64,000 bases of DNA, taken from positions 1,736,001 to 1,800,000 of the forward strand of contig NZ_CP107853.1 of NCBI RefSeq assembly GCF_036013525.1, read 5' to 3'. The position numbers and the translations under genes were made by a program. The notes under the pieces are model-generated. The model ran no database searches. It was not told where the DNA came from and saw only the letters and a list, made by a program, of their open reading frames with translations. Within the stretch, counting starts at the first letter, position 1; the number at the start of each line of letters is the position of its first letter. This DNA comes from Nonomuraea sp. NBC_00507 (GTDB lineage Bacteria; Actinomycetota; Actinomycetes; Streptosporangiales; Streptosporangiaceae). Below are positions 1 through 64,000 of the stretch, in pieces.

Positions 1-524
1 TCGACGAGGTCGATCAGCTCCTCGCCGCCCGCGTGGGCGTGGCAGGTGTCGAGGCAGAAGCCCACGTCGAAGCCGTCGAGCGCGTCCCAGAGCCGGGCGA
101 TGCGCTCCAGCTTGCGCGCCATCGCGTTGCCGCCGCCCGCGGTGTTCTCGATCAGGACGGGGATCGGGCACTCCATGCGCTCGAACACCTTGCGCCAGTT
201 GTCGAACCCCTTCTGCGGGTCGTCGTTCTTGTTGACGTGGCCGCCGTGCACGATCAGCGCCTTGGCGCCGAGTCCGGCAGCCGCCTGCAGGTGCTGCTCC
301 AGCAGCTTGCGGCTGGGGATCCTGATGCGGTTGTTGGTGGTCGCCACGTTGATCAGATAAGGCGCGTGGATGTAGATGTCCACGCCCTCGACCGGCTTGG
401 CGGGCAGCACGGGCTTGTCGTATCCCTGGGGGTCGCCGAGGAAGAACTGCACCACCTCGGCCCCGACCGCCTCGGCGTGAGCGGCGGGGTCGTCCTGATC
501 GACATGAGCTCCGATGCGCACCAT
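1..524 (-). CDS. nfo: Deoxyribonuclease IV (AP endonuclease), 3' part outside window
   Basis: The first 174 codons are visible; the C-terminus runs off the left edge. The protein starts MVRIGAHV and carries the endonuclease IV signatures of a TIM-barrel metalloenzyme: YIHAPYLINVA, an LIVHGGH strand, VLIENTAGGGN, and GFCLDTCHAHAGG near the edge. These supply the zinc-binding His/Glu/Asp ligands. The family cuts the 5' side of abasic sites in base-excision repair in the cytoplasm. The ATG at 522-524 is the only start in frame before the intergenic region. The family is clear; the missing C-terminal third cannot be checked. Confidence 0.9.
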   Translation of the reverse strand, partial: MVRIGAHVDQDDPAAHAEAVGAEVVQFFLGDPQGYDKPVLPAKPVEGVDIYIHAPYLINVATTNNRIRIPSRKLLEQHLQAAAGLGAKALIVHGGHVNKNDDPQKGFDNWRKVFERMECPIPVLIENTAGGGNAMARKLERIARLWDALDGFDVGFCLDTCHAHAGGEELIDLV

Positions 525-693
525 GCCCCCGAGCTTAACCGGAGCGGCGTGCCTGGGGCGGAGAGCGGTGAGCCTGGGGGGAGAGCGGCAGCTTGCGTGA
601 CCAGCGGAGCCCCGTGCGAGCGCGACAGTGGGCGCGTTTGCTCCGACAGCGTCAGGGCAGTCGCAGAGCGCCCCCTACCCGAGGAGAAACGAT

Positions 694-870
694 ATGGCAG
701 GCTGGCGCTGGCGGGCGCTGATCTTATTCATTTACGTGGCGATCGGGATCTACGTGGCCTGGGTCTACGACTACATCACGGTCGGGCTGCTGAGGGACCT
801 CGCGGAGGCGTTGCTCGCGGTGTTCCTCTGGTTCCTGGTCCTGCTCGGCATAGATCTGCACATCGGCTGA
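694..870 (+). CDS. Small two-helix membrane protein
   Basis: A 58-residue hydrophobic protein beginning MAGWRWRALILF. It has two predicted membrane segments (about residues 8-24 and 36-54) joined by a short polar loop. The ATG at 694 is preceded by a good ribosome binding site (gaggagaaac), so I prefer it to an upstream in-frame start at 628. A terminator hairpin follows directly. It resembles short lineage-specific actinobacterial membrane proteins; I do not recognise a family or function. Confidence 0.7.
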   Translation: MAGWRWRALILFIYVAIGIYVAWVYDYITVGLLRDLAEALLAVFLWFLVLLGIDLHIG

Positions 871-883
871 ACGACAGAGGAGA

Positions 884-916
884 ACGGCCCCGGAATTCCC
901 AGGGAACCGGGGCCGT
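884..916. terminator. Bidirectional terminator between convergent small genes
   Basis: A perfect 10-bp stem (acggccccgg at 884-893 pairing with ccggggccgt at 907-916) with a 13-nt loop lies between the stop of the + strand small membrane gene and the stop of the - strand gene that ends at 923. It is placed to terminate both transcripts. Confidence 0.7.
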
Positions 917-922
917 CCCTCG

Positions 923-1237
923 TCAGTGGGGGAGGAATCCGCCGTGGGCGATGCCGAGCGCGGCCCCCACGAACGATCCCACGAGTCCGACGATGTTGAG
1001 CGAACGTTGCGGCGTGGTCGCGGAGAGGTATTGAGAGTAGAGACCCACGCCGAAGCCGAATGTGCCGAACCAGGCCGAGATGGCGTGCGCGGAGGTCCAG
1101 AACGTCGAGACGAACGCTACGACGCCGCACACGAATGTGACGACGGCCAGAACGTTCTCGACGGGGTGTGAACGTCCGTCCGTGTTGAGCGTGAGCCTGA
1201 ACCGCTCCCTCTCGGAGGGTTGAAGCACATGTGGCAC
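923..1237 (-). CDS. Small membrane protein, three hydrophobic segments
   Basis: About 104 residues. A polar N-terminus (VPHVLQPSERERF) is followed by hydrophobic stretches around residues 28-46, 50-66 and 80-98, so this is an integral membrane protein. I chose the GTG at 1237 because an aaggggg ribosome binding site lies about 9 nt upstream; GTG codons at 1243 and 1246 are alternatives. It diverges from rpsF across about 190 bp, and its end faces the shared terminator at 884-916. I do not recognise a family or function. Confidence 0.6.
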   Translation of the reverse strand: MPHVLQPSERERFRLTLNTDGRSHPVENVLAVVTFVCGVVAFVSTFWTSAHAISAWFGTFGFGVGLYSQYLSATTPQRSLNIVGLVGSFVGAALGIAHGGFLPH

Positions 1238-1333
1238 AGCCACCACCCCCTTAGGTTTCCTAGAGGCCTTCCCACGTACTCGCGGCTGGTAACCTGGGCA
1301 AGCTGCGTTGTGATGGGTGACCCGTCGCCCCGA

Positions 1334-1351
1334 GGCACCGAAGTGGGTGCC
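1334..1351 (+). promoter_or_regulatory. Hairpin in the rpsF leader
   Basis: The leader upstream of rpsF contains a perfect 6-bp stem (ggcacc/ggtgcc) with a short loop, about 75 nt before the ATG. S6:S18-binding leader elements are known in other bacteria, but I cannot match the conserved internal-loop sequence here, so only the hairpin is claimed. Confidence 0.25.
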
Positions 1352-1427
1352 CCGGTCCAAACGTCAGCGTCCTCCTGTCACGGCAGAGCGTCGTGACCGC
1401 AACAGTCCAGAGGAGGTTGGAGTCCGC

Positions 1428-1718
1428 ATGCGTCGTTACGAAGTAATGGTCATCCTGGACCCTTCGCTCGATGAGCGCACCGTCGCGCCGTCCCTCGACC
1501 AGTTCCTCACCGTGGTCCGCAATGACGGCGGCACCGTGGAGAAGGTTGACGTCTGGGGCCGTCGCCGGCTCGCCTACGACATCAACAAGAAGTCCGAGGG
1601 CATCTACGCCGTCATCGACCTTTCGGCGGAGCCCGCGACGGTCAAGGAGCTCGACCGCCAGATGAACCTCAACGAGGGCATCCTGCGGACCAAGGTCCTG
1701 CGTCCGGACGTGCACTAA
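1428..1718 (+). CDS. rpsF: 30S ribosomal protein S6
   Basis: A 96-aa protein with the S6 fold signatures [16 protein letters not shown] at the start and [16 protein letters not shown] in the middle, of normal family length. S6 binds S18 and 16S rRNA in the small-subunit platform. The start is the ATG at 1428, preceded by a strong aggaggttgg ribosome binding site; a longer in-frame reading from 1317 has no such site. It heads the classical rpsF-ssb-rpsR-rplI operon seen here. Confidence 0.97.
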
Positions 1719-1796
1719 CCCCGGCTTTTTGTCGGGGAACACCCGTAGTCTGAGCCGTAACCCAAGCGAAGGCGTGCAGGAAGGCGAGCGCTAGCC

Positions 1797-2375
1797 ATGG
1801 CAGCAGGCGACACCGTAATCACCATCGTCGGCAACCTCGTCGACGACCCGGAGCTGCGCTTTACCCCGACGGGGCAAGCGGTGGCTCGATTCCGCATCGC
1901 ATCCACTCCGCGGTTCATGGATCGCCAGACCAACGAGTGGAAGGATGGCGAGAGCCTCTTTCTGACCTGCAACGTGTGGCGGCAGGCGGCGGAGAACGCC
2001 GCCGAGAGCCTCCAGCGCGGCATGCGGGTCATCGTGCAGGGGCGGCTCAAGCAGCGGTCTTACGAGACCAAGGAAGGCGAGAAGCGCACGGTCTATGAGG
2101 TCGAGGTCGACGAGGTCGGCCCGTCCTTGCGCAACGCCACCGCCAAGGTCAACCGCACCTCCCGTCAGGGCGGTGGCGGCGGCTTCGGCGGCGGCCCGGC
2201 CGACGACCCGTGGGCCTCCGCGACCCCCGCCCCGCCCCAGGGGGGCGGCGGCTACCAGGGTGGTGGCGGCGGCAACTACGGCGGCGGTGGCCAGCAGGCC
2301 GGCGGCGGCGGCTTCGGCGGCAGCGGCGGCGGCGGCGGCGGCGGCAACGACTTCAGCGACGAGCCTCCCTTCTAG
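1797..2375 (+). CDS. ssb: Single-stranded DNA-binding protein
   Basis: A 192-aa protein with an N-terminal OB fold (about residues 1-110; motifs [16 protein letters not shown] and [13 protein letters not shown]). A glycine-rich spacer (about 120-180) follows, and the acidic tip DFSDEPPF recruits replication and repair partners. It coats single-stranded DNA during replication, recombination and repair. It lies 78 bp after rpsF and before rpsR, the standard actinobacterial order. The Gly-rich tail is encoded by GGC repeats, which create long spurious antisense reading frames. Confidence 0.97.
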
Positions 2376-2438
2376 TCCACATCCACAAGTCCGAGTCCAT
2401 TCCCGCCCCAAAGGCGGGGCTCTGAAAGGAGCACCACG

Positions 2439-2675
2439 ATGGCTAAGCCGGCACTGCGCAAGCCCAAGAAGAAGGTTTGCCTGTTCTGCCACGACAAGAT
2501 CTCCTACGTCGACTACAAGGACACGGCGCTGCTGCGGAAGTTCATCTCCGACCGCGGCAAGATCCGTGCGCGCCGGGTGACGGGCAACTGCACCCAGCAC
2601 CAGCGTGACGTGGCGACCGCGATCAAGAACGCCCGTGAGGTGGCCCTGCTGCCCTACACGAGCACCGCGCGCTAA
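2439..2675 (+). CDS. rpsR: 30S ribosomal protein S18, zinc-ribbon (C+) form
   Basis: A 78-aa protein with the S18 core ([20 protein letters not shown]). It keeps C14-x2-C17 and C51-x2-H54, a putative zinc site. Actinobacteria often carry a zinc-containing and a zinc-free S18 paralogue, the latter expressed under zinc limitation; this copy is the zinc type, in the main operon. A gaaaggagcacc ribosome binding site precedes the ATG. Confidence 0.96.
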
Positions 2676-2690
2676 GGAGGACTTGTCGAT

Positions 2691-3137
2691 ATGAAGCTCA
2701 TCCTCACCAACGAGGTCTCCGGCCTCGGCGCCCCTGGCGACGTCGTCGAGGTCAAGGACGGCTACGGCCGTAACTACCTCATTCCGCGTGGCTTCGCCAT
2801 GCGCTGGACCCGCGGGGCCGAGAAGCAGATCGAGACCCTCAAGAAGGCTCGTGACGCCCGCGAGATCCGCGACCTGGGCACCGCCAAGGAGGTCGCCGGT
2901 CAGCTCGGCGCCCTGCGGGTGCGCCTGACCACCCGCGCGGGTGAGTCCGGCCGCCTGTTCGGCTCGATCACGACGGGCGACATCGCCGACGCGGTCAAGG
3001 CCGCAGGCGGGCCCCAGCTCGACCGCCGCCGCATCGAGATCCCCAACCCGATCAAGAGCGTCGGCGCCCACCGCGTCACCGTCAAGCTCCACCCCGAGGT
3101 TTCCGCCTCTGTGGATGTTGAGGTCGTCGCGGGCTGA
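2691..3137 (+). CDS. rplI: 50S ribosomal protein L9
   Basis: 148 aa, normal length. The N-terminal domain has the L9 signature [19 protein letters not shown], followed by a long connecting helix and a C-terminal rRNA-binding domain ([14 protein letters not shown]). It lies 15 bp after rpsR with an aaggagg ribosome binding site, so the two are co-transcribed. A strong terminator follows at 3152. Confidence 0.97.
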
Positions 3138-3151
3138 CCCGCTGTGTGATC

Positions 3152-3184
3152 AGGGCCCCCTCCGTCAGGAGCGGGGCCCTTTTC
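3152..3184 (+). terminator. Rho-independent terminator of the rpsF-rplI operon
   Basis: The stem agggcccc (3152-3159) pairs with ggggccct (3173-3180) and is followed by a T run, 14 nt after the rplI stop. Confidence 0.85.
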
Positions 3185-3192
3185 ATGTGCGG

Positions 3193-3272
3193 CCGTGGTC
3201 TGTTGTGCCCCCGTGACCTGTTGCGCCCCCGTGGTCTGTAGCGCCCCCGTGGTCTGTTGCGGCGCCGTGGTC
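3193..3272. repeat. 18-bp tandem repeat, four copies plus a partial fifth
   Basis: Units start at 3193, 3211, 3229 and 3247, each beginning ccgtgg/ac and ending ctgttgcgccc or a close variant. A partial fifth unit (ccgtggtc) starts at 3265. The array lies just after the rplI terminator in the 329-bp gap before the ABC importer, with no reading frame of interest. The rest of the gap (3273-3466) shows nothing else recognisable beyond the promoter region of the next gene. Confidence 0.85.
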
Positions 3273-3466
3273 GCCCGCCCTTTTCTTTGTTACGCGGTGC
3301 CGTGGCTCGCCACTCGCCGGACTTCGGCTGATGGCCCTCCAGGGAACGGCCTCTGACCCTTCACCGGCTGAGCGCCGTTACGCGAGCCCAGTCTGGGCCG
3401 ATTGCCGTGGCAGATGCAGCATAGAATGCCTTAGTTCTTAGCACGTTTCCCCCTGGAGGCAAGGCC

Positions 3467-4324
3467 ATGGCCCGTTCCTTCATGCTGCTTGCGTTGGCCG
3501 TGGCGGTCGTCGGTTGTGCACCTGTGGACAACACGGCGAGCACGACGTCAGCCAGTCCGGCGACGTCCACTGCCTGCACCAAGGAGCAGCTCGCACTCAT
3601 CAATCCCGGAAAGCTGACGATCGGGACGGACAAACCGGCGTTCGAGCCGTGGTTCAAGGACGACGACCCGAGCAACGGGCAGGGCTTCGAGGGTGCTGTG
3701 GCCTTTGCCGTGGCGGGGGAGCTCGGCTTCGATCGGAGCGAGGTGCAGTGGAGCACCGTCAAGTTCGATTCCGCGTTCGCGCCCGGTGAGAAGCAGTTCG
3801 ACTTCGACATCAACCAGGTGTCGATCACTCCTGAGCGGGCTCAGGCAGTCGACTTCAGCAAGGGCTACTACACGGTCAAGCAGGCTGTCGTGGCCATCGA
3901 GGGCGGTAAGTACGCCGGGGCCAAGAGCCTGGCCGAGCTGAAGGACGCGAAGATCGGCGTGCAGGTGGGCACGACCTCGCTGTCCGCCGTCAAGGAGATC
4001 ATCCAGCCCGCGGACGACCCCAACGTGTACAACGAGCAGATCGACGCCGTGAACGCGCTGAAGAACAAGCAAGTGGACGCCCTGGTCGTGGACCTGCCGA
4101 CGGCGTTCTACGTGACGGCCGCGCAGGTGGAAAACTCCAAGATCGTGGGCCAGTTCAGCTCAACGGGCGGCACGCCCGAGGAGTTCGGGCTGGTCATGGA
4201 GAAGGGCAGCGCACTCAAGCCGTGCGTGGACAAGGCCGTGGACGCGCTGAAGTCCAAGGGTGAGCTGGCCAAGATCGAACAGCAGTGGCTCGGCTCGGCC
4301 GTGGGCGCTCCCGAGCTGAAATGA
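3467..4324 (+). CDS. Polar amino-acid ABC transporter, substrate-binding lipoprotein
   Basis: A 285-aa extracellular solute-binding protein of family 3. The N-terminal signal ends in a lipobox (AVVGC, Cys17 as the lipidation site), followed by a Thr/Ser-rich linker. The two-lobed binding fold begins near residue 45 (GKLTIGTDKPAFEPW), with the typical DFDINQVSITPERAQAVDFS segment. It delivers a polar amino acid, perhaps glutamate, to the permease encoded next; specificity cannot be read. Its stop overlaps the permease ATG by 4 nt (ATGA). Confidence 0.9.
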   Translation: MARSFMLLALAVAVVGCAPVDNTASTTSASPATSTACTKEQLALINPGKLTIGTDKPAFEPWFKDDDPSNGQGFEGAVAFAVAGELGFDRSEVQWSTVKFDSAFAPGEKQFDFDINQVSITPERAQAVDFSKGYYTVKQAVVAIEGGKYAGAKSLAELKDAKIGVQVGTTSLSAVKEIIQPADDPNVYNEQIDAVNALKNKQVDALVVDLPTAFYVTAAQVENSKIVGQFSSTGGTPEEFGLVMEKGSALKPCVDKAVDALKSKGELAKIEQQWLGSAVGAPELK

Positions 4325-5160
4325 GCGATTTGGTCAAATCCGAGCGGCAGCTCCAGCGTGAGCAAGTACGCAGGTCGTACGCCCGCCGCTCGACCTCCAT
4401 CGCGACGGCCTCGACGCTCGTGTTCATCGTCCTGGTCGTGTGGGCGGTCACGAGCTCGCCGGGCTGGCCGCGGGTGCGGGAGACGTTCTTCAACGCCGAG
4501 CGGTTCGTTTCGGCGTGGCCGGACGTGCTGAGCGGGTTCCTGCTCAACGTCAAGATCTTCCTGATCGCCGAGGTGCTGATCCTGGTGGTCGGGCTGCTGG
4601 TGGCGCTGGCCAGAGGGATCAAGACGCCCGCGTTCTTCCCCGTCAGAGCGCTGGCCACGCTCTACACCGACGTCTTCCGCGGCGTGCCGACCATCCTGGT
4701 GATCTACCTGATCGGGTTCGGGCTGCCGGCGCTCCGGCTGCAAGGCATTCCGTCCGATTTGGCGACGCTGGGCATCATCGCGCTGACATTGTCGTACGGC
4801 GCGTACGTGGCCGAGGTGTTCCGCTCCGGCATCGAGTCCATCCACCCGAGCCAGGTCGCGGCGGCCCGCTCGCTCGGGCTGAGCCATGCGAAGACCATGC
4901 GGTTCGTGGTGTTGCCGCAGGCCACCCGCAGGGTCGTGCCGCCGCTGCTGAACGACTTCGTCTCGCTGCAGAAGGACACGGCGCTGGTGGCCACCATCGG
5001 CCCGCTGGAGGCGCTCAGGCAGGCGCAGATCCACGCCGCCAGCACGTTCAACTACACGCCTTATCTGGCGGCGGCGCTGCTGTTCATCTTGCTCACCATC
5101 CCCATGGCCAGGCTCACCGACCACCTGGCCGCCCGCACCCGCAGGAGGCGGGGCGCATGA
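4321..5160 (+). CDS. Polar amino-acid ABC transporter permease
   Basis: 279 aa with membrane segments around residues 25-45, 72-95, 115-135, 150-170 and 245-265. It carries the inner-membrane coupling motif (EAA loop) EVFRSGIESIHPSQVAAARS...G, typical of HisM/GltK-type permeases. It starts at the ATG overlapping the binding-protein stop and ends in another ATGA overlap with the ATPase gene, so the three are translationally coupled. Only one permease gene is present, so the channel is probably a homodimer. Confidence 0.92.
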   Translation: MSDLVKSERQLQREQVRRSYARRSTSIATASTLVFIVLVVWAVTSSPGWPRVRETFFNAERFVSAWPDVLSGFLLNVKIFLIAEVLILVVGLLVALARGIKTPAFFPVRALATLYTDVFRGVPTILVIYLIGFGLPALRLQGIPSDLATLGIIALTLSYGAYVAEVFRSGIESIHPSQVAAARSLGLSHAKTMRFVVLPQATRRVVPPLLNDFVSLQKDTALVATIGPLEALRQAQIHAASTFNYTPYLAAALLFILLTIPMARLTDHLAARTRRRRGA

Positions 5161-5900
5161 GTCTTCTGACGATCGACGGGGTGTGGAAGAACTTCCACGG
5201 CCACCACGTGCTGCGTGGTATCGACCTCGAGGTGCATCCGCACGAGGTCGTGAGCCTGATCGGGGCCTCCGGCTCGGGCAAGTCCACATTGCTGCGCTGC
5301 GTCAACCTGCTGGAGACGGTGGACGACGGCATGATCTTCCTGGATGGTGAGGAGATCACCGACCCCCGGGTGAACGTCGACGACGTGCGTAAGCGGCTCG
5401 GCATCGTGTTCCAGGCGTTCAACCTGTTCCCGCACATGACCGTGCTGGACAACATCACGCTCGCGCCCCGCCAGGTGCACCGCGTGGCCAAGGAGCAGGC
5501 CGAGGAGCAGGCGCACGAGCTGCTGGCCAGGTTCGGGCTGGCGGACAAGGCGCGGGCGTACCCCGACCGGTTGTCGGGCGGGCAGCAGCAGCGGGTGGCC
5601 ATCATCCGGGCGCTGGCCACGCAGCCCAAGCTGATGTTGCTCGACGAGGTGACCTCGGCACTCGACCCCGAGCTGGTGGTCGAGGTGCTGGGGATCATCA
5701 GGGAGCTCAAGGAGTCGGGCATGACGATGATCCTGACGACGCACGAGATGGGTTTCTGCCGCGAGATCTCGGACACGGTGTGCTTTCTCGACGGTGGCGT
5801 GCTGCTGGAGAAGGGGCCCGCGGACAAGATCTTCACGGACCCGGAGAACGCCAGGACCAGGGAGTTCCTGCGGAGCGTGCTGGAGACCAGGCGGTTCTAG
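5157..5900 (+). CDS. Polar amino-acid ABC transporter ATP-binding protein
   Basis: 247 aa with all ABC ATPase motifs: Walker A GASGSGKST, Q-loop VFQAFNLFPHMT, signature LSGGQQQRVAIIRAL, Walker B LMLLDEVTSALDPE, and the switch His in TTHEMGF. It closely matches GlnQ-type ATPases of the polar amino-acid family and is the last gene of the three-gene importer operon. Its TAG stop shares the bases ctag with the stop of the convergent transporter gene. Confidence 0.95.
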   Translation: MSLLTIDGVWKNFHGHHVLRGIDLEVHPHEVVSLIGASGSGKSTLLRCVNLLETVDDGMIFLDGEEITDPRVNVDDVRKRLGIVFQAFNLFPHMTVLDNITLAPRQVHRVAKEQAEEQAHELLARFGLADKARAYPDRLSGGQQQRVAIIRALATQPKLMLLDEVTSALDPELVVEVLGIIRELKESGMTMILTTHEMGFCREISDTVCFLDGGVLLEKGPADKIFTDPENARTREFLRSVLETRRF

Positions 5901-7360
5901 CGGCGATGGCGGCCGCGTATCGGCTCGACCGGGTGGGCCAGGAGGCTGTGCCGGCGGCCGTACACGAGGTAGACCAGCAGGCCGAAGGCCATCCACAGGA
6001 CGAAGTACGCCCAGGTCAGCACCCGCAGGTTCACCATGAGCCAGAGCGTGGCCACCAGGGACAGCGCCGGCACCAGCGGCGAGAACGGCACCCGGAACCC
6101 CCGCTCCAGATGCGGCATGCGACGCCGCATCACGATCACCCCGGCGGCCACGAACGCGAACGCGAACAGGGTCCCGATCACCACGAGCTCCTGCAGCGTG
6201 AGCACCGGCACGAACTCGGCCAGCACGATCGCGATCAGCCCGATCACCAGCGTCACCCGCGACGGCGTGTGGTAGCGGCGGCTGACCATGGCCAGGCCCC
6301 GGGGGATCAGCCCGTCGCGGGCCATGGAGAACAAGACCCGCGTCTGCCCCACGATCAGTACGATGATCACCGTCGTCAGGCCGAGCACCGCGCCCACGTC
6401 GATGACGTGCGCCATCCAGCCCACGCCGGCCGCGCGGAACGCGCTGGCCAGCGGCGCCTCCACCGAGATCTTCGTGTACGAGACCATGCCCATCATGACC
6501 AGCGCCACCGCGATGTAGATGACGGTGGCGATCACCAGGCTGCGGATCATGCCTCTGGGCACCGCGCGCGGCGCGTTGACGGTCTCCTCGGCGGCGGTGG
6601 CCACGACGTCGAAGCCGATGTATGCGAACGCGATGGCCGAGGCCGCCGAGAAGATCCCGAGCCAGCCGAAGGCGCTGCTCTCGCCGACAAGGACCTCCAG
6701 CACGGTGGCCGGCGCGGTCGTCAACGTCTTGGGCGGCACGTAGAACTCGCCGAAGTTGGCGGCGTCGAGGTGCGGCAGGCCCACGACGATGACCGCGCCG
6801 ATGGCCAGGAGCTTGGCCGACACCATGACCCACAGCGCGCGCAACCCGACCCGGGCGCTCAGCGCCACGATGCCGGTGAGCAGTACCAGGATCACGAGCA
6901 CGAGGATGTCGGCGACGAGGTCGGGATCCGGCACGCGGACGCCGAGGTTGGCGATCGCGCCGACCGTGATCAGGCCCCATGCTCTGGCCACGACGGCGAC
7001 GGCGAACTGCAGCTCCAGGATCAGCGCCCAGCCGATGATCCAGGCCCAGACCTCGCCGAAGATGACGTAGGTGAAGGTGTAGGCGCTGCCCGAGGTCGGC
7101 ATCGTGGACGACAGCTCGGCGTAGCACAGGCAGGCCAGCAGGCAGGCGATCCCCGCGATCATGAAGGAGAGGATCACGCCGGGGCCGGCCGTGGTGGCCG
7201 CCTGCTGGCCGGCGATGGAGAAGATGCCCGCGCCGATCATCACACCGAGCCCGAGCACCACCAGGTCCGCCGGGCGGTAGAGCTCGGCCAGGCTGTGCCG
7301 GGCGCCGGTGCGTAAGCCGGTCGCTTCGGAAGGCGGCAGTCGTCGCAGAATCGTGGACAA
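5897..7360 (-). CDS. APC-superfamily amino-acid permease (cationic amino-acid type)
   Basis: 487 aa with about 12 membrane segments. The first helix carries the APC motif LVVLGLGVMIGAGIFSIAG (substrate-binding GxG region), and AYTFTYVIFGEVWAWIIGW is typical of the YfnA/CAT amino-acid transporter group. It is a proton-coupled or exchange transporter in the cytoplasmic membrane; the substrate is not determined. The start is a TTG at 7358-7360 with a ggggtg site 5 nt upstream. It is convergent with the ABC importer, overlapping by 4 nt. Confidence 0.88.
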   Translation of the reverse strand: MSTILRRLPPSEATGLRTGARHSLAELYRPADLVVLGLGVMIGAGIFSIAGQQAATTAGPGVILSFMIAGIACLLACLCYAELSSTMPTSGSAYTFTYVIFGEVWAWIIGWALILELQFAVAVVARAWGLITVGAIANLGVRVPDPDLVADILVLVILVLLTGIVALSARVGLRALWVMVSAKLLAIGAVIVVGLPHLDAANFGEFYVPPKTLTTAPATVLEVLVGESSAFGWLGIFSAASAIAFAYIGFDVVATAAEETVNAPRAVPRGMIRSLVIATVIYIAVALVMMGMVSYTKISVEAPLASAFRAAGVGWMAHVIDVGAVLGLTTVIIVLIVGQTRVLFSMARDGLIPRGLAMVSRRYHTPSRVTLVIGLIAIVLAEFVPVLTLQELVVIGTLFAFAFVAAGVIVMRRRMPHLERGFRVPFSPLVPALSLVATLWLMVNLRVLTWAYFVLWMAFGLLVYLVYGRRHSLLAHPVEPIRGRHRR

Positions 7361-7460
7361 GGAACACCCCGCTCAGGGACATCGCCCACAATGTCTCACC
7401 ACTTGGACAACAGCAAGCACGAGACGATTACGCCCCGGTTACTAGCAGGCCGTACGGCGC

Positions 7461-8762
7461 CTACGCCCCGGTTACCAGCCAGGCGTCATCGGCGGCGCGG
7501 CGTACGAGGGTGATCAGCCGCGCGATCATCCACACCCCCAGCGCGCACCACAGGACGACGACGCCCAGGCCGGAGGCGAGGAAGGCGGCCGGCAGGTACG
7601 CCAGCGTCGTCCACACCCCTGCCCAGGCCAGGTAACGCTGGTCGCCGGCGCCGATCAGCACGCCGTCGAGCACGAATACGACCCCGCACACCGGCTGGAA
7701 CAGCGCCACCGGCCACAACAGGGCCAGCAGCAGCTCGGCGACCCGCGGCTCGGCGTCGAACAACCCCGGCAACACCGGCCCGGCGGCGAGCACGAGCAGG
7801 CCGAACACGATCCCCGACCAGACGCCCCACTGCACCATGCGCTTGGTCGCGGCCCTGGTGGCGGCGACGTCTCCCGCCCCGAGCGCACGTCCTGTGATGG
7901 CCTGGCCGGCGATGGCGATGGCGTCCAGCGCAAAGGCGAGCAACGTCCACACCTGGGTGGCGAGGGCGTACGCGGCCAGTTCGGCCTCGCCCATCCTCGT
8001 GGCGATCATCGTGCCGACGGTCACCACAATCCGCAGGCAGAGGGTGCGGACGAACAATGCGAACCCCGCCGTACCTGCCTGCTTGAGCCCGGCCAGGCCG
8101 GGCGTGAGGGGCGTGCCGAGCCGCAGCGCCCCCTTGACCACCACGACCAGGTAGACGGCCCCACCGAGCGTCTGCGCCAGCACGGTGCCCCACGCCGACC
8201 CGGCGATACCCCACCCCAGCCCCAGCACGAACCAGGCGTTGAGCGCCGCGTTGAGCGCGAATGAGCCGATGGCCACGACCAGCGGCGTGACCGTGTCCTG
8301 CAGTCCGCGCAGCACGCCCGTGCCCGCCAGCACGACCAGCATGCCGGGCGCGCCCAGCAAACTGATGCGCAGGTACGTCACGGCCTGCGCGCTCTGCCCC
8401 GCGCTCGCCCCGAACAACTCCACGACCGCGGGGGCGAGCGGCCAGAACACCGCGATCAGCGCGACCCCGATGCCCAGCGCCAGCCAGATGCCGTCCACAC
8501 CGCTGCGCATCGCCCGCGTATGCTCCCCCGCGCCGGTCTGCCGGGCCACGGCAGCCGTCGTGCCGTAGGCGAGGAAGACGCACAGGTTCATCAGCGCTGC
8601 CAGGACCGTGCCCGCCACACCCAGAGCGCCTACCGCCGTGGTGCCGAGCGCGTGCCCGACGATGGCGTAGTCGGCGAGAAGGAAAAGCGGCTCGGCCACC
8701 AGCGCGCCGAACGCCGGTACGGCCAGCCGCAGAATCTCCCGGTCTCTGGGTGTAATGAGCAT
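7461..8762 (-). CDS. MATE-family multidrug/organic cation exporter (DinF-like)
   Basis: 433 aa starting MLITPRDREILRLAVPAFG, with about 12 membrane segments in two repeated halves (LFLLADYAIVGHALG in the first). This is the DinF/MatE layout of actinobacteria, which exports cationic compounds with Na+ or H+ coupling. A longer reading from 8849 is possible, but the ATG at 8762 fits the family start. In this lineage a MATE gene commonly sits between the ribosomal protein operon and dnaB, as here. Confidence 0.88.
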   Translation of the reverse strand: MLITPRDREILRLAVPAFGALVAEPLFLLADYAIVGHALGTTAVGALGVAGTVLAALMNLCVFLAYGTTAAVARQTGAGEHTRAMRSGVDGIWLALGIGVALIAVFWPLAPAVVELFGASAGQSAQAVTYLRISLLGAPGMLVVLAGTGVLRGLQDTVTPLVVAIGSFALNAALNAWFVLGLGWGIAGSAWGTVLAQTLGGAVYLVVVVKGALRLGTPLTPGLAGLKQAGTAGFALFVRTLCLRIVVTVGTMIATRMGEAELAAYALATQVWTLLAFALDAIAIAGQAITGRALGAGDVAATRAATKRMVQWGVWSGIVFGLLVLAAGPVLPGLFDAEPRVAELLLALLWPVALFQPVCGVVFVLDGVLIGAGDQRYLAWAGVWTTLAYLPAAFLASGLGVVVLWCALGVWMIARLITLVRRAADDAWLVTGA

Positions 8763-8806
8763 TTGCCTATTATGACCCTTACGAGCCGTGTCGGCGAAAC
8801 TTTCTT

Positions 8807-8946
8807 TTCTCCACAGCCGGTGGACACTGTTCTCCCAGCTCAGCGGCACTTTGGTGAATATCGGAAAGAGTTATCCCCAGCCCCGTCCACAGGCCGTTCA
8901 CACCCTGGGGCCGGTAGTGCACAGCTTGACCACAGGGTTGTCCACA
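8807..8946 (+). promoter_or_regulatory. Cluster of DnaA-box-like 9-mers upstream of dnaB
   Basis: Five same-strand 9-mers resemble the high-GC DnaA box TTGTCCACA: ttctccaca (8807), ttatcccca (8871), ccgtccaca (8883), ttgaccaca (8926) and an exact ttgtccaca (8938). Two pairs are each spaced 12 bp start to start. They fill the 284-bp gap between the divergent MATE and dnaB genes, so DnaA control of dnaB or DnaA titration is plausible. The region lacks dnaA or dnaN neighbours and is not called oriC. Confidence 0.55.
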
Positions 8947-9046
8947 GGCCACGTTGCCGACGGACCCCGACTCCGCGAAACTGTCACACCGGTCGACTAC
9001 AAGTGGGGGTGGTGCGACCGCCTGCAAGGTTGTTCGAGGGGGCGCG

Positions 9047-11785
9047 GTGAGCATTGACGAAGAGACCGACGCGGGTCCGGGTTTCGAGCGCACGCCGCCG
9101 CACAACATCGAGGCGGAGCAGTCGGTGCTGGGCGGCATGCTGCTGTCGAAGGACGCGATCGCCGACGTCGTGGAGATCATCCGGGCCGACGACTTCTACC
9201 GTCCCGCCCATCAGATGATCTATGACGTCGTCACCGACCTCTACGGCAGGGGCGAGCCCGCCGACGCTGTCACCGTCTTCGACGAGCTGCAAAAGCGCGG
9301 CGAGATGGCCCGAGTGGGCGGCGCCGCCTACCTCCACACGCTCACGGCCGTCGTCCCCACCGCCGCCAACGCCGGCTACTACGCGAAGATCGTCCGCGAG
9401 CAGGCCATCCTCCGCCGCCTCATCGAGGCCGGCACCCGCATCGTCTCCTACGGCTACGGCGGCCAGAACGAAGAGGTCGACGACCTCGTGGACCGCGCCC
9501 AGGCGGAGATCTACAAGGTCACCGAGCGCCGCACCTCCGAGGACTACGCGCCCCTGGCCGACATCATGCCGGGCGCCCTGGACGAGCTGGAGGCCATCGG
9601 CAGCCGGGGCGGCCAGATGGTCGGCGTGCCAACCGGCTTCCAGGACCTCGACCAGCTCACCAACGGCCTCCACCCAGGCCAGATGATCGTCGTGGCCGCC
9701 CGGCCGGCCATCGGAAAGGCGCTGGCGCTTGACACACCGCTGCCCACGCCGACCGGTTGGACCACGATGGGGGAGGTTCAGGCCGGTGACCAGCTGATCG
9801 GTGCCGACGGACGGCCGACCCGGGTGGTCGCCGCAACGGAGGTCATGCACGACCGACCCTGCTATGAGGTGGAGTTCAGCGATGGCACGATGATCGTCGC
9901 CGACGCCCAGCACCAGTGGCGTACCACCACGCGCGCAGCCAGGAAAGCAGGTGGAAAACGGCCCTCGTATCACTGGCCAGCAGAGGCGATCGAGAGAGTC
10001 AGAGACGCCTACGAGGCCGCGCTGGCGGAGCCTGACCGGCTGGTCACACGCAGGGAGGCGATCGAGGCCGTTGGGGAGGAATTCCGCCATGTCCTTCAGG
10101 CCCTCCAGAAGGAAGTGGGCACCATCGGCAAGGTCCTCGCCGATGTCGGTGGCCGGAGCCGCACCTATTCATGGCACACCCCGGCGTACCGGGCGGTAGA
10201 ACTCTATGGCGCTTTGCACGCGCGGGTCACCACGCCAAAGAACGCCACGACCACATCCGTGCATCGGAGCATGGTCACTACCGAAGAGATCGCCGCCAGC
10301 CTGCGCACAGCTGACGGACGGCCGAACCACGCCGTGGCGGTGGCCGCTCCATTCGTCCTCGACGAGCAGGATCTACCGTTTTCGCCATACACCCTAGGGG
10401 TATGGTTGGGCGACGGCCACACAGGAAGCGGGCGTTTCAGCTCCGCAGACCCCGAGATCGTCGCCAACGTTGAGGCCGAGGGGTTGTTCGTGCGGCGAGT
10501 GGGATCTTCACTCACCCACCAGATGACTCTGCCTGAGCCGACAGCGGTGTCTCCCTTGATGTGTCCCGACTGCGGAGCCCCCGCAGGAGCTCGCGTGCGT
10601 TGTGAGGCGTGCCATCGGGAGCATGGCACCGTCAAAGGCATGCTGCGTACGCTCGCCGTGCTCGACGACAAGCACATCCCCGCGAGTTATCTGCGCGCCT
10701 CAGAGCGGCAGCGGCGCGACCTGCTCGCAGGCCTCCTCGACACCGACGGATATGTCAACCGCCACGGGCAGGTGCAGTTCGCGGTGACGAACCGGCGGCT
10801 CGCGCATGACGTCCATGAGCTCATCCTGAGCCTCGGTTACAAGGCGACCATGCGCACTAAGCCGGTCAAAGGCAGGACGAAGGAGTCTTCGACCTGCTAC
10901 ATGATCAACTTCACGCCGTCCGAACCGGTGTTCCGGCTGTCCCGTAAGGCGGAACGCCAGGTTAAAACTGCGAGTCCGGTCACACGCGTCCGCTACATCG
11001 TCGATGTGCGTCCTATACCGTCTCGGCCCGTCCGGTGCGTGGAAGTGGACAATGCTCACCATATGTATCTGGCGGGCAGGACGTGTGTCCCCACGCACAA
11101 CAGCACTCTAGGTCTGGATTTCGCCCGTTCTGCGGCGATCAAGCATGGGATGACCACGGTCATCTTCTCGCTGGAGATGTCCCGCAATGAGATCACCATG
11201 CGCTTGTTGTCCGCCGAGGCCCGGGTCGCGCTGCATGCCATGCGGTCGGGGATGATGGGCGACGACGACTGGACGCGCCTGGCCCGGCGGATGAGCGAGG
11301 TGGCCGAGGCGCCGCTGTTCATCGACGACTCGCCCAACATGTCGATGATGGAGATCAGGGCCAAGTGCCGGCGGCTCAAGCAGCGCAACGACCTCAAATT
11401 TGTCGTCATCGACTATCTCCAGCTGATGAGCTCGCCGAAGAAGACCGAGAGCCGCCAGAACGAGGTCTCCGAGATCTCTCGTGCGATCAAGCTGCTGGCC
11501 AAGGAGCTCGAGGTCCCCGTCATCGCGATCTCCCAGCTCAACCGTGGCCCCGAGCAGCGAACGGACAAGCGCCCCCAAGTGAGCGATCTTCGTGAATCTG
11601 GATCTATTGAGCAGGACGCGGACATGGTCATCCTGCTGCATCGCGAGGACGCGTACGAGCGGGAGTCGCCGCGGGCCGGCGAGGCGGACCTGATCGTTGC
11701 CAAGCACCGTAACGGACCCACGGCCACGGTGACGGTGGCCTTCCAGGGCCACTACAGCCGCTTCGTGGACATGGCCCAGCACTGA
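9047..11785 (+). CDS. dnaB: Replicative DNA helicase DnaB with an in-frame intein
   Basis: A 912-aa precursor of the hexameric replication-fork helicase. The N-terminal domain is residues about 15-130 (PHNIEAEQSVLGGMLL). The RecA-like ATPase domain is split: ARPAIGK (residues 218-224) precedes the intein and STLGLDFARSAA follows it, so splicing rebuilds the Walker A motif. Walker B is FVVIDYLQLM, and the C-terminal SDLRESGSIEQDADM and HRNGPT motifs are intact. The spliced protein would be 451 aa, normal for the family. The GTG at 9047 has a gaggggg site; an in-frame start at 8954 lacks one. Confidence 0.96.
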   Translation: MSIDEETDAGPGFERTPPHNIEAEQSVLGGMLLSKDAIADVVEIIRADDFYRPAHQMIYDVVTDLYGRGEPADAVTVFDELQKRGEMARVGGAAYLHTLTAVVPTAANAGYYAKIVREQAILRRLIEAGTRIVSYGYGGQNEEVDDLVDRAQAEIYKVTERRTSEDYAPLADIMPGALDELEAIGSRGGQMVGVPTGFQDLDQLTNGLHPGQMIVVAARPAIGKALALDTPLPTPTGWTTMGEVQAGDQLIGADGRPTRVVAATEVMHDRPCYEVEFSDGTMIVADAQHQWRTTTRAARKAGGKRPSYHWPAEAIERVRDAYEAALAEPDRLVTRREAIEAVGEEFRHVLQALQKEVGTIGKVLADVGGRSRTYSWHTPAYRAVELYGALHARVTTPKNATTTSVHRSMVTTEEIAASLRTADGRPNHAVAVAAPFVLDEQDLPFSPYTLGVWLGDGHTGSGRFSSADPEIVANVEAEGLFVRRVGSSLTHQMTLPEPTAVSPLMCPDCGAPAGARVRCEACHREHGTVKGMLRTLAVLDDKHIPASYLRASERQRRDLLAGLLDTDGYVNRHGQVQFAVTNRRLAHDVHELILSLGYKATMRTKPVKGRTKESSTCYMINFTPSEPVFRLSRKAERQVKTASPVTRVRYIVDVRPIPSRPVRCVEVDNAHHMYLAGRTCVPTHNSTLGLDFARSAAIKHGMTTVIFSLEMSRNEITMRLLSAEARVALHAMRSGMMGDDDWTRLARRMSEVAEAPLFIDDSPNMSMMEIRAKCRRLKQRNDLKFVVIDYLQLMSSPKKTESRQNEVSEISRAIKLLAKELEVPVIAISQLNRGPEQRTDKRPQVSDLRESGSIEQDADMVILLHREDAYERESPRAGEADLIVAKHRNGPTATVTVAFQGHYSRFVDMAQH
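9719..11101 (+). other. DnaB intein, class 3 (WCT) with LAGLIDADG endonuclease
   Basis: 461 residues, from Ala225 to Asn685 of the precursor. It begins with Ala (ALALDTPLPTPTGW) instead of Cys or Ser. It has the three class-3 marker residues: Trp67 in block B (ADAQHQW), Cys440 in block F (RCVEVDNAHHMYLAG) and Thr459 in block G (CVPTHN). Class 3 inteins use the block F Cys as first nucleophile. Two LAGLIDADG motifs are present (LGVWLGDGH near residue 226 and LLAGLLDTDGY near 336), and the domain between blocks B and F looks complete. Boundaries are set by the conserved extein sequence GK/ST. Confidence 0.93.
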
Positions 11786-11846
11786 GGGAGCGCAATAGCG
11801 GCATGAAGCAGTCCAACGGCCGAAACGGCTTCTGGATTCGCTGCCA

Positions 11847-12407
11847 TCAAGCCGCCTCGTCCGTGGAATCGGGAGTGGGAGCCAGTCGCACGCTGCGGGA
11901 CTGGGCCTTCTCGTCGGGGAAGACCCACTTCCGGAGCGCCCAGAAGCGGAAGACCATGGCGATCAGCGTGCCGATGACCTGCGCGCTCATGAAGTCGGCG
12001 ATCTCCTGGGTCACCAGGCTCACATCCGGGGTCTCCAGGCGAAATACGTACCGGGAGATCCATAGCGGCGCGGAGCTGAGCACTAGACCGACGCCACTGA
12101 CCAGGAAGAACAGCGCCGCCTCGTGACGGCGCTCGCGGCCGCCCCTGGTCCGGAACGACCATTCGCGGTTCAACACGTAGGACACGATCGTCGCCACGAG
12201 CACCGCGATGATCTTCGCGGTCACCGGCTTCGGTTCCAAAATGGTCAGCTTCAGCCCGTAGAACACCGTGTTGTCCACTAAGAACGCTGTTCCACCCACC
12301 ACCGCGAACTTCAGCAGTTCACGGTGCCTGAGCGCAAGTGTGTGCAGCGGTTCCGGCAATCTTGCGAGTACGGCGTTTGCTATTCGGAGCACCCCCGATC
12401 TTCTCAC
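11847..12407 (-). CDS. GtrA-family membrane protein
   Basis: 186 aa with four membrane segments. The GtrA signature is FAVVGGTAFLVDNTVFYGLK near residue 35, and SYVLNREWSFRTRG closes the second helix. GtrA-like proteins are thought to help flip or supply polyprenyl-linked sugars for cell-envelope glycan synthesis. The predicted start is a GTG (12405-12407) without a strong ribosome binding site, so it may lie a few codons downstream. It converges on dnaB. Confidence 0.8.
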   Translation of the reverse strand: MRRSGVLRIANAVLARLPEPLHTLALRHRELLKFAVVGGTAFLVDNTVFYGLKLTILEPKPVTAKIIAVLVATIVSYVLNREWSFRTRGGRERRHEAALFFLVSGVGLVLSSAPLWISRYVFRLETPDVSLVTQEIADFMSAQVIGTLIAMVFRFWALRKWVFPDEKAQSRSVRLAPTPDSTDEAA

Positions 12408-12513
12408 CGGTCGAACACCCTGGTAGCAAGATTTGCGGACACGGCTTGTCCGGCTTCGCCATCATCAACCGCGCTCAACCCTTGGCGCCTACCGAGTTCG
12501 CGCTCCATGACGC

Positions 12514-13224
12514 TCACCAGCTCAGCACCTTCGGACGTCCAGCCGGAACCGGCAGCCGGTCCCGCAGCATCCGCACGCCCAGCGGGACCAGGGCCACGCA
12601 GAGCAGGCCGGTGACCAGTACGTCGGGGATGGAGGCGCCCTTCAGCACGCCCATCCAGGTGCCTCCTGCCAGCAGCAGCATCACGGCGCGGGCGGTGCCG
12701 AAGAGGCCAGAGCGCCAGGCGGCGATGGCCAAGAGGAGCGAGCCCGCGTATTGACCTACCGAGGCCCATGACTTCACCCGCCACGGGCCGTAGGAAATGT
12801 CCACATACTCCTTCATGATCGCGTTCGTCGCCTGGTCCAGTCCGATGACCTCGGTGAGCTGGAAGGCGGTCTGGTCGGCGCCGGCGGAATACAGGCGCGA
12901 GAAGAGCCCGGCGACCAGCAGGGTGGCGCCCCAGAAGGCGAGGCTGCCACCAATGCGCTGAGCCAGGGCGACGAAAGCGGGGAAGAGCAGCAGCGCCCCC
13001 AGTGCGAAGACCGCGTAGGAGAGGGTGAGCAGGGCGGGGTCCGAGGTGTAGGCGAGGAGCTGGCCGTAGGCGGCGAACGGCTGAGCCTCGGCCCACGCCT
13101 GCTGCTGTGGGGTGAGGGCGGTGATCGTGCTCAGGTAGCGCAGCAGGTATCCGGCGCACAGGACGACCGGGCCCAGGACGAGCGTCGCGCCGCCGATCCA
13201 TCGTCCGGGAAAGTAGGTATGCAC
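12514..13224 (-). CDS. Six-helix integral membrane protein, unknown function
   Basis: 236 aa with about six hydrophobic segments (residues 10-28, 62-86, 93-110, 152-170, 178-195 and 197-215). The start is a GTG at 13224. The aromatic and charged loop between helices 3 and 4 (SAGADQTAFQLTEVIGLDQATNAIMKE, given here as a 27-residue region at about 115-141) looks like a substrate-facing loop. It is similar in style to uncharacterised actinobacterial membrane proteins; I cannot assign a family. It diverges from the sigma-factor gene. Confidence 0.6.
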   Translation of the reverse strand: MHTYFPGRWIGGATLVLGPVVLCAGYLLRYLSTITALTPQQQAWAEAQPFAAYGQLLAYTSDPALLTLSYAVFALGALLLFPAFVALAQRIGGSLAFWGATLLVAGLFSRLYSAGADQTAFQLTEVIGLDQATNAIMKEYVDISYGPWRVKSWASVGQYAGSLLLAIAAWRSGLFGTARAVMLLLAGGTWMGVLKGASIPDVLVTGLLCVALVPLGVRMLRDRLPVPAGRPKVLSW

Positions 13225-13471
13225 GGCGGCGAGCCTGTCAGGGGCGAGCCGGATGGATCATCCTCCGATCGTCAACCGGCACCCCCTACGAACGTCACCT
13301 CTTGAGCACCTCGGTCAGCCGACCAGCCAAGCCACGCCATCAACTGGACGACCAGCCGACGCCCTGTTCAGAGGACCGGCCTATGCCACAAGGCGCCGGA
13401 CCCTACAGGTGTCACGTTTGCCGGGTCGGCTACGTCAAGGACGTAGGAGAGCCCTGACGAAGGATGTGACC

Positions 13472-14350
13472 GTGGACACTGACGACTTTCTGGCCGGCCA
13501 GTTCGAGGAATACCGCCCGCATCTCAAGGCGGTGGCGTACCGGATGCTGGGTTCGCTGGCCGAGGCCGAGGACGCCGTGCAGGAGGCGTGGCTGAAGCTG
13601 AGCCGTACGGACAGCGGCGCGATCGGCAATCTGGGCGGCTGGCTCACCACGGTCGTCGGCCGGGTGTGCCTGGACATGCTCCGTGCCCGTACGGCACGGC
13701 GCGAGGCGCCCTTCGAGCAGCACTTGCCGGACCCGGTCGTCAGCCGCGAGGACGGCGGCGACCCCGAGCAGCAGGTGTTGATCGCCGACGCCGTCGGGTT
13801 GGCGCTGCTGGTGGTGCTGGAGTCGCTCAGCCCGGCCGAGCGGCTGGCGTTCGTGTTGCACGACATGTTCGCGGTGCCGTTCGAGCAGATCGCCGCGATC
13901 GTGGACCGCTCGCCGGACGCGGCGAAAAAGCTGGCCAGCCGCGCACGCCAGCGCGTACGCGGCACGGTCCCGCCGCCGGAGCCCGACCTGGGCCGCCAGC
14001 GGCAGGTCGTCGACGCCTTCCTGACCGCCGCGCGCGATGGCGACTTCCAGGCGCTGCTCGAGATCCTCGACCCCGACGTCGTGATGCGCGTTGACGCCGA
14101 AGGCGGGCTGTGGACGATCCGCGGCGCCGAGGCCGTGGCCGGACAGGCAGTCAACTTCCAGCGCTACACGACCGCACGTCGCGTGGAGCCGGTGCTGGTG
14201 AACGGCGCCGTGGGGCTCGTCAGCCTGGAGAACGGACAGCCGAAGGGCGTCCTGAGCTTCACCATCAGCAACGGCAGAATCGTCGCCTTCGACATCCTGT
14301 CCGACCCGGACCGCCTCGAAAGGCTCGACCTGGTCTTCGGAACGATGTGA
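13472..14350 (+). CDS. ECF sigma factor with SnoaL-like C-terminal extension (ECF41/SigJ type)
   Basis: 292 aa. Sigma region 2 is residues about 5-75 (YRPHLKAVAYRMLGSLAEAEDAVQEAWLK region), region 4 is about 105-160 (ESLSPAERLAFVLHDMF...IAAIVDRSPDAAKKLASRAR), and a SnoaL-like domain spans 170-290. In ECF41 factors that extension replaces a separate anti-sigma. The terminal DPDRLERL resembles the family's conserved NPDKL motif. I take the GTG at 13472, seven nt after aagga. No carboxymuconolactone-decarboxylase or epimerase partner, usual for ECF41, is adjacent. Confidence 0.85.
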   Translation: MDTDDFLAGQFEEYRPHLKAVAYRMLGSLAEAEDAVQEAWLKLSRTDSGAIGNLGGWLTTVVGRVCLDMLRARTARREAPFEQHLPDPVVSREDGGDPEQQVLIADAVGLALLVVLESLSPAERLAFVLHDMFAVPFEQIAAIVDRSPDAAKKLASRARQRVRGTVPPPEPDLGRQRQVVDAFLTAARDGDFQALLEILDPDVVMRVDAEGGLWTIRGAEAVAGQAVNFQRYTTARRVEPVLVNGAVGLVSLENGQPKGVLSFTISNGRIVAFDILSDPDRLERLDLVFGTM

Positions 14351-14429
14351 CAAACCAGACAAGGTCCTGCGGAATTGGCGTGATCACTCCGGTGCTTTAG
14401 CGGATGACTGAAGCGAAGGGGAGCACGCC

Positions 14430-14882
14430 ATGACCATCCTTGTCGCCTACGACGGCTCGGCCGACGCGCGGACCGCGATCGAGTTCGCCGCCAAACATCT
14501 CTCGGCCGAGCCGACCGTCGTTCTCACGGTGTGGGAACCGCTGCTCGTGCAGCTGCGCAGATATCCACTGGCAGCGGCCGCGCTCGACCCGGGCACCGGG
14601 GACGAGGCGCAGGCCCAGGCCGAGCAGCACGCGAAGGACGGCGCCGAGCTGGCGATCGCGTCGGGGCTCGCCGACGTGACCTACCGGGCGGTCGCCGACA
14701 ATGAGTCGATCTGGAAGACGATTGTGGACGTCGCCGACGAGCTCGACGCCTCGCTGATCGTGACGGGCTCGCGTGGCCTGGCCGGGGTCAGGTCGGTGCT
14801 GCTCGGCAGCGTCTCCAACCACGTGCTGCATCACGCGCACCGGCCCACCTTGATCGTCCCGCCGGCCAAGACTCCCCGCTAG
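14430..14882 (+). CDS. Universal stress protein, UspA domain
   Basis: 150 aa, a single Usp domain. It has the N-terminal strand MTILVAYDGSADARTAI and the ATP-binding signature GSRGLAGVRSVLLGSVSNHV (G-2x-G-9x-G-S/T) near the C-terminus, so it is probably an ATP-binding type. The role is a general stress or dormancy response in the cytoplasm. The start at 14430 has a gaagggg site. It lies 79 bp after the sigma gene on the same strand and may be co-regulated. Confidence 0.9.
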   Translation: MTILVAYDGSADARTAIEFAAKHLSAEPTVVLTVWEPLLVQLRRYPLAAAALDPGTGDEAQAQAEQHAKDGAELAIASGLADVTYRAVADNESIWKTIVDVADELDASLIVTGSRGLAGVRSVLLGSVSNHVLHHAHRPTLIVPPAKTPR

Positions 14883-14907
14883 GCCCGCCCGATCAAGGCT
14901 CGACGGG

Positions 14908-15417
14908 TCATTGTGCGGCCGCGGCGGCCGGCTCGACCGAGCAGCACGCCTGGGGCGGGCACAGCTTGGTGTCGATGCGCCGCGCGCCCGGCCCCTCGTC
15001 GCCCAGCCGGTCGTGCGGGTTGGCCACGGGGCATCGGTCGAGGGAGAGGCAGCCGCATCCGATGCACTCTGTCAGGTCGTCTCGCAGCCGCTGCAACTGC
15101 AGGATCCGATCGTCCAGCTCGCTCCGCCACGCGGCCGACAGCCTCGCCCAGTCGTCACGTGTGGGCGTGCGCTCGTCCGGCAGCTCGGCCAGCGCGTCCT
15201 TGATGGTCTTGAGCGGGATCCCGATGCGCTGCGCCAGCCTGATGAACGCGACTCTGCGCAGGCTGTCGCGGCCGTAACGGCGTTGGTTGCCGGCCGTGCG
15301 GCGGCTCTTGACGAGCCCCTTGGCCTCGTAGAAGTGCAGGGCGGAGACGGCGACGCCGCTGCGCTCGGCCAGCTGGCCGACGGTCAGCTCCTTGGTGTTC
15401 CAGGCGACCTTGGTCAT
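14908..15417 (-). CDS. soxR: Redox-sensitive MerR-family activator SoxR
   Basis: 169 aa. The N-terminal MerR winged helix ([20 protein letters not shown]) is followed by a dimerisation helix and the SoxR [2Fe-2S] site Cys118-x2-Cys121-x-Cys123-x5-Cys129. In actinomycetes SoxR responds to redox-active compounds and activates small regulons. An extra C-terminal CPPQACC stretch is common in actinobacterial SoxR. Its direct targets cannot be told from position; the downstream neighbour on the same strand is none. Confidence 0.93.
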
Positions 15418-15426
15418 ACCTGGAGC

Positions 15427-15879
15427 TTACTTGAGGATTCGTTCGAAGAACGTCTCCAGGACGACGACCGTCTGCGTCCCCGTCACGCCGTCCACCTCGA
15501 ACACCCGCCGCAGCACGTCCTGTAGCTCCCGCGTGCCTGCCGTACGGACCTTGAGCAGCACCGACGCGGGCCCGGCGATGACGTGCGCCTCCTCGATCTC
15601 GCCGATCGCCGCCAGCCGGTCGGCGCTGTCGCCCATCCATGTGCTGCCCTCGACCAGCACGTACGCCGTCACGCTCCGCCCGAGTGCGGCCTGGTCGACC
15701 TCGATCGTGGTCCGCCTGATCACGCCCCGCTCGCGCAGCTTGCGCACCCGCTCGTGGGCCGCGCCGCTGGACAGCCCCACCGCCCGGCCGAGCACGGCGT
15801 ACGACTGCGTCGCGTCTTCCTGGAGCAGCTCGATCAGCATCCTGTCGATATCGTCCACCACAGGATGATATCTCGTCAT
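15427..15879 (-). CDS. Lrp/AsnC-family transcriptional regulator
   Basis: 150 aa. The N-terminal winged helix-turn-helix (residues about 8-60; DIDRMLIELLQEDATQSYAVLGRAVGLSS region) precedes the RAM ligand-binding domain (about 70-145) of octamer-forming Lrp proteins. It lies 35 bp from, and divergent to, the SMP-30 hydrolase gene, so it probably controls that gene and itself through the short shared promoter. soxR follows 9 bp downstream on the same strand and could be co-transcribed. Confidence 0.88.
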   Translation of the reverse strand: MTRYHPVVDDIDRMLIELLQEDATQSYAVLGRAVGLSSGAAHERVRKLRERGVIRRTTIEVDQAALGRSVTAYVLVEGSTWMGDSADRLAAIGEIEEAHVIAGPASVLLKVRTAGTRELQDVLRRVFEVDGVTGTQTVVVLETFFERILK

Positions 15880-15914
15880 TTTCCCGGCAAGCCGAACGGC
15901 GTATGGTGAGAACC

Positions 15915-16829
15915 ATGACGAAGACGATTCCCACCGAGTTCGAGGTGCTCGACGAGCGGTTCGCCGCGGTCGGCGGAGACGACGTGATCGAGGTGCTCTA
16001 CACCGGCACCCGCTGGGCGGAGGGCCCGGTCTACTTCCCGGCAGGCCGGTTCCTGGTGTGGAGCGACATCCCCAACGAGCGGATGTTGCGCTGGGACGAG
16101 ATGACGGGTGCGGTCGGGCCGTTCCGCCGGCCGTCCGGCTACGTCAACGGCAACACGCTCGACCGCGAGGGCCGGTTGATCTCCTGCGAGCACGGCAACC
16201 GCCGCGTGACCCGCACCGAGCATGACGGCTCGATCACGGTGATCGCCGACCGGTGGGAGGGCAAGCGGCTCAACAGCCCCAATGACGTGGTCGTCCGCTC
16301 CGACGGGTCCGTCTGGTTCACCGACCCGCCGTACGGGATCCTCAGCGACTACGAGGGCCACGCCGCGGAGCAGGAGATCGACGGCTGCCACGTCTACCGG
16401 GCCGACCCGGTGACGGGCGAGGTGCGCATCGTGGCCGACGACTTCAACCGGCCCAACGGCCTGGCGTTCTCGCGGGACGAGAGCCTGCTCTACGTGGCCG
16501 ACACCAAAGAGCGGCACCTGCGCGTGTTCGATGTACGGGAGGACGGCACTCTGGCGGGCGGCAAGGTCTTCGCCGAGGGCGGCGCCGACGACATCTTCGA
16601 CGGGATGCGGCTGGACGACACCGGCCGGATCTGGGCCGCGGCCGGCAAGGCGGTGCTCTGCTACGACCCGGACGGCACCCTGATCGGCCGGCTGAAACTG
16701 CCGGAGTCCACCGCCAACCTGGTGTTCGGCGGGCTCAAGCGCAACCGCATGTTCATCACCGCCTCGACCTCGCTCTACTCGCTGATGACCAACGTCACCG
16801 GCGCGCGCCCGGTCTGGGCCGGGCGCTAG
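15915..16829 (+). CDS. SMP-30/gluconolactonase-family hydrolase
   Basis: About 304 aa. The six-bladed propeller motifs include the metal-binding Glu in TRWAEGPVYFPAG, the LNSPNDVVVRSDGSVWFTDP block, and the FNRPNGLAFSRDESLLYVAD block with the catalytic or metal Asn/Asp. The family hydrolyses sugar lactones in sugar oxidation pathways. The ATG at 15915 follows ggtgag; an alternative ATG lies at 15903. It diverges from the Lrp regulator and converges on the ABC-2 genes with a 2-bp gap. Confidence 0.88.
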   Translation: MTKTIPTEFEVLDERFAAVGGDDVIEVLYTGTRWAEGPVYFPAGRFLVWSDIPNERMLRWDEMTGAVGPFRRPSGYVNGNTLDREGRLISCEHGNRRVTRTEHDGSITVIADRWEGKRLNSPNDVVVRSDGSVWFTDPPYGILSDYEGHAAEQEIDGCHVYRADPVTGEVRIVADDFNRPNGLAFSRDESLLYVADTKERHLRVFDVREDGTLAGGKVFAEGGADDIFDGMRLDDTGRIWAAAGKAVLCYDPDGTLIGRLKLPESTANLVFGGLKRNRMFITASTSLYSLMTNVTGARPVWAGR

Positions 16830-16831
16830 CC

Positions 16832-17563
16832 TCACTCCCACCGGAAGAAGCGCACGGCCAGGCCCCCGAAGACCACCAGCCCGCCGACCATCACCGCCAG
16901 GTGCAGTGGCTGCGGGGCCTGGCCGGCCCAGGCGTCCTTGATCGCCTGGGTGACCGGTCCGGCCACGGAGAAGTCGCTGATCCTCCGCAGCGTGTCCGGC
17001 ATGACCTCGTGCGGTATCCACACACCGCCCAGGAGCATCAGCGGCTGCATCACCACTGCGCCGATTCCGGGCGCCGTTTTCCCGTTGGGCGCCAGTGCGG
17101 CGATCACCAGCCCGATCGCCAGCAGCGCGGCGGTGCCGAGCAGGAACACCAGCACGAACCACCCCCAATGCCGCGGCAGCGCAGCGCCGAACACCAGCCG
17201 GGCCGACACGATGAGGACGGCCGTGGCGACGGTGCCCGTGCCCAGGTTGATCAGGAGCTGCACCACCAGCAGCCGTGCGGGATGCACGGGCGTCGTCGAC
17301 ATCCGCTTGAGCACCCCTTGCTCCCGGTACGACGTCAGCACGGCCGGCACCACGCTGCAGGCCAGCACGAGCAGCGACAGCAACGTCATCATGGCGGGCA
17401 GCAGCGCGTCCACGCCCCGTAGTCCGGACGCGCCGGTCTTGGACAGCGCCGGGATGCTGAGCCCCAGCACCACCAGCAGCATGACCGGCAGGCCGATGGT
17501 GAACAACATGGTCGGCCAGTCACGCAAGTGGAGCTTGGTCTCCACGAAGAGGATCTTCCTCAT
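16832..17563 (-). CDS. ABC-2 type exporter permease
   Basis: 243 aa with six membrane segments. It has an MRKILFVETKLHLRDW start and the ABC-2 signature (QPLMLLGGVWIPHEVMPDTL) between the last helices. It is the membrane part of a DrrB-like exporter for a drug, lipid or peptide. The ATG overlaps the stop of the ATPase gene (ATGA) and has an aaggaag site. Confidence 0.9.
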   Translation of the reverse strand: MRKILFVETKLHLRDWPTMLFTIGLPVMLLVVLGLSIPALSKTGASGLRGVDALLPAMMTLLSLLVLACSVVPAVLTSYREQGVLKRMSTTPVHPARLLVVQLLINLGTGTVATAVLIVSARLVFGAALPRHWGWFVLVFLLGTAALLAIGLVIAALAPNGKTAPGIGAVVMQPLMLLGGVWIPHEVMPDTLRRISDFSVAGPVTQAIKDAWAGQAPQPLHLAVMVGGLVVFGGLAVRFFRWE

Positions 17564-18465
17564 GACAACTTCCTTCCGGTGAGCGCGAGAAACGCGTCGT
17601 CGAGCGTGGCCTGTTCGGTGCGCAGATTTCCGGGAACGATCTGGTGCCGGGCGAGGGCGAGGGTGACCGCGGGCGCGAGGTCGCCCGAGCCGCTGACCGT
17701 GATCTGCTCGCCGCTCCTGCTGACCTCGCGTACCTCGGGCAGGGCCAGCAGCACGGCGTCGTCGACCGGCGCCGAGGGCCGGAACAGCACCCGCCGATCC
17801 CCGCCCACTTGCGCGATCAGCCCGGCCGGCGTGTCGGTGGCGACCACCTTGCCGGCGTCGATCAGCGCGAGCCGGTCGCAGAGCCGCTCGGCCTCCTCCA
17901 TGAAGTGGGTGACCAGCACGATCGTCACCCCCGACTCGCGTATCTGCTCGACCAGCTCCCACGTGTCCCTGCGGGCCTGCGGGTCGAGCCCGGTCGTCAG
18001 CTCGTCGAGCACCGCGACGTGCGGCCTGCCGACCAGCGCCAACGCCACGGACAACCGCTGCCGCTGCCCTCCGGACAGTTTCTTGAAGGTGGTGTCGCGC
18101 TTGTCGCCGAGCCCGACCCGCTCCATCAGCTCGGTCCAGTTGGCCGGGTCGGGGTAGAAGGAGGCGTAGAGGTCCAGAGCCTCCCACACCTTGATCTTCT
18201 CCGGCAGGGCCGCGCTCTGCAGCTGCATGCCGAGCACCCGGCGCAGCTCGTCCCGGTCCCGCTGCGGGTCCAGCCCGGCCACCCGTACGGTGCCGCCGTC
18301 CGGCGCCCGCAGGCCGGCGACGCATTCCACGGTGGTGGTCTTGCCTGCGCCGTTCGGGCCGAGGACGCCGAAGATCTCGCCCTCGGCGACCTCGAACGAC
18401 ACGTCGTCGACCGCCAGATGGTTCGGATACTGCTTGCGCAGGTTCCTGACCTCGATGATTTTCAT
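17560..18465 (-). CDS. ABC exporter ATP-binding protein (DrrA-like)
   Basis: 301 aa. Motifs: Walker A GPNGAGKTTT, signature LSGGQRQRLSVALAL, Walker B VAVLDELTTGLDPQAR, switch region LVTHFMEEAERL. The C-terminal region (about 220-300) is the DrrA-type extension that interacts with the permease. It heads a two-gene operon with the ABC-2 permease and diverges from the sensor kinase gene 73 bp away. That layout suggests the two-component system controls the exporter. Confidence 0.93.
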   Translation of the reverse strand: MKIIEVRNLRKQYPNHLAVDDVSFEVAEGEIFGVLGPNGAGKTTTVECVAGLRAPDGGTVRVAGLDPQRDRDELRRVLGMQLQSAALPEKIKVWEALDLYASFYPDPANWTELMERVGLGDKRDTTFKKLSGGQRQRLSVALALVGRPHVAVLDELTTGLDPQARRDTWELVEQIRESGVTIVLVTHFMEEAERLCDRLALIDAGKVVATDTPAGLIAQVGGDRRVLFRPSAPVDDAVLLALPEVREVSRSGEQITVSGSGDLAPAVTLALARHQIVPGNLRTEQATLDDAFLALTGRKLS

Positions 18466-18538
18466 GGCATCGACGCTAGGAACGCGGGAGGTGTCGCGGA
18501 ATCTCGTTAGCTGCCCAGCAAGGGTGTAGCTAGGTGCA

Positions 18539-20014
18539 GTGACCGAGGCGCCCTCGCTGTCGCAGACTGAAGGCATGCTTTTGCGGAGGTTAGGTCAGGT
18601 CACGGTGCTGCTCGCGCTGCTCGTCGTCGAGGTGCCGCTGATCCTCCTGTCCGTGGTCATGCTGGTCCTGGCGGTGGCGATGGGCATGGTCTTCCTGTTC
18701 CAGCCGCAGGTTCGGATGGTCAGGAGGCTGGCCGAGCTCAACAGGCGGCTCCTGCGCGCGTGGACGGGCATCCCGGTCGAGGCCCCGTACCTGCCCAAGC
18801 CCCCGCCTCCCGTGCCGGGACTGGACGGGATGTACCGCTCAGATCGCACCCTCTACCGGACGCCGCGCATCCCCGCCTGGAACGATCGCTGGAAGTGGAT
18901 GATCACTGACCCGGCGACCTGGCGCGACGACCTCTGGCTGCTGCTGGACCCGCTGGCCAAGGCGGCGTTGCTGCCGCTGCTCGTCCTGGCCCCGGAGCTG
19001 GGCCTGCGGCTCTACGCGCTCTGGAGCAACCTGCTGCTCGGCGCGACGGCCGCGAGCCGCCTGGCCAGCCAGGTGAGCCATCTCAAGCGCACCCGCAACC
19101 TGGCGACCGACTCGCAGGCGGCCGAGATGCGCAGGATCGAACGCGACCTGCATGACGGCACGCAGGCCAGGCTGGTGGCGATCGGCATGACGCTCGGCGC
19201 CGCCGAGGAGCTGATGGACAAGGACCCGTCGGCGGCCAAGGCGCTGCTGGCCAAGGCCAGGGACGCCTCCTCCGACACGCTGACCGAGCTGCGCAGGGTC
19301 ATCCGTGGCATCCACCCTCCAGTACTGGCCGAACGCGGACTGGGCGACGCCGTCCGCGCCCTGGCCATGGACAGTCCGATGCGGGTCACCGTGGACGTCG
19401 ACCTGCCGCACCGGCCGGAGGCGCCGGTCGAGGCGGCGGCGTACTTCGCCGTCAGCGAGCTGCTCTCCAACGCCGCCCGGCACGGCGACGCCAAGACGGC
19501 GACCGTGGACCTCAGCTCCAACGGCCCTGACCTGCGCATCACGGTCACCGACGACGGCATGGGCGGCGCCGATCCGGCCAAGGGCAGCGGCCTGGCAGGC
19601 ATCGAGCGGAGGCTGGCGGCGTTCGACGGTGTGCTCGCGCTGAACAGCCCGCCCGGCGGCCCCACCACGGTGACGATGGAGCTGCCCCGGGCGCTGCCCG
19701 AGCACTGGTCGGGCGATCTGGGCAGGCTTCCACGCCGAAAGGCGATCCTGCTCGGCTTCCTGTGGGCGACGGCCTGGTGCCCGACGTTCCCGCAGGGGTT
19801 CGTGCCGGCCATCTTCAAGATCATCGACTTTGACGAGAAGTCCTGGTTCCTGGCGCTGCACCTCCCCGAGGTCTGGCAGTGGCCGACGATCATCGGCATG
19901 ATCGTGCTCGGCCTTAGCATGCACGTCATGGCCATTCGTATCCCCGCGACCCACAACAGGGAGCGCTGGATGGTGGAAGCGACCCCGACCAAGCCCTGGC
20001 GCCCATGCCTATGA
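18539..20014 (+). CDS. Sensor histidine kinase, NarL-type (HisKA_3)
   Basis: 491 aa. Membrane helices lie at about residues 22-55, 138-170 and, unusually, after the catalytic domain at about 400-420 and 445-465. The phospho-acceptor motif is ERDLHDGTQA (His205), and the HATPase domain has the N-box SELLSNAARHGDA and G-box DDGMGGADPAKGSGLAG. Having membrane helices C-terminal to the kinase core is uncommon. The GTG at 18539 is used; an ATG at 18575 is possible. It is coupled to the response regulator by an ATGA overlap. Confidence 0.9.
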   Translation: MTEAPSLSQTEGMLLRRLGQVTVLLALLVVEVPLILLSVVMLVLAVAMGMVFLFQPQVRMVRRLAELNRRLLRAWTGIPVEAPYLPKPPPPVPGLDGMYRSDRTLYRTPRIPAWNDRWKWMITDPATWRDDLWLLLDPLAKAALLPLLVLAPELGLRLYALWSNLLLGATAASRLASQVSHLKRTRNLATDSQAAEMRRIERDLHDGTQARLVAIGMTLGAAEELMDKDPSAAKALLAKARDASSDTLTELRRVIRGIHPPVLAERGLGDAVRALAMDSPMRVTVDVDLPHRPEAPVEAAAYFAVSELLSNAARHGDAKTATVDLSSNGPDLRITVTDDGMGGADPAKGSGLAGIERRLAAFDGVLALNSPPGGPTTVTMELPRALPEHWSGDLGRLPRRKAILLGFLWATAWCPTFPQGFVPAIFKIIDFDEKSWFLALHLPEVWQWPTIIGMIVLGLSMHVMAIRIPATHNRERWMVEATPTKPWRPCL

Positions 20015-20664
20015 ACCGCGTGCTCATCGCCGAGGACCTCTACCTGCTCAGAGACGGCCTGGTGCACCTGCTGCAGGCCCACGGCTTCGACGTCGTCGCC
20101 GCGGTGGAATCCGGCCCCGAACTGCTGAAGGGCCTGCTCGAGCTGCGCCCGGACGTCTCGATCGTCGACGTGCGGCTGCCGCCCACGTTCACCGACGAGG
20201 GCCTGCAGGCGGCGCTCGAGGCCAGGAAGTCCGTGCCGGGCCTGCCGATCCTCGTGCTGTCCCAGCACGTCGAGCAGCTGTATGCCCGCGAGCTGCTGGC
20301 CGACGGCACAGGCGGGATCGGCTACCTGCTCAAGGATCGGGTCTTCAACGCCGAGCAGTTCATCGACGCGGTACGCAGGGTCGCCAAAGGCGGCACCGCC
20401 ATGGACCCGGAGGTCATCGCCAAGCTGCTGGCCAGCAACGCCAGGCACGAGCCGCTGGCCGCGCTCACGCCGAGGGAGCGGGAGGTGCTCGAGGCCATGG
20501 CGGAAGGGCGCTCCAACGCGGCGATCTCCCAGCGGCTCTACCTCAGCGAGAGCGCCGTCGCCAAGCACACCGCCAACATCTTCGCCAAGCTGGGCCTCGC
20601 GCCGTCGGACGACGACAACCGGCGGGTGCTGGCCGTGCTCGCGTACCTCAACAGCCGCAGCTGA
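20011..20664 (+). CDS. Response regulator, NarL/LuxR type
   Basis: 217 aa. A receiver domain (residues 1-120; phospho-acceptor Asp53 in SIVDVRLP, Lys in GYLLKDRVF) precedes a LuxR-type helix-turn-helix (about 150-215; LTPREREVLEAMAEGRSN). It starts at the ATG whose TGA overlaps the kinase stop; an ATG two codons upstream is an alternative. It is the cognate partner of the kinase and a probable regulator of the divergent ABC exporter operon. Confidence 0.93.
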   Translation: MNRVLIAEDLYLLRDGLVHLLQAHGFDVVAAVESGPELLKGLLELRPDVSIVDVRLPPTFTDEGLQAALEARKSVPGLPILVLSQHVEQLYARELLADGTGGIGYLLKDRVFNAEQFIDAVRRVAKGGTAMDPEVIAKLLASNARHEPLAALTPREREVLEAMAEGRSNAAISQRLYLSESAVAKHTANIFAKLGLAPSDDDNRRVLAVLAYLNSRS

Positions 20665-20736
20665 CAACGTGGCCCTGAGTTGTCGGTCCTCTCGGATATT
20701 TTCATAGAGGCACGGCGCGACGAAGGGGTGTAACAG

Positions 20737-21834
20737 GTGAAAATCCGGGTTAACCGCGATGTACTCGCAGAGGCGGTGGCGTGGGCTGCCCGAGTCCTGC
20801 CCAGCCGCCCTGTAGTGCCCGTCCTGTCCGGGCTCCTGCTGGAGGCAGGCGAGGATCTGAGCCTGTCCGCGTTCGACTACGACGTCTCCGCCCGGGCCGT
20901 GATCAACGCCGACGTGGCCGAGGAAGGCAGCGTGCTGATCCCCGGCCGGCTCTTGGCCGAGATCAGCCGGAGCCTCCCCGCGGACGACGTGGAGATCGTC
21001 ACCGAAGGCCCTGAGGCGGTGCTGACCTGTGGCAGTGCCGAGTTCGGGCTCGTCACGATGCCGGTCGAGGACTTTCCGAGCCTGCCCACGATGCCGCCGG
21101 CCATCGGCGCCGTCGGCGGCGGCGTGTTCGCCTCGGCCGTCGGCCAGGTCGCGCCCGCCGCCAGCCGCGACGACACGCTGCCGATGCTCACCGGCATCAG
21201 GGTCGACATCGACGGCGAGTCCGTGGCGATGGCGGCGACCGACCGCTACCGCATCGGGGCCCGCGACTTCACCTGGCGTCCGGCCAGTCCTGACGTGGCC
21301 GTCTCCGCGATGGTGCCGGCCCGGGTGCTGGTCGAGGTGGCCAAGTCGCTGCGCGGCGGCGAGGTATGGATCGCGATGGGCGACGGGGTGGCCGGGTTCG
21401 AGAGCGTGGGGCGCAGCACGACGGTGCGGCTGCTCGACGAGCAGTTCATCGACTACCGTGCCAGGCTGACCAACGACTGGTCGATCAGGGCCGACGTGCC
21501 GGTGACGCCGTTCGTCAACGCGATCAAGCGGGTGGCGCTGGTGGCCGAGCGCAACACCGCCATCCGGCTGTCGTTCACGCAGGGGCAGGTGCTGATCCAG
21601 GCGGGTGGCGGCGACATCGGGCGCGGCACCGAGGTGGTCGAGTGCGAGCTGCGGGGTGAGGACATCCAGATCGCCTTCCAGTCACAGTTCCTGCTGGACG
21701 GGCTGGTGGGGATCGAGAGCGACCTGGCCCGCATCAACATGGAGTCGCCGACCAGGCCCGCCCTCATCCAGGACGTTCCGGGCGACGCCGCCCCGTCCTT
21801 CCGCTACCTGGTCATGTCTCTCCGCCAGCAGTAA
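20737..21834 (+). CDS. DNA polymerase III beta-clamp paralogue
   Basis: 365 aa spanning the three beta-clamp domains (about 1-120, 125-240 and 245-365). Clamp motifs include MLTGIRVDIDGESVAMAATDRYRI and the C-terminal FRYLVMSLRQQ, in place of the canonical hydrophobic-pocket tail. The main dnaN normally sits beside dnaA and recF, which are absent, so this is inferred to be a second clamp. It could serve repair or damage-tolerance polymerases. The start is GTG after a gaagggg site. Confidence 0.85.
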   Translation: MKIRVNRDVLAEAVAWAARVLPSRPVVPVLSGLLLEAGEDLSLSAFDYDVSARAVINADVAEEGSVLIPGRLLAEISRSLPADDVEIVTEGPEAVLTCGSAEFGLVTMPVEDFPSLPTMPPAIGAVGGGVFASAVGQVAPAASRDDTLPMLTGIRVDIDGESVAMAATDRYRIGARDFTWRPASPDVAVSAMVPARVLVEVAKSLRGGEVWIAMGDGVAGFESVGRSTTVRLLDEQFIDYRARLTNDWSIRADVPVTPFVNAIKRVALVAERNTAIRLSFTQGQVLIQAGGGDIGRGTEVVECELRGEDIQIAFQSQFLLDGLVGIESDLARINMESPTRPALIQDVPGDAAPSFRYLVMSLRQQ

Positions 21835-21883
21835 GGACCCTGCGGCTTCGCGATCGTGCGGGAGACGCATTCTGCCCCGGGGG

Positions 21884-21942
21884 CCGGCGCCTCCCTGCAA
21901 ACGCCGAGCGGCCGCTTCGGCCGGGGGAGGGCGGGGCGCCGG
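21884..21942. terminator. GC-rich two-part hairpin between convergent dnaN paralogue and MarR gene
   Basis: Outer arms ccggcgcc (21884-21891) and ggcgccgg (21935-21942) enclose an inner cggccg/cggccg stem (21909-21923). It sits 50 bp after the clamp gene and 8 bp after the MarR gene on the other strand, so it fits a bidirectional terminator without a T run. Confidence 0.5.
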
Positions 21943-21949
21943 GGCGGGG

Positions 21950-22426
21950 TCAGTTCCGGGGTGGCACGTCGGTGCGGTCCTTTCCGGTTTGGCGGTCGGC
22001 CACTGCCTTGAAGACCCGCTTGAAGTCCGCATACGCCTGCTCACCCACCGCCTGCGCATGCTCCGCCTCCATCGCGGCGAGGATCGCGTCCGACTTGGCC
22101 ATGTGATCGCGGCCCTTCTCGGTAGGCACGATCAGCTTGGCACGGCGGTCGGCCGGGTCCGGCCGGCGTTCCACATACCCGAGCTCCACCAGCTCGTCCA
22201 CCAGGGTGCCGATCACCTGCTTGTGCTGCCCGGACTGCGCCGCCAGGTCGGTGGCCCTGCTGCCTTCCTCGTCCAGGTAGGCGATCACCGCACCGTGCCG
22301 TGGCCGCACCTGCGGATGCCCCTGCTCGCTCAGCCGGGTGAACAGCTCCCGCTGCAGGCTGAAAAGGGTCCGGCTGGACAGAATGCCGAGATCGGGCTCC
22401 TCCTGCTTGCGCTGGCTCCTGCGCAC
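21950..22426 (-). CDS. MarR-family transcriptional regulator
   Basis: 158 aa with the MarR winged-helix core (residues about 40-115; RATDLAAQSGQHKQVIGTLVDELVELGYVERRPDPADRRAK region). It starts at a GTG with a ggagg site 7 nt upstream. It is divergent from a monooxygenase/NmrA operon across 62 bp, a typical arrangement in which MarR represses both directions and is released by phenolic or quinone-like compounds. Confidence 0.9.
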   Translation of the reverse strand: MRRSQRKQEEPDLGILSSRTLFSLQRELFTRLSEQGHPQVRPRHGAVIAYLDEEGSRATDLAAQSGQHKQVIGTLVDELVELGYVERRPDPADRRAKLIVPTEKGRDHMAKSDAILAAMEAEHAQAVGEQAYADFKRVFKAVADRQTGKDRTDVPPRN

Positions 22427-22453
22427 CTCACAGCCTCCATTTAGTCACCAACC

Positions 22454-22482
22454 TTGACAGTCATTAATCATTACTATATTGT
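22454..22482 (+). promoter_or_regulatory. Promoter of the monooxygenase operon, probably leaderless
   Basis: A perfect -35 TTGACA (22454-22459) is separated by 17 bp from -10 TATTGT (22477-22482). The expected start of transcription, about 7 nt later, coincides with the A of the ATG at 22489, and no ribosome binding site precedes that ATG. The spacer is an AT-rich imperfect palindrome around attaat, a likely MarR operator. Confidence 0.6.
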
Positions 22483-22488
22483 CGTGGC

Positions 22489-22776
22489 ATGACGACAACG
22501 GTGGAACTCACCAGGTTCCGTGTCGCACCCGAGCAGGCCGACCTGCTTTTGGCGGCACGCCCGCGGATGGTCGCGGACTTCCAGGCCGATCGGGCGGGAT
22601 TCCTGAGCGCCAAGCTGGTCCGCGTGTCCGACGGCGAGTGGCTGGACATCGTGGAGTGGCGCACGCCAGAGGACTTCGCCGCCTCCCGCGCCAAAGGCGC
22701 GAACCTGCCTGGCATCCAGGCCTTTTTCGATCTGATCGACGAGCTCGTGTCCATGGAAGAGGGGACAATACGATGA
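22489..22776 (+). CDS. Antibiotic biosynthesis monooxygenase-domain (ABM) protein
   Basis: 95 aa, a single ferredoxin-like ABM domain (MTTTVELTRFRVAPEQADLLL start, LDIVEWRTPEDF core). Such small cofactor-free proteins oxidise quinol-like or polyketide substrates, or act as dimeric stress enzymes. It is the first gene of a two-gene operon with an ATGA overlap to the NmrA-type gene, under a divergent MarR regulator. The combination suggests handling of a reactive aromatic compound. Confidence 0.8.
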   Translation: MTTTVELTRFRVAPEQADLLLAARPRMVADFQADRAGFLSAKLVRVSDGEWLDIVEWRTPEDFAASRAKGANLPGIQAFFDLIDELVSMEEGTIR

Positions 22777-23612
22777 CCATTTTGATCACCGGTGCCACCG
22801 GCACCGTTTCCAGCGCGGTGCTGCGGTCCTTGGCGGGCACGGAGGATGTGCGGGTCCTGGTGCGGGACGCGGCGAAGGCGCCGTCCGGTGTGGAGGTAGC
22901 GGTCGGCGACTTGCACAAACCTGAGACGCTCGGCCAGGCGTTCAAGGGCGTGGACACGTTGTGGTTGCTGACCGCGATGGGCCCGCAGGCTCCCCATGCC
23001 AGCATGAACGCCGTCTGGGCGGCCAGAAAGGCCGGGGTGGACCACATCGTGCGCATGTCGGCCATCGGTGCCGCCCACGACGCGCCGACCCGCAACGGCC
23101 GGCTGCACGCCCTGTCCGACGTCGAGCTCGCGGCCTCGGGTCTCGGCTGGACCGTCATCCGCCCGGCCTTCTTCATGCAGAACCTTTTCGGCTCGGTGAA
23201 CGGCGACACCCTCTACGGCGCGACGGGCGAGGGCCGGGTGAGCATGATCGACGTACGCGACATCGGCGACTTCGCCGCCGCGGTCCTGCGTGATCCGGCG
23301 CCGCACAAGGGCAAGACTTACACTCTCACGGGCCCGGCCAGCATCTCACTGGGGGACGCGGCCGCCGCACTGAGCAAGGTGTACGGCACGCCGATCGACT
23401 ACCAGCCGGTCACCGTGGACGACGCGGAGCGTGCGATGCGAGCGGCCGGGCTGCCGGAGTGGGATGCGGCGGTCACCAAGGAATACCTCACGGCGTACGC
23501 CCAGGGCTGGGGCGACTACACCACGCCGGCGTTCACGGACGTGACGGGCCGCCCCGGCAGGTCATTCACCGACTTCGCGAAAGATCACGCCGACCGGCTC
23601 AGGAGTCGGTGA
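22773..23612 (+). CDS. NmrA-like NAD(P)H-binding oxidoreductase (atypical SDR)
   Basis: 279 aa. The Rossmann nucleotide-binding motif ITGATGTVSSAV (GxxGxxS/G) is at the N-terminus, with VAVGDLHKPETLGQAF and the active-site-like region IRPAFFMQNLFGSV. It matches QOR2/NmrA-type atypical short-chain dehydrogenases, which reduce quinones or sense NADP. The start overlaps the ABM stop (ATGA). Its end overlaps the convergent GntR gene by 14 nt. Confidence 0.87.
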   Translation: MTILITGATGTVSSAVLRSLAGTEDVRVLVRDAAKAPSGVEVAVGDLHKPETLGQAFKGVDTLWLLTAMGPQAPHASMNAVWAARKAGVDHIVRMSAIGAAHDAPTRNGRLHALSDVELAASGLGWTVIRPAFFMQNLFGSVNGDTLYGATGEGRVSMIDVRDIGDFAAAVLRDPAPHKGKTYTLTGPASISLGDAAAALSKVYGTPIDYQPVTVDDAERAMRAAGLPEWDAAVTKEYLTAYAQGWGDYTTPAFTDVTGRPGRSFTDFAKDHADRLRSR

Positions 23613-24273
23613 GCGCGATGAGGATGTGCTCCATGCAGGCGTGCCCGGCCCGCTCGGCCGCCGCCGCGTCTCCGGCCGCGATGGCGCGGGCGATCGCGTC
23701 GTGCGGGATGTAGCTCTTGTTGAGGGATGTGCCCGCCGCCGTGATGCTGGCGCGCAGGGCCGCGGAGAAGTCCTCATACAGGTCGATCAGCACGAGGTTG
23801 TGCGTGGCGTGCGCGACCGCCATGTGGAAGGCCAGGTCGGCCTCGACGAAGGAGTCAGGGTCGTCCAGCTCCCACGCACGGTCGCGCTCGGCCAGCGCCG
23901 CCTCGATGTGGACGATGTCCTCGTCGGTGCGCCGGGTGGCGGCCAGGCGCGCCGACTCGACCTCGAGCGCGCGGCGTACCTCGAGGATCTCCAACTGCTC
24001 GGCCTGCTTCAGCCGCCGCAGCATGGCGCCGGACAGCTCGCTGGTCGCGCGGACGTAAGTGCCGTCCCCCTGACGGCACTCGAGCAGCCCGGCGTGCGTG
24101 AGCGCGCGTACGGCCTCACGAACGGTGTTACGACCTACTCCGAGCTGCTCGGCGAGCACGGTCTCGGTCGGGATCTTGCCGTTCATCTGCCACGACCCTG
24201 AGGTGATCTGCTCTTTGAGCTGGTCGATCACCTGGTCGACAAGCGAAGCCCGCTGCGCCGTACGCAGACTCAC
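23599..24273 (-). CDS. GntR/FadR-family transcriptional regulator
   Basis: 224 aa. The winged helix at residues about 10-75 (GKIPTETVLAEQLGVGRNTVREAVRALTHAGLL region) precedes an all-helical FCD ligand domain (about 90-215) with the metal-ligand pattern Asp/His (EADLAFHMAVAHATHN). It binds an organic acid effector in the family; the ligand here is unknown. The start is a GTG at 24273. No metabolic genes are in the same operon, so the target may be elsewhere or only itself. Confidence 0.9.
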   Translation of the reverse strand: MSLRTAQRASLVDQVIDQLKEQITSGSWQMNGKIPTETVLAEQLGVGRNTVREAVRALTHAGLLECRQGDGTYVRATSELSGAMLRRLKQAEQLEILEVRRALEVESARLAATRRTDEDIVHIEAALAERDRAWELDDPDSFVEADLAFHMAVAHATHNLVLIDLYEDFSAALRASITAAGTSLNKSYIPHDAIARAIAAGDAAAAERAGHACMEHILIALTDS

Positions 24274-24293
24274 AGTCCGCCTCCTCCGGGGAA

Positions 24294-24322
24294 ACCAATC
24301 ATCCTATGAGTCAATGACTGGT
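24294..24322. promoter_or_regulatory. Inverted repeat upstream of the GntR gene, candidate operator
   Basis: accaatcat (24294-24302) and atgactggt (24314-24322) form an inverted repeat with one mismatch and an 11-bp centre, 21 bp upstream of the GTG. The TGGT/ACCA ends match the general FadR-subfamily operator pattern, so autoregulation is likely. Confidence 0.45.
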
Positions 24323-24373
24323 AGACCCTAATTATTCCAGACTCAAAAGCCAAATCTGGAGCTCTCCGGAGGC

Positions 24374-25717
24374 TCAGCGGGAAACTATGGCGTCGACCGT
24401 GACTCCCGCCATGGCAGAGCGGACTCCGGCGGCTTCGAGGGCCTTACGATATGCCGCCGTCTGCTGCGCCACGGACCCGACCCTGCCGTAGAGGTCGCCC
24501 AGCTCGCGCCAGCAGCGAGCGACCTGCCGGTCGGTGCCGAACACCGGCCGGTCCAGCGCGCTCAGCATCCGGGAAGCCGCGGCGAGATCCGCCGTGGCGT
24601 CCTGGCCCTGGTCGAGCGCCACGGTGGCGAGCACGAGGCACGCCTCGACAGGCGTGATGCCCGCCTGGTCGGACGACGGCTCCAGCGCCGCATGAGCCAG
24701 CTCGGCGGCCCGCACGGGGTCGCCGGCCCGCAGCCTCACCCGCGCGTGCACGATGAGGCTCTCGCCGTGTTCGCGGGTGGCGCTGGGGAAGCCGGCGAAG
24801 ACCTGGGAGGCGGCCGTGATGAGCGGCTCGGCCTCGTCGATCGGCGCGGTGGCCATCCTGGACCAGTGCATGGCGGCTCGGGCCAGCTGCAGCGCGAGCC
24901 GGGACGCGCGACCAGCCATGATCGCGTCGTCGGCCAGGCGCACGGCCAGCGCGGAGTCCTCGCCTGCCGCGGCTGCGGCACTCGCGTGCCACAACGTGCG
25001 GATCTCTCCGGAACGGTCCATAACTTGTGGTACGCCTGCCGTGTCCAGCACCCGCTTGACGTATGCCAGCTCGGGGGAGCCGCTCTCCCGCTCGCCGCGT
25101 GCCTCGATGAGCGCGGTGGCCAGGTCGACGGCGATCTCGCCTTCGGTGATGGACAGCCGCTCGGCCTGCTCCAGCGCGTATGTGGCCAGGTCGCGAGCGC
25201 GCAGCCGGTCGCCGGCCCGCTGGTAGCAGCGGCTCAGCGCGATGGTGAGTGGGAGGTCGGCCAGCCGCTCGGGGTGAGCCGCGGCCTCTCTGCGCAGGCG
25301 CTCGAAGGCCTCCACCGCCTGGCCGAGGCGACCCTGGGCCTCGAGGGCACGGGCCCGGCCGAAGCGGGCCTGTGCGGTCAGCATGGCGTTTTCCTCGTCG
25401 GCCGCCTTCACGATCTCCGTGAAGCGGTCCGCGGCGACGGTGGCATCGCCGTGGTGCAGCTCAAGCTCGGCATGGCGCAACCCGAGCTCGGTGTCGATGC
25501 GCTGCCGGGGCTCGATCCCGTGAAGGAGGAACTCGGTCGTGCATCCAAGCCGCTCGGCCAGCAGCCGAGCCACGACAGGAGTCGGCGTGCGCTTGCCCGA
25601 CTCAATGAGCGAGACATAACTGTCAGACAGGTCGGGTCCGGCCAGCTGGGCCTGTGACATCCGCCTGTTCAGCCGCAGTCCACGGACGCGGTCACCGATG
25701 GTTCCCTGACTCGGCAT
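24374..25717 (-). CDS. XRE-family regulator with TPR-like helical repeats
   Basis: About 447 aa. An N-terminal helix-turn-helix (residues about 6-60; SQAQLAGPDLSDSYVSLIESGKRTPTP region) is followed by some 350 residues of alpha-helical TPR-like repeats. This architecture is abundant in actinomycetes and often acts in development or signalling, sometimes sensing peptides. I chose the ATG at 25717; an ATG four codons upstream is also possible. Nearest targets are unknown. Confidence 0.85.
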   Translation of the reverse strand: MPSQGTIGDRVRGLRLNRRMSQAQLAGPDLSDSYVSLIESGKRTPTPVVARLLAERLGCTTEFLLHGIEPRQRIDTELGLRHAELELHHGDATVAADRFTEIVKAADEENAMLTAQARFGRARALEAQGRLGQAVEAFERLRREAAAHPERLADLPLTIALSRCYQRAGDRLRARDLATYALEQAERLSITEGEIAVDLATALIEARGERESGSPELAYVKRVLDTAGVPQVMDRSGEIRTLWHASAAAAAGEDSALAVRLADDAIMAGRASRLALQLARAAMHWSRMATAPIDEAEPLITAASQVFAGFPSATREHGESLIVHARVRLRAGDPVRAAELAHAALEPSSDQAGITPVEACLVLATVALDQGQDATADLAAASRMLSALDRPVFGTDRQVARCWRELGDLYGRVGSVAQQTAAYRKALEAAGVRSAMAGVTVDAIVSR

Positions 25718-25813
25718 CTCATCTCTCAAGGCGGGGAAGGGTCAACAACACGCAATGATTGCATGAAGTAGCCGAATCTGGTATCCCCGCGTGAAGAATT
25801 CTCCACCCGGGGA

Positions 25814-26347
25814 TTAATCGTCGCTGTCGTCCTTGCTGGGGAAAAGCATCTGGCAGACCTCGAGGTAGAGGGTCTCCGGATACGGAATGTACTCAACCGT
25901 TGACAGAGCTTGGTCTTGTCCGGCCGATTCCAGGATGAACTCACCGTAACCGAGCATGCGCCCTAGGAGAGTTCTCTGGAAGCTCATGTCGGTGACCTTG
26001 CTCAAGGGCATCATCGCGACCTTGCGAGTAATGAGGCCTGTGGTGAGCAACATCCGTTTCGAGGTCACCACAAAGTAATCGACCGACCACTCCGCGACTT
26101 TCCATACGAAACGGATCAACAGCAGGAGCCACAACCACCACACGACGACCAGCGCCGTGCCGCCTCCTTGGTTGTCGCCGAAGAACTTGCTGAGCAGGCC
26201 GGCGACGATCAAGCCGGCGAACACCTCGGCCACCGGGCGGAGCAGGACGGCGGGATGCCGCCGCACCATGAGGTGTTGTTGTTCGGTGGGGAGAAGGTAA
26301 CGACTGACCGACGCCGGGGCGGAGTCCCCGTGGGTCACAAGTCTCAT
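25814..26347 (-). CDS. Membrane-anchored PH-like (bPH2) domain protein
   Basis: 177 aa. Two adjacent membrane helices (about residues 40-58 and 66-85) are followed by a bacterial PH-like domain (WSVDYFVVTSKRMLLTTGLITRK, then MPLSKVTDMSFQRTLLGRMLGYGE), the YdbS/bPH2 pattern. The function is unknown, possibly membrane stress or lipid sensing. It is preceded by a 52-aa gene with a 4-nt ATGA overlap, so they form an operon. Confidence 0.82.
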   Translation of the reverse strand: MRLVTHGDSAPASVSRYLLPTEQQHLMVRRHPAVLLRPVAEVFAGLIVAGLLSKFFGDNQGGGTALVVVWWLWLLLLIRFVWKVAEWSVDYFVVTSKRMLLTTGLITRKVAMMPLSKVTDMSFQRTLLGRMLGYGEFILESAGQDQALSTVEYIPYPETLYLEVCQMLFPSKDDSDD

Positions 26348-26502
26348 GTGAGACCGTTCACGAATTGGGCCAGCGAGTCGGCCGCGTTGACCACCGTGTC
26401 GAACGCCCCCTTCACCGCGTTGGCGGCGTCAGTTGGTCGGGCCAAGAGGTAGTACGCCACAAATGCGATACCACCGTATGTAAGGACTTTTTTGACCTGC
26501 AC
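26344..26502 (-). CDS. 52-aa protein upstream of the PH-domain gene
   Basis: A short protein (VQVKKVLTYGGIAFVAYYLL start) with one hydrophobic segment at about residues 7-20 and an amphipathic C-terminal half. The GTG at 26502 has a ggaggcgac site; a longer reading from 26532 is less likely. It overlaps the PH-domain start by 4 nt. Conserved coupling suggests the two products work together; I do not recognise a family. Confidence 0.6.
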   Translation of the reverse strand: MQVKKVLTYGGIAFVAYYLLARPTDAANAVKGAFDTVVNAADSLAQFVNGLT

Positions 26503-26598
26503 CGTCGCCTCCGTGCCACTTACCCACTCCACCCGCCGTATACATTACCCACCCCGATGCCGGGGTAAAGGTGACTTGGCGGGTTGGTTCTGATCTTG

Positions 26599-26874
26599 TT
26601 AGCCACGTTCGCTCGCCACCAGGGCCAGGACGTGGAGGTGCTTGCGCGCGATGCGTTCGACAAGGCTCGGATGGGCGTAGCCGGTGACCTCCAGCGCGCC
26701 GTAGTGCGCCGCCTCGACGCAGCGCGTTACCGTGGTCGTGGAGTGAACGCCGGCGAACTCCTCGCGGAGCATCGCCTCGACCTCCGCGTACGGAGTCGGA
26801 TCCGCCTCGATGTGCTCGTTCACGAGGACACCTCGGCACCGGGCATGTAGCTCATCGTGCTCCCCCACGCGCAT
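26599..26874 (-). CDS. Three-helix-bundle (DUF3562-like) protein
   Basis: About 91 aa from the ATG at 26874 (a GTG at 26907 is possible). The region YAEVEAMLREEFAG plus the conserved run of VERIARKHLHVLALVA at the C-terminus match the small actinobacterial three-helix-bundle dimerisation family. Its role is unknown. It is monocistronic as far as can be seen, in a 430-bp stretch between the PH operon and upp. Confidence 0.55.
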   Translation of the reverse strand: MRVGEHDELHARCRGVLVNEHIEADPTPYAEVEAMLREEFAGVHSTTTVTRCVEAAHYGALEVTGYAHPSLVERIARKHLHVLALVASERG

Positions 26875-26960
26875 GCGGAAGTTGCCTTCCCGTCTCTTCG
26901 TACCCACTCAACCACATTATGTAACGAAGTGACGACGGAGAGTGATGAATTAGGGATGCC

Positions 26961-27599
26961 TCAGACGACGCCGTAGAGGCGGTCACCCGCGTCGCCGAGT
27001 CCGGGCACGATGTAGCCGTTCTCGTTGAGCCGCTCGTCAAGGGCGGCGGTCACCACGCGGATCGGCTTGCCGGAGTTGGCGAACACCTTGTCCATGTGCG
27101 CGAGCCCCTCGGGGGCGGCCAGCAGGCAGATGGCGGTGACGTCCACGGCTCCCCGGTCGAACAGGAACTGCACGGCCGCCGCCAGCGTCCCGCCGGTGGC
27201 CAGCATGGGGTCGACCACGAAGCACTGCCGCCCGGACAGATCGTCGGGCAGGCGCGTGGCGTAGGTCTCCGCCTGCAGCGTGGACTCGTTGCGGATCATG
27301 CCGAGGAACCCCACCTCGGCCGTGGGGAGCAGCCTCGTCATGCCGTCGAGCATGCCGAGCCCGGCCCGCAGGATCGGCACGACCAGCGGGTAGGGCCTGG
27401 CCAGGTGCACGCCCTTGGCGGGCGCGACGGGCGTCTGGACGGTGATGTCGGTGACCCGCACGTCGCGGGTGGCCTCGTACGCCAGCAGCGTCACCAGCTC
27501 GTCCGCCAGCCTCCGAAAAGTGGGCGAGTCGGTGCGGACATCGCGCAGCGTGGTGAGCTTGTGCGCCACGAGCGGATGATCAACAACGAGGGTCTCCAT
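26961..27599 (-). CDS. upp: Uracil phosphoribosyltransferase
   Basis: 212 aa. It converts uracil and PRPP to UMP in pyrimidine salvage. The PRPP-binding loop is [15 protein letters not shown], and the C-terminal uracil-binding segment [17 protein letters not shown] is present. The start is the ATG at 27599 ([10 protein letters not shown]), giving normal family length; a longer open frame upstream is not used. In actinobacteria upp is usually near tadA, as here, divergently transcribed. Confidence 0.96.
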
Positions 27600-27746
27600 A
27601 GAGGACAACGCTATCTTGTGGGGCAAGTGACAGCACCTCGCGGTATTGGTTTTGATCACAATTTGGTCGGAGAGGCACACGCCTAGTGGCCGGTTCTGGA
27701 ACGATTGGGTCCTGGTGATATCTGTCGGGTCAGAGATCGGGTGGGC

Positions 27747-28262
27747 ATGGCGATGACAGACGAAGACGCGCTCGACTTCGCCATCGTGGTCTATCGAGAG
27801 GATGATCGCTGGGAGGCCGAGCTGCTGCCTGTCACGCTCACGTCGGATCTGAAGGGACTGATCCACGCACTGCGGCAGCAGCCCAGCGAGAGCGGCACGA
27901 TCGGGCTGGTCGCCGTGGGGGACGAGTTCTTCGTGGCGCTGCGGGTGCTGGGTGATCGGGTCAGCGTCTTCCTGTCCGACATCGCCGCCTCATGGGATTT
28001 CCCGCTGGCGCGTCAGGCGCTCGACTACCTGGACGTGCCCGTACCGGATGAGGAGGAGCTCGACGAGATCCTCCAGGACGAGGAGACCGTGCTCCCCGCC
28101 GGAGATCTGTCGATCTTCGCAGATCTCGGGTTGGACGAGATGGAGCTGGGCATCCTCTCCGGCGACATCGATCTGCTTCCCGAAGATGTGTTGTCCAGCA
28201 TCGCCGCGCGGCTCGGCTTCTCTGAGCCGTTCGAGCGTGCCATCGAATCGGTCTTCGGCTGA
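27747..28262 (+). CDS. tRNA adenosine deaminase-associated protein, copy 1
   Basis: 172 aa from the ATG at 27747. An acidic protein of the family that precedes tadA in actinobacteria; its role is not established, but the constant linkage suggests TadA support. Shared features with the next gene are the VFLSDI strand, a [18 protein letters not shown] block and [16 protein letters not shown] near the C-terminus. It is 17 bp from copy 2 on the same strand, and both lead into tadA. Confidence 0.82.
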
Positions 28263-28279
28263 CCCCCTGGAGCGCGGAC

Positions 28280-28756
28280 ATGGCGTCCAACACCTTCTCT
28301 GCTGCCTTCGTCAGGACCTCAGACGGCTGGAGCGGTGCCGAGGTCGATCTGAGTGATGCTGAGATCGTCGACGACTTCGGCGACGCCGTCACCGAGGCGC
28401 TGGGGCTGACCGGTGACGAGCTGGCCCTGCTGTGCGTCGAGGTCGAGGACGAGTGGTTCGCCATCGCCCGCTACCTGGGCGAGGAGGAGCCGCGCGTGTT
28501 CCTGTCCGACGTGCACGCCGTGGTCTCCGACAGCCTGGGCGAGTTGTTCGCCGAGTTCGCCGGGGTGGCGCCGGACAAGGAGGGCAACGGGCTCGGCATC
28601 CGCCCGGCCGGCGACTTCGAGCTGCTCAGCGACCTGGGCGTGAGCTCGGAAGAGCTGCTGGAGCTCAGTATGGAAGAGGGCCTGTTGCCTGCCGACGTCC
28701 TGTCGGTGATCGCCGAGCGACTGTCGTTCGCCGACGAGCTCGACCGGCTGCGGTGA
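28280..28756 (+). CDS. tRNA adenosine deaminase-associated protein, copy 2
   Basis: 158 aa, a paralogue of the preceding gene product. Both have VFLSDV/I in the middle, [36 protein letters not shown] and an LLPxDVLSxIAxRL(S/G)F end. One copy is the common situation; here two lie in tandem, 13 bp ahead of tadA. The sequences have diverged considerably, so the duplication is old or the two have separate roles. Confidence 0.82.
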   Translation: MASNTFSAAFVRTSDGWSGAEVDLSDAEIVDDFGDAVTEALGLTGDELALLCVEVEDEWFAIARYLGEEEPRVFLSDVHAVVSDSLGELFAEFAGVAPDKEGNGLGIRPAGDFELLSDLGVSSEELLELSMEEGLLPADVLSVIAERLSFADELDRLR

Positions 28757-28769
28757 CCCCGCCGGACCG

Positions 28770-29225
28770 GTGACCCACGAAGAGGCCATGCGCCTGGCCC
28801 TGGAGGAGGCCGTCGCGGCGGCCGCCAGGGAGGAGATCCCCGTGGGCGCTGTGGTGCTCGGGCCGGGCGGCGAGGTCCTGTCCGCGGCGGGCAACGACCG
28901 CGAGTCCACCGCCGACCCCACGGCCCACGCTGAGGTCCTCGCGCTCAGGCAGGCCGCCGCGGCGCGCGGCCAGTGGCGGCTGAGCGGCTGCACGCTGGTG
29001 GTCACGCTGGAGCCGTGCACGATGTGCGCCGGGGCCGCGGTGCAGGCCAGGGTCGATCGGATCGTGTACGGGGCCGTCGACGAGAAGGGCGGGGCCGTGG
29101 GCTCGCTCTGGGACGTCGTACGCGATCGCCGGCTCAACCATCGGCCCGAGGTCGTCATGGGGGTGCTGGCAGGGGAGTGCTCGGCTCTCCTAAAGCAGTT
29201 CTTTGCCACTCGGCGGATCCGGTAA
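28770..29225 (+). CDS. tadA: tRNA-specific adenosine deaminase
   Basis: 151 aa. It converts A34 of tRNA-Arg(ACG) to inosine, needed for decoding. The zinc-deaminase motifs are intact: His53-Ala-Glu55 (catalytic) and Pro82-Cys83-x2-Cys86. The start is a GTG at 28770 (alternative ATG at 28788). It is the third gene of an operon with the two TadA-associated genes and lies 10 bp before tRNA-Ser(CGA). Confidence 0.95.
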   Translation: MTHEEAMRLALEEAVAAAAREEIPVGAVVLGPGGEVLSAAGNDRESTADPTAHAEVLALRQAAAARGQWRLSGCTLVVTLEPCTMCAGAAVQARVDRIVYGAVDEKGGAVGSLWDVVRDRRLNHRPEVVMGVLAGECSALLKQFFATRRIR

Positions 29226-29235
29226 GCTCGTTCGC

Positions 29236-29322
29236 GGTGGTGTCGCCTAGTGGCCGAGGGCGCACGCCTCGAAAGCGTGTGATGGGGCAACTCATCCGTG
29301 GGTTCAAATCCCACCACCACCG
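29236..29322 (+). tRNA. tRNA-Ser (anticodon CGA)
   Basis: An 87-nt class II tRNA. The acceptor ggtggtg pairs with caccacc, followed by discriminator G. The anticodon stem cacgc/gcgtg encloses loop ctCGAaa; there is a long variable arm, and the T arm is gtggg-ttcaaat-cccac. CCA is not encoded. Its 3' 23 nt belong to the attL repeat of the island. Confidence 0.97.
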
Positions 29323-29370
29323 CCGCTAAGTTGGGCCTCCGACCTGCACTAACAGGTCGGAGGCCCTTCG
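29300..29370. repeat. attL: 71-bp repeat covering the tRNA-Ser 3' end
   Basis: Identical except for one base (t at 29350) to 41470-41540. It covers the last 23 nt of tRNA-Ser(CGA) plus its terminator hairpin. This is the usual signature of tyrosine-integrase insertion into a tRNA 3' end that keeps the tRNA intact. Confidence 0.93.
29333..29370 (+). terminator. Terminator of tRNA-Ser(CGA)
   Basis: A perfect 14-bp stem: gggcctccgacctg (29333-29346) pairs with caggtcggaggccc (29353-29366), with a 6-nt loop, 10 nt after the tRNA. The same structure is duplicated at the right end of the island (41503-41536). Confidence 0.85.
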
Positions 29371-29483
29371 TCTGCCAAGATCATGGGGGCATTTTGGGGG
29401 CATCGGCCCTCAGCCAAGATCACGCAGACGGGTTCCCGGTGGCGGTGGTCGCTCACCTTCCGACCCGGAAGGAACGCCAGAGA

Positions 29484-30836
29484 ATGGCATCGATCGAACC
29501 GCGCAAGGGCGCGAAGGGGCGCGTGAGCTACCGCGTCGTCTGGTACATCGATGGCAAGCGTGAGAACGGACGCGACACCGAAACGTGCGACTCACACGCG
29601 ATTGCCAAGCACTTCAAGAACCTCGTCGAGCTGGCCGGTGAGAACCGCCCGGTGGGCTACCCCAAGCGCTGTAGGGGGATCGGCATCGACCAGCGGCTTG
29701 AGCCCGAGCCCGTCCCGGCTGCTGCGGCCGGTGGCAGCAGCCCGCCGACCGCAGCCGACGTACCCACGTTGGGCGAGATCCTCGACCGGTACCTGAACCA
29801 GCCGAACCACCCGGCCGAGGAAGTGCAGCGCATCGGCTACCGGCGCCAGTTCGACCGGCACGTCCGCCTCGCCGTCGTGACGCTGGAGGACGGCACCCGC
29901 GTCGGCCCGCTCGGTGGGCTGCCCGTCACCGAGTACACCGCTGACGTCGACCAGGCATGGGTCATCTGGATGCAGGGGCGCACGCACCAGGTCAAGGGTG
30001 AGCTGGTCCCGTACTCGGCGAAGACCATCCACAACATCCACGGCGGGATCATCTCCCCGACCCTGGCCTACGCCAGCGTCAAGGGGCTCATCGACGCCAA
30101 CCCCTGCGACAGCGCTCGGCTTCCGGAAAAGTCGGTGCGCACCGTGACGCGCGATGAGGTGCCGACCGCCGAGGAGATCGCGTTCTGGATCGCGCTCGCC
30201 TACCAGGTGAGCGAGTTCGCCGGCGACCTTGTCACGCTGGCCATCGCCACGGGCTTGCGCTTCGGGGAGCTGACCGCGCTGCGGCGCTGCGACGTCGACC
30301 TCAAGCGGCGCCTGCTTACCGTGGCCGGGGCGATCAAGGAGCGGCGCGAACCGCGTGAGCTGTACCGAGCCAACTACGGCAAGACCGACACGGCCTAGCG
30401 GACCATCCGTATCCCCAAGAGCGCGCTGTTCATGCTGCAGCGCCGGATGGAGAACCTACCGCCACAGGGGCTGCTGTTCACCGCGCCCAGGGGCATCCTG
30501 CACTCCAACGGCTGGTCACGCACCTGGACCAAGGTTGTCGACCTGGCGCAAGAGTCGGGCATCCTCACCGCGGCCACGCTGCACAAGATGCGCCACTTCC
30601 ACGCCACCGAACTCTTGGCGGCCAACGTCTCCATGGACACCGTCAGCCGCCGCCTCGGCCACGCCTCAGTACTCGTCACCAGCGCCATCTACGGGCACCT
30701 GACGCCGAAGGCAGACCAGCGTGCGGCCAACATCCTGGACGCCGTGATGGGCGGTGGCAAGCCGAAGAAGCGGAGGAAGAAGTCCAAGAAGGAGAAGAAG
30801 GCCGTGGCCAGCCTCCTGCAGTCCATCCCGGCCTAG
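29484..30836 (+). pseudogene. Tyrosine integrase interrupted by one in-frame TAG
   Basis: One frame of 451 codons encodes a phage-type integrase but has TAG at codon 305 (30396-30398). The N-terminal part (304 aa) has the AP2/SAM-like DNA-binding regions and the first catalytic Arg in TGLRFGEL. The part after the stop (145 aa) supplies HKMRH (His-x2-Arg), GHASVLVTSAIYGHL (His and the catalytic Tyr), and a Lys-rich tail. No other lesion is visible, so it is either newly broken, a sequence error, or read through. Adjacent attL supports the integrase role. The ATG at 29484 has an upstream ggaagga. Confidence 0.9.
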
Positions 30837-31149
30837 CGCCTGGTCGCACCGAACGCGCTCAGTCGCATGGAGTGGCAGGGCGCGTTCCGCCGGGTCAGTC
30901 TCGCCCATGCAGGCTCATCGAGGTTAAACGGGGTTAGGGACCTCTGTGCGTGTGCTGAGTCAGAGAAATCAGCGAAACCGCTGACGAGCTTCCTCGATCT
31001 CGCTGCGCCCGGCGTCTACCGTGTCGCTTGCCCCCTTAGGTCACTCCGGTGACCTTGGACAGCAGTCCCGTGGATCACCCCCTTACACGGGATTTCCCGT
31101 ACATCCCATACACGCGGACACCGTAGCCGAGCACGTAAGGGGGCAGGCG
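30837..31149. other. Intergenic stretch without a recognisable gene
   Basis: 313 bp between the broken integrase and the leader reading frame of the PD40 gene. I see no convincing reading frame on either strand. An inverted motif ccttacacgg/tcccgta near 31080-31110 may be part of the downstream promoter, but nothing is strong enough to call. Confidence 0.5.
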
Positions 31150-31251
31150 ATGAAGAGACAGACCATGGCTGCGACACGGATCGCCGTCGAGCAGGTGGCG
31201 GGCGCACAGAAACCGGGGGCATCGCAACGGGGGCCGTCGGCCGGGCGGTGA
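31150..31251 (+). CDS. 33-codon leader frame or displaced 5' end of the PD40 gene
   Basis: It begins MKRQTMAATRIAVEQV after a strong taaggggg ribosome binding site and stops at TGA (31249-31251), overlapping the next ATG in TGATG. The downstream gene has no good start of its own, and its frame continues upstream as TGGIATGAVGRAV. So this looks either like a translation-coupled leader peptide or the true N-terminus displaced by an indel in the run near 31208-31222. Confidence 0.4.
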   Translation: MKRQTMAATRIAVEQVAGAQKPGASQRGPSAGR

Positions 31252-32108
31252 TGGCCGTGATCACGGCTGCCATGACGGTCGTGACGACCATGGGCATGGC
31301 CGCGGTGCCAGCGGGGGCGGTGGTCCCGGGCGACAACGGCAAGATCGCTTTTTCCAGCTTCCGGGACGGCAAATTCGAGATCTATGTGATGAACGCCGAC
31401 GGCAGCGGGCAGATCAACCTCACCAAGGACCCCGCAGGTGACTCTGCCCCGGCGTGGTCACCGGACGGCACCAAGATCGCCTTAACTAGCAACCGGGACG
31501 GCAAATTCGAGATCTATGTGATGAACGCCGACGGCAGCGGGCAGATCAACCTCACCAAGGACCCCGCAGGTGACTCTGCCCCGGCGTGGTCACCGGATGG
31601 CACCAAGATCGCTTTTGCCGACTTCCGCGGCGACGTCGAGATCTTCGTGATGAACGCCGACGGCAGCGGGCAGACCAATCTCACCAACAACCCCACGTCG
31701 TTCGACGGTGAACCGGCGTGGTCACCGGACGGCACCAAGATCGCCTTCACCAGCACTCGGGACGGCAGCAACGAGATCTATGTGATGAACGCCGACGGCA
31801 GCACGCAGACCCGTCTCACCAACAACCTCGCGAATAACCTCCAGCCCGGCTGGGCCATCGCCGTTACCGCCCCCACGATCAAGAGTCGCGTGACTCAGAC
31901 TCACGGCCGCATTCAGAGCCGCAGGCACAGCGAGAGCCGCAGCCACAATGTGCAGCAGAGCCAGGGCCACACCCAGAGCCACGGCCAGAGGCACACCCAG
32001 AGCCACGGCCAAAGCCAGGGACAGCACCAGGGACAGCGCCAGGAGCAGAAGATCCATATCAAATGCCACGATCGCACGGGTGGCCGCTGCCGGGTCCCGA
32101 TTGATTAA
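31248..32108 (+). CDS. Secreted TolB-like PD40 repeat protein with His/Gln/Ser-rich tail
   Basis: 286 aa. A hydrophobic secretion segment (residues about 2-24, ending AVPAGA) is followed by four PD40 beta-propeller repeats of about 44 aa with IYVMNADGSGQ and AWSPDGTKIAF. At DNA level the first two repeats are nearly identical tandem copies with a 132-bp period (31361 and 31493). The last 70 residues are low complexity (repeated QSHG/HTQSHG). Four blades alone would not close a propeller. The function is unknown; binding or surface interaction is likely. Confidence 0.7.
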   Translation: MMAVITAAMTVVTTMGMAAVPAGAVVPGDNGKIAFSSFRDGKFEIYVMNADGSGQINLTKDPAGDSAPAWSPDGTKIALTSNRDGKFEIYVMNADGSGQINLTKDPAGDSAPAWSPDGTKIAFADFRGDVEIFVMNADGSGQTNLTNNPTSFDGEPAWSPDGTKIAFTSTRDGSNEIYVMNADGSTQTRLTNNLANNLQPGWAIAVTAPTIKSRVTQTHGRIQSRRHSESRSHNVQQSQGHTQSHGQRHTQSHGQSQGQHQGQRQEQKIHIKCHDRTGGRCRVPID

Positions 32109-32267
32109 TCGTCTTGGCGCCCCAGTGCACGCGGGCCGACGGCCGCTCGTCAGGGCCATGCGCGCGGTCGCGGGCAGGTAGGCGGCCAACCACCTCCCGC
32201 AAGCAGAGGACCCCGGTGCCCTCTCAAGCCCGCTGTGCCCGACGGAACCCCCAAACCCCGCAGATTC

Positions 32268-32301
32268 GCAACGGCACCTCTCCGAGGAGAGGTGCCGTTG
32301 C
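32268..32301. terminator. Perfect 16-bp-arm hairpin in a gene-poor gap
   Basis: gcaacggcacctctcc (32268-32283) and ggagaggtgccgttgc (32286-32301) are exact reverse complements around ga. It lies 160 bp after the PD40 gene with no T run. It could be a terminator or an insertion-sequence end. The surrounding 32109-32412 shows no gene. Confidence 0.5.
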
Positions 32302-32412
32302 TATGACGCCCTACCTTCTCGCTGAATGGCCGCTTCTAAAGCCCGGCGAGCTGCTTCGACTGGTTGTAACGGGTCAGATAATCCCAGTGAGCGCCGGATC
32401 TCGGGATACTCA

Positions 32413-32574
32413 TGCGCGGGACGCTCCCGCTACCGCAGGACCGCCAAGACCCACCTCCAGCACCTGCTCATCGCCGCGGCAATGAACCTCACCAGACTCG
32501 ACGCTTGGCTCACCGGAACGCCGCTGGCCCCGACCCGCACCTCGCTTTTCGCCGCTCTGCGTCCAGCAGCATGA
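32413..32574 (+). pseudogene. C-terminal remnant of an IS1182-type transposase
   Basis: The last about 53 codons (RSRYRRTAKTHLQHLLIAA, then MNLTRLDAWLTGTPLAPTRTS and a stop) match the conserved C-terminal end of IS1182-family transposases. The rest of the gene is missing; upstream sequence in this frame is unrelated. Family assignment rests on pattern memory of this ending. Confidence 0.55.
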
Positions 32575-32606
32575 CGAGTGGGCGTTTCGTTTTGTCTGCT
32601 CCCGGG

Positions 32607-32730
32607 TCAGGTGCCGCGCCAGGTGGGGTGTTCGCTGGTGAGGCGGCGGGTCATGAGGTCGATCATGGCGATGTGGACCACGGGTTCGGAGCGGTCGGGG
32701 AGTGCTTCCTACAGTTCCCCACGGAACTGG
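32607..32730 (-). pseudogene. C-terminal remnant of another transposase
   Basis: Reading the minus strand gives LPDRSEPVVHIAMIDLMTRR, then LTSEHPTWRGT and a stop at 32607. This is the typical C-terminal ending of IS4/IS5-like actinobacterial transposases. Only about 35-40 residues remain. Together with the neighbouring remnant it marks an old insertion hot spot inside the island. Confidence 0.5.
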
Positions 32731-32761
32731 AGGCCGCACGGCAGGCGCAGGGAGGACGGTT

Positions 32762-33445
32762 TCACTCAGCTGGCGGGCTTGTGGACAGCGGTGGCGTCTG
32801 CGGAGCAGGAACCTGTTTGAAGGCGTTCGAGACCCCGGGCATGCTTTTCGCCCTTGCAATCACTGGACTGTAGTCCGTGTCGGGTTCCATGATGACAAGA
32901 AACGACTCGTGCATGTCCTTGGTCTCTACGTCCGTCATTTGAGGAACGGCTTTGCGGAATCTGGCGAGTGCGCCGGCCTGGTCCTCGAACGTGACGCTCT
33001 CGACACCCGGTAGTTCGTTCAGCATCCGGTCGATGTCCGCCTTTTGCTGTTCGGTGGCCGCCGTACCGCCGCCTGCCGGGGTGTCCCTGCTGCCCGTGCC
33101 GCCTCCGCACGCGGCCTCGATGTCGTCGTGCTTGCACAGAAAGACCCTGATTCCCAGCTCTTTCGTGCTCATCAGAGCGAACTGCTGCAGGCTCGACGCT
33201 CTGACGTCGTGATCCGTTGCGGCACGGTGATCCGGCGACGGGGCAGCCCTGGGCGCCAGTGCGACCGCGGCCACGATGCCGGCGAGGGCGACAGGTGCGG
33301 CCACGGCCACAAGCCGCAGCCGGAGGGAGAAGCCGCGACGGCGACGGGTGGCGAAGGCGCGCGCGAGGTCGGTTTCGCGGCGGCGCTGGTAGGCGTCGTC
33401 GGTGTTGGGGCGCAAGGAGGTGATCAGGCCGTTGAGGTCGTTCAT
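32762..33445 (-). CDS. Membrane protein with FtsX-ectodomain-like domain, partner of the ECF sigma
   Basis: 227 aa. An N-terminal cytoplasmic region (MNDLNGLITSLRPNTDDAYQ) could hold sigma, one membrane helix lies at about 52-72, and the extracellular domain follows. That domain resembles the FtsX ectodomain: RVFLCKHDD...ACGGG, then LNELPGVESVTFEDQAGALARF and HESFLVIM. The tail is proline-rich. The ATG overlaps the sigma stop by 4 nt (ATGA), the standard sigma/anti-sigma arrangement, so a membrane anti-sigma role is inferred. Confidence 0.7.
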   Translation of the reverse strand: MNDLNGLITSLRPNTDDAYQRRRETDLARAFATRRRRGFSLRLRLVAVAAPVALAGIVAAVALAPRAAPSPDHRAATDHDVRASSLQQFALMSTKELGIRVFLCKHDDIEAACGGGTGSRDTPAGGGTAATEQQKADIDRMLNELPGVESVTFEDQAGALARFRKAVPQMTDVETKDMHESFLVIMEPDTDYSPVIARAKSMPGVSNAFKQVPAPQTPPLSTSPPAE

Positions 33446-33945
33446 GACTGCTCCAGGAACGTGGGCTGGGTGAGGTTGAGCGCGTAGGTGAGACGGCGTC
33501 GGGCGCGGTGCAGCCGTACGTTGAAGGTGCGAGCCGAGCAACCGGCGATCTTCGCGGCCTCGGCCGGGGTGAGCCCGTACCAGCTGGCTAGCAGCACGGC
33601 CTCGGCATCGAGCTCGGATAGCTCCGCGAGCGCTGTCAGCGCCGCCTGCCTCTCGGCCACCTGCTCGGCCACGTCGTCAGCAGGGGCAAGTTCGGCGAGC
33701 CGCGCGACCAGGTTGTGCCTGCGCGCAGTGGTGCGGCGTTGCGTCCGTACCAAGTTGCGAGCCACGCCGAGCAGCCACGGCAGCGGCGGCTCCGGTAGGC
33801 GGCCGAGTTTTCGCCACGCGATCACAAAGGTCTCGCTGGCAATGTCCTCGGCCGTCTCCTGATCGGCTCGCAGCAGCACGTAGCTGAGCACGCTGCGGTA
33901 GTGCTCCTCATACAGCGCGGTGAGTCGCGCTTGTGAATCGTCCAC
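33442..33945 (-). CDS. ECF RNA polymerase sigma factor
   Basis: About 167 aa. Sigma region 2 is residues about 12-70 (LYEEHYRSVLSYVLLRADQETAEDIASETF region) and region 4 about 105-160 (LSELDAEAVLLASWYGLTPAEAAKIAGCSARTFNVRLHRAR region). It is transcribed with its membrane partner. The start is uncertain: I use the GTG at 33945; a TTG at 33963 is also in frame. The 236 bp upstream (33946-34181) hold its promoter and no other visible gene. Confidence 0.87.
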   Translation of the reverse strand: MDDSQARLTALYEEHYRSVLSYVLLRADQETAEDIASETFVIAWRKLGRLPEPPLPWLLGVARNLVRTQRRTTARRHNLVARLAELAPADDVAEQVAERQAALTALAELSELDAEAVLLASWYGLTPAEAAKIAGCSARTFNVRLHRARRRLTYALNLTQPTFLEQS

Positions 33946-34181
33946 GCCTGGTAATGACCTCAACAGCCCCTTGATTACCTGTCCAGGGAGAAATGATCTC
34001 TAGGATCCCCTTCCACCGTTCTTGGTATGTGTGATCTCAGCGGTGAAACTGGCCAGACACACGTCCTCCGACACGTGATACGCCCCGAGATCACAGTGGT
34101 GATCCCGGGGGCTTCCGTCTTATCTACTTCGCCAACAGGGTCTCTTTCGGAAGGGCGGGGGCACTTCGTCGTGCTCTACGC

Positions 34182-34541
34182 CTACCTGGTGGTCGCGTGG
34201 TGTACTGCCGTGTGGCTGACGATGATTGGTCGAGGCGGCAGCGACGGCTTCGCCTTTACGATCACCTTTCCATTCAGCAGGACTTGGGCAGGATCCGCCT
34301 CGCCTTGGGTGTCTAATCCCGCATCCTGTATCGCGCGAACCGCCTTGTCGGCCGCGGTCTCGCCCTTCTCGGTGCTGGTCCCCTCGAGGAGGTAGAGGTT
34401 TACCGCGTCGTGCTGGATGTAGGCGATGGCGTCCCCAGGGAATGGGGCGTGCTGCTGGATGCTGTCGTCATTTTCGTGGACGACGAATCCCGTGCTGGTG
34501 AGAGCAGCGTTGAGTTGCAAGAGCGTATGTTCGGTACTCAC
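34182..34541 (-). CDS. Hypothetical protein, about 119 aa
   Basis: It starts at a GTG (34541) behind agaaagaaagc, reading VSTEHTLLQLNAALTSTGFV. The protein is soluble, with an acidic centre and a basic tail. I do not recognise a family. A longer frame extends to 34592. It lies between the sigma gene and a small membrane frame on the same strand. Confidence 0.45.
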   Translation of the reverse strand: MSTEHTLLQLNAALTSTGFVVHENDDSIQQHAPFPGDAIAYIQHDAVNLYLLEGTSTEKGETAADKAVRAIQDAGLDTQGEADPAQVLLNGKVIVKAKPSLPPRPIIVSHTAVHHATTR

Positions 34542-35046
34542 TATTAGCTTTCTTTCTAGAGACACCAGTGATGCCAGATCGGCAAAGGCCAACTAGAGGG
34601 TACCGACAGATCACGATCGGGTTACATTTCGCGGCAGCCGAGCCAGCGGCCGGAGTGACCGCGAGGAAGACGAGCAGGCCGCCCACCAACACGAGTACCA
34701 GCGCGGCGGCCCCGCCGCCAGACTCGATGATGGCGAACGCCAGACCCATCGGCGCGACGGTGGTGCCGATGGTGACGAGATTCTCGCCATCGCATAGCGG
34801 CGATAGCGGCTGTTGGTACGGAGGAGCTCCACGGCCGGGGCAAGACGTTGAAACGTCATGACGTGGGGATCTCCCCTCCTCCAGGGGGCGCGCTGCTGCG
34901 CTGTGGGAGTGTGCCTGTGACCGATAGATGGCCCCTGTGAACGATAGGTGGCCCTGCTCGACGACCAAGCGATCAGATGGGTGTGCCCGCGGCACGCTCG
35001 GACGTCGGCACGGCCCGTCTTCGGCGTGTGCCGGTTGAATGCAGGC
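34542..35046. other. Gene-poor stretch with a short hydrophobic minus-strand frame
   Basis: On the minus strand, 34600-34795 encodes a hydrophobic segment (MGLAFAIIESGGGAAALVLV, then LVGGLLVFLAVTPAAGS) that could be one or two membrane helices. It has no convincing start codon in frame; an ATG with MTFQRLAPAVELL lies upstream in a neighbouring frame, so a frameshift is possible. Nothing else is recognised. Confidence 0.3.
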
Positions 35047-35574
35047 ATGAACAATCCGCTTTGGGAGGCCTTGCCCGCGCAGGTGCGCTCCCAGGTCGAT
35101 GATCTCGTGACGAAGGGCAACAATCTCCAGGCCGTCAAGGTGATCCGGGAAGCCCTGGAGGAGCCGCGGCCAGGGCTCTACGAGTGCATGGATCTGGTCG
35201 CCGAGCGCTTCGAAGACCTCGGGCAGCGGTTCACCCGCTCACCAACCGTCCCGTTGGATCTCGACGAACTCATGGCCAAGGTCCGGGCCCTGCCCCACGC
35301 ACCCGCAGCAATTGAAGCTCTTTGGGACGGCGATAGCGAAGGATGGATGGTCTACCTTCTGGCCGTCACGATTGAGCCGAGGGCCGAGTATCAGCTCGCG
35401 ATCATTCAGCATGGGACCGACCTCCGTCTATTCAACGGCGAGGTCCCTCCGTGGCCGGAGGCTCAGGAAGCCAGCACCATCGGGCGAAGGCTGGCAGAAC
35501 GGTTCGGTATCCCGTTTCATTTTGCGAGCCCAGAGGAACCAGACTTCGCTCCGCGCTGGTGGGGTTCGGACTGA
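35047..35574 (+). CDS. Hypothetical protein, 175 aa
   Basis: Starts MNNPLWEALPAQVRSQVDDL. The N-terminal third is helical (VTKGNNLQAVKVIREALEEP, like short immunity-type or TPR-like proteins), followed by a mixed domain with WMVYLLAVTIEPRAEYQ and a C-terminal PEEPDFAPRWWG. No family recognised. The codon usage looks native. It stands alone on the plus strand of the island. Confidence 0.6.
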   Translation: MNNPLWEALPAQVRSQVDDLVTKGNNLQAVKVIREALEEPRPGLYECMDLVAERFEDLGQRFTRSPTVPLDLDELMAKVRALPHAPAAIEALWDGDSEGWMVYLLAVTIEPRAEYQLAIIQHGTDLRLFNGEVPPWPEAQEASTIGRRLAERFGIPFHFASPEEPDFAPRWWGSD

Positions 35575-35683
35575 CCAGGCAAGCTCGTCGAGCCCCAGCT
35601 CGATCTTGTGGAGTTGATCTCATTTCGGGATCGGCTATGAGGAAGCGTCGGCTGGGTTCGACGCGACATGGTGTGCTTTGTTC

Positions 35684-36180
35684 GTGACTTTGAGTAAACT
35701 CGGTCGGGTCCGGTCTGATCGATGTGGGCTGGAGGAACTGTTTCCCGCCTACGTAATCGACCAGGCGGTATGGGAGCGGCTTCGGTTGGGTCCGGACTGG
35801 CCGCGACGGTGGATGGGCGCGTGGCGGACGCCGAATGGCGAGGTGGGGTGCGCGGTTCGAGATCTGGGGTCGATGTCAGCGGCTGGGTGCGAGCCGGTCC
35901 GTCGCTTCTCTTGCCGGGCGCAGCAGCGGCACCGGCCGGGATTGGAGTTCCTGGTGTCCACGGGTCGTCTGCACGGGTTCGAGTCGCTGGCCCTCATGAG
36001 AGACGCCCGGCAACGTCTCCGGCGGCTGGCGAGCCCTGTCTCGATCACGCCCTGGACGGAGTGTGGGCACCTGCTGTGTCTGTTCGGCGTGGCATGCGCG
36101 CACCGGTCGCGCCCCACCTGTAAGGTGCGAACCTCCTTCCTCATAGGCCACGCGCTTTCCTTAGGAGCTGACTGTGTCAG
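35684..36180 (+). pseudogene. Possible TnsA-like endonuclease remnant
   Basis: From a GTG at 35684 the frame reads VTLSKLGRVRSDRCGLEELF, then PVRRFSCRAQQRHRPGLEF and STGRLHGFESLALMRDARQR. The last block resembles the G-x-HVGFES-x-LER start of actinobacterial TnsA-like proteins. After about residue 130 the frame loses resemblance and runs into the NUDIX gene, so the 3' part is lost or frameshifted. The assignment is tentative; an unrelated hypothetical protein is possible. Confidence 0.35.
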
Positions 36181-36249
36181 TGCTCGTCGCTCACATCCGA
36201 GGAATCGGTTACGGAGAGCTTTGCTGTCGGGCTGGTGTGGGGGTGCCCC

Positions 36250-36801
36250 GTGGCGATCGGTGACTCGGACATCGCGAGCGCGCTTTCCGCATACCTTGAG
36301 CGCTACCCGGACGAGGCCGCGCTGCTGTCTGAGCCGGTGCAGCTGCTGTCTCAGGGAGGGGATTTCGCGTCGCGGCGGAACTTCCGGATGCACGCGACCG
36401 TCGGCGCGTTGCTTGTCCGCGGTGGCGTCGAGGTCCTGCTTGTCGAGCACCTCGCGTACGGGATCCCGTTGCAGCCCGGAGGTCACCTCGAACCGACCGA
36501 CGTCTCCTTGATCGACGCGGCAGTGCGGGAGTTGACCGAGGAGACCGGTGTCGACCCCGGCAGGGTCGTCCCAGCGTCGCAGACCCCCGTCTACATCGAG
36601 TACGGGAGGGTGCCGGCACGACCGGCGAAGGACGAGCCGGAGCACCACCACCTCGACATCGGGTATGCGTTCGTGACAGATGCGGACGTGGGGCACATCC
36701 AGGAGTCCGAGGTGAGGGGTGCCGCCTGGTACCCGCTCGCCGAGGCCGAGCGCCTTGTTGGGCACCGCATTGCGCGTGCGGTACCGGCCCGGATTGGTTG
36801 A
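36250..36801 (+). CDS. NUDIX hydrolase
   Basis: 183 aa from the GTG at 36250 (another GTG at 36235). The NUDIX helix is GGHLEPTDVSLIDAAVRELT followed by EETGV, a variant common in actinobacteria with one extra residue before REL. A His-rich segment EPEHHHLDIGYAF follows. NUDIX enzymes cleave nucleoside diphosphates linked to another group; the substrate is unknown. It overlaps the end of the preceding degenerate frame. Confidence 0.85.
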   Translation: MAIGDSDIASALSAYLERYPDEAALLSEPVQLLSQGGDFASRRNFRMHATVGALLVRGGVEVLLVEHLAYGIPLQPGGHLEPTDVSLIDAAVRELTEETGVDPGRVVPASQTPVYIEYGRVPARPAKDEPEHHHLDIGYAFVTDADVGHIQESEVRGAAWYPLAEAERLVGHRIARAVPARIG

Positions 36802-36956
36802 CCGGACCCGTCGAACGCTTCCGGTCGGCAGAGGCGCCAGGTCGCGGTGTGCACCGGTCGAGGCTCCGCGGTCGCTGCTCGCTCCTTGTCGAACCGAACG
36901 CGGAAGCCTCGACGGTCGCAGCCTCAGCCGGGCATCGGCCGAGCTGTGGCGTCCAC

Positions 36957-37595
36957 TCACTCGAAGCACGGTTTGACGGTCCGGTCCCGGCTCCGTTTGA
37001 GCTCGAAGAAGCCGTCCGTCCCGGCGACCAACACCAGGCCGTCCCAAAGTCGGCCGGCAGCTTCACCACGGGGGGCCTGCCTGATCACGGGGCCGAACAG
37101 GGCCGTACCCGCGATGCGGAGAACGGGCGTCCCGACATCCAGGCCGACCTCCGTGAACGCCTCGTCGTGCGAGTCTCTGATGAGCTGATCGAACTCCGTG
37201 CTTGTGGCGGCAGCCGCCAGCGAACCAGGCAGGCCCACCTCCGCGAGCGCTTCGGTGATAACGGTGGGATCGTTGCGACGCCCTTGGTTGTGGAGCCGGG
37301 TGCCGATCGCGGTGTACATCGGTCCGAGGACGCCGCGGCCACCGTGCTCAGCGGCTGCCGCGCAGACCCGCACCAGGCCCCATGCCTTCGTCATCAGGTC
37401 CCGGTAGTCCTCGCTGAGTCCCTTGCCCTCGCGCTGGACGAGGTTCAGGTAGGCCAGCGACATGATCCGCCAATCGGCGCGCACCGGCCGCACCTGCTCG
37501 ACCTCCAGGAGCCAGCGCGAGGTGATCCACGCCCAGGGGCACAGCGGATCGAACCAGAACGGGACCTCGTCGCAGTCCGAGTGTTCCTTGATCAT
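36957..37595 (-). CDS. DsbA-fold mycothiol-dependent nitroreductase-like protein
   Basis: 212 aa. The DPLCPWAWITSRW motif (Cys19-Pro-Trp-Ala) is that of the Rv2466c family, thioredoxin-fold enzymes that use mycothiol. An all-helical insert (about 60-130) and the C-terminal GTPVLRIAGTALFGPVI cis-Pro strand follow. Rv2466c-like proteins reduce electrophiles and activate nitro prodrugs. The protein starts 36 nt before the first strand; a later start would not remove the motif. Confidence 0.83.
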   Translation of the reverse strand: MIKEHSDCDEVPFWFDPLCPWAWITSRWLLEVEQVRPVRADWRIMSLAYLNLVQREGKGLSEDYRDLMTKAWGLVRVCAAAAEHGGRGVLGPMYTAIGTRLHNQGRRNDPTVITEALAEVGLPGSLAAAATSTEFDQLIRDSHDEAFTEVGLDVGTPVLRIAGTALFGPVIRQAPRGEAAGRLWDGLVLVAGTDGFFELKRSRDRTVKPCFE

Positions 37596-37653
37596 CAGAA
37601 GAGCACCGTCCTCTCTCAGACCGGATCTGTATGTGCCCTCTCCCGCCGGAAGG

Positions 37654-38310
37654 TTAGGTATCGAACAATTCTTCTTGGGCGGGCATGTTGCACTTGGCCG
37701 TGCGCCCCGCGATCTTCACCAGAGCCGCGAGATCGCTGAGCTGATCGTCCGCGGCGCTGACGAGCCGGACGAACACCTGCGCGGTGACATCGACGTCGGC
37801 ATAGGCCCTGTGGCGATCCGCCGGCAGTTTGATGGCGAAATGCGCCAGCAACGTGTCGAGTTTGTGGTTCGGCAGACCTGGGGCGACGTATTTGGCCAGC
37901 GGGATGGTGTCAAGAAGGTCAATGCGGGCCAGCGCCGGGCAGTGCTCGCGCTGGTTGTGGATGATGTTGGCCTCGGTGGCGGCGTGTTGAGCCACCAGCA
38001 AGTACTGCTTGTCCGGAGCGAATCGCCGATCCAGTGCGCCCAGCGCTTCGGCCGCAGTCGGGGCCTGCCCGACCTGCTTGGGGGTTAGGCCGGTTTGAGC
38101 CGTAACGGCTGGCGTCACCGGAGCAAACGCGGGCGGTCGGATGAGAGAAGCGCTTCTGCCGACCTCCGTCCACGTGCCGTCGTCGTAGCGGAGTGCGAGA
38201 GCGGCGACCTCGATGGGCTGGGCCGGGTACCCCTTGGGAGTCGTCGCCTCGAAGTCGATGACCACGAACGTCGTGGCCAAAAAGGCGGGGTCTTCCGTCA
38301 ATCCGCCCAT
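37654..38310 (-). CDS. DEDDh 3'-5' exonuclease (DnaQ-like)
   Basis: 218 aa from the ATG at 38310. Exo I is FVVIDFEATTP (Asp-x-Glu), Exo II lies in AQHAATEANIIHNQ, and Exo III is HRAYADVDVT (His and Asp). The core is complete and resembles stand-alone exonucleases of the ExoX/polymerase III epsilon superfamily, which act on single-stranded DNA or RNA. A longer frame to 38424 lacks a ribosome site. Confidence 0.82.
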   Translation of the reverse strand: MGGLTEDPAFLATTFVVIDFEATTPKGYPAQPIEVAALALRYDDGTWTEVGRSASLIRPPAFAPVTPAVTAQTGLTPKQVGQAPTAAEALGALDRRFAPDKQYLLVAQHAATEANIIHNQREHCPALARIDLLDTIPLAKYVAPGLPNHKLDTLLAHFAIKLPADRHRAYADVDVTAQVFVRLVSAADDQLSDLAALVKIAGRTAKCNMPAQEELFDT

Positions 38311-38401
38311 GTATCCACCGCTCTCGCAGGTTCCGTGGCGTTGCCGCCCCACGCCCGCCACATCGAGAAGAGCATGCCCGAGTGCCAGCCGTCCTGTGCC
38401 G

Positions 38402-38962
38402 TCATTTACTGATGAGGCGCGCAACGGCCTGCGTGGCGGCCTTCAGGTCCGGCGCGTTCCAGAGTCGCTCGCCCGTCCAGGTCTCGCTCAGGGACCGGTA
38501 CAGATCCGACATCACCGGCAGGAACTCGGGCGGGAGTGGTGCCGGCTGCGGCCACCGACCCCTGGGCACGCCCTCGGCGATCAGCCTTCTGACGGGCACC
38601 TCGAGCCCGTTGTCCACGTACCAGTTCCGCAGGACCTGCTTGCCGCAGTGCACGCCGTTGAACATCAGGCGGCTCTCGTCAGGTGTACCGGGACTGTCGG
38701 CAAGCACGATGCCCGCATCGCTCGACACCAGGAACTCGACCTTGCCGTCGGAGTGGCTCAGCCCGAGCTTGCGTGCGTGCCCGGTCAGCACCTCGTTGAC
38801 CTTGACGGTGGTGTCGCGCATCGCCTGGAACTGCTCGTCGCTCAGGCCGGCGAGGCGCTGGGCCTCGGGCCCGCTCCCCATTTGGCCGCCAGGTTGTCGC
38901 AACGTATGGCCTGCCGCGGGAAGCTCAGAATGCCCGACGAACGACCTTTCATCTAGTTTCAT
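38402..38962 (-). pseudogene. Truncated PurC-like (SAICAR synthase) protein
   Basis: 186 codons. The C-terminal half matches SAICAR-synthase-like proteins: LSHSDGKVEFLVSSDAGIVL, then ADSPGTPDESRLMFNGV, CGKQVLRNWYV and ETWTGERLW. The N-terminal ATP-grasp half (about 100 residues) is missing; instead there is a short unrelated stretch from an ATG at 38962. PurC joins aspartate to CAIR in purine synthesis. Without the nucleotide-binding lobe it should be inactive. The family call is by motif memory. Confidence 0.6.
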
Positions 38963-39003
38963 GGCGGCCGAGCAGGTCAGGGGCGGTGGCCTAACTCGCT
39001 TCC

Positions 39004-39060
39004 TTGACGTGGTACCGACCCTTTCGTACGGTTCACGCACCCGAATGGAAAGCGTTTTCC
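39004..39060 (+). promoter_or_regulatory. Promoter and LacI-type operator of the pectate lyase gene
   Basis: -35 TTGACG (39004-39009), 17-bp spacer and -10 TACGGT (39027-39032). From 39047 to 39060, just past the expected start of transcription, lies the palindrome ggaaagcgttttcc (GGAAA/TTTCC arms). It resembles LacI-family repressor sites that sense sugars, so induction by plant-derived oligosaccharide is likely. Confidence 0.6.
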
Positions 39061-39074
39061 CGACGGAGGTCGTC

Positions 39075-40019
39075 ATGCAACGTCTTAGCGCCGCCACCGC
39101 CGTACTGGCTCTGGTGGTCAGCGTCCTGGTGAGCGCGGAACCGGCCCTCGCCGCCGAGTCCAGCCCCGTCGGATTCGCCAGCATGAACGGCGGTACGACC
39201 GGTGGCGCCGGTGGCTCGACCGTCACGGTCTCCACAGCCTCGGCGCTGGCCAGCGCGCTCAGCTCCGGCAGCACCCAGACGATCCGCATCTCCGGCATGA
39301 TCTCCATCTCCGGGATGTACCGGGTGGCCTCCAACAAGAGCATCCTCGGCGTCGGATCCGGCTCCGGTCTCAACGGTGGCGGGCTGACCATGAACGGCGT
39401 CAGCAATATCATCATCCGCAACCTGACCATCCAGAATTCCAGCGACGACGCCATCAACGTTCAGGACGGCTCGCACCACATCTGGATCGACCACAACAAC
39501 TTCACCCGCGCCTCGGACGGTCTCGTGGACATCCGCCTGGCCTCCGACTTCGTCACCGTCTCGTGGAACCGTTTCTACGGCCACGACAAGACTGCGCTCC
39601 TGGGATCGTCCGACAGCAACACCGGCGACATCGGCCACCTGCGCGTGACCTACGTCCACAACTGGTTCGACGGTACCAACCAACGCCATCCCCGGGTCCG
39701 CTTCGGCAATCCGGTGCACGTGCTCAACAACTACTACTCCAACATCGGCAGCTACGGCGTTGCCTCCACCACCAACGCCGGCGTCTACGTCGAGCGCAAC
39801 TACTTCGAGAACGTCAGCCGCCCCACGTCCCTCCAAGAGGGCTCCTCGCCACAGGGCAACATCAAGCTGCTCAACAACTACCTGGTCAACTCAGGCACGC
39901 CCCAGTCGCGCAACGCGAGCAGCGTGGCCACGATCCCGTACTCCTACACCCCGGAGTGCAACTGCTCGGTGAAGTCGACGGTCACCGCGGGCGCTGGCGT
40001 GGGCAAGATCGGCCTCTGA
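39075..40019 (+). CDS. Secreted pectate lyase, PL1 family
   Basis: 314 aa. A Sec signal peptide (MQRLSAATAVLALVVSVLVS, cleaved after ALA near residue 27) is followed by a right-handed beta-helix. Family motifs are WIDHNNF, FVTVSWNRFYGHDKTALLG and RHPRVRFG, the last two near the calcium and catalytic Arg sites. It cleaves polygalacturonate by beta-elimination outside the cell. The ATG at 39075 has a ggaggtcgtc site. It carries its own sugar-type operator and lies within the island, a niche-adaptation gene by position. Confidence 0.93.
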   Translation: MQRLSAATAVLALVVSVLVSAEPALAAESSPVGFASMNGGTTGGAGGSTVTVSTASALASALSSGSTQTIRISGMISISGMYRVASNKSILGVGSGSGLNGGGLTMNGVSNIIIRNLTIQNSSDDAINVQDGSHHIWIDHNNFTRASDGLVDIRLASDFVTVSWNRFYGHDKTALLGSSDSNTGDIGHLRVTYVHNWFDGTNQRHPRVRFGNPVHVLNNYYSNIGSYGVASTTNAGVYVERNYFENVSRPTSLQEGSSPQGNIKLLNNYLVNSGTPQSRNASSVATIPYSYTPECNCSVKSTVTAGAGVGKIGL

Positions 40020-40444
40020 GATCCAGTGCTGGCGGGCCTTCCGAATGGCCCGTGCGCCCGCCGGCCCTGCCGCGTCAACTGTTACAGACCTCTCCCGCGG
40101 GGGATCATGCTCCCTCGTGGGAGAGAGGGCTCGGCGCCGTCGCCGGCCTGCTGCCGGTGCCCCGTAGGGCCCGTAGGCCGAGATCGCCGAGAGCCACCCC
40201 CGGCTTGAACGTCGCCCTGATCACCACGAGCCCGCCACGATAATGGGCGGCAAGGCCCGCGCCGCTCGTCCTCAGGTCTACTGCCTGGGTGACCTGAGCG
40301 CGGGAGAGCATCTCCCGAGCCAGCTTGGCCCTCATCTCGTCATCGCGCACCAGGCTTCGGCGCTTCCGTCCTCCACCGGCCACTCTCCTGCACTGGCTGG
40401 GTTGACTGAGTGGCCGGCGGCAACAACGACGACACGGTCTGTGC
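40020..40444. other. Gap after the pectate lyase gene
   Basis: A short hairpin (cgggcc/ggcccg, 40033-40052) may end the lyase transcript. A 92-codon minus frame at 40105-40383 (MAGGGRKRRSLVRDDEMRAK) has no recognisable domain or strong ribosome site, so I do not call it as a gene. Nothing else seen. Confidence 0.45.
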
Positions 40445-40846
40445 TCAGTCGGCGTCCCAGAAGGCGTCCTCGTCCTGCTGAATGGCGGAGAACAGCCACA
40501 CCTCAGCGATTTTGCCGTCTTCGACCCTCAGCACGTCGACACCGTCCATCGACATCTCAGCGCCGTTGCGCTTGGCGGAGAAGTGGACGGGAAACGCGGC
40601 AAGTGCGTCGTTGATCATGGGCTCGCCGGTGATGGCGATGTCGAGCGTCCCCTCGGTGGCGGCCATCTGGGCGCCGATCGCCTCGTTGACCGCGTCGCGG
40701 CCACGGTAAGTGCCGGAGAAGCGGTGATTGCCGGGCTGGTGCCACACGATGTCATCGGCGAACAGGCCCGCGACGGCGGCGAAGTCCTTGGCGGCCATCG
40801 CGTCGGCGTACTGGCGGGCGACGGTGAGCGTAATGGTGGACCCCAT
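40445..40846 (-). CDS. SnoaL-like (NTF2-fold) protein
   Basis: 133 aa from the ATG at 40846 behind ggagaagatcc. An NTF2-fold cone with the pattern YADAMAAKDFAAVAGLFADD, DIVWHQPGNHRFSGTYRG and VLRVEDGKIAEVWLF typical of SnoaL-like domains, which act as isomerases or small-molecule binders. It diverges from an HxlR regulator through a 100-bp region containing an inverted repeat, so it is the probable target of that regulator. Confidence 0.83.
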   Translation of the reverse strand: MGSTITLTVARQYADAMAAKDFAAVAGLFADDIVWHQPGNHRFSGTYRGRDAVNEAIGAQMAATEGTLDIAITGEPMINDALAAFPVHFSAKRNGAEMSMDGVDVLRVEDGKIAEVWLFSAIQQDEDAFWDAD

Positions 40847-40904
40847 GGTGGATCTTCTCCCTTGTGTTTCAGGTTCGTCCTGGTGCGGCCCTATACTCAC
40901 CATC

Positions 40905-40918
40905 GGTAACCATTTACC
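40905..40918. promoter_or_regulatory. Inverted repeat in the SnoaL/HxlR divergent promoter
   Basis: ggtaa-ccat-ttacc is a perfect 5-bp-arm inverted repeat 29 bp upstream of the HxlR start and 59 bp upstream of the SnoaL start. A candidate HxlR operator. Confidence 0.4.
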
Positions 40919-40947
40919 TCAACGTAACTAATTAGGGAATGTGGCGC

Positions 40948-41316
40948 ATGTCACAGCATCCGGACTTTAATGTGCTCACGGCGACCTGCCCGTCGCGCAC
41001 GTCGCTGGCCCGCATCGCCAACAAGTGGACGGCGATGGTGGTGATCGCGCTCAGCGCCGGCAGGATGCGCTTCGGCGACTTGCGGACCACGGTCGACGGG
41101 ATCAGCGGGAAGGTCCTCACCGACACGTTGCGGGACCTGGAACGCGACGGGCTTGTCGCGCGGTACGTGTACGCCGAGATGCCGCCCAGAGTCGAGTACG
41201 AACTGACCGCGCTGGGACGCACGCTGCACGAGCCCCTGCAGGCGCTGGGCCGCTGGGCCGAGGAACACATCAAAGAGGTGCTCGCGGCCCGCGAGACCTA
41301 CGACACCCGCCACTGA
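40948..41316 (+). CDS. HxlR-family transcriptional regulator
   Basis: 122 aa. The winged-helix fold has the HxlR pattern SRTSLARIANKWTAMVVIAL (with a Cys nearby, CPSRTS, common in the redox-sensing branch) and GISGKVLTDTLRDLERDGLV. I chose the ATG at 40948, 10 nt after aggga; the ATG at 40939 is too close to that site. Probably controls the divergent SnoaL gene. Confidence 0.85.
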   Translation: MSQHPDFNVLTATCPSRTSLARIANKWTAMVVIALSAGRMRFGDLRTTVDGISGKVLTDTLRDLERDGLVARYVYAEMPPRVEYELTALGRTLHEPLQALGRWAEEHIKEVLAARETYDTRH

Positions 41317-41373
41317 CTCCTCGAAGCCGCGACGCTGAAGATCCTTTGTGAGCCCCATTTGGGGGAACGAGCC

Positions 41374-41423
41374 GTCCGGACCAGTCCGCATCCGTCCGGG
41401 AGAGTCTGGATACGTCCGCCCCT
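41374..41423. repeat. Five 10-bp-phased repeats just inside attR
   Basis: gtccg begins at 41374, 41384, 41394 and 41414, with a variant gtctg at 41404: five units at exactly 10-bp intervals. The last unit ends 46 bp before attR. Helical phasing suggests a protein-binding array such as integrase arm sites or excision-factor sites. Confidence 0.6.
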
Positions 41424-41469
41424 ACGGGGTAGTCTGCGCATGATCACAGGCCCGAAGGGGTGGGCGGAC

Positions 41470-41540
41470 GGGTTCAAATCCCACCACCACCGCCGCTAAG
41501 TTGGGCCTCCGACCTGCACCAACAGGTCGGAGGCCCTTCG
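41470..41540. repeat. attR: right copy of the 71-bp island boundary repeat
   Basis: Matches 29300-29370 except position 41520 (c instead of t). It contains the 3' end of tRNA-Ser and the terminator hairpin but no tRNA 5' half, so it is the displaced original or element-borne copy. The island is therefore about 12.2 kb. Confidence 0.93.
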
Positions 41541-41974
41541 CATAACAAGATCATGGTGGAACCGTGGTGATGGCCAGGCGCTGTAGTCGTTCTCGACCGC
41601 GGCCAGTTGTACCCGCAAGTCCTCGGCCTGCCGTGTGCAGCCGTCTCGCCCTGGGGCCACGCGTTCCAACAGTGACGTCACCATCGCCTCCTACAGGAGA
41701 AGCGGCCGTACCCGCCTGCCGCATTCACGCCATGCAGCCCAACAACTCCACACTGTAACGGCGAACCACTGACAGTCACTACCGCACTCAAGTCTGTCCG
41801 CGGCAGTCAACGTTGACGCTTATCTGAGCCGAGCTCAACCCCGCGGGAATGTCGGCCGCCTCTGGCAAGGGGGCCTGACCACCACAGTCGATCACCCTCA
41901 GCACGAGACAAGCGGGGAAACTCTCGCAGTAGCTGCCTACCGATCAGCGGCCGGCGAGGCACAGTTGCCGATGA
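41541..41974. other. Gene-poor stretch right of attR
   Basis: A 62-codon minus frame at 41496-41684 (MVTSLLERVAPGRDGCTRQA) reads across attR; its helical charged part could be a remnant but has no family match. Otherwise no gene is seen before the SARP remnant. Confidence 0.4.
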
Positions 41975-42289
41975 TCAGAGACAGTCCCGCCTCGAAGACA
42001 GCGTCGCCGGACAGCCCAGCGCGGCGGCCAGCGCCTGCCCGCGCCAGAGCCCGAGCGCCTGGCGGATCCCGTGGCTGTCGCCCGCGGCCAGCCGCCTGAA
42101 CTCGTGGACGTCCACCTGGCCCGGCTCGGTCACCGCGGCATAGCCGCCGGGACGTGTCTGCACGATGTTCTCGGCCTGCGCCGCGCGCAGCATCCGGCGT
42201 ATCGCCATCACCGACGCCTGGACCTGTGCCTTGGCCGTCTCTGGTGGGGTCGGCCCCCACATCGCCTGGATCAGCCGGTCCGTGCTCAT
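41975..42289 (-). pseudogene. N-terminal remnant of a SARP/AfsR-type regulator
   Basis: About 104 codons starting MSTDRLIQAMWGPTPPETAK, with RRMLRAAQ and RPGGYAAVTEPGQVDVHEFR, the winged-helix (OmpR-like) domain and first residues of the BTAD domain of SARP activators. The frame stops after ALGLWRGQALAAAL, where a full SARP would continue for 150 residues or more. A neighbouring frame ends DAVFEAGLSLIIGN, suggesting a joined fragment of something else. It diverges from the LysR gene. Confidence 0.6.
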
Positions 42290-42346
42290 TCCAATGGCCT
42301 GACATGTCATACTGCGCCACCAGTGAACGATCTCGACGAGGGATCG

Positions 42347-43246
42347 ATGGGGAGCCGCGTGGAGCTACGGGACATCGAGATCTTTCTGACCCTCGCCGAG
42401 GAGCTGCACTTCGGCCGCGCGGCGGAGCGGCTGCACGTCTCCGTGGCGGCGGTCAGCAAGGCAATCAAGAAGCAGGAACGGTCCATCGGCGTCGAGCTCT
42501 TCGCCCGCGACAGCCGCAATGTACGGCTCACGCCGGTGGGTGAGCAGCTCCGCGACGACCTGCGCCAGCTGCATCAGGGGTTGACGCAGAGCCTGGAGCG
42601 GGCCCGGCTGGCGGCCCGGGGCAAGACGGGCACCCTCCGGGTGAGCCTGTTCCCGGCCAACATCCAGGAACTGCGCCGCTACTGGGAGACCTTCCGCGCC
42701 CGCCACCCGCAGTGGGAGCTGCGCCTACGGGTGTCGGCCTACCAGGATCCGTTCGCCCAGCTACGCAACGGGGAGGTCGACATCCTGATCACCTGGCTGC
42801 CCGTCGAGGAGCCCGACCTCACGGTGGGTCCGCTGCTTTTCGCCGAGCCGAGGGTGCTTGCCGTGGCCGGCGACCATGCGCTCACCCGATGGTCCTCGGT
42901 CTCCCTGGAGGCGGTCAGCGATTTCCAGCACATCACCGTCGAGTCTGCGCCCGGCTACTGGTTCGACCACTTCGTCCCGAAGCTCACCCCCAAGGGCCGG
43001 TTGATCGACCGCACCGCCAACGTGAACAACCTCGAGGAAGTCTTCATGCACACGGTCCTGGGCGAGGCCGTCACCCTCTTCCCGGTCCACGTGAGTTGGT
43101 ACTTTCCTCGCCCCGACATCGCCTATCTGCCTGTCACGGACATGGAGGCGCTGCCGTACGGGCTGGTGTGGCGCAACGATGCGGAGAACGACATGATCCG
43201 CGCCTTCGCCCGCGTGGTGCGTGATCTGGGACCACTGCCCGGCTGA
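42347..43246 (+). CDS. LysR-family transcriptional regulator
   Basis: 299 aa. The N-terminal helix-turn-helix (residues about 5-65; RDIEIFLTLAEELHFGRAAERLHVSVAAVSKAIKKQER region) precedes a LysR substrate-binding domain (about 90-295). The ATG at 42347 has a gaggga site. It stands divergent to the SARP remnant and upstream of a glyoxalase-fold gene on the same strand, its possible target. Confidence 0.92.
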   Translation: MGSRVELRDIEIFLTLAEELHFGRAAERLHVSVAAVSKAIKKQERSIGVELFARDSRNVRLTPVGEQLRDDLRQLHQGLTQSLERARLAARGKTGTLRVSLFPANIQELRRYWETFRARHPQWELRLRVSAYQDPFAQLRNGEVDILITWLPVEEPDLTVGPLLFAEPRVLAVAGDHALTRWSSVSLEAVSDFQHITVESAPGYWFDHFVPKLTPKGRLIDRTANVNNLEEVFMHTVLGEAVTLFPVHVSWYFPRPDIAYLPVTDMEALPYGLVWRNDAENDMIRAFARVVRDLGPLPG

Positions 43247-43383
43247 GACCGTCAACCATGGGTTAACGACCGTTGCGATAGTCGCCGTTGATCCACAGCA
43301 CTGCCCGGCGTGATGCTTGATCCATCCAAAGAACACGCCCGTCGGGAGGTAAATCGGGATATGCCCTTCTCTGGCGCTATGGC

Positions 43384-43764
43384 ATGAACATCGTCACTTC
43401 CGCTGTATCCCTGACCGTCGCAGACCCCGCCGCTTCCAGCCGGTTCTTCACCAGTCATCTCGGCTTCCGAGAAGTCCTGGTCGGCGAGGAGTTCATCGCG
43501 CTTGGCCGTGACGACGCGGCCGTTGACCTGGTCCTGGTGGAGCGCGACCTCGAGCGGTGGCAACCGGGACAGGGGCTGGCGGAGGTGATCGTGGTGTTCA
43601 CGGTCACCGGCCTGGCCGCCGAGTACGAGCGGCTACGCAGCGAAGGCGCCACCATCACCATCCCGCTCCGGCGGGAGCCGTGGGGCGAGCTGCTGATGCA
43701 GCTCACCGACCCCAACGGCGTGAAGATCCAGCTCACCGAGTGGATTCCCCCGATCAGGGGCTGA
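43384..43764 (+). CDS. VOC/glyoxalase-fold protein
   Basis: 126 aa, two beta-alpha-beta-beta-beta modules (MNIVTSAVSLTVADPAASSRF, then EVIVVFTVTGLAAEYERL, LLMQLTDPNGVKIQLTEW). It resembles glyoxalase/bleomycin-resistance proteins; the metal-binding Glu and His positions are not clearly complete, so the role may be binding instead of catalysis. The 137 bp from the LysR gene hold its promoter. Confidence 0.85.
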   Translation: MNIVTSAVSLTVADPAASSRFFTSHLGFREVLVGEEFIALGRDDAAVDLVLVERDLERWQPGQGLAEVIVVFTVTGLAAEYERLRSEGATITIPLRREPWGELLMQLTDPNGVKIQLTEWIPPIRG

Positions 43765-44016
43765 CTCCCGACCGGCCGGCCTGGCCCGTGCCGTTCGCCG
43801 TCACCGGCATCAGCGCGGCATGCGCTGCCGCGTCAGTGACCGTGTCAGCGGCCCCGTCAGCACGGCGACGGCCCGGTATCAGAGCGGTCGGCGACGGTAG
43901 ATGCCGTGACCACGCCGAGTTCACCCCCCCGATCCTCGTGGGTCGCGCATCGAGCCATGAGCGCCCCGCCGGGGCGAGTCTCGCAAGATCGAACACTGTA
44001 TGCAAGGAGGTTCATG
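43765..44016. other. Intergenic region, no gene seen
   Basis: 252 bp before the serine hydrolase gene. It ends with a strong ribosome binding site (aaggagg at 44004-44010). No reading frame or clear promoter element is evident. Confidence 0.5.
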
Positions 44017-45246
44017 ATGGAAAAAAGCAACAACGGCTTCTCCGAAGCAGGGCTGCGCAGGCTGCGCGGGGTGCTGACACGGCATGTCGAGTCCGGGAAG
44101 ATCCCCGGGCTGGTCGCTCTGGTCAGCCGGGGCGGACAGACACACGTCGAGGCGATCGGCACGATGCGCCATGACGGTGGCGCGCCGATGCGCCGGGACA
44201 CGATCTTTCGGATGGCCTCGACATCCAAGCCGGTTTCGATGGCGGCGGCGATGGTGCTGTTGGATGAGTGCAGGCTGCGGCTGGACGACCCGGTACAGGA
44301 GTGGCTGCCCGAACTGGCCGACCGGCAGGTGCTGAAGCGGATCGACGGCCCGCTGGACGACACCGTGCCGGCACGGCGGCCGATCACCGTACGGGACCTG
44401 CTGACCTCCACGTTCGGACTCGGCATGGACATGACGGCACTGGGCACCCCGATCATGAACGCGGTCTTCGAGCAGGGGCTCACGCCCAATCTTCCGGAGC
44501 CGATGCCCGAGCCGGATGAGTGGATGCGCCGCCTGGGCGAGCTTCCGCTGATGCACCAGCCCGGAGAGCGCTGGCAGTACCACATCAGCAACGATCTCCT
44601 CGGCGTGCTGGTGGCCAGGGTCAATGGCCAGTCGTTCGAGGAGTTCCTGCGTGAGCGCATCTTCGAGCCGCTGGGCATGACCGACACCGGTTTCCACGTG
44701 CCCGCCGACCAGATCGACCGGCTGCCGACCCTGTATGCCCCCGACCCGCAGACCGGAGAGTTCCTCGTGTGGGACGAGGCCAAGGGCGGACGCTGGAGCG
44801 AGCCTCCGGCGTTCCAGGGCGGCGGTGGCGGACTGGTCTCCACCGCCGACGACTACCACGCCTACTTCCGGATGTTGCTGAATGGCGGGGTGCACGGGGG
44901 GAAGCGGATCCTGTCGCGGGCTGCGGTTGAGCTGATGACGACCAACCGGCTCACGCCCGAGCAGCAGGCCGCCCGGCACGCCATGGCCGTCGACAACGTC
45001 CATGTGTCGTTCGGTCAGGGCCAGCAGGGCGGCTGGGGCATGGGGATGGCGGTGCGCACCTACCGGGGCGACTACGCGCCTATCGGCCAGTTCGGCTGGG
45101 ACGGCGGCACCGGCACCTCGACGTTCGCCGACCCGGCCAACCAGCTCACCGGAATCGTGCTCACCCAGGCCGGGTTCTCCGTGCCGAATCCGGCACATCT
45201 GATCAACGACTTCTGGACCACGCTCTACCAGGCCATCGACGACTGA
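44017..45246 (+). CDS. Class C beta-lactamase-like serine hydrolase
   Basis: 409 aa. The catalytic SxxK is Ser-Thr-Ser-Lys in FRMASTSKPVSMAAAM near residue 68, and the second-motif tyrosine lies in WQYHISNDLLGVL. The third motif is FGWDGGTGTS, a W-x-G form as in EstB-type esterases. No signal peptide is visible, so it is probably a cytoplasmic esterase or transacylase, not a resistance enzyme. The ATG at 44017 is 6 nt after aaggagg; an ATG at 44014 is adjacent. Confidence 0.88.
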   Translation: MEKSNNGFSEAGLRRLRGVLTRHVESGKIPGLVALVSRGGQTHVEAIGTMRHDGGAPMRRDTIFRMASTSKPVSMAAAMVLLDECRLRLDDPVQEWLPELADRQVLKRIDGPLDDTVPARRPITVRDLLTSTFGLGMDMTALGTPIMNAVFEQGLTPNLPEPMPEPDEWMRRLGELPLMHQPGERWQYHISNDLLGVLVARVNGQSFEEFLRERIFEPLGMTDTGFHVPADQIDRLPTLYAPDPQTGEFLVWDEAKGGRWSEPPAFQGGGGGLVSTADDYHAYFRMLLNGGVHGGKRILSRAAVELMTTNRLTPEQQAARHAMAVDNVHVSFGQGQQGGWGMGMAVRTYRGDYAPIGQFGWDGGTGTSTFADPANQLTGIVLTQAGFSVPNPAHLINDFWTTLYQAIDD

Positions 45247-45439
45247 CACCAAGCCCCCGCCCGGCAGACCCGCCCGGCGAACCCGCCCGCGACACCCGAC
45301 GGGCGGCCCTGTCTGCCTCATGCCGGACCGGCCGGGGCGTGGCCTACGCCCGCGAGACACCCGGAGCACCAGCAGCACCGCGCTCCTTCTTACGTGTCGT
45401 TCCAGCGAATTTCCTCACACCTTAGAAGGGTTCACCACC

Positions 45440-45847
45440 ATGTCCATGACTCTGACCGATCAGGACAAGACCACCCTGCGCACCGCCGCATACGGTGCCG
45501 TCACGCTGATGTCCGCCGCCGATGCCGCCGGCAAGCCCCACAAGGCCGCCACCGAGGGCTCCATCGCCCTGTCCTCCGCGACCGGCCTGGTCGGGCACGT
45601 GCTCGCCGCAAAAAGCAGGGACATCAACCTGAACGGCAAGTCCACAGCCGCACTCGCCGACCAGGTGCTGCCGGCCCTGACCGCGGCCATGAGCCTGCTC
45701 AAGCAGCAGGACCCGGCCGAGGCCGGCAACTTCCGCCGCACCGTCATCGTCGCCATCGAAGCAGCCGCCCGCACCCACCGGGGCGAGCCCAGCCCCACCA
45801 TCGCCGACATGACCCGCAAGATCACCGAAGCCCTCGACGCGGCTTGA
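45440..45847 (+). CDS. Hypothetical all-helical protein, 135 aa
   Basis: Starts MSMTLTDQDKTTLRTAAYGA behind gaaggg. Ala/Thr/Leu-rich, predicted entirely helical, no signal or membrane segment. A small actinobacterial family of unknown role is likely; some homologues are mislabelled SbcC exonuclease. It precedes the peptidase gene on the same strand by 45 bp. Confidence 0.65.
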   Translation: MSMTLTDQDKTTLRTAAYGAVTLMSAADAAGKPHKAATEGSIALSSATGLVGHVLAAKSRDINLNGKSTAALADQVLPALTAAMSLLKQQDPAEAGNFRRTVIVAIEAAARTHRGEPSPTIADMTRKITEALDAA

Positions 45848-45891
45848 GGACACCTCGACTCGCACAGCTACAGCTTGTTCCGCACAGCTCA

Positions 45892-47760
45892 ATGGGGATG
45901 CACATGTCAAACGTCCAAGGGCGAGCGCTCCTCGCCACCGTCGCCCTCGCGACCGCGACCGTGGTCGCGAGTGCTCCCGCCGCATCGGCGGCGGCCAAGC
46001 CGGAGATCGAAGTCTCCGGCGGGGTTACGCAGCCGGTCTTCTCCTACAAGGACGCCATCCGCGAGCACGTCCGGGTGCAGTCGCCGCTCGACAGTGACGG
46101 TGACGGCAACAAGGACCTGGTCCGGGTGGACATCATCCGGCCGAAGGAGAGCAACGCCGGGCTCAAGGTCCCGGTGATCATGCACGAAAGCCCGTATTAC
46201 GACCAACCGGGTGTCGGATTCGAGCTGGAACACAAGACCTACGACGCGGACGGGAACCTGACCAAGTTCCCACTGTTTTACGACAACTACTTCGTGCCTC
46301 GCGGGTACGCCTTCGTGTCCGTCGACATGGTCGGCACCAGGTTGTCCGGCGGCTGTCCGACCTCCGGCGGTCCGTCGGACGTGTTGGGCGGCAAGGCGGT
46401 CATCGACTGGCTGAACGGCCGGGCGACCGCCTACGACGACAAGGGCAACCCGGTCAAAGCCTCCTGGACCACCGGACGCACCGGGATGATCGGCCACTCG
46501 TACGAAGGATCCCTCGCCATCGGCGTCGCCGGCACCGGCGTGCGAGGGCTGGAGACGATCGTGCCGCTCGCGGCGCCCAGCAGCTGGTATGAGATGTGGC
46601 GCGCGAACGGCACCCTCACGGACTTCAAGGGCGGCCAGGAATGGATGGCCAAATACGTCGACGCCGATCCGGACGAGAAATGCGCGGCGGTGCACCAGCG
46701 CATGAGCGAGGGCTCGGACGACGCCACCGGCAACTACAACGCCTACTGGCACGAACGCAACTACCGGACCGGACCGATCTCGAAGGCGCGCAACGTACGC
46801 GCCAGCGTCTTCCCGGTAGTGGGCATGCACGATCGGAACGTGATGGCCGACCAGTTCTCCCAGTGGTGGGCCGGGCTGCCCCGCACCGTGCAGCGCAAGG
46901 TGTGGGTGACCCAGTACGGGCACCTCGACCCGTTCTGGGCCCGCCGCGACGTATGGGTCAACACCCTGCACCAGTGGTTCGACCACGAACTGATGGGCGT
47001 GGCCAACGACATCATGCGCCAGCCACGCGCCGACGTGCAGCTCGGCCCGGACCGCTGGATCACCCAGGCCGACTGGCCGGCACCGACACGGACGACGACC
47101 CTGCGCCCGCAGCAAGACGGCTCCCTGGGGCTGAGGCCCTCGACCGGCACCGGCAGCTACCTGGACACCGCCCAGACCGAGATCGCGATGGCCGACAACC
47201 CCGCCACCACCAACCCACACCGGATGGCATACCTGACCCCGCCGCTGAAAAACGCGACGCGACTGTCCGGAACGCCGACGGTGAGCCTGCGCCTCAAGCT
47301 CGACAAGCCGACCGCCAACCTGGGCGTCCTGCTCGTCGACCACGGCACCGACAGCCGCATCCACGGCGTCGACCCCAACGGGCAAGGCCTCAAGCTCATC
47401 GACGGCAAAGACTGCATCGGCCAGAGCACGGCCGATGACGACGGCTGCTACCTCAAAGCCGGCGACAATACGGTGACATCCGGCTTCCAGGTGGTCACCC
47501 GAGGAATCATGGACGCGCAGAACCACAAGTCACTGAGCCACCCGGCACCACTGACACCGGGCAAGCCGTACCAGATCACCTGGTCGATGCTGCCGCAGGA
47601 CTACGAGTTCAAGGCAGGGCACCGGCTGGGCCTGGTGCTGACCGGAACCAACGCCGACCTCGGCAACGTCGAAACCGGCACCGAGACCAGGGTCACCGTC
47701 GACCTGGCCGGGACGTCGATTTCGCTGCCGCTGGTCACCGGTACGTCCAGCGGAAGATAG
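45892..47760 (+). CDS. Secreted X-Pro dipeptidyl-peptidase (S15/CocE type)
   Basis: 622 aa. A signal peptide (hydrophobic 10-30, ending ASA) is followed by an alpha/beta hydrolase domain with the nucleophile GMIGHSYEGSLA, the acid GMHDRNV and the His QYGHLDPF. A C-terminal jelly-roll domain (about 430-610) is typical of S15 and CocE enzymes. It removes X-Pro dipeptides outside the cell. In-frame ATGs at 45892, 45898 and 45904 are all possible starts. Confidence 0.9.
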   Translation: MGMHMSNVQGRALLATVALATATVVASAPAASAAAKPEIEVSGGVTQPVFSYKDAIREHVRVQSPLDSDGDGNKDLVRVDIIRPKESNAGLKVPVIMHESPYYDQPGVGFELEHKTYDADGNLTKFPLFYDNYFVPRGYAFVSVDMVGTRLSGGCPTSGGPSDVLGGKAVIDWLNGRATAYDDKGNPVKASWTTGRTGMIGHSYEGSLAIGVAGTGVRGLETIVPLAAPSSWYEMWRANGTLTDFKGGQEWMAKYVDADPDEKCAAVHQRMSEGSDDATGNYNAYWHERNYRTGPISKARNVRASVFPVVGMHDRNVMADQFSQWWAGLPRTVQRKVWVTQYGHLDPFWARRDVWVNTLHQWFDHELMGVANDIMRQPRADVQLGPDRWITQADWPAPTRTTTLRPQQDGSLGLRPSTGTGSYLDTAQTEIAMADNPATTNPHRMAYLTPPLKNATRLSGTPTVSLRLKLDKPTANLGVLLVDHGTDSRIHGVDPNGQGLKLIDGKDCIGQSTADDDGCYLKAGDNTVTSGFQVVTRGIMDAQNHKSLSHPAPLTPGKPYQITWSMLPQDYEFKAGHRLGLVLTGTNADLGNVETGTETRVTVDLAGTSISLPLVTGTSSGR

Positions 47761-47903
47761 CTTGATCGATCTTCGCGAACGGTCGCGGCCGGGCGCCTTT
47801 CTTCAACTCGCACGGGTTGTTGAACGACTTTGACGATACCGATGTAGTGGGCGGAAGGACGTCCGGGTGGATGATGCGTCGCCCCGTTTCTCGCGGGGTG
47901 TCG

Positions 47904-50900
47904 TCAGTGGCAGGTCTTTTGATAGGCCAGTTCTGGGATGTGTTGTTGCCACTCGGCAGGGGACAGGCCGCCGTCCCGGCGACAGATCACGGCGGCGGCC
48001 GTGTCAGGATCGACGGTGATCTCACGTAAGGTCCCGTCGGCGGATGAGACGAGCAGAGCGGCCCGGTTGAATGCCACGGCCGGTACGGACTGGGTGTTGA
48101 AGCTGATCGGTGAGGCGATCCGCTGATATCCCCGCCAGTCCCATAGCTGGATGCCGTACTCGCCTTGGCCGGAGACGGTGGCGAGTAGTTCGCCCTGCGG
48201 GTAAGGGACAAGTGCGTTGATCGATGCCGTGTACGCGGTCTGCGGCGGGGCCAGGGGCCTGCGCAATCCCCTGTCCCAGAACGTCAAACGCCCGTCGAGG
48301 TCTCCGGTCGCGGCAATGTTCTCGATGAAGAGAATCTCTCCCTGGGCGCGGGCGTCGGATGAGTGCTGGAGTATTTCTCCGGTGGCCATATTGACCAGGA
48401 TTCGCCCCTTGCGGGATTTGTCCACGAACAACCGGCGCCCGTCCGGCTCGAAGATCAGAACCCCTGCTCCCGCATCGGAGACGGTGCGGATCCATCTTCT
48501 GGCTCTCACGTCCCACAGCTCCAGATCGTCGAAAGCCAGGCCGTCGAGCGCCTCTTCGTTATCTGTGTTCGCGCTGAGGGGCGCGACCGCGACGGTTCTG
48601 CCGTCGGGGGAGAAGGCCACGGACAAGACTCCGACGGCTCTTTGTCTCCGGACGCGCAATGCGCCGATGCTGCGGCCGGTCGTGGCGTCCCACAAGGTCA
48701 CCACGGGGGACGCGGGGTGGGTGAGCGCAAGCGTGCGGCCATCCGGGCTGAATACCGGGGAGTACGCCGTCTCCGTAGGGTCGTTGTCGGGGAGATCGTC
48801 GACGGGTAGCGGGCCGCTCACGGGTTGCCGGGCGGCGACATCCCAAATGCGCACCTCCGGCCTGCCTTTTCGGCGATGCGCCGTCACCAGGAAGCGGCCG
48901 TCAGGGCTGAACAGCCGCTTGCCGCCTCCCGGAGCGAGCGATACAGGGTGGGTGTAGGGGGAGATGTCCAGGACGTTCACCGTGCCGAACTGGCCGATCA
49001 ACCGGAGAACCCGGGCATCCGGCGAGATACGGGGCTTGGCTCCCCCAACGCTGGACAGAAGCAAGTTGCTCATCAGCTCTGTGCCGTCGTCCACCCGCCA
49101 CAGGGTCACCACCCCCCAACCCCGCGTCCCGGCCAGGAATCGACCGTCGAGGCTGAACTCCATACGTTCGGTAGGCGGATACAGCGGGCGTAGGACCTCC
49201 TTGCCCGAGGAGATGTCGAACAGCCGGGTACCGTCGGCGGTCGAGACGGCCAGGCGCTTCCCGTCTGGACTGAACACGCCTTCCGTGGCGGTTTCCGGCA
49301 ACCAGGGGGCACGGAGCGGCTTGCGCTTCTCGAGGTCCCAGAGTTCCACCCTCCGCCCCGAACTCGCCCTGCTGCCGGGGGACACCGGGGTGGTCGTCAA
49401 TTCATCGGCTTCCGCTGGGATGACCAGGGCCAGCCGGCCATCCGGGCTGATGGCACTGACCGGCTCGTCGAGCACGCGTGTCCGGTCCTCGATGCTCCAG
49501 GCTTCGTTCATCTCATCGCGTACCCCGATGAGAAAGCGCCCGTCCGGGCTGAACTCCGTAGGGTCGAGGTGGGGGAATGCCACGCCGAGGTCCGTCAGGC
49601 CTCCGGCGCCGACGGTCCACAGCCGTGCGTTGGTTCTGTCCTCCACCGCCAGGGTACGGCCGTCAGGACTCCACACCACTTCCGAGACAGGTTGCCCCGT
49701 CCATCTGGCGCTCGCGACCTCCTTCTTCGTGGCCAGGTCAAGCACGCGCAGTGCGGCCGGCTCGGCCGCCGTACGGGGTGTGTAGACGGCCAGCCTGGTG
49801 CCATCCACGCTGAGCCCATGCACCAAGTCCGTCGGGCTGTACGGGGCGGTGAAGACGTCGACCAAGGGGAACGCCATCGAGTCGATCAGCTCGCCCTTGG
49901 CCTCGGGGACCTGGGCCATCCGCCAGGCCGCAGCGCTCAATCGGCGGGCCAGCTTCGGGTCGCTCAACCGCAGGGCGGCCGCGCGCCTGGCGGCCAGCCG
50001 GGCCGTCGCCTCCTCCAGCCGATCGTTGGCCAGGCCGGCCTGCCGGATGGCGACTCCCGCCGCGACCATGGAGGCGATCAGCAAGACCACCAGGGCGGCC
50101 GAGACGGTGACCCGCCTCTGGGAGGTGCGCCGCGCCAGCGCCGCGCTTGCGTCAACGAACTTCCGTTCCGGGGGTGTGAGGTCGTCGCGGCCGCCCGGCT
50201 CGATGAACAGCTTGTCGACGACGGCCAGGCGGGTACCCCGGTAGAGGAGCTCGGCGTCCCGGCCATGCGCCTCCCATGCTTTGGCCGCCTCGGTCAACTG
50301 CCGATGTGCTCGCAGGCGATCCCGTCCTTCGTCCACCCATCCACGTAGTCGTGGCCACGACTCGATCAGGGCCTCGTGCGCAAGCTCCACGGTGTCCTGG
50401 TGCAGGGTGAGGAGCCTGGCCCCGGCCAGCTGTTCGATGACCAGCGCGGTGTCCGCCTCCCCGTACGGGTCCAGCTCCGCCCGGGCGGCGGGACGGCGCG
50501 TGTCCTGGGCCTGCTCGCCTGGATTGATCAGCCTGAGCAGTATTCGCCGGGCGATCCTCGCCTGTGCCGGCGACAGGCGGGCATAGAGCTCCTCCGCGGT
50601 ATGGCTGATCGCCCCGTGGACTCTGCCCACGCTCTCGTAGGCGTCCAAGGTCAGCATCTTCCCCGTACGGCGGCGCCAGACCTCCCGCAGCGCGTGCGAC
50701 ATCAGCGGAAGCGCCCCGGGCTCGTCGGCGACGTCGGTGACGATCTCGGTCGTCAGCGCTCGCTCCACGGTCAAGCCCTCGGCCATGGCCGGCCGGACGA
50801 TCGCGTCTTTGAGCTCTTCCTGGTTCATCGGGCCCACCAGCAGGTTGGCCTCGCGCAGGGCTCCAGTGAGCTCGCGGTGCTCGGCGCATCGCCCGTAGAA

Positions 50901-51632
50901 GTCGGCGCGCACCGCTATGACCACTTTCATCCGGCTTTGCGGTTGCCGCGCGTTGAGCAGCAGGTCGATGAACTGCCCCCGCTCGCGCTGGTCCCGGCAG
51001 AGCGTGAACACCTCCTCGAACTGGTCGACCACGATCAGCGTGTCGGAGTCGCCCTCGCCCGGGAGGAGCCGGTCGGCGTGCAGCATCGGGTGCTCGCCCG
51101 GTGTGAGTATCCGGCTCTGCCCGAGGGTTTCGCCCGTGGGCGTCGTCTCTCCGTGTGCGGCAGGCACGAGCCCGGCACGTAACAGGGACGACTTACCGCT
51201 GCCCGAAGGGCCGAACACCGCGGCGAAACGATGCCGTCGAAGCAACTCGTGCACTTCCTCGACGAGCCGATCCCGTCCGAAGAAACGACCGGAATCGTGC
51301 GTGTCATAGGGGGCCAAACCCAGGTACGGCCCGGCGGCACCTTCATCGTCCGCCCTCTCGCGGGCCAATTCATGAGCGACCTGCTGCCAGCGGCGCTCCC
51401 ATGCGGAGACGTCTGCGCCGCATGCTTCCACGAAGGCGAGGACGACGGGCAGCGAAGCCAGGCGCTCACCCGCCGCCGCCTGCGACAGCGTGGTGACCGA
51501 ATAACCCGCACGCTTGGCCATGGCCCGATAGGTGAGGCCGCCCGCTTCCTGGCGCAGCTTGCGTAACTCGGAGGCAAAGCGTTGAACCGGTCCCGCTGCC
51601 GGATCCACCGGACTTTCACGACGGCCTGCCAC
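47904..51632 (-). CDS. XRE-STAND NTPase-WD40 repeat protein
   Basis: 1242 aa. An XRE helix-turn-helix lies at about residues 15-75, then a STAND-type NTPase with Walker A GPSGSGKSSLL (141-151) and Walker B TLIVVDQFEEVF. Helical winged-helix regions follow to about 500, with one membrane helix near 530-552 (VTVSAALVVLLIASMVAAGV). The rest (about 590-1235) is about a dozen WD40/PD40-like blades with FSPDGR/xLA motifs. STAND proteins oligomerise on ligand binding. The GTG start has ggag 9 nt upstream. No effector domain is visible; the DNA-binding end may be the output. Confidence 0.9.
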   Translation of the reverse strand: MAGRRESPVDPAAGPVQRFASELRKLRQEAGGLTYRAMAKRAGYSVTTLSQAAAGERLASLPVVLAFVEACGADVSAWERRWQQVAHELARERADDEGAAGPYLGLAPYDTHDSGRFFGRDRLVEEVHELLRRHRFAAVFGPSGSGKSSLLRAGLVPAAHGETTPTGETLGQSRILTPGEHPMLHADRLLPGEGDSDTLIVVDQFEEVFTLCRDQRERGQFIDLLLNARQPQSRMKVVIAVRADFYGRCAEHRELTGALREANLLVGPMNQEELKDAIVRPAMAEGLTVERALTTEIVTDVADEPGALPLMSHALREVWRRRTGKMLTLDAYESVGRVHGAISHTAEELYARLSPAQARIARRILLRLINPGEQAQDTRRPAARAELDPYGEADTALVIEQLAGARLLTLHQDTVELAHEALIESWPRLRGWVDEGRDRLRAHRQLTEAAKAWEAHGRDAELLYRGTRLAVVDKLFIEPGGRDDLTPPERKFVDASAALARRTSQRRVTVSAALVVLLIASMVAAGVAIRQAGLANDRLEEATARLAARRAAALRLSDPKLARRLSAAAWRMAQVPEAKGELIDSMAFPLVDVFTAPYSPTDLVHGLSVDGTRLAVYTPRTAAEPAALRVLDLATKKEVASARWTGQPVSEVVWSPDGRTLAVEDRTNARLWTVGAGGLTDLGVAFPHLDPTEFSPDGRFLIGVRDEMNEAWSIEDRTRVLDEPVSAISPDGRLALVIPAEADELTTTPVSPGSRASSGRRVELWDLEKRKPLRAPWLPETATEGVFSPDGKRLAVSTADGTRLFDISSGKEVLRPLYPPTERMEFSLDGRFLAGTRGWGVVTLWRVDDGTELMSNLLLSSVGGAKPRISPDARVLRLIGQFGTVNVLDISPYTHPVSLAPGGGKRLFSPDGRFLVTAHRRKGRPEVRIWDVAARQPVSGPLPVDDLPDNDPTETAYSPVFSPDGRTLALTHPASPVVTLWDATTGRSIGALRVRRQRAVGVLSVAFSPDGRTVAVAPLSANTDNEEALDGLAFDDLELWDVRARRWIRTVSDAGAGVLIFEPDGRRLFVDKSRKGRILVNMATGEILQHSSDARAQGEILFIENIAATGDLDGRLTFWDRGLRRPLAPPQTAYTASINALVPYPQGELLATVSGQGEYGIQLWDWRGYQRIASPISFNTQSVPAVAFNRAALLVSSADGTLREITVDPDTAAAVICRRDGGLSPAEWQQHIPELAYQKTCH

Positions 51633-52100
51633 CGTAACGGGACTCCATTCACTGGACGACGAAGACGGTTCAGATGCGCTCGCTGATCACATCACCTGTT
51701 GACCCCCGGCTCGCCGATCGCGTGCGTTGCAGACCCGAATGCCTGCGCGCGTGAGCGACACGCACATGGCCAGTGACAAGAGCCCGCCGGAAGGTCGGTC
51801 GATGCCAGGAGCCGCTGCCACCGGCTGGGGAGGCGCGGAGCGGAACCGTTCTGCCGGGAAAAGCATTGTTTGCCTGCCGGATGAGGGGTGCCGAACAATC
51901 TTGTCGCCACGATCCTGGTGCCACAGGCCTCGGCGGGCAAGCGGTCGCGGGACCGCTTGCCGCTGAGACTGCCGGGAGCCGGCACACGGACGTGTGACCT
52001 GTCTCGGTCTGCCCACGGATCGAGATCAGCGACTGCTGATGATCGCGACCAGTCTCGTGATCTCGTCCCCCGTTGATCGACTACCTCTGAAAGGACATCC
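51633..52100. other. Intergenic region with a 10-bp-arm hairpin
   Basis: 468 bp between divergent genes. A perfect hairpin, gcaagcggtc (51937-51946) and gaccgcttgc (51951-51960) with a gcgg loop, and a smaller atcagc/gctgat repeat near 52025-52040 lie in front of the lectin gene. No coding frame supported. Could hold an upstream regulatory RNA structure or operator. Confidence 0.45.
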
Positions 52101-52619
52101 ATGCGCACGAGTTCCAGGAGCGCCGCCGTGGTCGTGACCGCCCTGACCGTGCTGTCCCTGCCGCCCACCGCGTCCGCACAAACCACCGCGTCCGCACAAG
52201 CCGCCGTGGCCTCCGCCGGACCCGGCCGGGCATACGTCAACGGCGCGACCGGCATGTGTCTGGCCGTGGGCCGGGGAGAGGTGAAGGCGGCGAAACCGGT
52301 GATCCAGTGGCCCTGCACCGGGGGCAAGGAGCAGCGCTGGATCCACCGGCCCGACCGCCGGCTCGTGAACGTCAAGACCGGGCTGTGCCTGGCGATCGGG
52401 CGCGGTGAGAAGAAGAAGGGGAAGGTCGCGATCCAGTGGCCGTGCACGGACGGCGGATTGGCGCAGCAGTGGATCTACAACGATGACCATCTGGAGCGGC
52501 TCCAGAACAGGGCCACAGGCATGTGCCTCGCCATCGGGAGCGGCGAGAAGCGCAAGGGCAAGAAGGCGATCCAGTGGCCCTGCAAGTTCACCTCCGAGCA
52601 GGCATGGCTCGAGCGATGA
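52101..52619 (+). CDS. Secreted ricin-type beta-trefoil lectin
   Basis: 172 aa. A signal peptide (MRTSSRSAAVVVTALTVLSL, cleaved near SAQ) precedes three trefoil repeats each built around GxCLAIGRGE-x-KxGKxAIQWPC and ending in an aromatic (QRW, QQW, AWL). The protein is only the lectin domain, without an attached enzyme. It probably binds carbohydrate outside the cell. Confidence 0.85.
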   Translation: MRTSSRSAAVVVTALTVLSLPPTASAQTTASAQAAVASAGPGRAYVNGATGMCLAVGRGEVKAAKPVIQWPCTGGKEQRWIHRPDRRLVNVKTGLCLAIGRGEKKKGKVAIQWPCTDGGLAQQWIYNDDHLERLQNRATGMCLAIGSGEKRKGKKAIQWPCKFTSEQAWLER

Positions 52620-52691
52620 CCGTTCCCGCGCAACTACTCCGTACGGCCTGCTCAGGCGCACTTGACCGGTGACGAGCAAGGGAAGAAGTAG

Positions 52692-53126
52692 ATGATCAAC
52701 AGCTCACATGGAGAACTCGAAGCAGGCAGCCGCACAGCCTCTCAGGCTTTGGCGGACTACTTGGCGGAATGGTCGCTGCAGACCGGGATCACGGTGGAGA
52801 TATGGGCTCTGCCGAAACAGCCGCTTCCCCCCGTGATTACCGAGATCGTCCATGGCACGATCCGTGATGTCCTGCAGGAGGTGGAACGGCAGGCACAGGC
52901 CGGTACCGTCTCCATCGCCCTCACCACGGTCCCCAGCGGGCTGCGCTTGACCGTCAGCTATGACGACTCCGGGACATCGGCGGACGTGTTCCAGGCCCGT
53001 CTACACGGCCGGCGAGCCGAAGTCGCGGGACTAGGAGGCCGCCTCACCGTCAATGGCGTACGGGGAGAAGGCACCACGATGAGCGCCGCCGTTCCCCTGG
53101 GAAAGGCGTCTCCACCCCTGAGCTAA
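52692..53126 (+). CDS. Small degenerate HATPase-like protein
   Basis: 144 aa covering only an ATP-binding domain of histidine-kinase type (LPPVITEIVHGTIRDVLQEV, SYDDSGTSADVF, GVRGEGTTMSAAVPL). The N-box Asn is replaced (VLQEVERQA), so metal-dependent ATP binding is doubtful. No kinase phospho-acceptor is present. Such stand-alone proteins occur often in actinobacteria, some acting as regulators that bind partner proteins. Confidence 0.6.
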   Translation: MINSSHGELEAGSRTASQALADYLAEWSLQTGITVEIWALPKQPLPPVITEIVHGTIRDVLQEVERQAQAGTVSIALTTVPSGLRLTVSYDDSGTSADVFQARLHGRRAEVAGLGGRLTVNGVRGEGTTMSAAVPLGKASPPLS

Positions 53127-53170
53127 TTGAGGTTCGATCTTGACCTGAGGTCAGGGTGCACGCTGAACGG

Positions 53171-53400
53171 GTGACCAACTTCAACGCCTCCTGGACCGGC
53201 ATGGTGCCGGTCGACGACACCTCGCTGGCCGTGACCGACACCGGTGGGCCAGGTCGTTGCGTGGTCTACCTCAATGGCCAGTTCGCCACTCAGTCGTCCT
53301 GGCGGCACGCCGAACTCGGCAGCGACTACCAGCACATCACCTACGAAATGCGGGTCCGCGGCCGATCAAGGCGTTCGGCCGCAGCCGCAGTCACCGATCT
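53171..53400 (+). pseudogene. N-terminal fragment of an alpha/beta hydrolase
   Basis: From a GTG the frame reads VTNFNASWTGMVPVDDTSLA, then GGPGRCVVYLNGQFATQSSW and YQHITYEMRVRGRSRRSA: the first strands and oxyanion region of an alpha/beta hydrolase. The nucleophile elbow and everything after is missing; the frame then runs antisense into the next gene. It lies 45 bp after the HATPase gene. Confidence 0.55.
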
Positions 53401-53449
53401 TGGCCGTCTGCGGCTGTGTCTGCGCGGGCTGCTGCTAGGCGGTGGTCTG

Positions 53450-53809
53450 CTAGGGCGCCGCGGTCTGCTCGGGTGCGGTGCTCTGCTCGGGTGCGGTGCT
53501 CGCCGGCGGGTCGGTGCCGGGATCGAGCTGCACGTCCGGCGGGTTATCGTCGGCCTCCGTCTCCAGCACATCCCGTACGGCCACGCTGCCCTGGTCGGCG
53601 GTGAGCACGACGAAGACCGCGCCGCAGCCGCCGAGCAGCAGCAGCGGCAGGCCGATGACCAGCAGCAGGATCACGCCCAGGTTGCCGCTCTTGTCGGGCG
53701 GAGGAGGCGGCGGCGGCTGGTGGCGGTAGCCGGGCTGCGTCGGTGGGCCATAGCCGTATCCGTGTCCCTGCGGTGGCTGCTGCCCAGGCGGTTGCTGCGG
53801 GTAGGACAC
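53450..53809 (-). CDS. Proline-rich single-pass membrane protein
   Basis: 119 aa. A Pro/Gln/Gly-rich cytoplasmic N-terminus (SYPQQPPGQQPPQGHGYGYG), one membrane helix (LGVILLLVIGLPLLLLGGCG at about 44-63), and a Pro/Thr-rich extracellular C-terminus. The GTG at 53809 has a ggag site. Typical of small actinobacterial membrane proteins with disordered N-termini; function unknown. Confidence 0.7.
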   Translation of the reverse strand: MSYPQQPPGQQPPQGHGYGYGPPTQPGYRHQPPPPPPPDKSGNLGVILLLVIGLPLLLLGGCGAVFVVLTADQGSVAVRDVLETEADDNPPDVQLDPGTDPPASTAPEQSTAPEQTAAP

Positions 53810-53877
53810 GGCATTCTCCAAAACGATGTTGAAAGGTGCTGCTGTGACGCCCGAGTCCTCCTGATGGTTGACATAAC

Positions 53878-53909
53878 AAAAGGGAGCCGCGAATCGCGGC
53901 TCCCTTTTT
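53878..53909. terminator. Bidirectional terminator
   Basis: agggagccgcga (53881-53892) pairs with tcgcggctccct (53894-53905), preceded by an A run and followed by a T run. It terminates the alpha/beta-hydrolase side and the minus-strand gene ending at 53916. Confidence 0.8.
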
Positions 53910-53915
53910 CCTTTC

Positions 53916-54212
53916 TCAGTTGGGCAGTTCCAGGACCCTGGCGTGCAGGATCGATCGTTGATGCAGGGCCGCGCGCAACGCGCGGTGCAGACCGTCCTCC
54001 AGATAGAGCTCGCCCTGCCACTGGACCACGTGCGGGAAAAGATCCCCGTAGAAGGTGGAGTCGGCGGCGAGCAGCGAATGCAGGTCCAGCATGGCCTTCG
54101 TGGTGATCAATGAGTCGAGCCGGACCTGCCGTGGAGGAATCTGCGCCCACTCTCGGTTCGTCAGACCGTGTTCGGGATATGGGCGTCCGTCGCCGACAAG
54201 CTTGAAGATCAC
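53916..54212 (-). CDS. Small conserved protein with DGxHR motif (ParB/sulfiredoxin-like)
   Basis: 98 aa. The pattern IPPRQVRLDSLITTKAMLDL, FYGDLFPHVVQW and EDGLHRALRAALHQR resembles the short actinobacterial family with a ParB/Srx-like nucleotide-binding motif. Function unknown. The ATG at 54212 follows a gggggtgatcttc stretch. It shares the terminator at 53878 on its downstream side. Confidence 0.6.
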   Translation of the reverse strand: MIFKLVGDGRPYPEHGLTNREWAQIPPRQVRLDSLITTKAMLDLHSLLAADSTFYGDLFPHVVQWQGELYLEDGLHRALRAALHQRSILHARVLELPN

Positions 54213-54260
54213 CCCCCTGATTTTAGGAGAGAATCGGAATCCTTGCGCTATCCGGCCTCG

Positions 54261-55030
54261 TCAGGCCGGGAGCCGGCCCAGGTCCGCTTGCCCGCAGTCA
54301 GCGGGTGCGCCGGTCTTGTAGCCGCGCTGGAAGGCGGCGACGCGTTGCTCAGAGGAGCCGTGGGTGAACGATTCAGGATCGATTCTGCCGAGGGTGCGTC
54401 GCTGGATTCTGTCGTCGCCGAGCGCGGTCGCCGCATCGAGGGCCTCGGCGATTTCCGCCTGGGTGAAGGGCTTTTCGTAGAAGCCGGTGGTGACGGCGTT
54501 GCGGGCCCAGACTCCGGCGTAGCAGTCGGCCTGGAGCTCGACGGGGACCGAGCTGCCGGACTCGAGTTCGCCGAGGAGGTCCTGGACGTGGTGGCCGTAC
54601 TCGTGGGCGATCACGTACGCCTGGGCGAAGGGACCGCCCTGGGCGCCGAAGTCGCTCTGGAGCTGGTCGAAGAAGCTCAGGTCGAGGTAGACGCGCTGGT
54701 CGCCGGGGCAGTAGACGGGGCCGACGGCCGAGCTGGCGGCGCCGCAGCCGGTGCGTAAGCTGCCCGAGTACAGCACGGTCTTGGACAGGCGATATTCGGA
54801 AATTTCACGCTTCCAGTAGTCCTGGATGCTGTTGACCACTCCGACGACGCGGCACCGTTCTGACTGGTCGGCGTTCTTGCCTGTCTGGCACTGGTCGGCC
54901 AGGTTCGACGGGGGCTGACGATGCCGGCGCCTCCTATGACCATGCCGCCAGGAAAGCCGCCGCCGGAGCCGCCTGTGCCGGCGTCCTCCACCTGCGAGGG
55001 ATCGAGGTCGACCTGGTCCCTGAAGTCCAT
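54261..55030 (-). pseudogene. YpfJ-like zinc metallopeptidase, membrane anchor deleted and frame shifted
   Basis: The 5' end MDFRDQVDLDPSQVEDAGTG up to GGMVIGGAG is in one frame; the rest from SNLADQCQTGKN is in another. Against the neighbouring paralogue, about 40 residues, including the membrane helix, are lost at the join (near 54910). The catalytic part is intact, with zinc motif HEYGHH, LQADCYAGVWA and TLGRIDPESFTHGSS. The product could still be made only by an internal start. Called a pseudogene. Confidence 0.75.
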
Positions 55031-55084
55031 GACTGACGTTCCTTCCGGGGGCGCACGCAGGGGACCACTGCCCCGAAGGGCCGT

Positions 55085-56032
55085 CTAGATGCGCCCGGAG
55101 AAGGTGTCGCAGCGCGTGGGGTCGCCGGTCTCGTACCCGGTGCTGAACCACTTCTCGCGCTGTTGCGAGGTGCCGTGCGTGAAGGCGTCCGGGGTGACGC
55201 GACCCTGGGCACGACGCTGGATGCTGTCGTCGCCGACCGCGGCGGCCGCGCTGAGCGCCTGGTCGATGTCGCTCTGGGAGAACGGGTCCCGGTAGAAACC
55301 GGTCTTGACCGCGTTGTTCGCCCAGACGCCGGCATAGCAGTCGGCCTGCAGTTCGAGCCGTACGGACGGGCTGTCGGCGCCGGGCCTGCTGTTCCTGCTG
55401 ACCTTGTTCATGGTGCCGAGGAGGTTCTGCACGTGGTGGCCGTACTCGTGGGCGACCACGTACGCCTGGGCGAACGGGCCGCCCTCGGCGCCGAAGTCGC
55501 GTTGGAGCGTGCCGAAGAAGGTCAGGTCGAGGTAGACCTTGCTATCGCCGGGACAGTAGAAAGGCCCAACGGAGGAGTCGGCCGTGCCGCAGCCGGTGTT
55601 CACCGCCTGCGAGAACAGCACCGTCTTGGCCGGTGAATACGCTCTCTGACCGCGTTCCTCGAACTCCTGCCGCCAGTACGCCTGGATGCTGTTGACCGTG
55701 CCCACGATGCGGCAGTCCTCCGACTGGTCGGCGTCGGCGCCGGTGCGGCAGCGCTCGGCCAGGTTGCCGCTCGGGGTCAGCTGGGGCGGAGCGCTGGGCA
55801 GCCGGCCGCCTCCCTGCTGACCGTCCTCGTCGCCGGTGAACGGCGAAGGGACCACCCCGAACACGAACAACGCGGCCACCCCCAGGAGCAGCATCAGGCA
55901 TCCGCCGCCCCGGCCGCCGATCGGCAGCATGCAGCCGCCCGGCATGCCCCCACCCCCGCGCCGCTGCGGGCCCCCGGCCCGCACGTCCTCGACCTGCGAC
56001 GGGTCGAGCTGCGCATCGTCATCGAACTGCAT
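55085..56032 (-). CDS. Neutral zinc metallopeptidase, YpfJ/KPN_02809 family
   Basis: 315 aa. A short cytoplasmic start (MQFDDDAQLDPSQVEDV) and Gly-rich linker lead to one membrane helix (about 44-64), then an extracellular peptidase domain with VVAHEYGHHVQNLLG (zinc HExxH), LQADCYAGVWANNAV and GRVTPDAFTHGTSQQR. It is the intact paralogue of the preceding pseudogene, upstream in the same direction with a 54-bp gap, so a tandem duplication. Substrates are unknown. Confidence 0.9.
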   Translation of the reverse strand: MQFDDDAQLDPSQVEDVRAGGPQRRGGGGMPGGCMLPIGGRGGGCLMLLLGVAALFVFGVVPSPFTGDEDGQQGGGRLPSAPPQLTPSGNLAERCRTGADADQSEDCRIVGTVNSIQAYWRQEFEERGQRAYSPAKTVLFSQAVNTGCGTADSSVGPFYCPGDSKVYLDLTFFGTLQRDFGAEGGPFAQAYVVAHEYGHHVQNLLGTMNKVSRNSRPGADSPSVRLELQADCYAGVWANNAVKTGFYRDPFSQSDIDQALSAAAAVGDDSIQRRAQGRVTPDAFTHGTSQQREKWFSTGYETGDPTRCDTFSGRI

Positions 56033-56210
56033 GTGTCCCCCCGAGGCACTTCCTCCCCTGTAACGGATCCAATACGCACGGTATGGGACAAAGGGTCGGT
56101 CCGGGGACGGCCCTGCCGCGCTTGGCCACCCAGCGCTCGGACCTGGGGCGGGATGCCGGCTACGGGGGGCGGTTCGCCGTCATTCCGTACAAGTCAGCTA
56201 ATCTGCCGAC

Positions 56211-56852
56211 ATGACGGGTGCCTTGATCGGAATTGCGCTGATTTCGCTGGGAATGGTCCTCACCCCCGGCCCGAACATGATCTATCTGATCTCCCGCTCG
56301 ATCGCCCAAGGCCGCAGGGCGGGCCTGATCTCCCTCACCGGCGTCTTCCTGGGCTTCACCGTCTACCTCGCCGCGACCTGCCTGGGCCTGACAGCCGTCT
56401 TCGCCTACGTGCCGGCCGCGTACACGGCGCTCAAACTGGCCGGCGCCGCCTATCTGCTCTGGCTGGCCTGGAACGCCGTCAAGCCCGGCGGCACGTCGGC
56501 CTTCCAGCCGCGCGACCTCCCCGTCGAGCGCCCGGCCAAGCTCTTCTCGATGGGCCTGCTGACCTGCCTGCTGAACCCGAAGATCGCCATCCTGTACCTG
56601 TCGCTGCTCCCGCAGTTCATCGACCCGGCCATGGGTCACGTGCTGCTGCAGAGCTTGGCGCTCGGATCGGTCCAGATTGTCGTCGCCACTACCGTCAACG
56701 GCCTGATCGCGATCTCGGCCGGCAGCCTGGCGGCATTCCTGGCCGCCCGCCCGCTCTGGGTGCGGATCCAGCGGTACGTCATGGGCACCGTGCTCGGCGG
56801 CTTTGCGATCAGCATGGCGACCGACCGCTCCAAGGCCGTGGTGAGCGCCTGA
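56211..56852 (+). CDS. LysE/RhtB-family amino-acid exporter
   Basis: 213 aa, six membrane segments. The LysE signature LGMVLTPGPNMIYLISRSIA occurs at residues 13-32, with the aligned loop WLAWNAVKPGG and LLNPKIAILYLSLLPQFID in the middle. It exports amino acids or analogues; specificity unknown. It stands alone on the plus strand, divergent from the metallopeptidase gene across about 180 bp. Confidence 0.9.
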   Translation: MTGALIGIALISLGMVLTPGPNMIYLISRSIAQGRRAGLISLTGVFLGFTVYLAATCLGLTAVFAYVPAAYTALKLAGAAYLLWLAWNAVKPGGTSAFQPRDLPVERPAKLFSMGLLTCLLNPKIAILYLSLLPQFIDPAMGHVLLQSLALGSVQIVVATTVNGLIAISAGSLAAFLAARPLWVRIQRYVMGTVLGGFAISMATDRSKAVVSA

Positions 56853-57006
56853 GCAGACCCCTGGCCTCCGCGGGGAAGCCAGGGTTCCGGCTCGCTCACC
56901 GGTCGAACCACATCGCCGACGAAAGACCGACTGCGGCGTCGCCTCGATGCTGTAAGGCTCGGACACGCGAGCCTCCCATTCATGGGCAGCGATTGACGCG
57001 CCGAGC

Positions 57007-57888
57007 ATGGGCGACTATGAACCCACCGGTGGAAGGGATGGGATCGTGGTGCTACCCGCGGATGGTCATGTTCACAGCGAGTGGTCCTGGGATGCGCCGG
57101 ACGGCTCAATGGAGCGGACGTGCGCGCGGGCGGTCGAGATAGGTCTCCCCGCGGTCGCGTTCACCGAGCACGTGGATTTCACGGCCTGGATGGTTCTTGA
57201 CGGAGACCTCGATGACCATCAGCATCTCCAGGCGTTCCTCACGTCGGAGGGGACGGTGGCTCCGCCCAAGTTCCATCTCGACGGATACCTGGAGTGCGTG
57301 CAGCGCTGCCGCGAACAGTTCCCGAGCCTGCGCATCATCACCGGGGTCGAACTGGGCGAACCGCATTGGTACGGCGATGAGGTCGTGAGGCTGCTTGACG
57401 CCGGGCAGTTCGACCGGGTGCTCGGTTCGCTGCATTGCCTTCCGGTCGGTCAGCGGTTCTCCGAGCCACCGTACCTTTACCGGCACCGACCAGCGGCCGA
57501 CGTCGTCCGGGACTACCTGGCCGAGATACCGCGTCTGATCAAGGGCTCGGACACGTTCGGCGTGCTCGCCCACATTGATTACGCGATCCGCTACTGGCCG
57601 GCGCAGGCCGGGCCGTTCGATCCGAACGCGTTCGAGGACGAGTTCCGTCACGCCTTGCGCGTGCTCGCCGACAGCGGTCGGGCCTTGGAGGTGAACACGC
57701 GCGGGCGACTCGATCCGGAGATCGTCCGCTGGTGGCGCGACGAAGGCGGAGAAGCGGTCACCTTTGGCAGCGATGCTCACAGCCCGGCTGGGCTTGCACA
57801 CGATTTCGCCGTCGCGGTGGCGATGGTGGAAGCCCAAGGCTTCCGGCCTGGCCGCCATGCGTATGACGTCTGGGCACGTTCGAGCTGA
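57007..57888 (+). CDS. PHP-domain phosphoesterase (histidinol-phosphatase type)
   Basis: 293 aa. PHP motifs: motif I DGHVHSEWSWDAPDG, AVAFTEHVDF, the VELGEPHW region, LGSLHCLP, LAHIDYAIRYWP and TFGSDAHSPAGLA, giving the trinuclear metal site. It resembles HisK/K-type histidinol phosphatases but could act on other phosphates. The ATG at 57007 is used; a GTG at 57046 is an alternative start. Confidence 0.85.
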   Translation: MGDYEPTGGRDGIVVLPADGHVHSEWSWDAPDGSMERTCARAVEIGLPAVAFTEHVDFTAWMVLDGDLDDHQHLQAFLTSEGTVAPPKFHLDGYLECVQRCREQFPSLRIITGVELGEPHWYGDEVVRLLDAGQFDRVLGSLHCLPVGQRFSEPPYLYRHRPAADVVRDYLAEIPRLIKGSDTFGVLAHIDYAIRYWPAQAGPFDPNAFEDEFRHALRVLADSGRALEVNTRGRLDPEIVRWWRDEGGEAVTFGSDAHSPAGLAHDFAVAVAMVEAQGFRPGRHAYDVWARSS

Positions 57889-57995
57889 AAGCCGCACGGG
57901 ACGATGCCCGCTCATCCCAGAGGCGTTGCGCCGCACGTTGGGTCGTGGCAGCGGCGGCGGACGTCCTCGCAGGGGTTGGCGGAGCGATCTGCCGA

Positions 57996-58601
57996 TCACT
58001 TCTCAAGGGGCTCTGCGCCGAGGAACCGCTGGTTCAGCATGTCCGGGGAGAAAGGGAGACCGGTGATCCCGCTTGCCAGGGCGAACGATCTCTCAATCGG
58101 GTAGTCGATTCCCGGTCCATCGATGTCGTAGTTGGGGTCCAGTCCGACGTCGCGCATCTTTTCGATGAAGCGGTCCGGATCACTGCCCGATCGCGCGTCC
58201 GGAAGCCTTGGGTCGAACCAGACGACCGGCGTTCCGTCGACAATGTAGGCGAAGGTGTCCGAGGCGTAATCGTGGCGGCAAACCGACACGACCTCGGTCC
58301 CCCGCGAGACCGGGGCGTATATCTCGGAGTCGACGGCGATCTGCCATCCCCCTGGTTCGATGACCACGGTCCAGTCGCCGACCTTGGCGGCGCCGATGTA
58401 ACCGGCCGCGTCGTCTCTCATACTCTCCATCGAGCGCTCGTCCAGCTCGTCGAATGCCACCTCCTCCATCGTGTCCTCGTCCACGCCGAACCGGCGGAGG
58501 ACTTCCTCTGGGGAGAGATCGCGGACGAAGGACACGCAGTAGATGTCACCGAGTGTTTCGTAGCCGGGGAAGCAGGGGAAGTCTTCGGGGATCTCCGTCA
58601 T
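57996..58601 (-). CDS. DUF6461-like protein
   Basis: 201 aa from the ATG at 58601, 6 nt after aaaggag. It reads MTEIPEDFPCFPGYETLGDI, then WTVVIEPGGWQIAV and RHDYASDTFAYIVDG. This is the DUF6461 pattern, common in Streptomyces-like genomes and of unknown role. The acidic protein has no signal or membrane segment. Confidence 0.65.
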   Translation of the reverse strand: MTEIPEDFPCFPGYETLGDIYCVSFVRDLSPEEVLRRFGVDEDTMEEVAFDELDERSMESMRDDAAGYIGAAKVGDWTVVIEPGGWQIAVDSEIYAPVSRGTEVVSVCRHDYASDTFAYIVDGTPVVWFDPRLPDARSGSDPDRFIEKMRDVGLDPNYDIDGPGIDYPIERSFALASGITGLPFSPDMLNQRFLGAEPLEK

Positions 58602-58750
58602 GGTCACTCCTTTGATCGCGTGAGCGGCATGATCGCAGCAGTCGCCGACAAAACGGGTTCAGAGGCTCAGCCGGTGACAGCCCTTAATGGGGCCGGAACG
58701 GGACGACCTGCAAGGCTTGATCGACTTTGTGTCGCTGCACGGTTAGAACC

Positions 58751-59197
58751 TCACTTGGCGACGTCGACCTGTGCGCTCACGATCATGGAATGGAGGTCGA
58801 ACGCCTCCTCCGGCAACCGCACTCGCTCCGATTGGCCGGTACGGACGTTGACCAGGTAGAGCCGGCGTTCATGCTCCTGTGTCTCGAGGTGAATGAGCAC
58901 CCTGTTGGCGTCGTACCAGTAGACGAAGCTTTCGATCTTCCATAGACCGTCAATGTCGAGCGTGACGCGGCTAACGATCTGGCCGATCTTCGCGTCCAAG
59001 GTGCCGACGGTTCGGGATGGCACCCCAAGCCCTTGGCCGTCCAATGCCACTAGGCGGCCGTCAAAGCTTCGTCGGCCGAACCTGTCCACGGCGACCTCCC
59101 ATTGACCATGATCACCATAGAGTAGATGGAAGGTCATCTGCCGTGCCGGATATCGTCCGTTTCGCAGTAGGCCGAAGCGTTCGGCACGTGAGATCAT
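58751..59197 (-). CDS. Hypothetical protein, 148 aa
   Basis: Reads MISRAERFGLLRNGRYPARQ, then beta-rich WEVAVDRFGRRSFDGRLVAL and VYWYDANRVLIHLETQEHER. It looks like a small beta-barrel or propeller-like soluble protein. An ATG at 59137 (MTFHLLYGD) is a possible later start. No family recognised; it follows the DUF6461 gene in the same direction with a 150-bp gap. Confidence 0.5.
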   Translation of the reverse strand: MISRAERFGLLRNGRYPARQMTFHLLYGDHGQWEVAVDRFGRRSFDGRLVALDGQGLGVPSRTVGTLDAKIGQIVSRVTLDIDGLWKIESFVYWYDANRVLIHLETQEHERRLYLVNVRTGQSERVRLPEEAFDLHSMIVSAQVDVAK

Positions 59198-59558
59198 CTG
59201 GGGTTAGTCCCACGTTCGGCGAGTCAAACGCCTCCCCTCAATGGAGAGGCACATGGCCGAGACTGCAGCATCGAGGCGATGCCGCAGTCGGTGTCCGTCG
59301 ACCGGACCTGCATGTGGGGCCAGGCAGGCCTGCGGCTGATCGGTCTGCTCGTGCTCTTCATAGTGCTGGATATGCCGCCGAGCGCCGGTGGAGGCGTCGT
59401 GCTGGTTTCCATCCCCATTCCGCTCGCCACGACGGTGCTGGCTGGGCAATGTGCTCGGCGTGCTGCTGCCTGCGGTGGTGTTCGGGCAGTTGTGCAGGTC
59501 TTTGTCGAGGGTGTGGTTCGACAGGTGAGTGAGTGGGGCCTTGCCAGGGCAGGCAGCT
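59198..59558. other. Stretch with an uncertain small membrane frame
   Basis: A plus frame from 59279 reads MPQSVSVDRTCMWGQAGLRL, then LIGLLVLFIVLDMPPSAGGG and VVLVSIPIPLATTVLAGQ, which would give two membrane helices. It lacks a clear ribosome binding site and its downstream part overlaps the next gene, so it is not called as a gene. Confidence 0.3.
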
Positions 59559-60551
59559 TCAGGCGGGCGGCGCCAGCCGACCTATCCGGTCAAGAAGAGC
59601 ATCGTCCAGATTCCCGACAAGCAGCCCGTTTTTCACCGAGGGCCGGCAATGGGGAGTGATCCGTACCCAGGCCGGCGGTCCCTCCTCGTAACCGAAGTGC
59701 AGTATGAGCCTCTCCCGTCGTCCACCACCGACTTCGCTGCACGTGTTCCCGCCCGGTTCGGCGTCCAGTGAGTTCAGCTCCCCAGCCAGCGCACGTGCCT
59801 GCTGCTCCCCATGCTCCGCCCCGTGAGACGGGCGCGGTGTGGAGCTCCCGCTCTGTTCATTCCTGCAGATCAGCACCTTGATCGCGCCATCGGGCACCAT
59901 CTGGTCGTTCTGGCCTCGCCGTCCGGTCGCCGGGTCGCAAGGGTTCTTCGGCTGGGGGCGTTGCCAGGTCCCGGTGCGGTAGGCAGCGGTGATGCTGCGC
60001 CCAACGTACGAGTTGCTGACGACCGTGCCGTTGGTGGTCGTGACGCAGGAGTTGATCTCTTCGGCGCTGCCCACCCACAGCGCCTGGCCATCGGGGTAGG
60101 CGAACCGGATGAGATAGTTCGTCATCGGCCCGCCCATCAACGTGCACGCCTTTCCGACGCGATCGGTGGTGACCGGAAGGTAGCCCAGGTCGTAGGCCAT
60201 CGACCTGGCCTGATCGGTCAAGGTCCGTGATCCGGCGAGCGGCTCCCTGCCGGGATCCGAGTTCTGCCCGGGATAGGCGCAGATCAACGCGCTTATGGGC
60301 GTACCGGGCACGAGCGAGTCCTCAACCCCGTCGAGGTCGGCGGCACCCGGCACCCAGTGGCCGATCTCGTCGCTGTCCCATCGCTGCGGACACGAAGCCG
60401 GCACCGGCGGCGCAGGCTCGCCGACCATGCCCGGAGCCAGGACGATCGCGGCGAGCAGCAGGACGGCCGCCGTGACGACGCTGATCCAATGGATGGGCTT
60501 CACACCGCTATGACGTTGTCCGCCCCGCCACCGTTCACCGAAGCGAGGCAA
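59559..60551 (-). CDS. Membrane-anchored extracellular protein with repeated Cys-containing domain
   Basis: 330 aa. One N-terminal membrane helix (about 21-42), then a large extracellular part with two related units: SCPQRWDS...LICAYPG...SAEEINSCVT and PCDPATGRR...VLICRNEQ...PHCRPSVKNG. Four or more conserved Cys suggest disulphides. Unknown function; found in similar actinomycetes. The next element upstream on this strand is tRNA-Ser. Confidence 0.6.
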   Translation of the reverse strand: MPRFGERWRGGQRHSGVKPIHWISVVTAAVLLLAAIVLAPGMVGEPAPPVPASCPQRWDSDEIGHWVPGAADLDGVEDSLVPGTPISALICAYPGQNSDPGREPLAGSRTLTDQARSMAYDLGYLPVTTDRVGKACTLMGGPMTNYLIRFAYPDGQALWVGSAEEINSCVTTTNGTVVSNSYVGRSITAAYRTGTWQRPQPKNPCDPATGRRGQNDQMVPDGAIKVLICRNEQSGSSTPRPSHGAEHGEQQARALAGELNSLDAEPGGNTCSEVGGGRRERLILHFGYEEGPPAWVRITPHCRPSVKNGLLVGNLDDALLDRIGRLAPPA

Positions 60552-60592
60552 TGCGCTGACGCCAACTGGGACCAGAACTGAGACTGGAATGC

Positions 60593-60630
60593 CAGAAGGG
60601 GTGCGCCGCGATCCCGGCGCACCCCTTCTG
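60593..60630 (-). terminator. Terminator of tRNA-Ser(GGA)
   Basis: A perfect 16-bp stem: cagaaggggtgcgccg (60593-60608) pairs with cggcgcaccccttctg (60615-60630), immediately downstream of the tRNA on the minus strand. Confidence 0.8.
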
Positions 60631-60636
60631 AACTGG

Positions 60637-60721
60637 CGGAGGATGGGGGATTTGAACCCCCGAAAGGTTGCCCTTTACACGCTTTCCAAGCGTGCGCCCT
60701 CGGCCACTAGGCGAATCCTCC
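60637..60721 (-). tRNA. tRNA-Ser (anticodon GGA)
   Basis: An 85-nt class II tRNA on the minus strand. Acceptor ggaggat/atcctcc with discriminator G; the anticodon stem cacgc/gcgtg encloses ttGGAaa; long variable arm; T arm gggggttcaaatccccc. CCA is not encoded. Confidence 0.97.
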
Positions 60722-60827
60722 GCCGTCGAGCTTACCGGACTTCCGGGCGTGCGCAGACCACGTTTTTCGCGTTCATCGGGTGGCGGGAGCGTGGAGCGAG
60801 CACTGCCGTGTCCGGCTAGACTGTCCA

Positions 60828-60917
60828 GGGACCCCTCGCGCGGCGTCATCCTGTGAACCTCCCCAGGGCCGGAAGGCAGCAAGGATAAGCGGGCTCTGGC
60901 GGGTGTGCGGGGGGTCT
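60828..60917 (+). ncRNA. ffs: Small SRP RNA (4.5S type)
   Basis: About 90 nt. The conserved Ffh-binding core ggccggaaggcagcaagg (from 60868) lies in a long hairpin with outer arms gggacccc and ggggggtctc. It pairs with Ffh for membrane targeting. Its position just upstream of dnaX is the standard one. The ends are estimated from pairing. Confidence 0.93.
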
Positions 60918-60953
60918 CTTCGTTGGGAGCCCCCTCGCAGGCGGGATGGTCGC

Positions 60954-63437
60954 ATGAGCCTTGCGCTTTACCGCAAGTACCGACCCGGGACCTTCGCCGA
61001 GGTCAAGGGTCAGGAGCACGTCACGGACCCGCTCCGGCAGGCGCTGCGTACGGGCCGGATCAACCACGCCTACTTGTTCAGCGGCCCCCGGGGGTGTGGC
61101 AAGACCTCCAGTGCGCGCATCCTGGCGCGTTCTCTCAACTGCGAGCAGGGCCCGACGCCCGATCCGTGTGGCGTCTGCGAGTCGTGTGTCGCGCTCGCCC
61201 CGACGGGGCCCGGCCATCTCGATGTCATCGAGATCGACGCCGCTTCGCACGGTGGTGTGGACGACGCGCGTGACCTGCGTGAGCGGGCGTTCTTCGCCCC
61301 CGTCTCCGCGCGCTACAAGATCTACATCATCGACGAGGCGCACATGGTGACCCGCGAGGGGTTCAACGCGCTGCTCAAGCTCGTCGAGGAGCCCCCGCCG
61401 CACCTGAAGTTCATCTTCGCGACGACCGAGCCGGAAAAGGTCATCGGCACGATCAAGTCGCGTACGCATCACTACCCGTTCAGGCTGATGCCGCCCGCGA
61501 CCCTCCGCGGGCTGCTGGAGGAGATCCTCACCGCCGAGAACGTGCCCTTCGAGCCGACCGCGCTGCCCCTCGTCGTGCGCGCGGGCGCCGGCTCCGCGCG
61601 CGACTCGCTGTCGATCCTGGACCAGCTACTGGCCGGGGCCGAAGAGGACGGCATCACCTACGCCAAGGCCGTCTCCCTGCTCGGTTACACCGACGGCGAC
61701 CTGCTCGACGAGGTCGTCAACGCGTTCGCCGCCCACGACGGCGGCCAGGTGTTCCACACGGTCAACCGGGTGATCGAGGGTGGTCACGACCCCCGCCGCT
61801 TCGCCTCCGACCTGCTCGAGCGCTTCCGCGACCTGGTGATTCTCGCCAACGTCCCCGAGGCGGCCTCCAGCGGCCTGCTCGACCGGCCCGCCGACGAGCT
61901 GGAGCGGCTCGTCCAGCAGGCGTCCTCGATGGGGCCCGCCGAGCTGACGCGGGCGGCCGAGGTCTTCAACGCCGGCCTCACCGAGATGCGTGGCGCGACG
62001 TCGCCGCGGCTGCTGCTGGAGCTGATGTGCGCCCGGGTTCTGCTCCCCGGCGCCTCGCACGGCGAGGAGGCCCTGCTCGCGCGCCTCGAACGCCTCGAAC
62101 GAGGCGGCGCCGTCGCCCAGATGGCCGCTCGAGTTTCTGCGGCCACGCCGGCTGTTCCGGCTGCCGGGCCGTCCGCCGCCGCCCACGGCGTCCCAGTGGT
62201 GCAGCAGCACACTGGTGCCGTTGGCGGCGCTGCGGCCGGCGAGTCTGCCAGTGGCACTCCATCGCCTACGGGTGCTCAGCCGCCTGCGGGTTCTCAGCCG
62301 GCTCAGGCTCAGGCCGCCGCGTCGGCGGGTGCGAACGACTGGCCGGAGCCTGCCCGCCCCGGTGCTCCGGCTGCAGGTGGCGGAGGGCCGGCGTCCCCAG
62401 CGGTGGCTGGTGGCGGCATGCAGACGGCCGGCGGTGGCTCGCAGGCTTCCGCCGGGGGTCCGCGGGTGCCTGCTGGTGGTGCCCCGTCTTCCGATAGCGG
62501 CGGGCAGGGTGGCACTGGTCTGGGGGGCATGCAGCAGCAGTGGCCTTCCGTGCTGGCCGCGCTCAAGCAGCGCAGCATCGTGGTCTGGGCCAATGTGAGC
62601 ACCAACGCCCAAGTGGTGGGCGTGGAAGGCAACCTGGTCACGCTCGGCTTCAGCCAGGTCGGCGCGATGAAGAACTTCACGGGCGGCGGCAAGGACGCCG
62701 TGGTGGCCAGCGCGCTCGGCGACGTGCTCGGCGGCACCTGGCGCGTCGAGGCCGTCGTCGGCAATGCTCCTGCGCCGCAGTCGTCCCGAGGCCGTCCGCC
62801 GCAGCCACCGTCCCACGGTGCTCCCGCGTCGCCAGGCGGACATGGACCGGGCGGTTCCGCGGGCACAGGGCCGGCGACCGGTCCTCAGCACGCGCACGCA
62901 GGCTCGCAGGGCGCGCCGGGTCCCCAGAGCCCGCCGGGTCCCCAGGGCATGTCCGGTGCGCCTGGTGTGCCGGGCGCCCAGGGACGCACGGCGTCACACG
63001 GCTCCTCTCGCGATAACCAGGGCGGCCAGGGTGAACAGGGCGAACAGGGCGGCTCCGACCAGCCTCCGGCGGCCTCTCCAGGGCGGCAGACCACAGACGA
63101 GTCCTGGCCCGACGCTCCCGACGACCTCAGCCCTGGCATCCCCCCGACCCCGGATCCCACCAGGACCGTGCCCGTCGCCGGATCCTCGCCGGGCGCGGGC
63201 CTGGCGGCCGCGCGATCGGCGGCGAAGGCGGCGGCCCAGGCCGGTCCCCGGGCCTCGTCGTCCCGTAGTGGTGCCGCGGCCTGGCCAGAGACCGTTCCCG
63301 GCCGCACCAAGGGACCGGACTCGGACGAGGTCGACCCTCTGAACGACGCGGACGCCGACGTGGATGCGGTCACGGGCATGGCGCTCCTGGAGCGCGAACT
63401 CGGCGCCAGAGTCATCGGCGAAATCGACCACACCTGA
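60954..63437 (+). CDS. dnaX: DNA polymerase III subunits gamma and tau
   Basis: 827 aa clamp-loader ATPase. Walker A GPRGCGKT (44-51), a zinc module with Cys63, Cys72, Cys75 and Cys78, Walker B YIIDEAHM, and sensor 2 in AGAGSARDSLSILDQ. After residue about 400 the protein is long, Pro/Gly/Ala-rich and low-complexity, as usual for actinobacterial tau, with a tau-like domain near 530-610. The ATG at 60954 is 36 nt after the SRP RNA. No programmed frameshift site is obvious for a shorter gamma form. Confidence 0.95.
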   Translation: MSLALYRKYRPGTFAEVKGQEHVTDPLRQALRTGRINHAYLFSGPRGCGKTSSARILARSLNCEQGPTPDPCGVCESCVALAPTGPGHLDVIEIDAASHGGVDDARDLRERAFFAPVSARYKIYIIDEAHMVTREGFNALLKLVEEPPPHLKFIFATTEPEKVIGTIKSRTHHYPFRLMPPATLRGLLEEILTAENVPFEPTALPLVVRAGAGSARDSLSILDQLLAGAEEDGITYAKAVSLLGYTDGDLLDEVVNAFAAHDGGQVFHTVNRVIEGGHDPRRFASDLLERFRDLVILANVPEAASSGLLDRPADELERLVQQASSMGPAELTRAAEVFNAGLTEMRGATSPRLLLELMCARVLLPGASHGEEALLARLERLERGGAVAQMAARVSAATPAVPAAGPSAAAHGVPVVQQHTGAVGGAAAGESASGTPSPTGAQPPAGSQPAQAQAAASAGANDWPEPARPGAPAAGGGGPASPAVAGGGMQTAGGGSQASAGGPRVPAGGAPSSDSGGQGGTGLGGMQQQWPSVLAALKQRSIVVWANVSTNAQVVGVEGNLVTLGFSQVGAMKNFTGGGKDAVVASALGDVLGGTWRVEAVVGNAPAPQSSRGRPPQPPSHGAPASPGGHGPGGSAGTGPATGPQHAHAGSQGAPGPQSPPGPQGMSGAPGVPGAQGRTASHGSSRDNQGGQGEQGEQGGSDQPPAASPGRQTTDESWPDAPDDLSPGIPPTPDPTRTVPVAGSSPGAGLAAARSAAKAAAQAGPRASSSRSGAAAWPETVPGRTKGPDSDEVDPLNDADADVDAVTGMALLERELGARVIGEIDHT

Positions 63438-63500
63438 CCTGACCAGACAACACCTGCCTGACCAGATCACACCTGACCGGACCGCACCTGACCATGCGCC
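63431..63500. repeat. Degenerate 15-20-bp repeats after dnaX
   Basis: cacctgacc-like units begin at 63431, 63451, 63470 and 63485 (accagaca/accagatc in the first two). They sit directly after the dnaX stop in a 161-bp gap; no hairpin is evident. Confidence 0.55.
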
Positions 63501-63598
63501 CCGCCGGTCCGGCGTGGCCGCTGGGGTGGGCGTCATCGTGACGTTGCGGTCCGCGCCTTCGCACCCGAAGCGATCAAGGTGCCGGCATGTGGGGGAAA

Positions 63599-64000
63599 TC
63601 AGGCAAGCCGGGCGCGGGCGGCGGCGGAGCGGGCGTCGGTGGAGGGAAGGGCCGCGAGGCGTTCCAGGATCTCGTAGTCGTTGCGGCCATTGGAGGTCTG
63701 GGCGTACGCCCACAAGTGCTCGGGAGAGCCGTAGCGCAGCAGGCAAGCCCGCACCTGGGCCTCGAGCTCGTCCCGCTCCCGCCGGATCTCCGGCGACTCC
63801 GAACGCGGCAACAGCGGCCCCGAGTACGTGCGCGCCAGCGCAGCCGGGTCTTTGGCCGCGAGATGGCGGCGCACGGCGAGGAAGTCGGCCTCGATCGGAC
63901 AGGCCAGCCGGTAAGGCTTCGCGGCGATCGCGTTGCCCAGTTGCGCGCGCAGCCGGTGAATCTCGGCCCTGATCGTGACCGGGTTGCCGTAGTCGCCGTA
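63599..64000 (-). CDS. Partial C-terminus of a winged-helix, GAF-type regulator
   Basis: 134 codons from the right edge to TGA at 63599. The first visible part, YGDYGNPVTIRAEIHRLRAQ then LGNAIAAKPYRLACPI, is the winged helix of actinobacterial GAF-domain regulators. The remainder is helical, ending TDARSAAARARLA. The N-terminus with the sensing domain is outside the window, so the family call is limited. Confidence 0.55.
   Translation of the reverse strand, partial: YGDYGNPVTIRAEIHRLRAQLGNAIAAKPYRLACPIEADFLAVRRHLAAKDPAALARTYSGPLLPRSESPEIRRERDELEAQVRACLLRYGSPEHLWAYAQTSNGRNDYEILERLAALPSTDARSAAARARLA

Follow-up and report, generated by a model that had tools for sequence, protein, structure and literature searches.

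The DNA that follows tRNA-Ser(CGA) in Nonomuraea sp. NBC_00507 is very probably a two-layer stack of integrated elements and not one island. Within the window (the whole 64,000-nucleotide stretch that was analysed), island A (29300–41469) adjoins the tRNA, and the remnant of a second island, B, lies behind it (41470–53388). The preliminary description had placed a single 12.2-kb island here; its placing of integrase-bearing DNA at the 3′ end of tRNA-Ser(CGA) holds, but the single island does not, and its proposed limit at 41540 gives way to inserted DNA continuing to 53388. The site and the island ends comprise the following features:

29236..29324, forward strand: tRNA-Ser(CGA), the integration site (ARAGORN)
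29300..29324, forward strand: att core, left copy (tRNA 3′ end)
29333..29366, forward strand: terminator hairpin of A, element-borne by comparison (fold -33.3 kcal/mol)
29384..29402, forward strand: paired direct repeats TGGGGGCA with a spacing of 11 bp, putative arm sites for the A integrase
29484..30836, forward strand: tyrosine integrase of A, split by TAG at 30396–30398; intact ortholog in genome G066
31251..41316: cargo of A
41338..41469, forward strand: right end of A, with CCCCATTTGGGGG at 41353–41365; homologous to two right ends in G066 and to that in G068
41470..41494, forward strand: att core, right copy; serves as attR of A and was, on our reading, formerly attL of B
41503..41536, forward strand: terminator hairpin of B (fold -33.8 kcal/mol)
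41541..53388: remnant of B
53388..53389: deletion junction, B up to 53388 and native sequence from 53389
53389..53821, reverse strand: host gene shortened by the deletion; a 286-aa frame in G075

Island A is bounded on both sides by directly repeated sequence from the tRNA 3′ end. The 71-bp repeat with one mismatch described earlier is real: 29300–29370 and 41470–41540 share 70 of 71 bases, differing only at 29350 (T) and 41520 (C), and the likeness extends weakly to 90 bp at 93%. A whole-genome search returned these two copies only. The tyrosine integrase reported just inside the left copy is likewise present, though its frame is split by the in-frame TAG, a stop codon that the description did not mention and that is known from one assembly, and the window holds no intact integrase beside an att.

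An empty tRNA-Ser site, looked for in relatives, was found in genome G075 of the same species, with flank identities of 98.6% and 96%. There the tRNA is followed by 443 bp and then by sequence equal to the window from 53389, which puts the inserted DNA in the window at about 24 kb. All 20 relatives examined pass from the tRNA, after 0–538 bp, to sequence corresponding to window 53390–53916, and none of the 20 carries island sequence in between; 41541–53388 is missing at the same place in 21 genomes.

The state with B only is found in G068, a close relative. Its tRNA leads into a left end identical to window 41470–41562 at 91 of 93 positions (85 of 93 against the window's copy A), its cargo matches window 47855–53388 (91.9% over 5.5 kb), and the island closes with its own right att, followed by a native terminator and gene. 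The occurrence of B alone, with a window-like left end, suggests that B is the older island and that A integrated into its left att. The right repeat is accordingly not a copy of host DNA made when A inserted but the left att of this older island. These observations bear on the reading in which one insertion of 12.2 kb copied 71 bp of host sequence, the host terminator among them, 41541–53388 being either host DNA without relation to it or the product of another event. The near-identity of the repeat copies would suit such an insertion, which we nevertheless regard as extremely improbable: the right copy leads into an element left end that lies beside the tRNA in G068, the native terminator of the same species is unlike the repeated one, and 41541–53388 is a stretch that relatives lack at this very place.

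B carries the following genes in the window:

42323–43246: LysR
43384–43764: glyoxalase
44014–45246: beta-lactamase-family hydrolase
45892–47760: S15 peptidase
47904–51521, reverse strand: nSTAND1-WD40 protein
52101–52619: ricin-B lectin

The two versions of B are not identical, since 6.3 kb of the window's B (41563–47854) is missing from that of G068; the outer att copy kept in G068 is absent from the window. The deletion junction is placed by the G068 match, which runs to 53388, and the G075 match, which begins at 53389. No integrase match was found in B of G068, nor were transfer genes found in B of the window by a Pfam scan of that B only. The left end of B resembles that of a prophage integrase unit in G185. 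A search of PDB sequences gave no support for reading the stretch before 53388 as a hydrolase (best E-value 0.29).

We propose that the first arrival was B, which would have joined the tRNA at its final ~25 nt and brought its own terminator behind it. A, whose integrase belongs to a family found in prophages, would then have entered the left att of B beside the tRNA, leaving the core with the A terminator at the tRNA and the core with the B terminator between A and B. Each join was presumably made by integrase strand exchange within the core. A deletion, probably the later of the last two events, would have taken the native terminator and a portion of the host gene together with the right end of B and its attR. 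Given the stop codon in the A integrase, both islands are expected to be immobile at present, except where a related integrase is supplied in trans. Of the earlier label "stripped or mobilisable", the second term is doubtful because this integrase is interrupted; signs of an actinomycete conjugative element are absent.

A and B adjoin, and joint transfer has been described for accreted elements (PMC7563491), as would befit a composite element of ~24 kb with an internal att copy that arrived once and later lost its right end. We consider this unlikely, as B stands alone in G068 and the lineage of the A integrase occurs without B in G066.

The two-layer stack also offers a source for the repeated terminator. 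A strong hairpin is predicted in both repeat copies (shuffled controls for A and B, -13.6 and -14.8 kcal/mol), in agreement with the preliminary description, but the native terminator of the same-species G075 differs from the repeated one. For this reason, and as the right copy leads into an element left end seen in G068, duplication of a host terminator was rejected. Judged by sequence comparison, the terminator appears to derive from the islands and not from the host, being repeated because the elements carry one, core first and then hairpin. All 15 left ends compared at tRNA-Ser(CGA) have a hairpin directly after the core; clear paired arm-like repeats (7 or 8 of 8 bases) accompany it in seven, including window A, and the pair is weak or absent in eight, including window B. 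In G185 and G181, which have single insertions, the repeat is confined to ~25 nt of the tRNA end, and the two ends of each insertion bear different terminators. A long terminator-bearing repeat at a tRNA may thus mark stacked elements and not the bounds of one element. Beyond the tRNA end the alignment extends in 9 of 20 relatives, native terminators sometimes resembling that of the element; in G021 the likeness to the right copy is 89% across 74 bp. The mismatch between the window copies tracks lineage, A having the G066 state and B the G068 state. In 46 bases, the A and B terminators show 1 difference and those of A and G066 show 3; the terminator may therefore have undergone exchange or conversion.

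The cargo of A comprises the following genes:

31251–32108: PD40 propeller
32762–33445: FtsX_ECD-type protein
33442–33945: ECF sigma factor
36250–36801: NUDIX protein
36957–37595: Rv2466c-like protein
37654–38310: exonuclease
about 38402–38960: SAICAR synthetase fragment
39045–40019: pectate lyase
40445–40846: SnoaL
40939–41316: HxlR

As described before, replication and transfer genes are lacking: none appeared among those window ORFs to which Pfam or NCBIfam scans were applied, and the window proteins scanned with Pfam yielded no Tra (FtsK/SpoIIIE type) or Rep family, on which ground an AICE origin was rejected. A may instead be the decayed relic of a prophage, with host-type genes in place of its former interior, and not a small integrase-only cargo island; the chances of this seem to us evenly balanced, and the matter concerns the origin of A, on which the two-layer stack takes no side. 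The intact G066 ortholog (91% identical) starts a 98-kb att-to-att unit with matches to terminase, portal, protease, capsid, tape measure, minor tail and endolysin genes. The G185 integrase (63% identity) belongs to a 36.4-kb element that also has tailed-phage prophage genes; the units of both intact relatives hold prophage and not conjugative genes. Against this, no phage structural family was found among the 10 window proteins scanned with PHROGs or among those scanned with Pfam, and att-to-att units of 3.8, 3.9 and 6.8 kb occupy the same tRNA in G248, G205 and G181, which may mean that small elements are stable as such. Plasmid and phage records gave matches below 60% identity only, and a scan of genome contigs gave four distant loci only. 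The cargo block 35986–38874 was also considered as possibly relocated from a native place: it sits in another region of G075 (contigs C61 and C75); one flank matches G000 C1 near 1.287 Mb, in pieces only, and the other was not found within the 20 kb examined there.

Accretion and attP-borne terminators have already been described; the present locus adds a new and well-resolved case to these known kinds. From Streptococcus, accretion in tandem and cis-mobilizable elements (CIMEs) are reported (PMC7563491). Like these, our elements are att-bounded and stacked at one site, among them cargo units that lack an integrase, as B does in G068; unlike the CIMEs of that account, which come from conjugative or mobilizable elements, they involve an integrase family found in prophages, and B in the window has no outer att. 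Tandem AICE integrations in Frankia and Streptomyces avermitilis (PMC3218068) similarly set two elements in series at one actinobacterial tRNA, but AICEs as characterised there have Int, Tra and Rep, the last two being families not found here. The attP of Cluster K1 mycobacteriophages, at tmRNA and not at tRNA-Ser(CGA), has 11-bp arm repeats and a putative stem-loop terminator between core and arm-type site (PMC3203893); here a hairpin likewise stands directly after the core, with candidate arm repeats clear in 7 of the 15 left ends. In ICEKp1 of Klebsiella, integration at a tRNA carries the host terminator away to the element's distal end, which is also the case in G185 and G181; in ICEKp1, int is transcribed from the tRNA promoter, with attenuation by stem-loops in the int leader (PMC13023037). 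Here, by contrast, a strong predicted hairpin stands right after the tRNA and would separate it from int transcription. Some elements would thus use the tRNA promoter for int, whereas others bring a terminator and presumably do not.

The three states (empty in G075, B only in G068, A on B in the window) show one tRNA locus gathering foreign genes. Three stacked att copies also occur at this tRNA in G066 and two in G248, with a less clear case in G205. We tentatively suggest, while holding it to be more doubtful than probable, that a family of integrases from actinomycete prophages keeps an att module of tRNA 3′ end, own terminator and paired arm sites that would make insertions transcriptionally neutral for the tRNA, and that integrase-less cargo islands can thereby be stacked and carried by related prophages at tRNA-Ser(CGA), giving arrays like that of G066, which extends over about 117 kb.

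Both the repeat at tRNA-Ser(CGA) and the integrase frame inside its left copy, as given in the preliminary description, are borne out. The 71 bp at 29300–29370 recur at 41470–41540 with one mismatch, with weaker identity out to 90 bp, and no third copy occurs in the whole genome (12.89 Mb). The relevant features are as follows:

29236–29324, tRNA-Ser(CGA)
29300–41469, island A, next to this tRNA
29484–30836, tyrosine integrase frame (int) just inside the left repeat copy, cut by a TAG at 30396–30398
41470–53388, island B, farther from the tRNA
60634–60721, minus strand, tRNA-Ser(GGA), facing tRNA-Ser(CGA)

The interval between the two tRNA genes differs much in length among relatives.

The tRNA-Ser(CGA) locus was compared with that of 20 relatives from the same genus. 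In 20/20 the tRNA, with or without a terminator, is followed after 0–538 bp by the equivalent of 53390–53916, with no island sequence in between. The same-species genome G075 is empty too: it is 98.6% identical to the window across the 2,666 bp that end with the tRNA, has 443 bp of its own and resumes at 96% only from 53389. Since these genomes pass from the tRNA to about 53389, the inserted DNA is, judging from the alignments, about 24 kb, not the 12.2 kb (29300..41540) of the single island originally proposed. Two of the 20 relatives have other island-like matches at a greater distance: G001 a partial one to 43841–45845, and G010 an 86-bp one near 40.2 kb.

A relative, G068, carries B alone behind tRNA-Ser(CGA). 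Its left end matches 41470–41562 at 91/93 positions, versus 85/93 for window copy A, and is followed by 5.5 kb at 91.9% identity to 47855–53388; its right end is 90% like 41338–41512 and leads into its own att core (the tRNA 3′ end, ~25 nt), beyond which lie a terminator and gene like those of G075. Because this left end adjoins the tRNA in G068, the right repeat is, on comparative grounds, what had been the left att of an older island, B, with A lying between B and the tRNA. Less probably, A and B may have arrived together; the two lie side by side in the window, but G068 has B by itself. The earlier observation was sound; the single-island reading was wrong in extent and in taking the right repeat for the far bound. 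Within B, 41563–47854 corresponds to 674 bp without notable similarity in G068, and parts of it have relatives up to 89% alike elsewhere in the five genomes searched. The G068 island gave no integrase match. At the outer junction (53388/53389), G068 matches the window to 53388 and G075 from 53389; B has lost some 0.9 kb at its right end together with the att there, the native terminator is missing as well, and the host gene at this place lacks its 3′ part (the G075 frame is 286 aa).

A pattern search for the left-end motif of the elements in 54 genomes of the genus, allowing ≤3 mismatches, found it in five: two places in the window's genome, three in G066, plus G059, G060 and G068. AAGATCA was absent within 160 nt of the tRNA in 30/30 genomes (50 loci, some genomes twice). 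The motif behind the terminator is more telling than the terminator itself. In G059 (C1:7690620) an element left end and a 16-aa integrase scar lie beside tRNA-Ser(CGA), ~9.7 kb from the native flank.

The preliminary description rightly observed that the repeat includes the whole terminator; that this looked unusual is explained by element-borne terminators combined with stacking. The G075 terminator is unlike either window copy, and native terminators in the genus vary around a common GGGCCTC-type stem. Alignment to the window extends beyond the tRNA end in nine of the 20 relatives, and the G021 terminator shares 89% identity with the right copy across 74 bp; such likeness in element-free relatives may reflect scars, donors or plain similarity. 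G021 and G010 are element-free sites with element-like tRNA terminators, which may have been left by elements since lost or may have served as donors. In the single insertions of G185 (36.4 kb) and G181 (6.8 kb), the repeat is limited to ~25 nt of the tRNA, and the terminators at the two element ends differ from each other. In G066, with three att, and G248, with two, an element-type terminator and left-end motif come after the inner att copies; G205 shows this less clearly, and in G241 a single att was found within 40 kb. Stacking thus seems to recur in other genera (G248, G205). In these two genomes a second att copy lies 3.8 kb (G248) or 3.9 kb (G205) away from the first, with an element-type terminator behind it.

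A hairpin directly follows the core in all 15 left ends at tRNA-Ser(CGA), at −24 to −37 kcal/mol (mononucleotide shuffles, −10 to −16 kcal/mol). An 8-bp direct-repeat pair, 10–11 bp apart with 7 or 8 bases matching, is present in seven of these and weak or absent in eight, including window B and G068; the tmRNA-linked relatives G194 and G061 share the core–hairpin–repeat order with a perfect pair. A similar arrangement is described for Cluster K1 mycobacteriophages, in which a putative stem-loop terminator separates the core from an arm-type site (PMC3203893).

We propose that an element joins at the tRNA core, restoring the tRNA end, and would thereby lay its own terminator behind the tRNA; a later element reusing the core would end up next to the tRNA, pushing its predecessor outward. 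Terminators A and B differ at 1/46 bases, A differs from that of G066 by three and B from that of G068 by one. The sole mismatch between the window copies follows lineage, which would place the crossover to the left of 29350, within either the core or the initial stretch of the terminator, as far as one base can indicate. The terminator would keep tRNA transcription apart from int. ICEKp1 differs: there the host terminator is displaced on integration, and int is expressed from the tRNA promoter, with stem-loops in the leader attenuating it (PMC13023037). No published account of this locus was found in open-licence literature; the locus is a clear further example of types already described.

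The closest intact integrase found is that of G066 (91% identity). Relative to it, 46 synonymous and 31 nonsynonymous codons differ among 304 before the stop, and 21 and 9 among 145 after it; the frame is thus conserved both before and after the stop. This fits either a recently acquired nonsense mutation or a mistake in this single assembly. With int cut, and the other integrases of this genome among the matches listed only 34–41% identical across part of the query, the copy in the window has probably lost its mobility. Integrases matching the G066 ortholog at E ≤ 1e-50 occur in 10/297 genomes of the family: seven adjoin tRNA-Ser(CGA), one adjoins tmRNA (G194), and in two (G079, G149) no RNA gene is called on the surrounding sequence piece.

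The 98-kb att1–att2 unit of G066 gave PHROG matches for 8/10 proteins scanned (terminase, portal, protease, capsid, tape measure, minor tail, endolysin, ATPase), and the G185 element carries portal, capsid, terminase, protease, tail and endolysin genes with type I restriction genes. None of these phage families was found among the window proteins scanned, nor any FtsK- or Rep-type gene, in agreement with the cargo initially described as lacking replication and transfer genes. The window cargo is host-like; against defence profiles, only an exonuclease matched among 10 proteins (DEDDh; weak PDC-S48).

The G066 locus (C9:1816719-1934195; att at 1816719, 1914540 and 1923312) spans ~117 kb from tRNA end to native flank, in units of 98 kb (prophage-bearing), 8.8 kb and ~10.9 kb, the last with an integrase scar at its start and, by eye, sugar-transport-like genes. 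Window 35986–38874 has counterparts of 96–98% identity at a different location in G075, on the ends of contigs C75 and C61; there an insertion seems to have interrupted the Rv2466c-like gene, the two parts overlapping by 6 bp (37175–37180). A PD40 propeller gene contains 132-bp tandem repeats (31340–31867), with related copies in G000 (C1:9742716-9744158) and G075 (C71, near 183–187 kb). The SAICAR synthetase gene (38402–38960) lacks its earlier part and is probably a fragment, and 37656–38653 is 87% like G000 C2:117361-118364.
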